Shown one piece after another: positions 1 through 39,553 of a DNA stretch of 39,553 nt. The DNA is from Mesorhizobium sp. (GTDB taxonomy: Bacteria > Pseudomonadota > Alphaproteobacteria > Rhizobiales > Rhizobiaceae), in the NCBI RefSeq assembly GCF_017306545.1, contig NZ_JAFKID010000041.1:1-39553 (forward strand), read 5' to 3'. The first letter of the stretch is position 1; each line of letters starts with the position of its first letter. The notes beneath the pieces were generated by a model. That model saw only the letters and a program-made list of their open reading frames with translations. It had not been told where the DNA came from and made no database searches. The translations under genes were made by a program, and so were the position numbers.

Positions 1-95
1 CTTCAGGCCGGTGGCGGTGAAGCGAGGATCGGAGGGCGAAGAGCCGTAGATCGAGGTGCCGCCGTTGGCCGTCACGGTGATCGGTGCGGGGGTGA
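1..95. repeat. Direct repeat copy A inside the adhesin gene (MBG region)
   Basis: Bases 1-95 match bases 514-608 with a single difference (TAGATC versus TAGACC). The offset is 513 bases, exactly 171 codons, so the repeat keeps the reading frame and corresponds to two MBG-type modules. This copy is cut by the window edge and probably continues to the left. Confidence 0.9.
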
Positions 96-3000
96 CGGTC
101 AGGTTGCCGTCCATATAGGTCACGGCATAGTTCGCGATGTCAAAGCTGCCGCCGGCAGCGCCGCTGGCCTTGATCGCGTAGGGGCTTCCAGCGACGCCGG
201 CGGCGTTAGCCTGGCCGGTGCTGGTCAGGTCGACATGGCCGATGCTTTCGCCGTTCTGCAAGCCGGTCGAGGAGAACTCGCTGCCGGTGAAGGCGAACGT
301 GTCGCCGTAGACCTTGCTTCGGCTGTCGGCGGTGACGCTCAGCGGCGCTGGCGTGACGACCCAGGTGCCGATGTTGCGGGCGGTGATGGAATAGTTGGGA
401 TTGGTCAGCGTGCCGAGAACGCTCAGCGTATAAGGGCTGCCGGCCACGTTGGTGGTCGAGCCGATGCCGAAGGAATTGGACAGGCCGGTGAGGACGCTCT
501 CATCCTGGCCGTTCTTCAGGCCGGTGGCGGTGAAGCGAGGATCGGAGGGCGAAGAGCCGTAGACCGAGGTGCCGCCGTTGGCCGTCACGGTGATCGGTGC
601 GGGGGTGATCGAAAACGCCGTCGTATTTCCGGACGCGGTTGCGAAGACGTAGTTGCCGTGGTTGGCAATCAGGCCCGAGCCGATGATAGCATAGTTGCCC
701 GCATTGCTGTGTGATGTCGCGGCCGTTGTAAACGCCAAGGTGCCGGTCGTCGCCGAGCCCTGCGTTTCATTGTTGACGAAGCCGGTGACGGTGCCGCTCA
801 GGCCGGGCACCGTATCGCCGTACGTCATGCTCGCGCTGTTGGCGACATAGGTCAGCGTCGCCGGGTTGATCGTCAGCGTGCCGTTCACATAGGCGATGGC
901 GTAGTTGCCCAGCCCCGAGCCCTGCGCGTTGCTGGGCGTGATCGCATAGGGGCCGCCGTCGACGGCGGCATTGGCGGCCAGGCCTGTGCTGTTGAAGGAT
1001 ACCGAGGTGACGGTATCGCCGTTGACGAGGCCGCTGACCGAATAGCCCGTGCTGCCGTTCGCGACCGTCTGGCCGTAGGTCTTTTGAACGCTCGTCGCGG
1101 TGACGGTCATCGGTGCTGGCGTGACAGTGAGCGTGCCGGGGAGGAACAAAACGCGCGCCGCCGTGCCGTCCAGCATACTCGCCGTGGCGGTCGCGGCGGG
1201 CGTGTACGAATACGCGCCGGCGCCGATGATGCCGAATGAATCGTATTGGGGATAGGTCGCGGAAATCGTGAACGATTGCGCCGACTGCAACACGAGATGG
1301 CCGCCCGCGTCGGCCGAGGCGGTGACGTGGGTTGTGCCTGCGTAGGCGTTTATGAGGTTTACCGCCGCGTCGACCGATGGAACGCTGCCGCCCAGCGCGA
1401 GCCCGTTGATCGTCACCCACATCCCGCAGGAACTGCTGCATGTCCGCGTTCCAACGTCCGTCGCCATGATCTGCGGTTGCAGCCCGATCGAATAGGCGCC
1501 GACCGGCGAACTCGATGTTGTCGAGGCGGTCAGTTGGCCGACGTTGTAGGAACCGAGCCGGCCGATGTCGCCAAGGCTGTAAAGACCGCCCGTGAGCGTG
1601 GGCGCAGCCGTGCCGTATTGCTGGCTGGCGCCGTTCGCCACAAGAACGACGATGTTGTTCGAGGCATAGAGCAGCGGATAGGAAGCCGGCGACTGACCAC
1701 CTTGCCCGGCCTGGTTCGGCGGCGCCCAGACGTTGAAGAAGTCCCAGTTGGCATAGGTCGAGGCGTAGGCGCCGAGGTCCTGCATGCGGGCGGTGGTCAG
1801 CCCGGTTCCGGGGCCGGACTGGTTCGTGGCGGTGTTCGAATCCCAGAACGAATTGGAGACGCTGCCCTGGTTGTTGCCGATGAGGGCACCGGCGGAATTG
1901 ATACCGTAGTTGTAGTTGTTCGCGATCAGGCCGGTCGTATAGCTGTTTGCGACGGCGCCGCCGTTATAGCCGACAAGGCCGCCGACGGCGCCGTTGCCGT
2001 GCACCGTGCCCAAGGCATAGGTGTTGGCAATCTGGCCATAATTCGCGCCGACCAGACCACCGTCGTGGTCCAGGAACAGGTTCCAGTCGGGCGCGCCCGG
2101 CTGATTGACGCCCCATACCTGGACGTTGGCGTAGGACTGGGCGACCGTTCCCTGGTTTGTGCCGACGAGGCCGCCGGTGTCGCTGGCGAACCAGCTGTTC
2201 ACCTGGCCGCCGGTCGCCCAGACGTTGTAGATCGTTCCGGCATTGTAGCCAGCGGCGCTGCCAGCCGCGCCTTTGGCGATCAGGTGATTGTCCGCGTAGA
2301 TCTGCGGGTTCACGAGGCCGAGGTTCTTGACGGTTCCGCCGCTTCCAACCGTGTCGAAGAGGCCGGCATTTGCGCTGGTGACGCTCTCGGCCAGGTTGCT
2401 GATCGTGTGGTTGTCGCCGTTCAGCGTGCCGCTAAAGCCCGTCGGCTGATAGCTGACGGAATAGGTATCCGAAAGCAGCGTTTGCTGCACTGGATATTGA
2501 GTCCCTCGGTTGATGATCGTATTGATGACGTTGTTGCCAGACTGGGTTTGGGAGCTCGAAGAACCGCCCCCAAAATCGAAAACGCCATAAACCTTGGTCT
2601 CGACGTTGAGCGCAGTCTGCGGCACGATCGGCGAGAAGCCCGCCGAACTCCACATGCCGTCGTTCGCATAGGTGATGTCGCGCGCGAGCGTGTAGCTGGC
2701 GCTTCCGTTCATGTCGATCAGTTGGAGCTGGTGCGCGTTCTGGATGGTCGGGGACCACTCCGCCGACAGGAACGGCCGCGTCGCGCCGTCGACCATGTAC
2801 CAGCGGGCGGCGAAGCCGCTGCCCTGCATGCCGCTGTTGCCCGGCGTCGGATCGTTGAAGGCGCTGTAAGACGATGTCTGGTAGGAACTGCCGAGATAGC
2901 CGCCCATGCCGGTCGGGCACGAGGCCGTACAGGCAGCAGCGCCGGTGTAGCCGATGTACTGGACGGTCTCGCTCGCATAGCCGGGTCTATCGAGATAGGA

Positions 3001-6000
3001 AATGCCGAAGGGCTTGTAGGTGCCGGTCGTGTCAGCGTCCCAGGTCGACCACCAGACTTTTCCGGATTGTCCGTTCTGCGAATTGAAGTCGCTCTCGTTC
3101 GCCGACACAGGGTAGTCGTTTCGCCCGACCAGACCGCCGATGGTGCTGCCTGTCAGATGCCCGGCGGCGTAAGAGTTCTGGATCGTCGCGTAGGCGGCGC
3201 CACTCTGTTCGTTCTCGCCGACAAGCCCGCCGGTATACCCCGTTCCGTGAACCGACCCCAGCGCGTAGGTGTCGTTTATGAGGCTGCCAAGCCTGTTCCA
3301 TCCGACCAGTCCGCCGGCATATTGTCCGTCGACCGCGCCGCTGGCGTAAGATTGTTCGACCCTTGCCCCGCCCTGGTTGTTGCCGACAAGGCCGCCGACA
3401 TAGTAGGCGCCGTGCACCGTGCCGGTGGCGTAAGAGCCGGTGATACCGCCAAGGTTCAGGCCGACCAGGCCGCCGGCATAAGACGAGCTGTTGTTGCCTG
3501 CGACGGAAACACCGCTCCAGGAATTGGAGATCACGCCCGTTGAGCCGACGACGCCCGCAAGGCCGCCGACCCACTGGTTGTTGACCGTGCTGATCGAGCC
3601 GGTGACGCCGACATTGCGGATGGTGCCGTCGTTTTCCCTGAACAGGCCGGATTGTCCGCCGGCATAGACATCGGCTGTCGCGCCGATGCTGAGATTGTAG
3701 ACGATATGCCCCTGGCCATCGAACAGGCCGGTGAAATTATGCGCCGTGCCGTTCCAGCCGATCGGCGTGAAATTGACGCCGCTTGCATCGATGTCGCGGC
3801 CAAGCGCGTAGGTCCCGCTCGGCGCGTTCGTGATGGCTTCCAACTGGCTGACACTGGTGACGAGCATGTAAGGCGTCACTGAACCGGCGCCGGTCACAGT
3901 GCTACCGAAATTCGTCGGCGCGGTGTAGGAAGCGGGATTGTAATAGATCGTAACGGGAGCGCCTCCTGCCTGGAACTGGGCGCCGTTGGTGAAATTCAGC
4001 GTGCCGCTGCCGTTGCCGTCCGCGTCCGCGCGCAGCGTGACGGGACCTGTCCCGAAATTTCCGTAGTTGCTGAGATTGGCCGCGACATTGATGTCGCCAT
4101 AGGCGTTGAACGTCGCACCCATCCCCGTCCCGGCAGACGTCAGGATCTGGATGTTGCCGCCGGCATTCAGCACCGGGGTGAGGCCGAGATTGTTGGAACT
4201 GCCGCTAAGAGTGATGTTTCCACCCGCCGACAGCGTCGACGTCCCGTTCACCGTGAGATCGCCGTTCAACGCAATGTCGTGTGGCGTGGCGATGGTGAGG
4301 TTCTTGACGGCAAGGGGGCCATTCAACCTGAAATAGCCCCCTGCCTGGGCGACGAAAGAACTTGCGGTCGAAACATAGGCGCCGCCACCGTTGATTACGA
4401 CGTCGTTGTAGGCCTTGGCGGTGAGCGTGGCCGAGGTGCTGCTCCCGCCGGAAGCAAAGAGCGGTGCCGCAAAGACGATATCGCCGAGGCCGCTGCTCGC
4501 CGTACCCGGTCCGCCGATCGTTCCGTCCGGATTTGTTTGCAGCGTGACGTTGGTGCCGCTGACCAGGGCGTTGGTGATTGTGGTCGCCGCCGCAGAATCG
4601 ACGATGAGGTTGGTCGGATCGACCAGCCAGGCGCCCGCCGCGCCGTTCACGGCCGATGCGTTCACGCCGATGCCTGTAAAATCGACGCTGTGGCCCGAGG
4701 TTTCGATGGTGCCGCCGTCGCCGCCATGCGCTCCGCCTCGCGCGGAGAGCGTACCGGCAACGCCGGTATGGCCGTCGGACCAGACGGCTATCGCGCCGCC
4801 GTTGCCATTGTCGAGCGCGTCGGCGCGCAATGTGCTCGCCCCGTCGATCGAGACATTCAGTGCATGCGTCAGCGATCCGTTGCCGTGCAGGCCGCCGCCG
4901 GCCTCGATAGTCCCGCCGCCTGCCGTGCCGGACGCATCGACGAGCGCGCCGATGAGGCTTATGTCGGCGGCGGTCAGGTCCACAGTGCCGCCCTTGCCGG
5001 CAGATGCGGTCGCCTCGACCTTGCCCGACAGCGTGAGTTTGTGGGTCGCCTTCACCGCAATCGTGCCGGCATTGGCGCCGACCACCGAGAGGGTGCCGTT
5101 GATATCGATCTGCGTGCCGGCGACGGCAATCGAGCCGCCTTTGGAATGCCGGCCCCCGGCGGCGACCGATCTGCCTTTGTCGCGCCGGCCGTTGGCGGCG
5201 AGCTTGCCGCTGACCTTGACGGTTCCACCGGCGCCGCCGTTGATGACGATCCGACCGTTGCGGGAGCCGACCGTGTTGGTGCGCACCGAGCCGGGTATGT
5301 TGACGGCATTGCGCAGCGCATTGGCGGCCGTGGCGGCGCTGAGATAGACGGTACCGCCATCTGCCGTGATGCGCCCCTTGTTGCTGACAAGCGCGCGGTC
5401 CGCCTTGACCAGCTTGCCCAGTTCGCTCGAAGGCACGGTGACGGACAGGAACCCGTCGCCGGACAGGTCGAGCGTGGCAGCTTCGCCGGCGCCGAGCCCG
5501 ACCTTGCCGAGCCGTGCGGCGATCACGCCGTCGTTGGCGACCTGGCCGCCGAGCAGGGCTACGAAACCGCCGTCCGAGACGTTGATGCGGCCTTCATTCA
5601 CAACGGCTGCGGAAGCGCCGGTGCCGGCGAAACTGTAATTTCCGGCGAGGAAATCGGAATCCTTGATATCGAGCGTCGATGCCGCGAACGATCCGGTATC
5701 GATCACGCCGCTTTTGGTGATCGCGATGCCGTTCGGATTGACGAGAAGCACCGTGCCTCGCGCGTTGATCGTGCCGGCAATGCTCGAATGCGTCGATCCG
5801 AGAACGCGGTTGAGGGTCGCGGACGAGGCGCTCGGCTGGTTGAAATTGACCGTGCTGCCGACGCCGACCGAAAACGACTGCCAGTTGATGATCGCCTGGC
5901 TGCTGCTCTGGTTGATGTCCAGCGTGCCGGCGCTCGGCCTCGAGATCGAGGCGCTGCCGGCGCTCACCGCGCCGCCAGCCGGCAGCTGCTGGGCATAGCC

Positions 6001-6093
6001 CGTTGTCAGCGGCCAGAGCAGCGCGGCGGCCGAGACGGTCGAGGCCAGCAGCGCACGCGAACGAGCCGTTTGCCGGGTGACGGTGTCGTGCAT
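1..6093 (-). CDS. Two-partner-secretion exoprotein (FhaB/TpsA-like adhesin), C-terminus beyond window
   Basis: A surface-exposed or secreted adhesin exported by the TpsB encoded next door. The frame starts at ATG 6093-6091 and stays open to base 1 (2031 codons, no stop in the many stretches I translated). Residues 1-36 form a signal peptide ending near YAQQ. Residues about 37-150 are the TPS secretion domain, with the family NPNG motif at 119-122. Residues about 150-750 are Gly/Ala/Thr/Val-rich, as in filamentous beta-helices. Residues about 770-1530 carry many GLUG-type repeats (GGLVGxN...SYATG). At 1552-1600 there is a CSSSC pair and a segment resembling the flagellin IN motif. From about 1652 on are tandem MBG-type repeats (TVTPAPxTVTA...YG). 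The divergent transporter supports the assignment. The C-terminus is not visible, so any terminal effector or anchor cannot be judged. Family call is firm; ligand unknown. Confidence 0.9.
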   Translation of the reverse strand, partial: MHDTVTRQTARSRALLASTVSAAALLWPLTTGYAQQLPAGGAVSAGSASISRPSAGTLDINQSSSQAIINWQSFSVGVGSTVNFNQPSASSATLNRVLGSTHSSIAGTINARGTVLLVNPNGIAITKSGVIDTGSFAASTLDIKDSDFLAGNYSFAGTGASAAVVNEGRINVSDGGFVALLGGQVANDGVIAARLGKVGLGAGEAATLDLSGDGFLSVTVPSSELGKLVKADRALVSNKGRITADGGTVYLSAATAANALRNAVNIPGSVRTNTVGSRNGRIVINGGAGGTVKVSGKLAANGRRDKGRSVAAGGRHSKGGSIAVAGTQIDINGTLSVVGANAGTIAVKATHKLTLSGKVEATASAGKGGTVDLTAADISLIGALVDASGTAGGGTIEAGGGLHGNGSLTHALNVSIDGASTLRADALDNGNGGAIAVWSDGHTGVAGTLSARGGAHGGDGGTIETSGHSVDFTGIGVNASAVNGAAGAWLVDPTNLIVDSAAATTITNALVSGTNVTLQTNPDGTIGGPGTASSGLGDIVFAAPLFASGGSSTSATLTAKAYNDVVINGGGAYVSTASSFVAQAGGYFRLNGPLAVKNLTIATPHDIALNGDLTVNGTSTLSAGGNITLSGSSNNLGLTPVLNAGGNIQILTSAGTGMGATFNAYGDINVAANLSNYGNFGTGPVTLRADADGNGSGTLNFTNGAQFQAGGAPVTIYYNPASYTAPTNFGSTVTGAGSVTPYMLVTSVSQLEAITNAPSGTYALGRDIDASGVNFTPIGWNGTAHNFTGLFDGQGHIVYNLSIGATADVYAGGQSGLFRENDGTIRNVGVTGSISTVNNQWVGGLAGVVGSTGVISNSWSGVSVAGNNSSSYAGGLVGLNLGGITGSYATGTVHGAYYVGGLVGNNQGGARVEQSYASGAVDGQYAGGLVGWNRLGSLINDTYALGSVHGTGYTGGLVGENEQSGAAYATIQNSYAAGHLTGSTIGGLVGRNDYPVSANESDFNSQNGQSGKVWWSTWDADTTGTYKPFGISYLDRPGYASETVQYIGYTGAAACTASCPTGMGGYLGSSYQTSSYSAFNDPTPGNSGMQGSGFAARWYMVDGATRPFLSAEWSPTIQNAHQLQLIDMNGSASYTLARDITYANDGMWSSAGFSPIVPQTALNVETKVYGVFDFGGGSSSSQTQSGNNVINTIINRGTQYPVQQTLLSDTYSVSYQPTGFSGTLNGDNHTISNLAESVTSANAGLFDTVGSGGTVKNLGLVNPQIYADNHLIAKGAAGSAAGYNAGTIYNVWATGGQVNSWFASDTGGLVGTNQGTVAQSYANVQVWGVNQPGAPDWNLFLDHDGGLVGANYGQIANTYALGTVHGNGAVGGLVGYNGGAVANSYTTGLIANNYNYGINSAGALIGNNQGSVSNSFWDSNTATNQSGPGTGLTTARMQDLGAYASTYANWDFFNVWAPPNQAGQGGQSPASYPLLYASNNIVVLVANGASQQYGTAAPTLTGGLYSLGDIGRLGSYNVGQLTASTTSSSPVGAYSIGLQPQIMATDVGTRTCSSSCGMWVTINGLALGGSVPSVDAAVNLINAYAGTTHVTASADAGGHLVLQSAQSFTISATYPQYDSFGIIGAGAYSYTPAATATASMLDGTAARVLFLPGTLTVTPAPMTVTATSVQKTYGQTVANGSTGYSVSGLVNGDTVTSVSFNSTGLAANAAVDGGPYAITPSNAQGSGLGNYAIAYVNGTLTINPATLTYVANSASMTYGDTVPGLSGTVTGFVNNETQGSATTGTLAFTTAATSHSNAGNYAIIGSGLIANHGNYVFATASGNTTAFSITPAPITVTANGGTSVYGSSPSDPRFTATGLKNGQDESVLTGLSNSFGIGSTTNVAGSPYTLSVLGTLTNPNYSITARNIGTWVVTPAPLSVTADSRSKVYGDTFAFTGSEFSSTGLQNGESIGHVDLTSTGQANAAGVAGSPYAIKASGAAGGSFDIANYAVTYMDGNLTVTPAPITVTANGGTSIYGSSPSDPRFTATGLK
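514..608. repeat. Direct repeat copy B inside the adhesin gene (MBG region)
   Basis: Partner of the repeat at 1-95, with one mismatch over 95 bases. Sequence identity stops at base 609, where the flanking MBG unit differs. Such near-identity at the DNA level points to recent duplication or gene conversion of the module. Confidence 0.9.
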
Positions 6094-6427
6094 TGGTGCG
6101 CGTTCCAGTTGTCCGCAAATCTTTAGCTTGTCGCCCGATATTTCCAAAAGATCGGACCCTTCAGATCATTTCCACAAGCCATTGATTTTGCAAGATAAAG
6201 AAATCTTTCAGAAAAATTTCAGAATGAATTCATCGCAAATGGATCGCAGCCGTGATGAATTCCACGCGTGCTTTTTGAATCAATGGCGTGCGGTATTTTC
6301 CGGCTCTTCGCGGTGATGTTGAAACCGTGCAAGGCATAAGGGCCGGCCTGACGTGGACCGAACAATGCGGCTGGTGCGCAAGAGAACGACCGGCCGGCGG
6401 GAGGCTGGGCCAGGTAAGGTGCGAGTG
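6094..6427. other. Divergent intergenic region between adhesin and TpsB genes
   Basis: This 334-bp gap separates two divergent genes and must hold both promoters. Its centre (about 6118-6300) is clearly richer in A+T than the surroundings. It contains the octamer ATGAATTC twice, at 6224-6231 (inside the palindrome ATGAATTCAT) and at 6255-6262, exactly 31 bp apart, about three helical turns. No convincing -35/-10 pair stands out. AAGG at 6416-6419 is the likely ribosome binding site for the transporter. The octamer pair could be an activator site for the winged-helix regulator encoded beyond the transporter, which is inference only. Confidence 0.6.
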
Positions 6428-8134
6428 ATGGGGCGGCTACGTCTGATCGGGCTTGGCGCGGCTGCGCCCGCGTTGTTGTTGAGCGCCGCCGCATGGGGGC
6501 AGGGCGCGCCGGCACCGAGCCAGGTCGAGCCGCCGAAAATCGCGCTGCCGGTGCCGGCCGGGCACATTTCCATTCCGCAGGTGCCGGCGGGTGCGGCCGT
6601 TCCCGCAGAGGCCAAGCGCCTGACATTCACGCTGACCGGCTTCGATATCGACGGCGAGTTTCCCGAATTGGCGGCCAAGCGCAAAGCCATCTCGGGCGGC
6701 ATGGTCGGCCGGCGCGTCACCGTCGCGGAAATCTTCGAATTCGCCGACAGGCTGCAACAGATCTACGTCCGCGCCGGCTATCCGCTGGTCCGCGTCGTGA
6801 TTTTGCCCCAGGAACTCGAAGGCAGCGCGCGAATCAAGCTGCGGGTCATCGACGGTTTCGTCGAGCGGCTCGATCTCGACGCGCTCGGACCGCAGGTCCA
6901 TGACCGGGTCCGTGCGGTGCTGGCATCGCTGGTGGACCGGACGCATCTCACGCAGTCCGAGTTGGAGCGCCGCCTGCTGATTGCCGGCGATACGGCCGGG
7001 CTGACGCTCAACGCAACATTCTCGGCCGGCAAGAAGGAGGGCGGCTCGCTCCTCATCCTCACCGGGGACTATCGGCCGGTGTCGCTCAGCCTCTACGCCG
7101 ACAATGCGATGCCCGGCGTGTTCGGCCATGATCAAATCGTCAGCACCGCCAGCCTCAACAGCGTGCTCGGACTGGGCGAGCAGATAACCGTGTCGGCTGC
7201 CGGGCTGCCGAGCCGCGATTTCGGGTCGGATGACCCGACACGGCGCTATCTCAGCGCCAAGGTCGCCGTGCCGATCGGCACGGACGGATGGACGCTGGAG
7301 TTCGGCGGTACGGACGGCGTGACGACACCGCGCGTCAGCGCGGATGCCGCGACGCAGGGGACGCTCAAGCAGGTTTACGGCAAGCTGTCCTACGACCTCG
7401 TCAAGCTGCGCAATCTCGACCTGGCCGTTTTCGGCCAGATCGAGGCGACGGACGAAGAAATCGACACCTTGCAGTTTACGCCCGCGATCCCGCTGAGCCT
7501 CGACCGGGTGCGTCCCGTGCGCTTCGGCGTCGAAGGTACCTGGCGGATGCCGGTTTCGGGAACCACGATCGCCTTCGCGAGCACCTTCTCGCATGGCCTC
7601 GATGCCCTCGGCGCGCGCATGGCCGCCGACGCCACGCCGTTGGTGCCGCTCTCGCGGCAAGGCGCCGACGCGGATTTCAACAAATGGGACGGCCGCGTGC
7701 AGATCGTACAGGCTTTGCCGCAGGATTTCAGCGTCACCGCGATCCTGGCGGGACAGACGTCCTTCAATCGTCCGCTCCTGCGGTCGGAGCAGTTCGACAT
7801 CGACGGCAGCCGCGCCCTCTCGGGTTTTACTTCGGGTTCGCTGTCGGGTGACACCGCCTGGGTCGCCCGCGCCGAACTGGCGCGCGCCTTCGCCGTTCCC
7901 GTCGGCAAGGACCCCTTGACGCTCAGCCCCTATGTGTTCGCGGCGACCGGCGAGCGCACTTATGTCGCTCCGACGGCGCTGGAAGTCCGCAATCTGCGGG
8001 CGAGCGAATACGGCATGGGTTTGCGCATCAGCATGGCCGGCGGCTATGGTTTTGCCGAATGGAGCCACCGCACGACCGACGATCATTCGCTCGACGGCGA
8101 CGGCATCTTCACCGGGCTGGCGCTGCAATACTGA
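6428..8134 (+). CDS. TpsB/ShlB/FhaC-type outer-membrane transporter of the two-partner system
   Basis: Outer-membrane beta-barrel that secretes the divergent adhesin. I chose ATG 6428 (568 aa) because AAGG lies 8 bases upstream and the N-terminus then begins with a signal peptide (MGRLRLIGLG..., cleaved near AAAWGQG). An in-frame ATG at 6353 would add 25 residues with no export logic. Residues about 65-145 form a POTRA domain with the typical FTLTGFDIDG start and YVRAGYPLVRVV end, a second POTRA follows to about 220, and the rest is the ShlB barrel (alternating hydrophobic strands, aromatic end LALQY). The conserved loop motif VRGY/F reads LSGF at 464-467, so the usual arginine is absent. The pairing with a TPS exoprotein is strong evidence for function. 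Confidence 0.9.
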   Translation: MGRLRLIGLGAAAPALLLSAAAWGQGAPAPSQVEPPKIALPVPAGHISIPQVPAGAAVPAEAKRLTFTLTGFDIDGEFPELAAKRKAISGGMVGRRVTVAEIFEFADRLQQIYVRAGYPLVRVVILPQELEGSARIKLRVIDGFVERLDLDALGPQVHDRVRAVLASLVDRTHLTQSELERRLLIAGDTAGLTLNATFSAGKKEGGSLLILTGDYRPVSLSLYADNAMPGVFGHDQIVSTASLNSVLGLGEQITVSAAGLPSRDFGSDDPTRRYLSAKVAVPIGTDGWTLEFGGTDGVTTPRVSADAATQGTLKQVYGKLSYDLVKLRNLDLAVFGQIEATDEEIDTLQFTPAIPLSLDRVRPVRFGVEGTWRMPVSGTTIAFASTFSHGLDALGARMAADATPLVPLSRQGADADFNKWDGRVQIVQALPQDFSVTAILAGQTSFNRPLLRSEQFDIDGSRALSGFTSGSLSGDTAWVARAELARAFAVPVGKDPLTLSPYVFAATGERTYVAPTALEVRNLRASEYGMGLRISMAGGYGFAEWSHRTTDDHSLDGDGIFTGLALQY

Positions 8135-8194
8135 GATTGCAGCCGCCTGGGCGCCTGCGTTGCAGGGTTTGCGGCAACGGGCCGGCCGACAGCG

Positions 8195-9877
8195 CTATTT
8201 ATCCGGCAGGCCGGCGGCGGCCATGAGATCCACGATCTCGGCGGCGCGCTCGTTGTAGCGGGGGCTCTGGTTCTTCGACGGCAGGGCGACGTTGTCCCGG
8301 TTCGTTCCGGGCCGTATGCGAAGCCCGGCGGCCATGTGCTGGCGCGCCTCTTCATGGCGTCCCAGCGCTTCGAGAGCCGCCGCCATGACCATGTCCGTCC
8401 GCCCGCTCGCCGGCGTGATGGCAAGCGAGCGCTGGAGCCAGGGCAGAGATTCCTCGTAGCGCCCCATGAAAACGAGCGCCACGCCGGCACCGAGCGTCCA
8501 GGTCCAGCGCGAGACTTGCGGCGTATCGGCCGCATCGGCCTGCTCGAACGTCGACAGCGAATCTTCGTACCGACCCAGACGCATCTGCGCCATGCCGATC
8601 TGGAACATGGCAAGGCCGTCCCATGGGTTGAAGCGCAACGTGTTTTCGCAGGCGACGAGCGTGTCGGTGAATTCGTTGATCGTTTGCAGGAGCCGGCAAT
8701 AGGCCTGTAGCACCGGAATGTAATTCGGCTCCTTTTTCAGCGCCTCTTCGAGCAGGGTCCTGGCGCTCTGTTCGATCGCCTCGTTCTCCGCGACCGGATA
8801 CCAGACCAGCGCGACCCCGCGCATCAGGTGCGCCGACAGGGCGGCGTCGATGTCGACGTCGTCCGGTTTGGCGGTGTGCGCCTTCTGCAACATGTCCTCG
8901 GCGTCGGCGAAGCGCTCACGGTCGGTTCGATTGAGGAACGCGGCGGCCTGTTCGACGATGATCTTCGAGTCGGGCGCAGGCATGCGCGCGTGCGTCAGCG
9001 CATTGAGCTGCAAAGCCAGGGAATTGCCGATGCCGGCGGCGAGGCGGCTCTGCGAAAGCTGTTTGTCGATGCCCGAGGCCGGCACGCTGTAGCCGCTCGA
9101 CCATTCCACCTGGCCGGTGCCGGGTTCGATCAGCCGAGCCTGCACCTCCCATTTGTCGCGGTTGTGCTCCAACTCGCCGCGCACGATGAAGTCCGCCTTT
9201 GGCGAGGACGTTGCGGATGCGCTCACCACGCCTGCGCCTTCCTGCTGCGACAGCACGCGAATATTGCCGATCTCGGAGAGACCGTCGGTCAGCCTGTCGG
9301 TGAAATCGGCTGCCATCGATACCGTCGCCGCATCGGATGTCTGCGGCTTGACCGGAACGACCGTAATGGTCAGCGTTTCAGGCGTCGCCAGCCGTTGCAT
9401 CAGGATCGGCGCCGCGAAAGCGAGAGCGGCGGCAAAGCCGACGACCAGCGACGCGGCAAGGACGGGATGCCGCCGTGTGTATGACTGGCGCTGGCCGACG
9501 GACGGGGCGGGCACGGGCAGAACAGGTGAAGCCGGGTCGGCGGGAGCTTGCCCCGGAGAGGTACCGGCCGCCTTATCCGAGAAGACCTCGGCCTCGAAGA
9601 GATAGCCACGGCCGGACACCGATCGGACGATCCGCCGCTCGCTGTCGCCGAGCGCGCTGCGTATTTCGCGGATGCACTGAAACAGGCTGTCGTCGCCGAC
9701 GTGGATATTCGGCCAGATCAGGACCATCAGTTCGTGCTTGCTGAGCAGGCGGTTCGCGTTGGTCGCGAACAGATGCAGCAAGGCGAAAGTCTTCGGCCGC
9801 AGCTTCAGCGCTGTGCCGTCCGCCGTCCGCAACTCCACCCGATCGAGATCGAGCTCAAATCCGGCGAAACGGAGCAC
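8195..9877 (-). CDS. Membrane-anchored winged-helix regulator with TPR domain (CadC/ToxR-like)
   Basis: A 560-aa one-component regulator. Residues 1-97 form an OmpR/PhoB-type winged helix (LRPKTFALL..., LIWP..., VRSVSGRGYLF), expected to bind DNA in the cytoplasm. A Pro-rich linker at about 103-135 is followed by one membrane segment at about 138-160. The C-terminal part (about 165-560) would lie in the periplasm: first a mixed alpha/beta segment (about 168-290), then helical TPR-like repeats, for example around FNPWDGLAMFQIGMAQMRLG. It is convergent with the transporter gene, 60 bp apart. Its position suggests control of the adhesin system in response to an envelope signal, but this is inferred only from neighbourhood. 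Confidence 0.85.
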   Translation of the reverse strand: MLRFAGFELDLDRVELRTADGTALKLRPKTFALLHLFATNANRLLSKHELMVLIWPNIHVGDDSLFQCIREIRSALGDSERRIVRSVSGRGYLFEAEVFSDKAAGTSPGQAPADPASPVLPVPAPSVGQRQSYTRRHPVLAASLVVGFAAALAFAAPILMQRLATPETLTITVVPVKPQTSDAATVSMAADFTDRLTDGLSEIGNIRVLSQQEGAGVVSASATSSPKADFIVRGELEHNRDKWEVQARLIEPGTGQVEWSSGYSVPASGIDKQLSQSRLAAGIGNSLALQLNALTHARMPAPDSKIIVEQAAAFLNRTDRERFADAEDMLQKAHTAKPDDVDIDAALSAHLMRGVALVWYPVAENEAIEQSARTLLEEALKKEPNYIPVLQAYCRLLQTINEFTDTLVACENTLRFNPWDGLAMFQIGMAQMRLGRYEDSLSTFEQADAADTPQVSRWTWTLGAGVALVFMGRYEESLPWLQRSLAITPASGRTDMVMAAALEALGRHEEARQHMAAGLRIRPGTNRDNVALPSKNQSPRYNERAAEIVDLMAAAGLPDK

Positions 9878-10185
9878 GGTGTTTTCCTCAACCGCGATAT
9901 GACCAGCCTGTCGCGACGATTATCAGAAATTTTTCTTGAAGTCATCCGGCACCGGCGTGCTCCCATCGGCCTGCCAGCCCCGCTGGCGATACCCGAGCGA
10001 TCACCCGATCGTCAATTTTCGGCGAGTTTCACGGGGCTTATCCTGGGGGGATACAACTCCTCGGCCGTTCTTTCGCTGTTCGGTGCGGTTCAGCCAACGC
10101 CGGCGCTGGATCGCTCCGGTTTTGGCAATACCCCTATGGCGCGTGGCGGCGGCCGGGCGACAAGCGGTCCTGTGCCCTGCCGTCG
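9878..10185. other. Intergenic region upstream of the CadC-like regulator
   Basis: A gap of 308 bp lies between the start of the regulator gene and the end of the SDR gene, both on the minus strand. It should hold the regulator promoter. I see only a short inverted repeat TATCC-N5-GGATA near 10039-10053. There is no convincing promoter pair, RNA gene or coding frame with homology. Confidence 0.4.
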
Positions 10186-10965
10186 TTACGCCGGATGCTG
10201 GAGCACGCTCAGGCCGCCGTCGACGACCAGGCATGCGCCGTTCATGAAAGGCGTCTCGTCGGAAATCATGAAGACGGCCGCCTTGGCGATCTCCGTCGGG
10301 GTGGCGATTCGTCCGCCCGGATGCAGCGCCATGGTCTGCGCGCGCGCGGCGGCAGGATCGGGAAAAGCGTTCCAGTAGTCGACGACCTTCTGCGTCTCGA
10401 CATAACCCGGCGCCAGCGCGTTCACGCGCACCCCTGCCGCCGCGTATTCCAGCGCCAGCGCCTTCGTCATGCCGAGCAGGGCATGCTTGGCGAGCGGATA
10501 GGGGAAGGTGTGCGGAATGATTGTGAAGGCGTGCGTCGAGGCGATGTTGAGGACGGCGCCGCCGCCTGCCGCGATCATGCCCGGAAGCGCTGCCTTGCAG
10601 CAGTTCCAGGCGCCTTTCAGGTTGACGTCGAAGCAGCGGTTCCATTCCTCGTCGCTGGTGGCAAGCGGCTCGCTGAAGACGTTGATGCCGGCGTTGTTGA
10701 TGAGCGCGTTGACCGGCCCGATTTCGCGGTCGGCCTGCTTCATCGCAGCGGCGATTGCCGTGGCGTCGGAAATGTCGGCGGCCGCGCAAGCGACCGGGCT
10801 ATCCGGTTGGCCGAGCGCGGCGGCCGTCTTGTGGAGCAGGTCGGCATCGCGGTCGAGCAGGAAAAGGCCGGCGCCTTCCTTCAGGCATTCGGCGGCTATG
10901 GCCCGACCTATGCCTTGCGCGGCGCCGGTCAGGAAGATGCGCTTGCCAGCCAGGCGGTCAGCCAT
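10186..10965 (-). CDS. SDR-family dehydrogenase, probable aldose 1-dehydrogenase
   Basis: A 259-aa classical short-chain dehydrogenase of normal length. The cofactor loop TGAAQGIG is at residues 13-20, Asp39 after the second strand favours NAD over NADP, NNAG is at 90-93, and the catalytic Ser143, Tyr156 and Lys160 (YPLAK) are present. The C-terminus carries the usual substrate-loop and VVDGG elements. It lies downstream of araH on the same strand, separated by 172 bp. Together with araFGH and two sugar-acid dehydratases the simplest role is oxidation of L-arabinose and/or D-galactose to the lactone, the first step of the non-phosphorylative route. Sugar specificity cannot be read from the sequence, and an alcohol or keto-acid substrate remains possible. 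Confidence 0.8.
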   Translation of the reverse strand: MADRLAGKRIFLTGAAQGIGRAIAAECLKEGAGLFLLDRDADLLHKTAAALGQPDSPVACAAADISDATAIAAAMKQADREIGPVNALINNAGINVFSEPLATSDEEWNRCFDVNLKGAWNCCKAALPGMIAAGGGAVLNIASTHAFTIIPHTFPYPLAKHALLGMTKALALEYAAAGVRVNALAPGYVETQKVVDYWNAFPDPAAARAQTMALHPGGRIATPTEIAKAAVFMISDETPFMNGACLVVDGGLSVLQHPA

Positions 10966-11137
10966 CGCTCGTGCTCCAGTTCGATATGGACATTGTGAAA
11001 GCGATCACCCTGGTGAAGTCGAACGGCCCGGCGCCGTCTTTGTCTCCGCGCGGGAAAGCCCGACTGTCGCGCGCCCGTCCCGCCGGCATGGCGCCGTCTT
11101 GTGAACCGGTTTCGATGCCGACGGCCATGAGGGGCTG

Positions 11138-12088
11138 TCAGCGCCGGCCGAGCGCGGTCGAGCGCAGATTGTCGAGCAGGACGGCCAGAAGCAGGATCAG
11201 GCCACGCACGATGTACTGGTAGAAGGCCGGAATGTTGAGCAGGTTCATGACGTTCTCGGCGATGCCCATGATCAGCACGCCGACGATGACGCCCGACATG
11301 GTGGCGCGGCCGCCGGCCAGCGAGACGCCGCCGAGAACGCAGGCGGAAATCACCGAGAGTTCCAGCCCGACAGCGGCGTTCGGTTGCCCTGAGGTAATGC
11401 GCGAGGCGAGCAGGATGCCGGCGATGGCGCAGGTCAGGCCCTGCAACGTGAAGATCCAGATGCGCGTCATATCGACGTTGACGCCGGCGAGCCGCGAAGC
11501 TTCCGGATTGCCGCCGACGGCCAGCGTGTTCTTGCCGAACACCGTGCGGTTGAGTACGAAGCCGAAAACGACGAACAGCACCGCCAGAACCCAGATCGGG
11601 GTCGGAATGCCAAGCAGCTTGGAGAGCGCGAGCTGATAGAAATTCGGGTCGTTGATGCCGACGGCGCGTCCGTCCGACGAAATCAGCGCCATGCCGCGCA
11701 CGATCTGCATGGTGGCCAGCGTGGTGATGAGCGCGTTGATGTTGAACTTGGCGATGACGATACCGTTGACCAGCCCGACGACGATGCCGCTGGTCGCCGC
11801 TGCCAGCAGGCCGAGCACGATGGAGCCGGTCACGTTCGAGGCCATGACCGCGACCATGCCGGCGAAGGCGACGGTGGAGCCAACCGAGAGGTCGAAGTCG
11901 CGCGCCGCCAGGCAGAACATCATGGTGCAGGCGACGATGCCGACCGTCACCACCGATTGCAGCAGGCCGAGCATGTTGCGCTCGGTCAGGAAGTTCGGCA
12001 CCAGCAGGGCGACCAGCGCGAAAGCGATGACGAAGATGACGACCAGTCCCTGTTCGCCGAGAAGAATCCTCTTGAACGAAGCGTGCAT
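11138..12088 (-). CDS. araH: L-arabinose-type ABC transporter permease AraH
   Basis: A 316-aa inner-membrane permease of the AraH/RbsC family. It has about eight to ten hydrophobic segments, the DLSVGS motif near residues 65-70 and the GGVSLAGGRAT/GVIVGVLIMG segments characteristic of sugar CUT2 permeases. It begins 10 bp after araG, with GAGGGA 8 bases before the ATG. It forms the transmembrane channel for the AraG ATPase and the AraF binding protein. The closest family I recognise is AraH; D-galactose or D-fucose could also be carried, as is known for the E. coli system. Confidence 0.9.
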   Translation of the reverse strand: MHASFKRILLGEQGLVVIFVIAFALVALLVPNFLTERNMLGLLQSVVTVGIVACTMMFCLAARDFDLSVGSTVAFAGMVAVMASNVTGSIVLGLLAAATSGIVVGLVNGIVIAKFNINALITTLATMQIVRGMALISSDGRAVGINDPNFYQLALSKLLGIPTPIWVLAVLFVVFGFVLNRTVFGKNTLAVGGNPEASRLAGVNVDMTRIWIFTLQGLTCAIAGILLASRITSGQPNAAVGLELSVISACVLGGVSLAGGRATMSGVIVGVLIMGIAENVMNLLNIPAFYQYIVRGLILLLAVLLDNLRSTALGRR

Positions 12089-12098
12089 GGAATGTCCC

Positions 12099-13610
12099 TC
12101 AGGAGGCTATGGCGGCGGGCACGGTTTTGTCCGGCAGCGCGGCGGCCAGGATTTCGCGTTCGTTGAAGCGGTCGCGGGTCAGTTCGGCGCGGATGCGCCC
12201 CTCGCACATGACATGGATGCGGTCGCAGATGCCCATCACCTCGGGCAGTTCGCTGGAGACGACGACGATCGCCATGCCGGTTTCGGCGAGCTGGTAGAGA
12301 AGTTCGTAGATTTCGGCCTTGGCGCCGACGTCGATGCCGCGCGTCGGCTCGTCGATGACCAGAACCCGGATGCCCTGTTCGGAAAGCCAGCGGCCCAGGA
12401 TGACCTTCTGCTGGTTGCCGCCGGACAGATTGACGATATCCTGCTTGCGCGAGGGCGTGCGCACCTTCAGCTTGGCGATGAAGGTTTCGGCGGTCTTGGC
12501 CTCGGTCTTCGTGTCGAGGATGCCGAAGCGGGTAGAGTGCCGGCGCGAGGAGATGTTGATGTTCTCCTCGATGGAGCGGCCCTGGATGATGCCGTCGAAC
12601 TTGCGGTCTTCCGAGCACAGGACGAGGCCCGAGCGGATCGCGTGGTGCGGGTCGGAGGCGTCTACCGGTGCGCCGTCGATCGAAACCTGGCCGTTGCGGC
12701 GCGGGTCGGCGCCGAAGACCAGCCGCATCAGTTCGGAACGGCCGGCGCCGATCAGCCCGAAGAAGCCGAGGATTTCTCCGGCGCGGGCCTCGAAGCTCGC
12801 GGCGACGGGAAGTTTTTCGCCGGCGATGCCCCTGGCGGCCAGCCGCACTGTGCCGATCTCGCGGCCGCGCCAGCCCCAGATGTCGGCGATCTCGCGGCCG
12901 ACCATCTCGGCCACGACCCGGTCGCGGGTGACGCCTTCCAGGGAGGCGTGGTGCGCCGCCAGCTTGCCGTCGCGCAGCACCGTGAGGCTGTCGCAGAGGC
13001 GGAACACCTCGTCCAGTCGGTGCGACACGTAGATGATGACTTTGCCTTGGCTGCGCAGCCGGTCGATGAGGGTAAAGAGAATTTCGCTTTCGCGCGAGGA
13101 AAGCGAGGAGGTGGGCTCGTCCAGCGCGATCACGCGCGCGTCGAGCATGACGGCCTTGGCGATTTCGACCATCTGGCGCTCGCCGATGGAGAGCGTCTTG
13201 ATTTTGCGGCGCGGGTCGATCTCGATGCCGGCCGCCTGAAGCCCGGCGCCGACTTCTGCAAACATGCGCCGCCGCGCGATGACGCCGCCGGCGGCGGGGA
13301 AGCGGCCGAGGCAGAGGTTCTCCGCCACCGTCAGTTCGGGGACGAGCTGCAATTCCTGATGGATGACGATGACGCCGTTGTCGAAGGCGTCGCGCGTGCT
13401 GGCGTAGGTCTGCCTGGTGCCGTCGATGCTGATGGCGCCGCTGTCGGCCTGCTGGTCGCCGGACAGGATCTTGATGAGCGTCGACTTGCCGGCGCCGTTC
13501 TCGCCCATCAACCCGTGCACGGCGCCTTTCTCGACGCCGAAGGAAACCTCCGACAGCGCCCTGACGCCCGGATAGGTCTTGGTGATATGCGCGAATTCCA
13601 GGTAAGACAC
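12099..13610 (-). CDS. araG: L-arabinose-type ABC transporter ATP-binding protein AraG
   Basis: A 503-aa double-cassette ATPase of the CUT2 sugar importers. The N-terminal half has Walker A GENGAGKST, signature LSIGERQ and Walker B VIALDEPTS. The C-terminal half has the degenerate Walker A GLIGAGRSE, signature LSGGNQQ and Walker B VLVIDEPTR. The segment SEDRKFDGIIQGRSI followed by ENINISSRRH is typical of AraG. The start is GTG at 13610, with AAGGG about 8 bases upstream and no better ATG nearby. It lies between araF and araH. A stem-loop with a T-rich tail separates it from araF, so it is probably made at a lower level than the binding protein. Confidence 0.92.
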   Translation of the reverse strand: MSYLEFAHITKTYPGVRALSEVSFGVEKGAVHGLMGENGAGKSTLIKILSGDQQADSGAISIDGTRQTYASTRDAFDNGVIVIHQELQLVPELTVAENLCLGRFPAAGGVIARRRMFAEVGAGLQAAGIEIDPRRKIKTLSIGERQMVEIAKAVMLDARVIALDEPTSSLSSRESEILFTLIDRLRSQGKVIIYVSHRLDEVFRLCDSLTVLRDGKLAAHHASLEGVTRDRVVAEMVGREIADIWGWRGREIGTVRLAARGIAGEKLPVAASFEARAGEILGFFGLIGAGRSELMRLVFGADPRRNGQVSIDGAPVDASDPHHAIRSGLVLCSEDRKFDGIIQGRSIEENINISSRRHSTRFGILDTKTEAKTAETFIAKLKVRTPSRKQDIVNLSGGNQQKVILGRWLSEQGIRVLVIDEPTRGIDVGAKAEIYELLYQLAETGMAIVVVSSELPEVMGICDRIHVMCEGRIRAELTRDRFNEREILAAALPDKTVPAAIAS

Positions 13611-13635
13611 GGCCGTACCCTTGCGAAAGCGCGGG

Positions 13636-13671
13636 AAAAGAGCCGGACGGCGAGCGTAGCCGCCGCCCGGC
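13636..13671 (-). terminator. Intergenic stem-loop between araF and araG (partial terminator/attenuator)
   Basis: On the minus strand, GCCGGGCGGCG (13671-13661) and CGCCGTCCGGC (13652-13642) form an 11-bp stem with one G-T pair and an 8-base loop, followed at once by TCTTTT. It sits in the 71-bp araF-araG gap. The form fits a leaky intrinsic terminator or 3-prime stabiliser that lets araF be made in excess over araGH, as is common for binding-protein genes. The effect is inferred, not shown. Confidence 0.6.
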
Positions 13672-13681
13672 GTGCCGGAGA

Positions 13682-14674
13682 CTACTCGATGCCGAGGTCC
13701 TTGCGAACCTGCTCGTAGGTGTCGCGCTTGGCGAGCGAACCGGAGGTGAGGGTCAGCTTCTCCGGTTCCTTGTTGTTGGCGATCCAGTCGTACATGTTGA
13801 TCGCGGTTTCGTAGCCGTGACGCTTCGGCGAGATGATGACCGAGCCGACGAAGCCGGTCGGCTGGGGCTTCTTGAACTCGTTGATGGCGGAGTCCGCGCC
13901 GCCGATGCCGACGCCGATCATGCCGTCTGCGGGAATGCCGACGCTCTCGGAGGCGCGCACGGCGCCCAGCACCGCCTCGTCATTGAGGCCGAAAGCGACC
14001 CACTTCTTGATGTCGGGGTGGGCGTTCAGCACGACGGTCGCGGCGTTCAGCGCAGCCTCGGTATCGGTCTTGGCCTGCGGCGCGTCGAAGATGCGGTCAG
14101 CGGGGAAGCCGTTGGCCTTCAGGACGGAAATGGCGCCCTCGACGCGATCCACGGCGGTCGGCAACTGGTCGTAGGAGACGCGGATGGCGCCGACTTCCTC
14201 CGGCTTCCAGCCGCGGGCCTTCATCTCGTCGACGATGGCCTGGCCGACGGCTTCGCCGATCTTGGTGGCGGAAATGCCCATGTGCGGCACGTCTTCCAGA
14301 GGCTTGCCGTCGGCGCCGACCAGCCGGTCGTCAACCGTCATCAGCTTGAGGTTGTTGGCGGCTGCCTTGGCAACGATGCCGGGGCCCAGCTTGACGTCCG
14401 GGGTACAGACGATGAAGCCCTGCGCGCCCTGTGCGCCGAGGTTGTCTATGGCCGACATCAGCTTCTCGCCGTCCTCGGCGCCGATCTTGACCAGCGTGAA
14501 GCCTTTTTCCTTCGCGGCCTGGTCGGCGAATTTCCATTCGTCTTGGAACCACGGCTCTTCCGGTTGCTTGACGACGAAACCGATCTTGACGTCCTCGGCA
14601 TAGGCGGTCGCGCTGAACGCGAATGCGGTCGCGGCAAGGGCGCCGGCAACGAGGGCCTTCTTCAAAAATCGCAT
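13682..14674 (-). CDS. araF: L-arabinose-binding periplasmic protein AraF
   Basis: A 330-aa periplasmic sugar-binding protein with a signal peptide (MRFLKKALVA..., cleaved near TAYAED). The mature start KIGFVVKQPEEPWFQDEWKF is nearly the same as in E. coli arabinose-binding protein, and GFIVCTPDVKLG, ATKIGE, GLNDEAVLGAVRASE and IGVGIGG also align with it from memory. It delivers L-arabinose, and possibly D-galactose, to AraGH. GGGAGG lies just upstream of the ATG. It is the first gene of the leftward operon, divergent from the GntR regulator. Confidence 0.93.
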   Translation of the reverse strand: MRFLKKALVAGALAATAFAFSATAYAEDVKIGFVVKQPEEPWFQDEWKFADQAAKEKGFTLVKIGAEDGEKLMSAIDNLGAQGAQGFIVCTPDVKLGPGIVAKAAANNLKLMTVDDRLVGADGKPLEDVPHMGISATKIGEAVGQAIVDEMKARGWKPEEVGAIRVSYDQLPTAVDRVEGAISVLKANGFPADRIFDAPQAKTDTEAALNAATVVLNAHPDIKKWVAFGLNDEAVLGAVRASESVGIPADGMIGVGIGGADSAINEFKKPQPTGFVGSVIISPKRHGYETAINMYDWIANNKEPEKLTLTSGSLAKRDTYEQVRKDLGIE

Positions 14675-14722
14675 GGTTTTCCTCCCGAGATGGCAGCCGG
14701 ATATTCGATCCGGTCAAAATCC

Positions 14723-14751
14723 GCTTTAACTTCTTTCATCATACTCGTCAA
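14723..14751 (-). promoter_or_regulatory. Candidate promoter of araFGH
   Basis: On the minus strand TTGACG (14751-14746), a 17-bp spacer and TAAAGC (14728-14723) give a sigma70-like pair with a good -35 and weak -10. It lies 49 bp before the araF ATG and overlaps the left arm of the inverted repeat at 14735-14769. Confidence 0.4.
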
Positions 14752-14769
14752 TTGATCTGGTATGATGAA
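14735..14769. promoter_or_regulatory. Perfect 10-bp inverted repeat, candidate GntR operator
   Basis: TTCATCATAC (14735-14744) and GTATGATGAA (14760-14769) are exact reverse complements separated by 15 bp. The repeat lies in the araF/gntR intergenic region and overlaps the core of both divergent promoter candidates. This is the expected place for the operator of the adjacent FCD-type GntR regulator. Binding is inferred. Confidence 0.65.
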
Positions 14770-14780
14770 TGAGTTAGTAA
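14752..14780 (+). promoter_or_regulatory. Candidate promoter of the gntR-dgoD operon
   Basis: TTGATC (14752-14757), a 17-bp spacer and TAGTAA (14775-14780) form a weak sigma70-like pair, about 100 bp before the gntR start. It is back to back with the araF promoter candidate and overlaps the right arm of the inverted repeat. Confidence 0.35.
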
Positions 14781-14879
14781 GTTGTGCAAGGAGGATCGGC
14801 GGCCGATTGCGGGAGCGGCCGTGGATCGACATTGTCCGGGAGCGAATCCGGAATTCGCAACCGGGCAGGGGAGTGGAAG

Positions 14880-15629
14880 ATGAGCAGCGCCGCGGCGGAA
14901 CCTGAACAGACCGAGGTCCGGACAAAGCGGCCGCGCGTCATGCCGGACGTGACCAGGGCCATCGCCTCGGATATTTTCTCGGGGCGCTATCAGTCGGGCC
15001 AGTCGCTTCCCACGGAGAACGAACTCGGCGTCGAGCACGGGGTCAGCCGCACCGTCATTCGCGAGGCGCTGAAGGTGCTGGCGGCCAAGGGGCTGGTACT
15101 TAGCCGCCCGCGCATCGGTACCGTCGTGTGCGAGCAGGACAGCTGGAACATCATCGATCCGCAGGTCCTGGCCTGGCACGCCCCGCATATGCTCGACGAC
15201 AAGCTGTTCGACGCCATTCTCGAGACCCGCCGCGCCATCGAGCCTCTGGTAACGGAACTCGCCTCGAAACGGGCGACCCTGCGCGAGATCGCCGATCTCG
15301 AAGCCGCATGGCAGGGCATGGCCGGCGCCGGCGAGGACGTCACGGCGTTCTCGCGCTCGGACATCGCCTTCCATCAGATCCTCTATGCCGCGAGCCACAA
15401 CCCGATTTTCAGGCAGATCGGCAACCTGATCGACACAGCGTTGAAGTTCACACTCGAGGCGACGGCGACGATTTCGCGCGACCGCCGCGCCGAGGCCATC
15501 GAGGCGCACCGCGAAGTGGTCGAGGCATTGCGGATGCGGGACGAGCAGGCAGCCGGCAAGGCCGCCAATCACATTCTCGACCTCGCGGCGCGCGACCTCG
15601 TCAGCGCCAAGCAAACCAAGAAAAGCTGA
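14880..15629 (+). CDS. GntR-family (FCD/FadR subfamily) transcriptional regulator
   Basis: A 249-aa regulator. I place the start at ATG 14880, 6 bases after AGGGGAG; an earlier in-frame ATG at 14784 lacks such a site and would overlap the promoter region. Residues about 18-85 are a GntR winged helix ([20 protein letters not shown]). Residues about 95-240 are an all-helical FCD domain with the Asp and His residues (SDIAFHQ, ASHN, EAHREV) that usually bind a metal and a carboxylate ligand. It is the first gene of the rightward arm, 14 bp before dgoD, and divergent from araFGH. It probably represses both arms until a sugar acid or its 2-keto-3-deoxy product binds. The ligand is not known. Confidence 0.88.
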
Positions 15630-15643
15630 CCCGGCAGGCAGAG

Positions 15644-16792
15644 ATGAAGATCACCGCGCTCAAGACCTACATCGTGCCGCCGCGCTGGCTGTTCCTCAAG
15701 ATCGAGACGGACGAAGGGGTCAGCGGCTGGGGCGAGCCGGTCATAGAGGGCCGTGCGCTGACCGTCGAGGCCGCCGTCAAGGAACTGGCCGACTATCTGG
15801 TCGGCAAGGACCCGCGCCTGATCGAGGATCATTGGACGGTGATGTACCGGGGCGGCTTCTATCGCGGGGGTCCCATCCTGATGAGCGCGATCGCCGGCAT
15901 CGACCAGGCGCTGTGGGATATCAAGGGCAAGGCGCTCGGCGTGCCCGTGCATGCGCTTCTCGGCGGCAAATGCCGCGACCGCATCAAGGTCTATTCCTGG
16001 ATCGGCGGCGACCGTCCCTCGGATGTCGCGAAGGGTGCGAAGGGCGTTGTCGCACGTGGCTTCTCCGCGCTGAAGATGAACGGTACCGAGGAATTGCAGA
16101 TCGTCGACAGTCACGACAGGATCGACGCCGCGGTCGAGCGCGTGGCGGCGGTGCGCGAGGCGGTGGGACCGGATATCGGCATCGCCGTCGATTTCCATGG
16201 CCGCGTCCACCGGCCGATGGCGCGCGCTTTGGTGAAGGAACTCGAACCCTATCGGCTGATGTTCATCGAGGAGCCGGTGCTGAGCGAGAACCGTGAGGCG
16301 CTGAAGGAGATCGCCGCCCATTCCTCGGCGCCCATAGCGTTGGGCGAACGCCTCTACAGCCGCTGGGATTTCAAGCATGTCTTCGAGGAAGGGGTTGTCG
16401 ATATCATCCAGCCCGACCTGTCGCATGCCGGCGGCATTACCGAATGCCGCAAGATCGCGGCCATGGCGGAGGCTTACGACATCGCCGTCGCGCCGCACTG
16501 TCCGCTGGGGCCGATCGCGCTTGCGGCCTGCCTGCAACTGGATGCCGTCAGCTACAACGCCTTCATCCAGGAGCAGAGCCTGGGCATCCATTACAACGCC
16601 ACCAACGACCTCCTCGACTACGCTAGAAACAAGGACGTCTTCCGCTACGAAAACGGCTTCGTCGCCATTCCCGATGGACCGGGCCTCGGCGTCGAGGTCG
16701 ATGAGGACTACGTCCGCGAACGGGCGAAGGAAGGCCATCGCTGGCGCAGCCCCGTCTGGCGTCACGCGGACGGCTCGTTCGCGGAATGGTGA
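15644..16792 (+). CDS. dgoD: D-galactonate dehydratase DgoD (enolase superfamily)
   Basis: A 382-aa cytoplasmic enzyme, the same length as E. coli DgoD, converting D-galactonate to 2-keto-3-deoxy-D-galactonate. Metal ligands Asp183, Glu209 and Glu235 and the catalytic His185 and His285 fall at the E. coli numbering. The family strings [20 protein letters not shown] and [15 protein letters not shown] are present, and it ends in AEW as DgoD does. ATG 15644 lies 14 bp after gntR; upstream in-frame extension would run through gntR and is rejected. Next to an L-arabinonate-type dehydratase it gives the locus two dehydratases from unrelated superfamilies for stereochemically matching acids. Confidence 0.93.
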
Positions 16793-16835
16793 GAAGCGGC
16801 GCGCTTATCGGGTGTGACGCAGGCGGGGGCAGGAC

Positions 16836-18548
16836 ATGACGAAGCGACGCTCGCAGCACTGGTTCGGTGGTCTCGGCAAAGATGCCTTCATCCACCGAAG
16901 CTGGATGAAGAACAACGGCCTGCCGGACGACGCCTTCGACGGCCGGCCGGTCATCGGCATCTGCAACACCTTTTCCGATTTCACGCCCTGCCATGCGCAT
17001 TTCCGTGGTCTGGTCGAACACATCAAGGCCGGTGTGCTGGAGGCGGGCGGGCTGCCATTGGAATTCCCGGTGTTTTCCTGCGGCGAATCCAACCTGCGTC
17101 CCACCGCCATGCTGTTCCGCAATCTCGCTTCAATGGACGTGGAGGAGGCGATCCGCGGCAACCCGATGGACGGGGTGGTGCTGATGGCAGGCTGCGACAA
17201 GACCACGCCGTCATTGTTGATGGGAGCCGCGTCCTGCGACTTGCCGACCATCGTCATTTCCGGCGGGCCGATGCTGAACGGCCACTTCCGGGGCGAGGAG
17301 ATCGGTTCCGGCACGGATGTCTGGAAATTCTCGGAGGACGTGCGCGCCGGCCTGATGAGCGCGCAGGATTTCGCCGGCGCCGAAAGCGCGATGTCGCGCT
17401 CGCCCGGCCATTGCATGACCATGGGAACCGCTTCCACCATGGCCTCGATGGTCGAGGCTCTGGGCATGGCGCTGCCCGGCAACGCCGCCTGGCCGGCGGT
17501 CGATGCCCGCCGCAACAGGCTGGCCCGCCTGACTGGCCGCCGCATCGTCGAAATGGTCGAGGAGGACCTGCGGCCCTCCGCCGTTCTCGGCCGCGATGCC
17601 TTCGCCAACGCCATCCGCGTCAACGGCGCCATCGGCGGCTCCACCAATGCGGTGGTGCATCTGCTGGCGATCGCCGGCCGCGTCGGCACCGAACTGACGC
17701 TGGACGACTGGGACCGGCTCGGCCGCGATGTTCCCACCATCCTCGACCTGATGCCGTCCGGCCGCTTTCTGATGGAAGATTTCTGCTATGCCGGCGGCCT
17801 GCCCGCCGTGATGAAGGAAATCGCCGACCTGTTGAGGCTCGACGCGCTGACGGTGACGGGCAAGAGCGTGGGTGAAAACATCGCCGACGCCCGCAACGAC
17901 AATTCCGAGGTGATCCGGCCTCGCGACAGGGCGCTGACGGCGCAGGGCGGCATCGCCGTGCTGCGCGGCAACCTTGCGCCGGATGGTGCCGTCATCAAAC
18001 CGTCGGCGGCCTCGCCCGAACTGATGAAGCACCGCGGCCGCGCCGTCGTCTTCGAGGATATCGACGACTACAAGGCGCGTGTCGACCATCCGGCGCTCGA
18101 CATCGACGAAACCTGTGTGATGGTGCTGAAGAATTGCGGCCCGAAAGGCTATCCGGGCATGGCCGAAGTCGGCAATATGGCGCTGCCGCAGAAGCTCTTG
18201 AAGAAAGGCGTCCGCGACATGGTTCGCATTTCGGACGCCCGCATGTCCGGTACCGCCTTCGGCACCGTCGTGCTGCACGCCGCGCCGGAAGCAGCGATTG
18301 GCGGGCCGCTGGCGCTGGTAAGCACAGGCGACATGATCGAGATCGACGTCGAGGCGCGCAGGCTGCATCTCGACGTGACCGAAGCGGAGTTGGCGCGCCG
18401 GCGCGCGGCATGGGCGGCGCCGAAGCCGGCCATGGCCGGCGGCTACCAGAGCCTTTACGTCGAGCGGGTGTTGCAGGCGGATCGCGGCGCCGATCTCGAT
18501 TTCCTCGTCGGCTGCCGTGGCCACGCCATCCCGCGCGAAAGCCATTGA
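16836..18548 (+). CDS. IlvD/Edd-family dehydratase, probable L-arabinonate dehydratase
   Basis: A 570-aa Fe-S sugar-acid dehydratase. Cys52, Cys120 (GCDKTTPS) and Cys193 keep the spacing that I recall for the [2Fe-2S] ligands Cys59/127/200 of the Rhizobium leguminosarum L-arabinonate dehydratase. Other matching strings are GPMLNG, GTASTMASM, AIGGSTNAV, VFEDIDDYKA, KNCGPKGYPGMAEVGNM and ISDARMSGT. The expected reaction is L-arabinonate to L-2-keto-3-deoxyarabinonate; D-galactonate, D-fuconate or D-xylonate are possible alternatives within the subfamily. It sits 43 bp after dgoD and 8 bp before the lyase gene, in one operon. Confidence 0.88.
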   Translation: MTKRRSQHWFGGLGKDAFIHRSWMKNNGLPDDAFDGRPVIGICNTFSDFTPCHAHFRGLVEHIKAGVLEAGGLPLEFPVFSCGESNLRPTAMLFRNLASMDVEEAIRGNPMDGVVLMAGCDKTTPSLLMGAASCDLPTIVISGGPMLNGHFRGEEIGSGTDVWKFSEDVRAGLMSAQDFAGAESAMSRSPGHCMTMGTASTMASMVEALGMALPGNAAWPAVDARRNRLARLTGRRIVEMVEEDLRPSAVLGRDAFANAIRVNGAIGGSTNAVVHLLAIAGRVGTELTLDDWDRLGRDVPTILDLMPSGRFLMEDFCYAGGLPAVMKEIADLLRLDALTVTGKSVGENIADARNDNSEVIRPRDRALTAQGGIAVLRGNLAPDGAVIKPSAASPELMKHRGRAVVFEDIDDYKARVDHPALDIDETCVMVLKNCGPKGYPGMAEVGNMALPQKLLKKGVRDMVRISDARMSGTAFGTVVLHAAPEAAIGGPLALVSTGDMIEIDVEARRLHLDVTEAELARRRAAWAAPKPAMAGGYQSLYVERVLQADRGADLDFLVGCRGHAIPRESH

Positions 18549-18556
18549 GGGCGGTC

Positions 18557-19465
18557 ATGGCGCGTTTCCAGTCCGATTCTTTCCACGGCATCCACGCCAT
18601 CCTCTATGCGCTGTTCGACCGCGACGAGAAACTCGACCGCAAAGCGATGCGCCGGCAGGTGGAGCTATGCCTTGCTTCGGGCGTGCACGGCATGGCCGCC
18701 CTCGGTCTTGCAACCGAGGTGTCGAAGCTGACGGAGGGCGAGCGTCGCACCGTCATGGATTGGACGGCCGAAGACACGGCCGGGTGCGTGCCGCTTGGCT
18801 TCACCATTTTCGGCGCCTCGGTCGCCGAGCAGGTTGCCCAGATCCGCCACGCCGAAAGTGTCGGCGCCGACTGGGTCGTCTTGCAGCCGCCGCCGGTCGG
18901 TTCCTTCAGTGCGGCCGAGCATATCGGCTTCTTCGGCCGCGTCGCGGAGGCGACGGAATTGCCGGTGGCAATCCAGAACGCGCCGGCCTTCTTCGGGCGT
19001 GGACTGTCGGCGGAAGAAATCCGCATGCTGGTTGAGCGCTACCCGAATATAAGGCTGGTCAAGGGGGAGGGGCCTGTCGTCGATATAGCCGGCCTGATCG
19101 AGCGGACCGAGGGCAAGCTGCCGGTGTTCAACGGGCGCGGGGGGCTCGAACTGGTCGATAACCTGCGTATCGGCTGCCGCGGCATGATCCTGGCGCCGGA
19201 CTGCATCGACTATGCGGTACGCGCGTATGAGGCTTTCCGGGCCGGCGACGAGCGTGGTGCCGAAGTTGCCTACGGCGACATGCTGCCGGCGGCGGTCTTC
19301 GTCATGCAGGGTATCGAAAACCTGATCTGCTATGGCAAGCGCCTGTTCGGCGCGCGCGCCGGCATCGAAATCCATGACCGCGCGCCGGCCTTGCGGCCGA
19401 ATGCTGCCGGGCTTGCGATGGTCGATCGTTTCGCGTCCCGGCTGGGGATGCTCGGCAGCAGTTGA
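18557..19465 (+). CDS. DHDPS/NAL-fold lyase, probable 2-keto-3-deoxy sugar acid aldolase or dehydratase
   Basis: A 302-aa (beta/alpha)8 class I lyase. The Schiff-base lysine is Lys169 in RLVKGEG. The family loop GTTGES is replaced by LGLATEVSKL (around 49-58), and the usual catalytic tyrosine of YNVP/YNxP is Gln140 in IQNAP. These changes exclude a true dihydrodipicolinate synthase. From context it should act on L-2-keto-3-deoxyarabinonate (dehydration to 2-oxoglutarate semialdehyde, as in Azospirillum) or cleave 2-keto-3-deoxy acids to pyruvate plus an aldehyde. Sequence alone does not decide. ATG 18557 lies 8 bp after the dehydratase stop, with GAGGGCGG in between. Confidence 0.82.
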   Translation: MARFQSDSFHGIHAILYALFDRDEKLDRKAMRRQVELCLASGVHGMAALGLATEVSKLTEGERRTVMDWTAEDTAGCVPLGFTIFGASVAEQVAQIRHAESVGADWVVLQPPPVGSFSAAEHIGFFGRVAEATELPVAIQNAPAFFGRGLSAEEIRMLVERYPNIRLVKGEGPVVDIAGLIERTEGKLPVFNGRGGLELVDNLRIGCRGMILAPDCIDYAVRAYEAFRAGDERGAEVAYGDMLPAAVFVMQGIENLICYGKRLFGARAGIEIHDRAPALRPNAAGLAMVDRFASRLGMLGSS

Positions 19466-19773
19466 GGCGCTGGATCGCGAGCGAAACTATACGCTCCCGT
19501 AGCGCGTACTGCGCGCCCGGCGAGCCGAGTTTCATGCAGAGGACTGCAAGACGCGGTTGCGCCGGCCATGTGCTCTGTCGGATTTCTATGCCAGTCGGAC
19601 GCTTTGTCGAAGGGATGGGTGCGCTCTCCGACCGGATTGTCGGGGTAGCCGGCATGCCTTGAGTTGGGCGGGAAATAGCCGGGTGGATTTATGAAGCCTT
19701 CCGATCGGTAAGGAAGACCACGTCTTGACAGATTAATTAATTTATCAACATTATAAAATAATAGGGAGGAAAG
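19466..19773. other. Intergenic region upstream of the ROK regulator
   Basis: A gap of 308 bp. GAGCG-N8-CGCTC near 19482-19499 could form a short stem after the lyase gene but lacks a T-run. The last 70 bp are strongly A+T-rich and contain the palindrome TTAATTAA (19733-19740) and a promoter candidate at 19725-19754. No coding or RNA gene is evident. Confidence 0.5.
19725..19754 (+). promoter_or_regulatory. Candidate promoter and A+T-rich operator of the ROK-ABC operon
   Basis: A perfect -35 TTGACA (19725-19730) is followed after 18 bp by CATTAT (19749-19754); TATAAA at 19752 is an alternative -10. TTAATTAA lies in the spacer, a likely place for autoregulation by the ROK protein. AGGGAGG precedes the ATG at 19774 by about 5 bases. 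Confidence 0.5.
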
Positions 19774-20904
19774 ATGGGCATTCACCACGGCGCCATCCTG
19801 CGCATTCTTCGCGACGACGGCCCGCAGTCGCGGGCCGAGCTGGCGCGGCGCACCGCGCTGTCGCCGACCGCGCTGACCCATCTGACGGCCCAACTCCTGA
19901 AGGACGGGACGGTAGCGGAACTGTCCCAGAGCGCTGGGGCGGGCGCTGCCGTCGGGCGACCGGCCATCAGCGTGGCGCTTGTGCCGGAATCACTGTTCGT
20001 CGTCGGCGTGCATCTCGGCGCCGGCACCATTCACGCCACCATCACCGACCTGAAGGCCGCGCCCAAGACGATGGCCTCGCTGCATTTCGACACCGACACC
20101 AGCCTGCCCAAGACGGTGATCGGCAAGGTGGTCAAAACGGTGGAGGGGTTGATCGGCAGGGCCGGCATCGAGCACTCGCGCCTGCTCGGCCTCGGGCTCG
20201 GCGTACCGGGACCGGTCGATACGGCGCGCCGCCGCAACCTCCAGTCGATCAATTACGACTGGAAGGACGTGCCGTTCGCCGACGAACTGGAAACCGCGCT
20301 CGGCATGCCCGTGGTGGTGGAGCACAATGTCAGCGCCATGGCGCTGGCGGAGTCGCGCTACGGCATCGGTCGCGATTCCGACGCCTTGCTCTACGTCTAT
20401 CTGCGCACCGGATTGGGCGCCGGCCTGGTGGTCCACGGCATGCCGTTCCGTCCCGGCGGGCACGGCGCCGTCGAGCTTGGCCATATCCAGGTGGTGGAGC
20501 ATGGCGAGCGCTGCGCCTGCGGCAGCACCGGCTGCCTGGAGACATTTCTGTCCGAGCGGGCGCTGTCGCGCGCCGCCCATATCGAGAAGCCGCACCCGAA
20601 GAACCTGCTTGCAGCGGTCGAGCACTATCCGGAGGCGTGGGATGCCGCGGTACGGCACCTGACGACGGCGATCGCCAGCGCCACCAACCTGCTCAATCCC
20701 GACCTGATCGTCTTCGGCGGCCATCTCGCCGAGGCGCCGGACAGTTTCATCGACGCCATCCGCGCCAACGTCCCGCCGCGCGTGCTGCCGCCGATGCGCG
20801 ACACGCTGCGCTTCGAGCGGTCGAGCCTTGGTGCAGGGGCCGGTGCCATCGGCGGCGCGGCGGCAGCACTCGACGATCTCTTCTATTCCGGGATTCCAAG
20901 ATGA
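19774..20904 (+). CDS. ROK-family transcriptional regulator (NagC/XylR-like)
   Basis: A 376-aa regulator with an N-terminal winged helix (residues about 4-70, [10 protein letters not shown]... [12 protein letters not shown]) fused to a ROK sugar-kinase fold. The ROK zinc site is complete: His237 in ELGHIQV and Cys247, Cys249 and Cys254 in [10 protein letters not shown]. At the position where ROK kinases have Asn-Asp the protein reads EHNVSA, so the catalytic Asp is absent, as expected for a regulator rather than a kinase. It overlaps the permease gene by 4 bases (ATGA) and so leads the operon it presumably controls. The ligand is likely a sugar or sugar derivative, by family; this fits uptake of a sulfated carbohydrate or similar. 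Confidence 0.88.
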
Positions 20905-21704
20905 GCGCACCGGCCAAGACAGCGAAGCCACTTCGGCAGGACGGCAAGGGGCAGGGCGCCGACCTTTCCAGCCTGGCGCTCAACCTCGTCGGCCTCGTCG
21001 CCGGCATAGCCGTGTGGTGGGTGCTGACGGCGAGCGGCGCGGTCGGCCTGCCGCCGCCGCCGGACGTGGTGCGCAAGTTCGGCGACCTGATCGCCAACGG
21101 CCAGCTTGCCACCGACATCATGTCTTCGCTGGCGCGCGTGCTGACCGGTTTCCTGCTCGGCGTGCTGCTGGCCGTGCCGGTCGGTTTCGTCATGGGCTGG
21201 TACAAGGTCGCCCGCGCGCTGATCGAGCCCTATTTGCAGTTCTTCCGCATGATCCCGCCGCTCGCCATCATCCCGCTGGCGATCGTGACGATGGGCATCG
21301 ACGAGACGCCGAAGATATTCGTCATCTTCCTTGCTTCCTTCCTCGCCAGCGTGGTGGCGACCTACCAGGGCGTCATCAGCGTCGACAAGACCATGATCAA
21401 CGCCGCCCGCGTGCTCGGTGCCAACGACCTGACCATCTTCCTGCGCGTCATCGTGCCGGCCTCGACGCCTTTCATCCTGGTCGGCGTGCGCATCGGCCTC
21501 GGTTCCGCCTGGGCGACGCTGGTGGCGGCCGAACTGATCGCGGCGCAGACGGGGCTCGGCTATCGCATGCAGCAGGCGCAGCTCTACTACGACCTCGCCA
21601 CCATCTTCGTCAGCCTGATCACCATCGGCGTGCTCGGCCTCGCCATGGACCGGCTGTTGCTGGCCATCGAACGCCGGCTGACCGTCTGGCAGGAGCGCGT
21701 GTGA
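20901..21704 (+). CDS. NitT/TauT-family ABC transporter permease
   Basis: A 267-aa inner-membrane permease of the SsuC/TauC type with about six membrane segments after a polar N-terminus of about 25 residues. It has the BPD_transp_1 coupling loop [23 protein letters not shown], and [17 protein letters not shown] near the end matches the family. ATG 20901 overlaps the regulator stop by 4 bases, and the stop overlaps the next ATG (TGATG), so translation is coupled on both sides. With the following ATPase and binding protein it forms an importer for a small anion such as a sulfonate or sulfate ester. Confidence 0.88.
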
Positions 21705-22486
21705 TGCAGCCGAAGATCGTTTTCAAGGATGTCACGCGCCGCTTCGACCTCGGCAGTCAGTCGTTCGTCGCGTTGGATCGCTTCTCGCTCGATGTCGCGG
21801 ACGGCGAATTCGTCACCGTGGTCGGGCCGTCCGGATGCGGGAAATCGACCGCGCTCAACATTGCCGCAGGCCTGCTGGCGCCGAGCGAGGGCGAAGTCTT
21901 GGTCGCCGGCAAGGCGGTCGAAGGGCCGGGGCCCGAGCGCGGCATGATCTTCCAGCAATACGCGCTGTTCCCCTGGCTCACCGTACGCCAGAACGTCGAA
22001 TTCGGCCTGCGCATCAAGGGCGTATCGGCACCGGAGCGGCGCGAGAAGGCGAACTACTTCATCAACCTCGTCGGCCTCGGCGATTTCGCCGACGCGCTGC
22101 CGAAGACGCTGTCGGGCGGCATGAAACAGCGTTGCGCCATCGCGCGTGCCTACGCGGTCGATCCTTCCGTGCTTTTGATGGACGAGCCGTTCGGCGCGCT
22201 GGACGCGCTGACGCGCGTGCAGCTCCAGGACCAGTTGCTGGACACCTGGCGGCGCGAACGCCGCACGGTGATGTTCATCACGCACGACGTCGACGAGGCG
22301 GTCTATCTCGCCAACAGGGTGATCGTCATGGCCGCGAGGCCGGGCCGGCTGAAGGAGATCATACCGGTCGACCTGCCTTATCCCAGAACCGAGGAGATCC
22401 GGCTGTCGCCGGAATTCACGGCCATCCGAAACCGCGTCTGGCACGCGGTCTATCACCAGCAGGGATCATCCAGAGAGGAGAACTGA
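21704..22486 (+). CDS. NitT/TauT-family ABC transporter ATP-binding protein
   Basis: A 260-aa ATPase of the SsuB/TauB type. Walker A is GPSGCGKST, the Q-loop is in FQQYALFPWLT, the signature is LSGGMKQR, Walker B is VLLMDEPFGALD and the switch His is in FITHDVDEA. It starts at the ATG that shares a base with the permease stop and ends 1 bp before the binding-protein gene. It energises the transporter of this operon. Confidence 0.9.
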   Translation: MQPKIVFKDVTRRFDLGSQSFVALDRFSLDVADGEFVTVVGPSGCGKSTALNIAAGLLAPSEGEVLVAGKAVEGPGPERGMIFQQYALFPWLTVRQNVEFGLRIKGVSAPERREKANYFINLVGLGDFADALPKTLSGGMKQRCAIARAYAVDPSVLLMDEPFGALDALTRVQLQDQLLDTWRRERRTVMFITHDVDEAVYLANRVIVMAARPGRLKEIIPVDLPYPRTEEIRLSPEFTAIRNRVWHAVYHQQGSSREEN

Positions 22487-22487
22487 C

Positions 22488-23462
22488 ATGAGAATGACAC
22501 GCAGGGGCTTCATGGCCTCGACGGCTGCGGCTGCCGCCTTCGCCGCCGGTGGCCTGCCGGCACGGGCGGAGGGCATACCGGCCCGCGTCGGCTACAACGG
22601 CGACTTCTGGGGCGCGAGCATTGCCTCCGTCGCCGTCGACCAGGGTTTTTACGCCAAGCACGGTGTGGACGCCGACATCAAGGTCTTCACCAACGGGCCG
22701 ATCCAGGTGCAGGCACTCGGCGCCGACAGCCTCGACTTCGGCTATATCGGGCCGGGCGCGCTGTGGCTGCCGGCGACCGGCAAGGCCAAGATCATCGCCG
22801 TCAACGACGTCGGCTTCTCCGACCGCGTGATCGCACAGGCCGGCATCAAGTCCATCGCCGACCTCAAGGGCAAGAAGGTGGCTATTCCCGCCGGAACCTC
22901 CGGCGACATGCTTCTGCGGCTGGCGCTCCAGAAGGCCGGCATGGCGATGAGCGACCTGAACATCGTCGAGATGGATCCGAGCACCGTCGTCGCCGCCTTC
23001 TCGTCGAAGCAGGTGGACGCCGCCGGCATCTGGTATCCCTTCGTCGGCATCATCCAGAAGAACGTGCCCGACCTGGTGGAACTGGCGAAGAACAAGGATT
23101 TCTATCCGAAGAACACTTTTCCCAGCGCCTTCATCGTCCGCAACGAACTGGTCGACAGCAATCCCGATCTGGTCAAGAAGATGATCGGCGCCATCAAGGA
23201 GGCGGCGGACTTCCGCGCCGCCAACCAGGACAAGGCGATCGAGATCACCTCGAAGCGGCTGGGCATCCCGGCGGACCAGCTCAAGACCGAGGCCGGCTAC
23301 GGCAATTTCATGACCTCGGCCGAACTGGTGAAGCTGACCAAGGACGGCACCGTCAACGGCTGGTTCTCGACCATGAACGAGCTGTTCAAGACCTTCGGCA
23401 AGTTCGACACGTCGCTCGATCCGAAGGACTACTACCTCGGCGATATGTACGTCGAAGCCTGA
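22488..23462 (+). CDS. NitT/TauT-family substrate-binding protein, Tat-type signal
   Basis: A 324-aa periplasmic binding protein related to TauA/SsuA. The N-terminus MRMTRRGFMAS followed by an Ala-rich segment ending near ARAEG is a twin-arginine signal, so it is probably exported folded. Mature features are the start VGYNGDFWGASIASVAVDQG, GLxxxxGVDAD, KGKKVAIPAGTSGD and VDAAGIWYPF, typical of the sulfonate/nitrate/thiamine-precursor group. Ligand identity cannot be read; the downstream sulfatase suggests an organosulfate. It lies 1 bp after the ATPase gene, and its stop is followed by a strong terminator. Confidence 0.87.
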   Translation: MRMTRRGFMASTAAAAAFAAGGLPARAEGIPARVGYNGDFWGASIASVAVDQGFYAKHGVDADIKVFTNGPIQVQALGADSLDFGYIGPGALWLPATGKAKIIAVNDVGFSDRVIAQAGIKSIADLKGKKVAIPAGTSGDMLLRLALQKAGMAMSDLNIVEMDPSTVVAAFSSKQVDAAGIWYPFVGIIQKNVPDLVELAKNKDFYPKNTFPSAFIVRNELVDSNPDLVKKMIGAIKEAADFRAANQDKAIEITSKRLGIPADQLKTEAGYGNFMTSAELVKLTKDGTVNGWFSTMNELFKTFGKFDTSLDPKDYYLGDMYVEA

Positions 23463-23476
23463 TCTTCTTCCCGATA

Positions 23477-23508
23477 GCGGAGGCTCGGCCACCGAGCCTC
23501 CGCATTTT
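23477..23508 (+). terminator. Intrinsic terminator between binding protein and sulfatase genes
   Basis: GCGGAGGCTCGG (23477-23488) and CCGAGCCTCCGC (23492-23503) form a perfect 12-bp G+C-rich stem with a CCA loop, followed by ATTTT. This is a textbook intrinsic terminator inside what would otherwise be one operon. Sulfatase expression must come from read-through or a promoter in the remaining 31 bp, so it is probably lower than that of the transporter. Confidence 0.8.
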
Positions 23509-23539
23509 CCCCCGTGACCTTCCCAGCGGCGAGCATCCC

Positions 23540-25036
23540 ATGAACGTTCTCTACATCGACATCGACAGCCTGCGGCGCGACCATCTCGGCTGCTACGGCT
23601 ACCATCGCAACACCTCGCCGGTGATCGACAGCCTGGCGCGCGACGGCATCCGCTTCGAGAACGTCTATGTCTCCGACGTGCCCTGCCATCCCTCGCGCAC
23701 CGCGCTGTGGAGCGGCCGCCACGGCATGCGCACCGGCGTCGTCGGCCATGGCGGCACCGCCTGCGAGCCGTTCCGAGAGGGTCCGGAGCGCGCCTGGGCC
23801 GGCACCTTCTACGAAGAAGGCTGGATGCGCGCGCTGCGCGATCTCGGCTACCACACCACCACGATCTCCAGCTTCGGCGAACGGCACGGCTGCTGGCACT
23901 GGTATGCCGGCTTCAGCGAGATCATCAATCCCGGCAAGGCCGGCATGGAAAACGCCGACGAAGTGTCGGCGCTGGCGCTGGATTGGCTCAAGCGCAACGG
24001 CTCGCGCGAAAAGTGGTTCCTGCACGTCAATGTCTGGGACCCGCACACGCCCTACCGCGCGCCGGAGAGTTTTGGCGAGCCCTTCGCCGACGCGCCGCTG
24101 CCCGAATGGATGACCGAGGCCGTGTTCAAGCGCAGCCACGCCGGCTACGGGCCGCACAGCCCGCAGGAGCCGTCCGGCTTCGACGTGGCGCCGGGCGGGT
24201 CCGGCTACCGCCGCATGCCCTCGCCGATCAGCGACATGGCGCGGGTCAAATCCTGGTTCGACGGCTACGACACAGGCGTGCTCTACGCCGATCACCATAT
24301 CGGGCTGATCGTCGAGGAACTGAAGCGGCAGGGCCTGTTCGAGAACACCATCATCGTCATCGGCGCCGACCATGGCGAGAATCTCGGTGAGTTGAACATC
24401 TGGGGCGATCATCAGACGGCCGACGAATACACTTGCAACGTGCCGCTGGTGATCCGCTGGCCTGGCGCTGCCGATATGCGCGGCGTCAACAGCGGCCTGC
24501 ACTACCATTTCGACTGGGCGGCGACGCTGATCGACCGCCTCGGCGGCAGCGTGCCCGCCGTCTGGGACGGGCAATCCTTCGCGCCGGCGCTCAAGCAGGG
24601 CAAGGACGGCGGCCGCGACTACCTGGTGCTCAGCCAGGGTGCCTGGGCGGTGCAGCGCGGCGTGCGCTTTCGTCTTGACGGCGCAGACTGGCTAATGCTG
24701 CGCACCTATCACGACGGCTACAAGGATTTCGGGCCGGTCACGCTCTTCAACCTTAGCGACGACCCGCATGAACAACACGATCTTTCGGGATCACGGCCCG
24801 ATGTGATCAATCATGCCAGCCGCTTTCTGGAAGACTGGCGCACCGACATGGCCGTCAAGAGCGACGGCGACGTCGATCCGCTGGTGACAGTGATGCGCGA
24901 GGGCGGGCCGTTCCACTGTCGCGGCGAGCTTCCGGCCTATCTGGAACGGCTGCGCGCGACCGGCCGGGCGGGCGCGGCCGCCGTGCTGGAGGAGCGCCAT
25001 CCCGCCCCGTCGCCGCGCCGCCAGTCGCTGAACTAG
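23540..25036 (+). CDS. Type I sulfatase (alkaline phosphatase superfamily), cytoplasmic
   Basis: A 498-aa hydrolase. Cys49 in PCHPSRTALWSGRHG is the CxPSR motif converted to formylglycine in type I sulfatases. Metal-site residues are seen in LYIDIDSLRRDH (Asp7/Asp9), and in GADHGENLGE (Asp277, His278). His169 in WDPHTPY and His291 in WGDHQT are probable active-site residues. The N-terminus (MNVLYIDIDS) has no signal peptide or Tat motif, so the enzyme should act in the cytoplasm on imported substrate. No formylglycine-generating enzyme is encoded nearby. It follows the ABC genes after a terminator. The family also holds phosphonate monoester hydrolases, but CxPSR favours a sulfatase. Substrate unknown. 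Confidence 0.88.
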   Translation: MNVLYIDIDSLRRDHLGCYGYHRNTSPVIDSLARDGIRFENVYVSDVPCHPSRTALWSGRHGMRTGVVGHGGTACEPFREGPERAWAGTFYEEGWMRALRDLGYHTTTISSFGERHGCWHWYAGFSEIINPGKAGMENADEVSALALDWLKRNGSREKWFLHVNVWDPHTPYRAPESFGEPFADAPLPEWMTEAVFKRSHAGYGPHSPQEPSGFDVAPGGSGYRRMPSPISDMARVKSWFDGYDTGVLYADHHIGLIVEELKRQGLFENTIIVIGADHGENLGELNIWGDHQTADEYTCNVPLVIRWPGAADMRGVNSGLHYHFDWAATLIDRLGGSVPAVWDGQSFAPALKQGKDGGRDYLVLSQGAWAVQRGVRFRLDGADWLMLRTYHDGYKDFGPVTLFNLSDDPHEQHDLSGSRPDVINHASRFLEDWRTDMAVKSDGDVDPLVTVMREGGPFHCRGELPAYLERLRATGRAGAAAVLEERHPAPSPRRQSLN

Positions 25037-25134
25037 AGCATTTTCAGCAAAAATATGAAACGGTTTTGCATCCTTAAATGGCGCCAAATCAAAGAGTTGG
25101 AGTGGTTGATTTCACCCAAACAAGACGGCTCTAG
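25033..25134. repeat. Dispersed palindromic element of Rhizobiales type, copy 1
   Basis: A 102-bp A+T-richer segment bounded by CTAGAGC (25033-25039) and its inverse GCTCTAG (25128-25134). The left end contains the sulfatase stop codon. Internally GAAACGGTTTTGCATCC and GGAGTGGTTGATTTCA form imperfect inverted parts. From memory it resembles short intergenic repeats common in Mesorhizobium and relatives. Bases 25037-25072 align to 36561-36596 at 25 of 36 positions. Confidence 0.7.
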
Positions 25135-25282
25135 TGATACGGCGATCTACGTGCGGGCGGGGGAGGCTTCGTCTTGCTGAACGGCAGCGAGGCCGGGCTT
25201 TGCCGCTTCAATCCGAACTGTTATCGCTGCTGTATCTACTTCGTCCGGAACACGTTCATTGCATGCAGACCCATATGCAACC
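25135..25282. other. Non-coding stretch between repeat element and DHOD-like gene
   Basis: A convergent intergenic segment of 148 bp. TTGCAT-N10-ATGCAA at 25259-25280 is a small inverted repeat without a T-run, so it is at best a weak end signal for the leftward operon. Nothing else is recognised. Confidence 0.4.
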
Positions 25283-26335
25283 CTATCTGCTCTCGGGCGG
25301 GACGAATTCCCTCCAGTGGCCGGAAAGTTCGGGCATCTCGGCAAAAGTCTTGCGCGCATCTGCGGCGCGTCCCACAAGGTCCGAGGCCGACATGTTCTTT
25401 CCGCGGCAATAGTCATCGAGGGTTGCGACGCTCTCGGAGATCACGCCGAAGCCGCGCAGCATGACGGCGGAGGCGAGCCCCACCGCCGAAGCCCCCGCCA
25501 GCATCATGCGAGCAACGTCATGCCCGTCGGTTGCGCCGTTGATGCCGATCAGCGGCTGGTCCGGCCTTAAGGCAGCGCGGCACAGCGCAAGCCAATGGCA
25601 TGTGAGCGGGAGGTTCCAGAACCCGCCATAGCCTCCGGAGGTTCCGATCATCGGCGCCTGCGTTTCGAGATCGGGCAGCATTCCCAGAAGCCGCCCGGCG
25701 ACGATCACGCTCTCGGCTCCTGCCTCGACCGCCGCCTTGGCAAGCTGCGGGACGTCGTTCGACTGCCCTGTAAGCTTGATCCAGACGGGGATGGAGACTG
25801 TATCGCAAATGCGGCGAGTGATCGTTGCGACCCGATCCGCAACGGTTTCGGTCGACACGGCGCCCGCCGCGGCCTCGCGCGCATAGGGCGTGCCGATGTT
25901 GAATTCCAGCACGCGCAGCCCGGCCTGCTCGACGGTCCGGGCCATCTCGACCGCACGGTCGAGGTCGGCCAGGATCAGGCTCGGGATCAGAAGGCAATCA
26001 TGTTTCCGGGCAAGGGCATCGTGGGCAACAGCCTGTGCCAGCCAAGCGTCGAATTCCAGTGGATGCAGGCCGGATCGCGACAGGATCATCGTTGCGGGAT
26101 TTGCCTGCGGCCCCCATTCGACCGGCCTCCACCGGTTGTCGAGCGCGACGTATTCGGCCGCGCGAAGCTGCGCCTTGGCGGCCGTGCTCTCGTTGGTCGA
26201 CTTGACGACCACGGCGCCCGCCCCGGCGCGGATCGCCGCCTGGACTCCGCCGTCCACGATCATGTGCTCCGCCGGCGCGGCTATCACCGGGTTTTTGAGA
26301 TCGAGTGTGCCGATGCGGCTTTGCAAACGGGTCAT
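25283..26335 (-). CDS. Dihydroorotate dehydrogenase-like FMN protein
   Basis: A 350-aa FMN-dependent (beta/alpha)8 protein of the DHODH/dihydropyrimidine dehydrogenase family. It shows the start IGTLDLKNPVIAAPAEH, the flavin-site segment GAGAVVVKSTNE (Lys45), EFNIGTPY, IPVWIKLTGQ, and a C-terminal phosphate-binding region GINGATDGHDVARMMLAGAS. I set the start at ATG 26335 because the frame upstream only runs through the aldolase gene; no strong ribosome site is visible. It is the last gene of the leftward island. A true pyrimidine-synthesis role is unlikely in this context; reduction or oxidation of a ring C=C bond in a catabolic substrate is the inference. The nearest known relatives by look are PreA/PydA-type proteins. 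Confidence 0.75.
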   Translation of the reverse strand: MTRLQSRIGTLDLKNPVIAAPAEHMIVDGGVQAAIRAGAGAVVVKSTNESTAAKAQLRAAEYVALDNRWRPVEWGPQANPATMILSRSGLHPLEFDAWLAQAVAHDALARKHDCLLIPSLILADLDRAVEMARTVEQAGLRVLEFNIGTPYAREAAAGAVSTETVADRVATITRRICDTVSIPVWIKLTGQSNDVPQLAKAAVEAGAESVIVAGRLLGMLPDLETQAPMIGTSGGYGGFWNLPLTCHWLALCRAALRPDQPLIGINGATDGHDVARMMLAGASAVGLASAVMLRGFGVISESVATLDDYCRGKNMSASDLVGRAADARKTFAEMPELSGHWREFVPPESR

Positions 26336-26400
26336 GTTCCGACGAAGGATGCTGAAATCAGGAAAGGTATCACGTGGCGGCTCGACTGCCGGATACGATG

Positions 26401-27177
26401 TTACCTTGCAGCCCCAACGCCGCCGCGGATGGTACTCAGCGCCGCTTTGGCCGCGCTCTTGAGAAAGCCCTGGTCGGCGGAGAGGATGAAGGCGGTAACT
26501 CCTTGCGCGGCCATGTCGGCCGCGTCCTCCGGGCTTCCAGGCAGGATCGCTGCCGGCATCCTTCCGCGCGCAGCCGAAAGCACGTGCCGGGTCGCTTCGG
26601 CCGCCGCCTCCGGTCCTTTCCCCGCTCCGGTATAAGCGGCGCTGAGGTCGCCGCGGCCGATGAAAATGCCGTCGAGACCCTCGACTTCCAGGATCTCGTC
26701 GATGCGGTCCACCGCCTCGGGGTCCTCGATCATCGCAATCACGGTCACGCGGGCGTCCTGCCTCGCGATATGGTCCTCCATACCCTCGGCGCCGAATGTG
26801 CCGGCACGCGTGGTCGGCGCGAAGCCCCGACTTCCAGGGCGATACCGACATGCCGCGACCACCGCGCGCGCTTTCTCCGCGCTGTCGACATGGGGCACGA
26901 GGACGCCATCGGCGCCGCAGTCGAGAACCGACAGGAGCGCCGCCGGCTGGGCGCTCTGCACGCGCACGACAGAGGCGATGCCCCAGGCCTTGCACGCCAG
27001 CACGATCGCGTCAGTCGTCTCGCGGTTGAAAGGGGAGTGCTCCTCGTCGACGACAACGAAGTCGTAGCCCACGGCGCCGAGAATCTCGGCCGGCATGGTG
27101 GCGGGAATCTTGAGGAAGGAACCGTAGAGTTCCTCCCGATCCAGGAAGCGCTTACGGAAGCCGGTGGCGGCGGTCAT
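26401..27177 (-). CDS. HpcH/HpaI-family class II aldolase
   Basis: A 258-aa metal-dependent pyruvate aldolase. His47 (DEEHSPF), Arg72 (VVRV), Glu151 (MIEDPEA) and Asp177 (GRGDLSA) match HpaI His45, Arg70, Glu149 and Asp175 with a constant shift of two, giving the full catalytic and metal set. The family cleaves 4-hydroxy-2-keto acids to pyruvate or a related keto acid plus an aldehyde. Length is normal. It lies 65 bp before the DHOD-like gene and 66 bp after the DUF6282 gene, in the leftward operon. The actual keto acid is not known. Confidence 0.87.
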   Translation of the reverse strand: MTAATGFRKRFLDREELYGSFLKIPATMPAEILGAVGYDFVVVDEEHSPFNRETTDAIVLACKAWGIASVVRVQSAQPAALLSVLDCGADGVLVPHVDSAEKARAVVAACRYRPGSRGFAPTTRAGTFGAEGMEDHIARQDARVTVIAMIEDPEAVDRIDEILEVEGLDGIFIGRGDLSAAYTGAGKGPEAAAEATRHVLSAARGRMPAAILPGSPEDAADMAAQGVTAFILSADQGFLKSAAKAALSTIRGGVGAAR

Positions 27178-27243
27178 GTGTATCTCCAGTTCTGTCTTCT
27201 ATCGCGCCGGTTGGACAGGCGCAGAGCAGATCGGGCCGGGCGG

Positions 27244-28173
27244 TCAGGCCGCCGCCTCGAGCCCGAGCGCCTTCACGGCGTTGGAGGCGACCATCTTGTG
27301 GATCGCCGCGTCGTCGTAGCCAAGGTCGAGACAGACCGCGACGGCACGCCGGAAGCCGTCGACCGGGGCAAGGGTACCGACCTGGCCGAGGTCGGAGCAG
27401 AAGATCGTCTGGTCCACGCCCGCGGCCTTGATGTGGTTATGCAGGTCCTCGCTTGTCCGCGTCCTGAATTTCGAGCCCTCGAGGAAGAAAGCCAGTGAGT
27501 GCTCGACATAGGCCCCCATCGCGGCGATCCCCTTCACATCGTTCAGCGAAGCGCCGACGATGTCTTCGGGATGGGTGAACATCAGTCGCGAAACGCCGCG
27601 CCGCCTGGCCTCCTCGAACACTTTCCACGTCTCGGACACATGGATGTGGCCGCTTGCCAACGCGATGTCGTTCTTGGCGACAATGTCCAGCACCTCCTTG
27701 ACGTCGTCGCGCACCTCTCCGTTCGCATCGAGCACCGGAACCGGAGAAGCGTGGCGCATCTTCTGCGTCGAGGCTGGGTGGGACCAGTTGGCGCTCTTCT
27801 CCCATGCGAGGTGGTTCTCGGCGGCGAGCGTCGGCAGGAAAACGATCTTCGCCCCCATGGCGATGGCATGCTCCACCGCGTAGGGATTGATGCCGCCGAC
27901 CACGTTGTTCAGCACCAGCGAGGTGTAGACCTTCGTCTTCAGTTCGGGGAAATTGTCATTGATCAGGATCGCCGTCGCGGTCCCGGCATAGTCGTGATCC
28001 TTGGTCACAACCGCGCTGAATCCGGCGGCTGAGGCCTGGCGCGCCAGTTCCAGATGGTCGAGCGCGCGCGGCGCGATCGAAGGGCCGGAATGGACGTGAG
28101 GATCGACTGCGCCCTGGAGGATCCTGTCGATCCGGGCAGCGAGTTCGGGCGTGGGAGTGAAGGGGGTATCCAT
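27244..28173 (-). CDS. DUF6282-like protein with amidohydrolase-type metal motif
   Basis: A 309-aa protein that I take to belong to the DUF6282 family. It shows an amidohydrolase-like order of metal ligands: Asp24-Pro-His26-Val-His28 (DPHVHSGPS), Lys58 in VVTKDHDYAG, a later His in ASGHIHVSE, His in MFTHPED and Asp in FCSDLGQ. This predicts a (beta/alpha)8 metal hydrolase acting on C-N or lactone bonds, though the family is uncharacterised as far as I know. AGGAGG lies 8 bases before the ATG. It sits in the leftward operon between the flavodoxin-fold protein and the aldolase. Ring opening of a lactam, imide or lactone is the inferred role. Confidence 0.78.
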   Translation of the reverse strand: MDTPFTPTPELAARIDRILQGAVDPHVHSGPSIAPRALDHLELARQASAAGFSAVVTKDHDYAGTATAILINDNFPELKTKVYTSLVLNNVVGGINPYAVEHAIAMGAKIVFLPTLAAENHLAWEKSANWSHPASTQKMRHASPVPVLDANGEVRDDVKEVLDIVAKNDIALASGHIHVSETWKVFEEARRRGVSRLMFTHPEDIVGASLNDVKGIAAMGAYVEHSLAFFLEGSKFRTRTSEDLHNHIKAAGVDQTIFCSDLGQVGTLAPVDGFRRAVAVCLDLGYDDAAIHKMVASNAVKALGLEAAA

Positions 28174-28273
28174 CTTTTTGCCTCCTGGGCTGTATCAGGA
28201 ATCCGGCGCCCGCGATGGAACTGCCGGTTGAGCGACCCAGACCGTGCGATGCCGCCGGCCGGGCCGGAAACGG

Positions 28274-28990
28274 TTACGCGCGGGTCCAGGCCTGCGCTCC
28301 CATCCGGGCAAGCGCTGCCCGCGGGTCACGAATTTCAACACTCGGGGCAGCTTCGGCCGCGGCCACCACCCGCGTCCTCCATCGGGCAAGGCAGTCTGCT
28401 CTTTCCTCGTCACTGATGCGGGGGACCGCATAGGAGACGAAAGGCGCCTCCACCTCATAGCCCATGTATTCGAGTGCCAGACGCTTCAGCGGATAAAGAA
28501 CCCTCTCGATCGGGCCGTAGACATCTTCGTCCGAAAAGCGTTTCGGGGTCCCGCCGGTGGTCACGGAAATCAGCGCTCTGCGCCCCTTGAAGAAGCCGGT
28601 GTCGAAGCGACATCCGTCGACGTAGGCAAAACCGTAGGCCATGACCCGTTCGAACCAGCTTTTGAGAACGGCAGGCGGCGCACCCCACCAGAGCGGAAAT
28701 TGCAGCACCAGCAAATCCGCCGCCATCACCCGCTCCTGTTCGCGTGCGATCTCGGCAACAAAGCTGTCGGTCTCGGCTGCGTGGGCTTGCTCTGCTTGAT
28801 AGTGGAACTTCGCCGAATTCGCCGCGCCGGTGAAATCGCCCCGCCCTGCAACCGCATCGAACCCTTCGGCATAAAGATCCGAGACGACGGCCTCGTGCCC
28901 TGACGCTTCCAGCGCCTCGACGGCGACGGAAGTCAGCGCGCCGCTGAACGAGGCCGGCTCGGGATGGGCGTGAACGATCAGGACCCGCAT
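28274..28990 (-). CDS. Flavodoxin-fold NAD(P)H-dependent oxidoreductase (MdaB/NQO1-like)
   Basis: A 238-aa cytoplasmic flavoprotein. The N-terminus MRVLIVHAHPEPASFSGAL is the FMN/FAD phosphate loop of the NAD(P)H:quinone reductase family, LQFPLWWGAPPAVLKSWFERV is the family hallmark, and SVTTGGTP is the second flavin loop. It starts 4 bp after the cupin gene, so it is translationally close to it, and is followed by 100 bp before the DUF6282 gene. It may recycle a quinone intermediate or supply electrons to another enzyme of the island; neither is shown. Confidence 0.83.
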   Translation of the reverse strand: MRVLIVHAHPEPASFSGALTSVAVEALEASGHEAVVSDLYAEGFDAVAGRGDFTGAANSAKFHYQAEQAHAAETDSFVAEIAREQERVMAADLLVLQFPLWWGAPPAVLKSWFERVMAYGFAYVDGCRFDTGFFKGRRALISVTTGGTPKRFSDEDVYGPIERVLYPLKRLALEYMGYEVEAPFVSYAVPRISDEERADCLARWRTRVVAAAEAAPSVEIRDPRAALARMGAQAWTRA

Positions 28991-28994
28991 CGCC

Positions 28995-29900
28995 TCATTC
29001 TCCGGGCATCGGATAATCGTCCGCGTTCAGGACCCAGCCGGGTTTCTGTGAGAAATCCAGCCGCGGCGGGCAGAAGATGTCGACGAGCTGGTTCACGCCC
29101 GCTGCCACACCGCGCGAGGTGTGGATCGCCGGCGGCGGGATCACCAGGACCGAGGGTGCATCGCATGTCTCGTGCCGGTCGTCGCGCCACATCCGCATGT
29201 CGGGTGTCCAGGCCCAGCGCAGATGATGGATGAAGCTGCCTTCGAGGGCGAGCGAGCATTGCTCGAAATCGTCATGATGATGGGGCGACAGTTTGGTGAT
29301 GTCGCGCGGGCCGTTCTGCGGCTCGAGGAAGTTGACCATCAGCGTCTCGCCGCGCCAGATACGGCCGAAGCGCCCCGGTTGGGGCGGCACGTCGAGCGAG
29401 TAGACGCGCACCTTGCGGCCTCCTCGCGGCGCGGGCCATGGCGTGATCGGGGCGACGTTCGGGTGATCTTCGGCATAGGCAGCGGCATTGCCGCAGGCGG
29501 CGGCGAGATCGGAGGCCACGCTGGTGAAGATGCGCACGACCTCGCCCTTGCCGTGAACCGTCACCTTGCTCGCCCCCGCGGGGATGAAAGCGATCGAGAA
29601 GGCTGGCACGTCGGTTGTCGTGCCGCCGCTCTCGACCGACGCCGAGACATCCTTGCTCGGCAGCAGCAGGACATATTCGTCGGGTTGGCCGGCTCGCTCG
29701 AAGACCGCGCCATCCTCTGCCTTGGAGTAGGCGACCACGGCGTTCTGGCTGCGGATCAGCCAGGTTCTCGCGCCGTCCGCGTCGACTTGCGGCGCGTCCT
29801 CGTAGAAGCGGCCGATATCCGGGGGGGCATAGGCGGTAAAGACGGGAGCGCCGGAAGCGGCGGGCGCAAGGCTCGAGCGGGGGTCGGTTGGGTCGTACAT
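28995..29900 (-). CDS. Cupin-domain protein of unknown function
   Basis: A 301-aa soluble protein with two cupin-like halves. In the C-terminal half HHHDDFEQCSLALEG fits cupin motif 1 (HxH, Glu, Gly) and IPPPAIHTSRG supplies the motif-2 His, so one intact metal site is likely. The N-terminal half (about 60-130, with VLLLPSKD and AFIPAGASKV) looks like a cupin barrel without a clear His triad. There is no signal peptide. GAGGAG lies just before the ATG. It is placed right after the transporter genes; a dioxygenase, isomerase or lyase role is possible. I do not recognise a characterised relative. Confidence 0.75.
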   Translation of the reverse strand: MYDPTDPRSSLAPAASGAPVFTAYAPPDIGRFYEDAPQVDADGARTWLIRSQNAVVAYSKAEDGAVFERAGQPDEYVLLLPSKDVSASVESGGTTTDVPAFSIAFIPAGASKVTVHGKGEVVRIFTSVASDLAAACGNAAAYAEDHPNVAPITPWPAPRGGRKVRVYSLDVPPQPGRFGRIWRGETLMVNFLEPQNGPRDITKLSPHHHDDFEQCSLALEGSFIHHLRWAWTPDMRMWRDDRHETCDAPSVLVIPPPAIHTSRGVAAGVNQLVDIFCPPRLDFSQKPGWVLNADDYPMPGE

Positions 29901-29924
29901 GATTTCTCCTCTTCCGATGCAGGG

Positions 29925-30824
29925 TCAGCGCCGGCTTGAGCGTAAAGTCTTGATCTGGGCGAGGATGCCCTGCGGAAAGACCAGCAGCACAACAAGCAGG
30001 ACGCTGAGCGCCGCAACGTTCTTGAAGCTCGCGCCGAGCAGGGCGATGGCGAGGGCCTGGAACACGCCGAGCAAAATCCCGCCCGTCACCGCGCCCGCCG
30101 CAGAGCCGAAACCGCCGATGATGGCGGCGATGAAGCCGTTGACGCCGAAGGGCGTACCGATGTTGTAGGCGGTGATCTGGCTCGGAGTGATCAGGATGCC
30201 GGCGACGGCGCCGAGCCCTGCGCTGAGCGCGAATGAGAGCATCATCATGCGGCGGACCGGGACGCCGAGCAGCGCCGCCGCCTCGGCGTTCTGCGAACAG
30301 GCGCGCAACGCCCGGCCACTGCGGGTGCGGGTGAAGAAGGCCCACAGGCCGGCCACCATCAGCGCGCCGCAGCCGAGGACCCAGAAGAACTGGTAGGGCA
30401 GGGCGACGCCGCCGACCATCAGCGGCCCCCCCGGCGTGAAGGAATCGAAGGTGCGCGGCTGGTCGCCCAGGCCGAGAAGCGTGACCTGCTCGATCAGCAT
30501 CTGGCAGGCGAGGGTAGCGAGGATGATGGCGAAGATCGACGCGCCTCGCTTCCACATCGGGCGGACGATCGCCACTTCCATGGCGACGCCGATCAGCGCG
30601 ACGACGGGAACGGTGACGAGCGCCGCGAGCCAGATCGGCAGGCCGGCATGCGCGAGGAAGGTGGCGCAGATCATTCCGCCCAGCATGACGAAGACGCCCT
30701 GGCCGAAATTCACGATGCCGGAGGCGTTGTAGATGACGCAGAAGCCGATCCCGATCAGCCCATAAATGAGTCCGAGGCCGACGCCGTTGATGAGGTTCTG
30801 CGCGAGTTGGACGACGTCAATCAT
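29925..30824 (-). CDS. Branched-chain-type ABC transporter permease (LivH-like)
   Basis: A 299-aa inner-membrane permease of the LivH type with about eight hydrophobic segments and the LivH start NGVGLGLIYGLIGIGFCVIYNASG. The second ATG (30824) is preferred over that at 30827: GGAGG then lies 6 rather than 3 bases upstream. An ATG at 30884 is inside livG and rejected. The gene overlaps the end of livG by 8 bases. The family carries amino acids, amides, urea and aromatic acids, so the substrate is open. Confidence 0.88.
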   Translation of the reverse strand: MIDVVQLAQNLINGVGLGLIYGLIGIGFCVIYNASGIVNFGQGVFVMLGGMICATFLAHAGLPIWLAALVTVPVVALIGVAMEVAIVRPMWKRGASIFAIILATLACQMLIEQVTLLGLGDQPRTFDSFTPGGPLMVGGVALPYQFFWVLGCGALMVAGLWAFFTRTRSGRALRACSQNAEAAALLGVPVRRMMMLSFALSAGLGAVAGILITPSQITAYNIGTPFGVNGFIAAIIGGFGSAAGAVTGGILLGVFQALAIALLGASFKNVAALSVLLVVLLVFPQGILAQIKTLRSSRR

Positions 30825-31590
30825 CATAACCCTCCGTGCCGCCGAGATAGGCGGCGATGACATCGGGGTGGACGCGGATCTCATCCGGCGTTCCCTCGGC
30901 GATCTTGCGGCCGTAGTCGAGCACGGCGATGCGATGGGCGATCTGCATGACGAGGCCCATGTCGTGTTCGATCAGCATGATGGTGACGCCGTTCTCGTTG
31001 ACCTTGCGGACCACCCGCGCCAGTTCGGCCGTCTCCTCGGTGTTGAGCCCGGCAGCCGGCTCGTCGAGGAGCAGGAGCTTCGGGCTTGCCGCCAGCGCGC
31101 GGGCGACTTCGAGAAGCCGCTGCTCGCCGTAGGGCAGGAGGTCTGCGGTAACGTTGGCGCGGTGGGAAAGTCCGACGAAGTCGAGGATCTCCGCCGTTTT
31201 CGCGGCGATCTCGCGCTCCTGGCGGCGCATGGCGGGCGGCCTGAGCAGCGCAGAGAAGACCCCGCCCGTGGTGACGCGATGGAAGCCCACCATCACGTTC
31301 TCGGCCACCGTCAAGGCCTTGAAGAGCTGGACGAGCTGATAGGTCCGCACCAGGCCCGCCTGGGCGATCTGGGCCACCGGCCGGCCCGAGATCGCCGCGC
31401 CGTCGAACATCACCTTCCCCTCGGAGGGCGGGAAGGTGCCGGCGATCATGTTGAAGAGCGTCGTCTTGCCGGCCCCGTTCGGGCCGATCACGGCGAATAT
31501 CTCTCCCTTCTCCACCTGGAAGGTGACGTCGTCATTGGCGACGAGACCGCCGAAGCGCTTGGTGATGCCCTGGATAGCCAGCATGGCCAT
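30817..31590 (-). CDS. Branched-chain-type ABC transporter ATPase (LivG-like)
   Basis: A 257-aa ATPase. Walker A GPNGAGKTT, Q-loop RTYQLVQLF, signature region LPYGEQRLLEVARAL and Walker B LLLLDEPAAGLN are present, and the C-terminal GTPDEIRVHPDVIAAYLG is the LivG tail. GGAGGG lies 8 bases before ATG 31590. It is 3 bp after livM and overlaps livH by 8 bases, so the transporter genes are tightly coupled. Confidence 0.9.
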   Translation of the reverse strand: MAMLAIQGITKRFGGLVANDDVTFQVEKGEIFAVIGPNGAGKTTLFNMIAGTFPPSEGKVMFDGAAISGRPVAQIAQAGLVRTYQLVQLFKALTVAENVMVGFHRVTTGGVFSALLRPPAMRRQEREIAAKTAEILDFVGLSHRANVTADLLPYGEQRLLEVARALAASPKLLLLDEPAAGLNTEETAELARVVRKVNENGVTIMLIEHDMGLVMQIAHRIAVLDYGRKIAEGTPDEIRVHPDVIAAYLGGTEGYDD

Positions 31591-31593
31591 GTC

Positions 31594-32562
31594 TCAGCCC
31601 TCCCGCTTCGGCAGCAGCCGGTCGAGAAGGCCTGCGACACCCTTCGGCGCGTAGATCAGGATTCCCAGCAGAATCACCAGATAGCCGATCGTCTGGTAGT
31701 CCTTGAGGCCGCGCATCAGTTCGGGCAGGAGCGAGACGACGACCGCCCCGATCAACGGCCCAGCGATCGTGCCGATGCCGCCGAGGTAGAGCATGGTGAA
31801 GCTCTGCACGACCATCGCGGTGCCGAAGACTTCGGGGCTGATGAAGCCGACAAAATGGGCGAAAAGCGAGCCGGCGGCGGATGCGTAGAGCGCAGCGATC
31901 ACGAAAGAGACGAGCTTGTAGCGCGCGACCGGGATGCCCAGCGCCCCGGCGGCAAGCTCCGACCCCGCGATCGCCCGGCAGGCCCTCCCGAAACGGGAGT
32001 TTTTCAACGCCGCCGCCGCCAGGACGCCGAGCGCCAGAAGGATAAGGATCACGGCGAGCTGCTGCTTGGGCGTATCGGCGTAGTAGGGCCCGATGCCCAA
32101 TGGCGGAATGCCGGAATAGCCCATGTAGCCCTGGGTCACGTCGGTCCAGTTGATCGAGATCTCATAGGTGATGAGGCCGAGCGCGAAGGTCGCCATGGCG
32201 AGGTAGTGGCCGCGCAGGCGCAGCGTCGGATAGCCGACGACCAGCGCGACCACGCCGGAAAACGCCATGGTCAGGATAAGCGCTATCGCCGGCTCGAAAC
32301 CATAGTCGGCGGTGAGGATGGCGCTGCCGTAACCGCCGAGGGCGGCGAAAGCGTTCTGGCCGAAGGAGGCCTGCCCGGTGAATCCCATGAAGAAATTGAG
32401 GCCGGTGCAGAACAGCGCATAAATCGCGGCGAAACCGATTACCGTCACGACGTAACCGTTGGCGGAGAAGGCAAAGGCGACGACCAGCACGCCCAGCGCC
32501 GCGAGCAGGATATGCCGCCAGGGCAACCCGCCGCTAGTGGAGGTAGTAACGGGCAAGGTCAT
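31594..32562 (-). CDS. Branched-chain-type ABC transporter permease (LivM-like)
   Basis: A 322-aa permease of the LivM type with about nine hydrophobic segments. Family strings are GLNFFMGFTGQASFGQNAF, LRLRGHYLAMATFALGLI, GRACRAIAGSELAAGALG and MLYLGGIGTIAGPLIGAV. The start is not certain: ATG 32562 gives a normal length and a 29-base overlap with livF, and ATG 32580 would add six residues. Neither has a strong ribosome site, so coupling to livF translation is likely. Confidence 0.87.
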   Translation of the reverse strand: MTLPVTTSTSGGLPWRHILLAALGVLVVAFAFSANGYVVTVIGFAAIYALFCTGLNFFMGFTGQASFGQNAFAALGGYGSAILTADYGFEPAIALILTMAFSGVVALVVGYPTLRLRGHYLAMATFALGLITYEISINWTDVTQGYMGYSGIPPLGIGPYYADTPKQQLAVILILLALGVLAAAALKNSRFGRACRAIAGSELAAGALGIPVARYKLVSFVIAALYASAAGSLFAHFVGFISPEVFGTAMVVQSFTMLYLGGIGTIAGPLIGAVVVSLLPELMRGLKDYQTIGYLVILLGILIYAPKGVAGLLDRLLPKREG

Positions 32563-33247
32563 GGTGCGACTTGATCTCATGGGAAGGCAACTCCGCGACG
32601 ATACGCCCAAGCGAAAGCACGTAGACCCGACGGGCGAGCCGGAGCGCCAAGGGCGCCTTTTGCTCGACCAGAAGGATACCGAGGCCCTGGCGATTGAGTT
32701 CACCCAGTGTTTCGAGGATTTCCCCGGCCACGCGCGGAGCGAGGCCGAGCGAAGGTTCATCCAGCATCAGGAGCTTTGGGCCGGCCATCATCGCGCGCCC
32801 GATGGCGAGCATCTGCTGCTCGCCGCCGGACATCAGCGCCGCCTTCTGGTCGAGCCGCTCCTTGAGGCGGGGAAACAGGCTGAAGACCTTCTCCATCCGC
32901 GCCGCGATCTCGGCCGTATCGCCGCCGGCATTGTAGGCGCCGAGGACCAGGTTCTCGCGCACGCTCATGTCGCCGAAGAGGCCACGTCCCTCCTGGACCA
33001 GGATTATGCCAAGCTCCGAAAGCTTGTGCGTCGGCAAGGCGCTGACGTCGCGGCCCTTGAAAAGGATCGCGCCCGGTCCGGGAGTGAGGCGGGTGACGGC
33101 GCGCAGAAGCGTCGACTTGCCCGCCCCGTTGGGGCCCAGGATCGTCACCAACTCTCCCTCCGCGACAGTCAGCGAGGTCGGCTTGAGCGCCTCGACATGA
33201 CCGTAGCGGGCCGAAAGATCGCGAATTTCCAGAAGCGGCGTGGTCAT
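32534..33247 (-). CDS. Branched-chain-type ABC transporter ATPase (LivF-like)
   Basis: A 237-aa ATPase, the second of the pair. Walker A is GPNGAGKST, signature MSGGEQQMLAIGRAM, Walker B LLMLDEPSLGLAP, and the ending ELPSHEIKSHHDLARYYLH is typical of LivF. It starts 7 bp after the binding-protein gene and overlaps livM. Confidence 0.9.
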   Translation of the reverse strand: MTTPLLEIRDLSARYGHVEALKPTSLTVAEGELVTILGPNGAGKSTLLRAVTRLTPGPGAILFKGRDVSALPTHKLSELGIILVQEGRGLFGDMSVRENLVLGAYNAGGDTAEIAARMEKVFSLFPRLKERLDQKAALMSGGEQQMLAIGRAMMAGPKLLMLDEPSLGLAPRVAGEILETLGELNRQGLGILLVEQKAPLALRLARRVYVLSLGRIVAELPSHEIKSHHDLARYYLH

Positions 33248-33254
33248 GCCGGGC

Positions 33255-34400
33255 TCACTTCACCTGGACGAGTTTGCCGTCCTTGACCTCGCCGATCACG
33301 AAGGGGTTCTTGACGACCCCGACGTGCTGCTGCGGCGAGAATTCGTAGAGCGCGGCGGCTCCCTGGTAATGCGAGACCTGCTCCAGCGCGTCGCGTACTT
33401 TCGCGCCGTCGGTCGAGTGCGCGGTTTCCACCGCCTTGGCGATGACCATCATCGCGTCCCAGGCGCGCGACGCCGCACTTCCGTCGCGATCGCCGTACTT
33501 CGCCTTCCAGCGCGTCAGGAAAGCGTCGAGCGCCTCGCGCGCGGGCCCGGCCGGCACGGCCTCGGGGATCTGCACGGTGGTCGCCGCAAACATGAAATGG
33601 TCGCCAAGAACCTGCCCTGCCTGGAGATAGGGCGCGGCATCGTCCAGCCCCGCCATGAGCAGCATGTCCTTCAGGCCAAGCTGGTTGACGTTCTTGGCAA
33701 TCGTAACGGTCGAGCCGCCGATGCCGATCTTGATGAGTGCGGTCGCGCCCGCCGCCTTGATGCGGCCGATCTGGACGCTCATGTCGCTGTCGTCCTGCTG
33801 ATAGGTTTCGTGGGCGACGATCTCGATGCCGTATTTCTTGGCCGCCGGATCGGCGAGCTTGGCCATCAGCATCGCGTAGGGGGTCGGGTCGTTCAGCACG
33901 CCAACCTTGCGGATGTCGGTATGGTCCTTGAGGTACTGCATCCGCGCCTCGAGTTCGTAGATAGGCGGCGGCAGGAAGCTGAAAGCCCAATGGATCTCGT
34001 TGTCGCGGCGCGGCAGGATCGAGCAGAGAACCATCGGAATATTGGCCCGCGCAACCGCGCCGGCCGCGGCGAAATTGCCCGCCGAGACACAGCCTGACGC
34101 GAAGATCTGCACCTGATCGTTCGCCATCATCTTCTGATAGGCGACGACCGCCTGCTGCGGGTCGGACTTATTGTCCTCGACGACCAGCTCGATCTTGTGC
34201 CCGTCGATCCCGCCCTTCTCGTTGAGATAGTCGGCAGCGATCTCGAGCCCGTCGCGCCAGCCTCGGTCGGTGGTGGCGGCGTAGCCGGTCAGGCCGACGG
34301 CGGCGCCGATCTTGTAGACATCTGCGGCATGGGCGACCGGCACGGCCAGCGTAAGCGCCAGGGCTGCGGCGGCCGCGATGGACATAGTGCGTCTCGACAT
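33255..34400 (-). CDS. Branched-chain-type ABC transporter substrate-binding protein (LivJ-like)
   Basis: A 381-aa periplasmic binding protein of peripla_BP_6 type. ATG 34400 is chosen since GGAGGAG lies 4 bases upstream and the N-terminus becomes a signal peptide (MSRRTMSIAAAAALALTLAV..., cleaved near AHAAD). The mature start VYKIGAAVGLTGYAATTDRGWRDGL and QAVVAYQKMMANDQV are family features. It is the first gene of the leftward operon and lies behind the operator-like cluster at 34421-34458. The family is broad and the ligand cannot be assigned. Confidence 0.88.
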   Translation of the reverse strand: MSRRTMSIAAAAALALTLAVPVAHAADVYKIGAAVGLTGYAATTDRGWRDGLEIAADYLNEKGGIDGHKIELVVEDNKSDPQQAVVAYQKMMANDQVQIFASGCVSAGNFAAAGAVARANIPMVLCSILPRRDNEIHWAFSFLPPPIYELEARMQYLKDHTDIRKVGVLNDPTPYAMLMAKLADPAAKKYGIEIVAHETYQQDDSDMSVQIGRIKAAGATALIKIGIGGSTVTIAKNVNQLGLKDMLLMAGLDDAAPYLQAGQVLGDHFMFAATTVQIPEAVPAGPAREALDAFLTRWKAKYGDRDGSAASRAWDAMMVIAKAVETAHSTDGAKVRDALEQVSHYQGAAALYEFSPQQHVGVVKNPFVIGEVKDGKLVQVK

Positions 34401-34420
34401 ATTTCTCCTCCCAGAGATTA

Positions 34421-34458
34421 TTTCGTTGACCGAAACAGTGTTTCGTATCTCTGAAACA
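34421..34458 (-). promoter_or_regulatory. Operator-like cluster before livJ, candidate IclR-family sites
   Basis: The perfect inverted repeat CGAAACA-G-TGTTTCG spans 34431-34445. It is flanked by TTTCG at 34421-34425, pairing with CGAAA at 34431-34435, and by TGAAACA at 34452-34458, pairing with TGTTTC at 34439-34444 over 8 bp. The GAAACA-x-TGTTTC core resembles the known KdgR (IclR family) box. It sits between iclR and livJ, overlapping the expected transcription start of livJ. Confidence 0.7.
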
Positions 34459-34477
34459 TTTTGGGAGGCCGTGTCAA
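34449..34477 (-). promoter_or_regulatory. Candidate promoter of the livJ operon
   Basis: On the minus strand TTGACA (34477-34472) is a perfect -35, followed after 17 bp by TCAGAG (34454-34449), a poor -10. The inverted repeat at 34431-34445 would lie at about +5 to +20, fitting repression. Confidence 0.4.
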
Positions 34478-34488
34478 GTCCCTCGCGC

Positions 34489-35271
34489 TTATTCGAGCAC
34501 GTAGCCGAGTTCCGAGGAAATGGTGCGGGCGGCCTCGATGACCGCCGCGATCTGTTCCTGGGCGGGAACCGGCGGAAGAAACTGAACCGAATCGACGACG
34601 GCAACCGCCCCGACCAGAGCCCCCGACCCCTCGAAGATCGGGGCGGCCAGCGTGTTGATGCCGATCATCGCTTCGCTGGGGGCGGTGGCCCAACCCTGAT
34701 GACGGATCTGCTCGATCTCGGTGCGAAGGGCGGCAGGCGTAGAGATCGTGTACTCGGTCATCTTCTCGAGCCGGGAATTGAGCACCTGGGCGCGCAGCGT
34801 CTCGGAACCGAAAGTCAGGCCGATCTTGCCCTGCGCCGAGGAATGGAACGGCAGGAGGGAGCCGGGGCGCACCCCGATTTCTATGGGCGATTTCCCTATA
34901 ATCGTTGAAAGAATCCGCACGCCGTCGATCTCCACCTGCGACACGACGGCGGAGTGGCCGAGCTTGTCCCGAAGCGCTCGCAACGCGCGGTAGCTGGCGA
35001 TCGCAAGGTCCTGGTTGTCGTTTGCCGCGCGCGCCAGAGCGATCAGCCGCAGGCCGATCCGGTAGCGTTCGGTCGTCTCCGATTGCAGGATATAGCCGTG
35101 CTGCTTGAGCGTATGCAGATGGCGGAAAATGCGGCTCTTGGTTGTTCCCAGGGCCTCGGCCAGGGCGGTCACGCCCATCGGCTTGCCCTCCTCGGCCAGT
35201 TTTTCGAGAATCTTCAGTGCCAGCGCAACCGCCTGCACGCCGTCGCCGGACTCACCCGTCACCTTCGGCAT
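34489..35271 (-). CDS. IclR-family transcriptional regulator
   Basis: A 260-aa regulator of usual length. Residues about 12-75 are the IclR winged helix (ALKILEKLAEEGKPMGVTALAEAL..., KSRIFRHLHTLKQHGYI). Residues about 85-255 are the GAF-like effector domain (GHSAVVSQVEIDGVRIL, PFHSSAQGK, INTLAAPIFEGSGALVGAVAV). AAGGAGG is 5 bases before the ATG. It lies between the leftward catabolic operon and the divergent BKACE-SDR genes, and half-sites of one motif occur at its own promoter and both others. It is thus the likely regulator of the whole island. The effector is probably an acid or aromatic-like intermediate, by family. Confidence 0.9.
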   Translation of the reverse strand: MPKVTGESGDGVQAVALALKILEKLAEEGKPMGVTALAEALGTTKSRIFRHLHTLKQHGYILQSETTERYRIGLRLIALARAANDNQDLAIASYRALRALRDKLGHSAVVSQVEIDGVRILSTIIGKSPIEIGVRPGSLLPFHSSAQGKIGLTFGSETLRAQVLNSRLEKMTEYTISTPAALRTEIEQIRHQGWATAPSEAMIGINTLAAPIFEGSGALVGAVAVVDSVQFLPPVPAQEQIAAVIEAARTISSELGYVLE

Positions 35272-35335
35272 CCTAGCCTCCTTGAATCTGTCATTGGAAA
35301 GCGCGGAACAACCGGCCGCGCATTGTGTTGCACTG

Positions 35336-35372
35336 AATATAAAGGGCTACGCCGTTTTTTCTAACGAAACAA
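35336..35372 (-). promoter_or_regulatory. Candidate iclR promoter with adjoining TTGTTTCGTT site
   Basis: On the minus strand TTAGAA (35364-35359), a 17-bp spacer and TATATT (35341-35336, five of six consensus bases) form a promoter. TTGTTTCGTT (35372-35363) abuts and overlaps the -35. The same 10-mer occurs on the opposite strand at 35495-35504 upstream of the BKACE gene. Confidence 0.5.
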
Positions 35373-35494
35373 GCGCCACGACGGCATCGATGGTTCGGCT
35401 CACGCCCATCCAACGACGGACACCGGATCGCCGGGAGCACGCTCCCCGGCGTGCGGCTATCGAAAGATGGCGAAGTACCGACTTGACTCCCAAT

Positions 35495-35545
35495 TTGTTT
35501 CGTTCAACGATTTAATACTACTATTATGTTCTGTTAGATGAAACA
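35495..35545 (+). promoter_or_regulatory. Candidate BKACE promoter and operator half-sites
   Basis: TTGTTTCGTT (35495-35504) overlaps a possible -35 TTCAAC (35503-35508); TATGTT (35525-35530) after 16 bp could be the -10, and TATTAT at 35522 is an alternative. TGAAACA (35539-35545) follows, preceded by TGTTC at 35527-35531. The motif parts match those before livJ and iclR. Confidence 0.45.
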
Positions 35546-35633
35546 TCATGAGGAGCGAAGCCATGGAGACCCGGCATGCGAGCGCCCGGCGCCTCTTGCC
35601 TCCGCTCTCCCTCCGTTCAGGAAAGACCGCTCC

Positions 35634-36560
35634 ATGAGCCGCAAAGTCATCATCACCTGTGCCGTGACCGGATCGATCCACACCCCGTCGATGTCTCCGT
35701 ATCTGCCAATCACGCCCGAGCAGATCGCCGAGGCCGCGATCGGTGCGCGCGAGGCGGGTGCCGCGATCGTCCATTTGCACGCGCGCGATCCCGAAACCGG
35801 CCAACCGGACCAGCGCCCGGAAGCCTTCGAACCGTTCCTGAAAGTCATCAAGCAGCGATCGGATGTGGTGATCAACATCACGACCGGCGGCGCGCCGACG
35901 ATGACGGTCGAGGAGCGGCTGCGCCCGGCCACGGTCTTCGAACCCGAGGTCGCCTCGCTCAACATGGGATCGATGAACTTCGGCCTCTTCCCGATCCTCG
36001 AAAAGAGGAACGACTTCCGCTTCGACTGGGAACGCGCCTATCTGGAGGGATCGCGCGACCGGGTCTTCCGCAACACCTTCGCCGACATTTCGAGCATCCT
36101 GAGCACCTGCGCGGGCAACCGCACGCGCTTCGAGATCGAGTGCTACGACATCGGCCATCTCTATACGCTCGACCACTTCGTCCAGCGCGGGCTCGTCGAG
36201 CCGCCGTTCTTCGTGCAGTCGGTCTTCGGCATTCTCGGCGGCATCGGCGCGCATCCCGAGGACGTGATGCACATGCGGCGGACCGCCGACCGTCTTTTCG
36301 GCGGAAAATATCACTGGTCGGTGCTCGGCGCGGGGCGCCACCAGATGCCGGTGGCGCTGCAATCGGTGCTTCTGGGCGGCCACCTGCGCGTCGGGCTGGA
36401 GGACTCGCTCTATGCCGGGCGCGGACGGCTGGCGCGCAGCAATGCCGAGCAGGTCGCGCTGGCGCGCCAGATGGTCGAAAGCCTGGGACTGGAAATCGCG
36501 ACCCCCGACGAGGCACGCGAGATCCTGAACCTGAAGGGCGGCGACAAGGTGGCCTTCTGA
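35634..36560 (+). CDS. DUF849/BKACE-family beta-keto acid cleavage enzyme
   Basis: A 308-aa cytoplasmic zinc enzyme of the 3-keto-5-aminohexanoate cleavage (Kce/BKACE) family, which transfers the acetyl unit of a beta-keto acid to acetyl-CoA to give acetoacetate and a shortened acyl-CoA. Zinc ligands His47 and His49 (VHLHARD) and the conserved Glu256 in GLEDSLY are present, as are NITTGGAPTM and AGRHQMPVA. ATG 35634 gives the usual N-terminus KVIITCAVTGSIHTPSMSPY; AGGAAAG lies about 9 bases upstream. It is first of a rightward pair with an SDR and divergent from iclR. Family members differ in substrate (dehydrocarnitine, amino- or hydroxy-keto acids), which sequence alone does not settle. Confidence 0.9.
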   Translation: MSRKVIITCAVTGSIHTPSMSPYLPITPEQIAEAAIGAREAGAAIVHLHARDPETGQPDQRPEAFEPFLKVIKQRSDVVINITTGGAPTMTVEERLRPATVFEPEVASLNMGSMNFGLFPILEKRNDFRFDWERAYLEGSRDRVFRNTFADISSILSTCAGNRTRFEIECYDIGHLYTLDHFVQRGLVEPPFFVQSVFGILGGIGAHPEDVMHMRRTADRLFGGKYHWSVLGAGRHQMPVALQSVLLGGHLRVGLEDSLYAGRGRLARSNAEQVALARQMVESLGLEIATPDEAREILNLKGGDKVAF

Positions 36561-36596
36561 AGCAATTTCGCGAAAAGCGCGAAGCGGCTTTCCGTC
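36561..36596. repeat. Dispersed palindromic element, partial copy 2
   Basis: AGCAATTTCGCGAAAAGCGC and the following bases align to 25037-25072 at 25 of 36 positions. Both copies begin directly after a stop codon. The right half of the element seen at 25033-25134 is not evident here; instead a different hairpin follows at 36618-36646. Confidence 0.55.
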
Positions 36597-36617
36597 AGGA
36601 TAGCCAGGGAGCCAAGA

Positions 36618-36646
36618 ACCGGACCGTTTGCGTGAAACGATCCGGT
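36618..36646. repeat. Stem-loop upstream of the island SDR gene
   Basis: ACCGGACCGTTT (36618-36629) and AAACGATCCGGT (36635-36646) pair at 11 of 12 positions around a 5-base loop GCGTG. The hairpin ends 2 bases before the GGAGGAG ribosome site of the next gene. It lacks a T-run, so it is not a classic terminator. It may be part of the repeat element, a processing site, or a structure that limits translation of the SDR. Confidence 0.65.
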
Positions 36647-36659
36647 GCGGAGGAGTGGG

Positions 36660-37409
36660 ATGGCTGCAAAGAGCGGGTTGGCGGGAAAGGTTGCGCTGGT
36701 CAGCGGCGGCTCGCGCGGGATCGGCGCGGCCGTCGCCCTTCGGCTTGCGCGCGACGGTGCCCGTGTCGTCGTGGGCTACAGGTCCGACGTGGCCTCGGCC
36801 GAGCGCGTGATTGCGGAACTAGCGACAGCGGGAAGCATGGGACAGGCCGTGGCGGCGGACATTGCCCGGCCCAAAGAATGCGAGCGGCTTGTCGCACAGG
36901 CACTTGAAGCCTTTGGCCGGCTGGACATTCTCGTGAACGCCGCCGGTGTCGCAACCTATCTCCCGCTCGAGGAGGCCGACGCGGACCACTTTCACGCCAC
37001 GTTCGATGCCAATGTGCTCGGCGCGCTGGCACTTACTCGCGCAGCTGCCCCGGTGATGACGGCGCCCGGCGGGCGCATCATTCACTTCTCGTCACGTCTG
37101 GCGCAGACGCCGCTCGCCGGCAGTTCTGTCTATGCCGCGTCGAAGGCGGCAGTTTCGGCGCTGGTGCTGGCGCTGGCGCAGGAACTCGGTCCGCGCGGGA
37201 TCACCATCAACGCCGTCGCCCCTGGGGTGATCGAGACAGATATGACGGCGGGCGTGATCCGCGAGCGCGGCGATGCAATCCGCTCGCTGACACCCTTACG
37301 GCGCATCGGCCAGCCCGAGGATATCGCCGGCCTGGTTGCCTTCCTCGCCTCGGATGACGGAGGCTGGATCAACGGCCGGACAATCCGGGCCGATGGCGGA
37401 ATGTTGTAG
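36660..37409 (+). CDS. SDR-family oxidoreductase, FabG-like
   Basis: A 249-aa classical short-chain dehydrogenase. SGGSRGIG at residues 15-22 is the cofactor loop, Arg41 after the second strand favours NADP(H), NAAG is at 93-96, and Ser145, Tyr158 and Lys162 (YAASK) form the catalytic set. The end NGRTIRADGGML is typical. ATG 36660 has GGAGGAG 4 bases upstream and is preferred over ATG 36645. Behind the BKACE gene it may make or use a beta-keto/beta-hydroxy acid, for example oxidising a hydroxy acid to the BKACE substrate. It is not likely to be the housekeeping FabG given the context. Confidence 0.85.
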   Translation: MAAKSGLAGKVALVSGGSRGIGAAVALRLARDGARVVVGYRSDVASAERVIAELATAGSMGQAVAADIARPKECERLVAQALEAFGRLDILVNAAGVATYLPLEEADADHFHATFDANVLGALALTRAAAPVMTAPGGRIIHFSSRLAQTPLAGSSVYAASKAAVSALVLALAQELGPRGITINAVAPGVIETDMTAGVIRERGDAIRSLTPLRRIGQPEDIAGLVAFLASDDGGWINGRTIRADGGML

Positions 37410-37672
37410 ACCTCGGTCAAGAACCCTCCGCACGACGGACGCCGATCGTCGAGCGTACCGGCCGCAGATGTCGAGAATTCTGTACCATCACGTGACAGGC
37501 GACGTCAGAAGCCGAGGGTGCCAGAGGGGGCTTTCCGTGCACCGGCAAGCAGGGGAGGGCTCATTTTCCTTTCCCGCGGTACAATCGAAGAGAGATGCCG
37601 TTACGAATATGGCCGACACCCAGATCATACGGAATATCCTCTCGTATTCGCGCGAACGGCTTCGGCGGCGCG
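37410..37672. other. Non-coding stretch after the SDR gene
   Basis: A convergent gap of 263 bp between the SDR and the MFS remnant. An open frame from ATG 37609 lacks a ribosome site and runs antisense through the remnant, so it is not called. TACAAT near 37581 is a lone -10-like hexamer. Nothing further is recognised. Confidence 0.4.
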
Positions 37673-38158
37673 TCAATAGTCCTGTCTTGCCGCAGGCACG
37701 GCCGGCTTCGCCAGCTTCCCTCGAACGGGCAATAGAGCAAGCACCGTCAGCAGCGCGAAGGCGGTGCGATGTCGGCGACGAGGGCATCGCGCGGCGCGCC
37801 GCGTATGCCCTTGCCGATCCGGTCGATGAAGCGTGCGGCGATCAGCCCGTCGAGCGAGGACGCCAGCGGAAAGACCGGCTTGACCAGGGCGGCGAGGCCA
37901 TAACCCAGCTCCCGAAAAGACCTTGGTGATCGAGGCCGTCGCCTCGGCGATGCCCTCGATAATGCCGACGGCCAGCGTCGAGGTGCCGAGCACCGTCACC
38001 ATATAGACCGGCAGCAGCGCATGGATCATCTCGGAGGAGACGTCCATCAGCAGCGAGACGAAGCCGAGCGCCCAGATGCCGGCCGGAATGCCCGGACGCA
38101 GGCCGGACGACGTGATTTTCCCGGCCGCGCTTGCGGGCTTCCCGGTCTGGTCGCTCAT
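37673..38158 (-). pseudogene. Decayed MFS transporter with two internal deletions and a frameshift
   Basis: ATG 38158 opens a polar N-terminus and a typical MFS first helix (IWALGFVSLLMDVSSEMIHAL, LPVYMV..., GIIEGIAEATASITKVFSG). Right after VFSG the DNA jumps, with a shift of frame, to ELGYGLAALVKPVFPLA and FIDRIGKGIRGAPRDAL, so the motif-A loop is lost. After VADIAPP another junction leads directly to a C-terminal end (FALLTVLALLPVRGKLAKPA..., stop TGA at 37673), removing most of the remaining helices. An intact member has about 400 residues; about 150 remain in two frames. The product cannot be a working transporter. Confidence 0.8.
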
Positions 38159-38274
38159 TTCCTGCGGTTTCCGTCGGCAGCGCCGAGAAGCCGGCGCTTT
38201 CCGTGCTGTTGATAATCCTGCCGAGCAGCCGCGCAAAGCGCGATGTTCACGGCGACCGGCAATCGCTGGCTGCC

Positions 38275-39120
38275 TCAGCCCTTTTCTTCTGCCGCGGTAA
38301 AGCCGTGGCCTTTGGCGGTCTTCGCCGGCTTGCCGCTTGCGTCGACCTCGACCAGTTCCTCGCCTTCGTGCCGCAGGCTCATATAGACGACGATCAGGAC
38401 GATCGCAGTAAGGAAGATGGCGCTGGTGATGATCGTGCCGAGGCCGAAGCCACCATACTGCGCCGGCTGGGACATCAGGTCGCCGAACGAGGCGCCCAGC
38501 GGCCGGGTCAGGATATAGACCAGCCAGAAGCCGAGGATCGCGTCGAGGCCGAGGAAGAAATAGCCGATGCTGAGCGAAAGGATGATCATGCCGAACAGGA
38601 CGCCGGTCGCCAGGTAGCCCAGCGCGAATTTCTCGGCCACAAGGTCGCCCGCCGCCGTGCCCAGCGCGAAGGTGAACAGGATGGCCAGCCAGTAGAAGGC
38701 CTCGCGCCGCCCGGTGAAGATGGAGTGGATGGAAAGCGTGCCCTCGGCCCTGAACCAGAGCAGGAACGTCAGCGCCAGCGCGACCGAGAACGCGATCGTC
38801 GTATCCAGCAGCGGCACATGGAAATTGTCGACCAGGTTATCGGTGATCAACGTGCCGACGATGCTGATCAGCACCACGCAAAGCCAATAGGCGGCCGGAA
38901 CGTAGCGCTTCTGTGCGAACTGCCAGACCAGCGCGATCGCGAGGATGGCGGACATGATCAGCGACGTCGCCGTCAGGCCGAGCCCCATCTGCACGTTGAG
39001 ATAGTCGGCCGCCGTTTCCCCCATGGTGACGGCCATCAGCTTGATGAGCCAGAAGTCGGTGGTGATGCGGGGAACTCGGTTGTAGGCGACGGTTTTGGCG
39101 GTGGCGCTCGGTGCGGGCAT
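38275..39120 (-). CDS. COG4705-like multi-pass membrane protein with four internal repeats
   Basis: A 281-aa inner-membrane protein with about eight hydrophobic segments and a charged tail (EGEELVEVDASGKPAKTAKG). The pattern [FY]WL-x8-G-x4-D occurs four times, at residues 23-39, 78-94, 143-159 and 198-214. The spacings 55, 65 and 55 imply a repeat pair that was itself duplicated. I associate it with the COG4705 group of uncharacterised membrane proteins. Function unknown; the regular buried Gly and Asp suggest a channel or carrier. Its start at ATG 39120 lies 53 bp after the end of the next leftward gene, and the two may share an operon. Confidence 0.78.
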   Translation of the reverse strand: MPAPSATAKTVAYNRVPRITTDFWLIKLMAVTMGETAADYLNVQMGLGLTATSLIMSAILAIALVWQFAQKRYVPAAYWLCVVLISIVGTLITDNLVDNFHVPLLDTTIAFSVALALTFLLWFRAEGTLSIHSIFTGRREAFYWLAILFTFALGTAAGDLVAEKFALGYLATGVLFGMIILSLSIGYFFLGLDAILGFWLVYILTRPLGASFGDLMSQPAQYGGFGLGTIITSAIFLTAIVLIVVYMSLRHEGEELVEVDASGKPAKTAKGHGFTAAEEKG

Positions 39121-39173
39121 GGCGGCTCTCCTGGAATGGGCGGAGGGAAGGTTGGCGGTGGGATGGCGTGCGC

Positions 39174-39553
39174 CTACGAAGCGGGCCGGGCCGGATCGTT
39201 GAGGACGGCCATCAGGCCGGCGAGCGTCTTGTCGACCTTGTCGGCCGACGGCGGGGATTGGCGCAGCGCCTTCAGCGCGGCGTCCGAGGCGGCGTCGATG
39301 TTGCCCCAGTCGGTCTGGTTCAGCGGCCTGATTGCCGTCTCGGCCTGGTCCCAGGCTGTTTCATAGTCGGTGACGCGCTTGGCGGCACCGGCAAGATCGC
39401 CCTTGGAAGCGAGGGTCTGGACGTCGGCGATGATGGTCTTGAAGGATGAAAGATCGCCAAGCCCCGCCGCCTTGGCCGGCGCGTTGCTGGCGTAAAGCTC
39501 GAACCCCGTGAAGACCGCCACTGGAGCGACAATGAGCGCGATGGCGAGAAAAA
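39174..39553 (-). CDS. Small secreted or membrane-anchored protein, N-terminus beyond window
   Basis: The frame runs from the window edge to TAG 39174-39176 (at least 126 residues visible). The visible start FLAIALIVAPVAVFTGFELY is a hydrophobic segment, probably a signal anchor whose first residues lie outside the window. The rest is helical and polar, with alternating Lys/Asp/Ala (for example LASKGDLAGAAKRVTDYETAW). A GTG at 39521 is in frame but would cut into the hydrophobic segment, so the true start is probably upstream. No family recognised with confidence; it is close to the COG4705-like gene and may be its partner. Confidence 0.65.
   Translation of the reverse strand, partial: FLAIALIVAPVAVFTGFELYASNAPAKAAGLGDLSSFKTIIADVQTLASKGDLAGAAKRVTDYETAWDQAETAIRPLNQTDWGNIDAASDAALKALRQSPPSADKVDKTLAGLMAVLNDPARPAS

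Follow-up and report, generated by a model that had tools for sequence, protein, structure and literature searches.

A co-inherited gene set around DUF6282 and a bicupin that appears to import and degrade an organic acid in Mesorhizobium

Introduction

Which compound is imported and degraded by a bacterial gene cluster whose enzymes, taken together, match no pathway that can be named? The question is raised by positions 25283–37409 of a Mesorhizobium sp. contig (NZ_JAFKID010000041.1, assembly GCF_017306545.1), the window being the whole 39,553-nt stretch of DNA that was analyzed. The cluster is a co-inherited gene set that certain bacteria living in soil or with plants appear to use for importing and degrading an organic acid. 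The sequence-only reading of this DNA had found no pathway to name, and no described pathway among open-licence PMC papers fits the gene set, which is likewise not described in the accessible parts of PMC3937715, PMC6449761, and PMC12421898. The same open-licence literature holds no described function for DUF6282 or for this cupin family, and no mention of DUF6282 was found in it. The cluster offers a first biochemical setting for these two protein families.

The favored model, with a probability of about 40% when taken whole, is that one IclR-controlled regulon funnels an imported small carboxylate to pyruvate and acetoacetate. Apart from the BKACE reaction class, we infer the reactions and their order, as well as a probably aromatic source of the substrate. 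A small carboxylate, perhaps from an aromatic ring, would be imported, and DUF6282, as a metal-dependent hydrolase, would open or split its ring or lactone. The bicupin would serve as an isomerase or hydratase, not as a ring-cleaving oxygenase, and prepare a 4-hydroxy-2-oxo acid, which HpaI would split into pyruvate and an aldehyde. The leftover fragment would be converted to a beta-keto acid by the SDR (in some relatives, an aldehyde dehydrogenase would do this), and BKACE would turn this acid and acetyl-CoA into acetoacetate and an acyl-CoA. With such an exchange with acetyl-CoA, the split would need no CoA ligase or thiolase. The flavodoxin-fold and DHOD-like proteins would be largely interchangeable reductases working on an enone or quinoid intermediate.

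Organization of the Cluster

All 13 genes of the cluster were confirmed by an open reading frame check (Table 1), and the minus-strand genes are separated by overlaps of at most 47 bp and gaps of at most 100 bp. A Pfam family was assigned to eight of the nine scanned proteins and additionally to LivM, and the cupin was placed by fold, which upholds the family assignments made earlier from motifs. The scanned proteins correspond to 25286–26335 (DHO_dh), 26404–27177 (HpcH_HpaI), 27247–28173 (DUF6282), 28277–28990 (Flavodoxin_2), 28998–29900 (cupin), 33258–34400 (Peripla_BP_6), 34492–35271 (IclR), 35634–36557 (BKACE), and 36660–37406 (SDR). LivH, LivG, and LivF, which lay outside the family scan, owe their names to visible motifs and conserved order.

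Table 1 Features of the cluster, in window coordinates
Feature	Position	Strand	Evidence
DHOD-like flavoenzyme, optional module	25283..26335	-	Pfam DHO_dh 49.8 bits; NIGTPY replaces NISCPN
HpcH/HpaI class II pyruvate aldolase	26401..27177	-	Pfam HpcH_HpaI 99.6 bits
DUF6282, candidate amidohydrolase-superfamily metal hydrolase	27244..28173	-	Pfam PF19799 236.8 bits, gathering cut-off 26.8
Flavodoxin_2 NAD(P)H oxidoreductase	28274..28990	-	Pfam 150.8 bits
Bicupin without family name	28995..29900	-	HxH-x3-E...H site, C-terminal half; N-terminal cupin fold
LivH-like permease	29925..30827	-	ORF, conserved order, motifs
LivG-like ATPase	30817..31590	-	ORF, conserved order, motifs
LivM-like permease	31594..32580	-	Pfam BPD_transp_2 149.1 bits
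LivF-like ATPase	32534..33247	-	ORF, conserved order, motifs
LivJ-like binding protein	33255..34400	-	Pfam Peripla_BP_6 193.7 bits
Two operator-like inverted repeats 5' of LivJ	34420..34457	.	Motif search
IclR-family regulator	34489..35271	-	Pfam IclR_C and HTH_IclR
Operator-like site 5' of IclR	35354..35370	.	Motif search
Operator-like half and full sites 5' of BKACE	35497..35544	.	Motif search
BKACE	35634..36560	+	NF053538 539.6 bits, cut-off 430
SDR dehydrogenase, candidate 3-hydroxyacid dehydrogenase	36660..37409	+	Pfam adh_short_C2

Co-inheritance of the Gene Set

Co-occurrence is what sets the gene set beyond chance. In the family of the window, DUF6282 and the cupin occur rather often, in 36 and 29 of 247 genomes, respectively, with both in 27 (Fisher 4e-26), and 32 of 38 cupin places in these genomes lie within 12 kb of DUF6282. 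Across the class the cupin is rare (6 of 385 genomes). The family-wide (247) and order-wide (297) genome counts are not conditional on DUF6282 or cupin loci; the tallies of 52 loci, or of 53 DUF6282 and 51 cupin places, are conditional on DUF6282 or cupin matches, the source of the neighborhood loci. The 53/51-place tally leaves out the window, own-genome L001, L017, L018, and the duplicate or overlapping L008, L026, L049, and L075, and it includes L068 and L076, which entered via the DHOD-like protein. There are 44 DUF6282 places in the family, of which the flanks of 35 and the window were covered and 8 were left out. The relatives' genes were called by a codon-score caller, which called almost nothing on L058 and missed DUF6282, the cupin, the flavodoxin, and the SDR in L011, where annotation and an open reading frame search show all four.

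DUF6282, HpaI, and the cupin keep together most steadily, which makes the cupin a core enzyme. Of the 53 DUF6282 places, 44 have HpaI within 6 kb, and 45 of the 51 cupin places have a class II pyruvate-type aldolase no farther away than that (HpaI at 42, RraA-like at 3), so the cupin and the aldolase look like consecutive steps. At 9/53 DUF6282 and 6/51 cupin places no aldolase was found within 6 kb, some of which is explained by contig ends or the 6-kb limit. BKACE, the flavodoxin-fold reductase, and the SDR are consecutive in 11 loci (10 plus L011) that have TRAP in place of Liv transporters, which puts the divergent BKACE/SDR pair of the window in the pathway, as had been proposed earlier. 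Individual loci depart from the pattern: DUF6282 is present without any of its partners in L005, and L003 has BKACE with no SDR found in the stretch covered.

A comparison of genome neighborhoods had been set beforehand as a test of the sequence-only reading, and both the co-occurrence of DUF6282 with the cupin and the consecutive blocks around BKACE and the SDR speak for it. Within the set expected to co-occur, DUF6282, the cupin, and BKACE held up; the DHOD-like gene, near 12 of the 53 DUF6282 places, proved optional. The cluster also looks like the single catabolic regulon that had been claimed, with its genes co-occurring elsewhere. HpaI, SDR, and BKACE all belong to broad families, a point in favor of chance neighbors from separate known pathways, but that explanation is contradicted by the 27 genomes with both DUF6282 and the cupin and by conserved blocks with other transporters, and it is very improbable. 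The conserved neighborhood makes DUF6282 and the cupin testable enzymes with defined partners.

BKACE and the Probable Route to Acetoacetate

BKACE passes the cut-off of the NF053538 equivalog (3,5-dioxohexanoate:acetyl-CoA acetone transferase), which makes acetoacetate its likely product. Its E169 and R252 correspond to E171 and R254 of BKACE15 (offset 2 in an equal-length match to 8rio), the catalytic Glu and Arg of that enzyme, with E171 favored over R254 as the base in the accessible text of PMC11961710. BKACE15, a close homolog, takes several beta-keto acids according to the same text, so the substrate does not follow from the name of the family. The family is broad (163 plasmid records at E 1e-50), and the window's own genome holds four more members with 33–62% identity. 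In this cluster, a BKACE whose substrate range in vitro is broad gains a pathway setting with likely products. Genes for 3-oxoacid CoA-transferase A and B adjoin BKACE in L028 and, by annotation, DUF6282 in L009, as expected if acetoacetate is made, but the CoA-transferase is near only 2 of the 53 DUF6282 places. In L019, an acyl-CoA hydrolase-like gene comes after BKACE.

The equivalog name, with its cut-off reached, would also suit a hydroxypyrone- or phloroglucinol-type route, in which a cyclic triketide would be reduced and hydrolyzed to 3,5-dioxohexanoate and BKACE would form acetoacetate and acetoacetyl-CoA; the CoA-transferase genes beside two relatives would fit as well. In the anaerobic phloroglucinol pathway of Clostridium scatologenes, as given in the accessible part of PMC10470551, a BKACE-type lyase comes after ring hydrolysis by a metal-dependent enzyme and after a dehydrogenase, as is proposed here. 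However, the hydrolase there belongs to another family, the dehydrogenase differs, and the pathway as given there has no aldolase and no cupin. Among the ten scanned cluster proteins (LivH, LivG, and LivF left out), neither a cyclase-family hydrolase nor a 3-hydroxyacyl-CoA-dehydrogenase-type TfD was found, and the phloroglucinol pathway as such was rejected. With HpaI and the cupin left without a role, and with the several substrates of BKACE15 counting against the name, the broader type of route is also improbable.

DUF6282 and the Bicupin

The fold of DUF6282 matches PTE-like lactonases and renal dipeptidases, and it is the TIM barrel of the amidohydrolase superfamily. In 33 sequences H26, H28, K58, H60, H121, H176, H201, and D261 are invariant, among them a candidate metal-ligand set of the form HxH, H, H, D (H26, H28, H176, H201, and D261). 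When its profile was compared with the PDB, the top rows, 27-residue matches to designed repeat proteins, were taken for an artifact, and after these came a renal dipeptidase at E 0.011.

At E 0.001 the bicupin has no family match in Pfam or NCBIfam, and it is assigned to the cupin superfamily by its predicted N-terminal beta-barrel fold and its HxH..E..H motif. The N-terminal half matches cupins by fold (best E 3.8e-5, with KdgF among the matches) in an AlphaFold model with a mean pLDDT of 48.6 and an unusable C-terminal half, and the profile finds a 43-residue match to a cupin in the PDB (best E 1.1e-4). H207, H209, and H260 are invariant in 32 sequences and E213 nearly so. A site of three His and one Glu is also compatible with isomerases.

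If the bicupin were instead a ring- or beta-diketone-cleaving dioxygenase, a phenolic acid would be imported, the flavodoxin-fold protein would reduce a quinone, and DUF6282 and HpaI would process the fission product. Such a role would suit a cluster with no other recognized oxygenase, the recurrence of a quinone-type reductase (Flavodoxin_2 or QOR) across 52 loci, and L074 and L063, which pair a Rieske oxygenase with the cupin and show no recognized extradiol enzyme in those stretches. Yet an extradiol ring-cleavage dioxygenase is already found in the cupin neighborhood of L059, L060, and L061, where a second ring-cleaver would be idle, and the C-terminal metal site also suits isomerases; a dioxygenase role is doubtful.

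Ring-Fission Products or Sugar Acids

Homologs of the cupin and HpaI sit with aromatic oxygenases in L059, L060, L061, L063, and L074, and BKACE is also present in L060, L061, and L074. No oxygenase or CoA ligase was recognized in the window cluster itself, and the favored model therefore takes the aromatic origin from the relatives only; against it, no DUF6282 gene was found in the L059–L061 or L074 stretches. The gene set might be extended to a general lower pathway that handles ring-fission products. In it, the bicupin would replace the usual dienoate hydratase, HpaI would release pyruvate and a 3-oxoaldehyde, and BKACE would split the derived beta-keto acid with acetyl-CoA, with no thiolase or CoA ligase for the split; in some bacteria, DUF6282 would be the entry hydrolase, through which a ring acid taken up from outside could be fed in with no dedicated oxygenase. 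This extension is unlikely to hold in full.

The lower pathways of homoprotocatechuate and other meta-cleavage routes end with a class II pyruvate aldolase, and cupin–aldolase relatives adjoin extradiol dioxygenases. The HpaI of the window differs in reaching only 126.2 bits against TIGR02311, the HpaI of the HPC meta pathway (cut-off 368.8), for which the HPC pathway was rejected. No hydratase is annotated in ~19 kb of L059 or of L061, and no extradiol enzyme was recognized in the window cluster. In the Variovorax isoflavone ifc cluster, cupin-superfamily enzymes act after aromatic ring cleavage, on a hydroxypyranone, as described in the accessible text of PMC11069340; the likeness of these enzymes, IfcD among them, to the bicupin, whose proposed place is also after ring cleavage, is at the level of the superfamily, and the main text mentions neither an aldolase nor a cleavage protein.

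A substrate of another kind is envisaged if the cupin is KduI-like, the SDR is KduD-like or a deoxyribonate dehydrogenase, the IclR regulator is KdgR-like, HpaI is a 2-keto-3-deoxy-acid aldolase, and DUF6282 is a lactonase, which would amount to sugar-acid or deoxy-sugar-acid catabolism. The best-scoring model for HpaI is a 2-dehydro-3-deoxyglucarate aldolase (137.8 bits, cut-off 393), GarL also stays below its cut-off (TIGR03239, 136.3 against 406.75 bits), and the IclR protein scores 99.4 bits against the KdgR model (cut-off 275). KdgF is among the cupin fold matches, a gene resembling D-galactarate/altronate dehydratases lies ~6 kb away from the cupin of L072, and the TRAP binding protein of L032 has its best PDB matches in DctP entries, which we take to be uronate and aldonate binders and which point to a sugar acid. 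The oxidative deoxyribonate pathway combines SDR, BKACE, and lactonase in one cluster, and its BKACE is proposed to split a beta-keto acid with acetyl-CoA, yielding acetoacetate plus an acyl-CoA (PMC6365646, accessible part); its SDR–BKACE pairing (PS417_07245 and PS417_07250) resembles that of the window at the family level. However, the window cluster lacks a recognized glycerate kinase or MFS pair and adds DUF6282, HpaI, bicupin, flavodoxin-fold, and DHOD-like genes. Neither a kinase of any kind nor a sugar isomerase was recognized in it. The Liv-type and aromatic-acid-type transporters do not fit, nor does the association between the cupin and extradiol or Rieske oxygenases, so sugar-acid catabolism seems a rather unlikely reading.

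Exchangeable Reductases and Transporters

The DHOD-like protein is a Pfam DHO_dh member that reaches none of the listed NCBIfam cut-offs (PRK07259 equivalog 103.8 bits, cut-off 269; PreA equivalog 83 bits, cut-off 335), and it has lost the NxSCPN catalytic motif of DHOD/PreA. Its gene largely alternates with two other reductases in a tally of 52 loci that includes L008 and L026, which repeat the contig of L025. In the 297 genomes of the order there are three DHOD-like matches, all adjoining a DUF6282 gene. Given the alternation, the lost motif, and its scarcity near DUF6282, the required first step once assigned to this enzyme is abandoned. The reductive pyrimidine pathway (PreA/DPD) uses a DHOD-like flavoenzyme with an amidohydrolase-superfamily hydrolase, and the cluster likewise has a DHOD-like gene next to such a hydrolase. 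That pathway was rejected on the PreA score and the motif loss; in addition, the hydrolase here is DUF6282, and no PreT-like gene was recognized.

The transporter is exchangeable among loci and can be of the TRAP, Liv, TctABC, TAXI-TRAP, or MFS type. The five-gene Liv-type ABC system reported earlier is present in the window but is swapped for other transporters in relatives. In L019 and L022, the sole cluster transporter seen is an MFS protein nearest the aromatic-acid symporter family (below cut-off). These variants supply several binding proteins for a ligand screen.

An Operator-Like Motif at Three Promoters

The LivJ promoter carries the inverted repeats GTTTC-N8-GAAAC and GTTTCGGTCAACGAAAT, and related copies lie 5' of IclR and BKACE, giving a palindromic motif at three promoters; these putative operator-like repeats agree with the earlier claim of shared promoter motifs. 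With a looser operator pattern, the window yields 7 rows where 3.13 would be expected (at least 7 in 2 of 100 shuffles), and 4 of the 7 fall inside the cluster. A 17-mer pattern derived from the cluster's own sites and searched across the whole genome with up to 3 mismatches gives 30 rows against 44 for the reversed control, and a distant regulon was rejected on these numbers. The operator-like motif is clustered at this locus and marks no clear distant regulon. Five of the 30 genome-wide rows are the three sites of the cluster, and the LivJ repeat pair is kept in place in the relative locus L003.

Gene content and co-inheritance

All 13 genes that the sequence-only reading had assigned to a single catabolic cluster at 25283-37409 were located as open reading frames, and neighbouring genes on the minus strand overlap by no more than 47 bp or lie no more than 100 bp apart. 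An HMM scan of nine of the proteins confirmed DHO_dh (the DHOD-like protein), HpcH_HpaI, DUF6282, Flavodoxin_2, the periplasmic binding protein, IclR, BKACE and SDR; LivM was confirmed in a separate scan, and LivH, LivG and LivF are named from motifs and conserved gene order. The cupin belonged to no Pfam or NCBIfam family in the HMM scan. The structure predicted for it has low confidence as a whole (mean pLDDT 48.6), with a mostly confident N-terminal half, and the 50 fold matches listed for it are cupin proteins. Across 32 aligned sequences, a C-terminal motif, H207-x-H209-x3-E213 ... H260, shows little or no variation.

The cluster is very probably one co-inherited catabolic regulon (probability about 0.9). 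That reading had been made to depend on co-occurrence of the genes in other genomes, and neighbourhood comparison found it. A sample of 247 Rhizobiaceae genomes includes 36 with DUF6282 (E<=1e-30), 29 with the cupin (E<=1e-20) and 27 with both (Fisher p = 4e-26; with the window's genome left out, p = 3e-25), and 32 of the 38 cupin places in this sample have a DUF6282 gene no more than 12 kb away. The cupin is rare in the Alphaproteobacteria at large (6/385 genomes). The DHOD-like protein (E<=1e-80) has three matches in 297 genomes of the Rhizobiales, the window and two others, and a DUF6282 gene adjoins all three. In the fetched neighbourhoods, the partners within 6 kb of DUF6282 are HpaI (44/53), the cupin (35/53), BKACE (18/53) and the DHOD-like gene (12/53); cupin places have HpaI (42/51), an RraA-like aldolase (3/51), DUF6282 (36/51) and BKACE (27/51). 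An aldolase is absent within 6 kb at 9 of 53 DUF6282 places and 6 of 51 cupin places.

The divergent BKACE and SDR genes also belong to the pathway, as had been proposed, since BKACE, flavodoxin-fold and SDR genes are consecutive in 11 fetched loci (L011, L020, L031, L032, L039, L040, L041, L042, L044, L045 and L047), where TRAP transporters replace the Liv system.

Exchangeable modules and possible spread

Locus L003 (Rhodobacterales, an Acidimangrovimonas contig) keeps the gene order of the Liv cluster; 12 of its genes encode proteins of 76-89% identity, and the fetched stretch contains no SDR. The Liv cluster is present in part in L002 and L004, and L028 has Liv genes in another arrangement. 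Of 61 genomes examined from the window's genus, six carry any DUF6282 gene; the close type is found only in the window's genome, and the others are 42-45% identical to it. This patchiness in the genus, together with similarity across orders, suggests from sequence comparison that the cluster may have spread by horizontal transfer.

The type of transporter changes from locus to locus, with Liv, TRAP, TctABC, TAXI-TRAP or an MFS protein nearest the aromatic-acid symporter family in its place. Reductases also alternate. Among 52 loci, the sole reductase gene is the flavodoxin-fold one in 17, the DHOD-like one in eight and a zinc-type quinone oxidoreductase in eight; one locus has both flavodoxin-fold and DHOD-like genes, as in the window cluster, and 18 have none, some of these loci being incomplete.

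One contig of 179498 bases (L025 and L026) carries the cupin-HpaI-DUF6282 set twice, at a distance of about 17 kb; the second set also includes genes for IclR, a TRAP transporter, a flavodoxin-fold protein and SDR. The arrangement suggests duplicated pathways for related substrates. A second type of gene set, probably a sister pathway, combines DHOD-like, DUF6282, small single-domain cupin, HpaI and aldehyde dehydrogenase genes in L013, L048, L050, L055, L068 and L076 (HpaI was not recognised in L076, and aldehyde dehydrogenase is absent in L048); no BKACE occurs in these six stretches. In Mameliella alba (L064, 9001-9899), annotation splits the cupin homologue into two adjoining pieces, so the gene may be broken or frameshifted.

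Promoter motif

Two inverted repeats, GTTTC-N8-GAAAC and GTTTCGGTCAACGAAAT, lie 5' of LivJ, with related copies 5' of IclR and of BKACE, and both LivJ-promoter repeats are kept in place in L003. The shared promoter motifs of the sequence-only reading hold locally, but not as a genome-wide signature. A loose pattern with one mismatch gives seven hits in the window against 3.13 expected (2 of 100 shuffles reach seven), four of them inside the cluster. Over the 4.8 Mb genome, a derived 17-mer with <=3 mismatches gives 30 hits against 44 for the reversed control, so the motif is not enriched; five of the 30 correspond to three sites of this cluster, and the search pointed to no additional gene of the regulon. 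Since the pattern was derived from the cluster's own sites, its clustering favours a single local regulon without being independent proof.

Enzymes and a possible pathway

Catabolic operons are already known as a kind, and this pathway appears to be undescribed in the open-access literature searched, which yielded no mention of DUF6282. The earlier statement that no named pathway fits is supported: no paper among the open-access matches listed appears to describe this gene-family combination. The systems that come nearest, all of them different from the window cluster, are meta-cleavage lower pathways, the isoflavone ifc cluster and the deoxyribonate and anaerobic phloroglucinol pathways.

With the NCBIfam model for 3,5-dioxohexanoate:acetyl-CoA acetone transferase, BKACE reaches 539.6 bits (cut-off 430); that family name defines a type of reaction but no particular substrate. 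The match between BKACE and BKACE15 of Paracoccus denitrificans (8rio) is of equal length on both sides with an offset of two, by which E169 and R252 correspond to E171 and R254, residues given for BKACE15 in PMC11961710. The family is broad (163 plasmid records matched at E 1e-50), and the window's genome has four further members at 33-62% identity versus one DUF6282 gene. BKACE chemistry likely gives acetoacetate. As expected in that case, 3-oxoacid CoA-transferase genes adjoin DUF6282 in L009 (annotation) and BKACE in L028 (NCBIfam), though at only 2 of 53 DUF6282 places. In L019, a 3-hydroxyisobutyryl-CoA-hydrolase-like gene comes after BKACE.

DUF6282 has an amidohydrolase-superfamily fold by structure comparison, and H26, H28, K58, H60, H121, H176, H201 and D261 are invariant in 33 sequences. 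Dihydroorotate or pyrimidine chemistry should not be assumed for the DHOD-like protein, since it falls far under every listed PyrD and PreA cut-off and has NIGTPY where the PyrDB chain 1ep1 has NISCPN. The HpaI protein is likewise under the cut-offs of both the HpaI and GarL equivalogs.

In L059, cupin and aldolase homologues accompany a BphC-type dioxygenase and a hydroxylase whose annotation names 3-(3-hydroxyphenyl)propionate; in L060, an MhpB-like dioxygenase; in L061, a p-hydroxyphenylacetate 3-hydroxylase oxygenase, a catechol 2,3-dioxygenase-like enzyme and BKACE; and in L063, a Rieske oxygenase. In L074, the cupin homologue occurs together with BKACE, HpaI and a Rieske oxygenase of AndAc-like type, which scores 389 bits (cut-off 750). 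Ring cleavage in L059-L061 is already provided for by a dioxygenase, so the cupin of these loci, together with the aldolase, is more likely to act once the ring has been cleaved. The odds are about even that cupin and HpaI catalyse consecutive, non-oxygenolytic steps. A SnoaL/NTF2-like protein of ~150-165 residues recurs near the cupin (L059, L063, L073 and L074 by Pfam; L061 and L062 by annotation; L075 by reading).

A tentative scheme, somewhat less probable than its cupin-HpaI step, can be drawn. An organic acid would be imported and opened or split hydrolytically by DUF6282, and from one part cupin and HpaI would generate pyruvate and an aldehyde. A beta-keto acid would come from SDR (in some relatives, from an aldehyde dehydrogenase), and BKACE would use acetyl-CoA to turn it into acetoacetate and an acyl-CoA. 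The target of the reductases would be a quinone or an activated double bond. A sugar acid stays a rival as substrate, since the closest matches of the L032 TRAP binding protein are DctP entries that bind uronate or aldonate, and a galactarate/altronate dehydratase-like gene lies ~6 kb from the cupin in L072.

Other features of the window

Features of the window outside the catabolic cluster
Feature	Coordinates	Strand	Basis	Remark
ShlB-type two-partner secretion pore	6353-8134	plus	Pfam ShlB and POTRA_2	
Second catabolic neighbourhood: SDR, sugar-type ABC transporter parts, IlvD/EDD dehydratase	10186-18548		Pfam	
GntR-type regulator and enolase-superfamily enzyme	within 10186-18548		by reading	
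SsuABC-like transporter genes and NMT1-type binding protein	20637-25036		Pfam for binding protein only	
Sulfatase-like gene	start 23540, within 20637-25036		name by reading	after SsuABC-like genes
Apparent remnant of MFS-like transporter gene	37673-38236	minus	by reading	apparently frameshifted or truncated; just past SDR gene; no Pfam match for longest open piece
Membrane protein with four DUF347 repeats	38275-39120	minus		no visible link to cluster

The second catabolic neighbourhood probably serves sugar-acid use.
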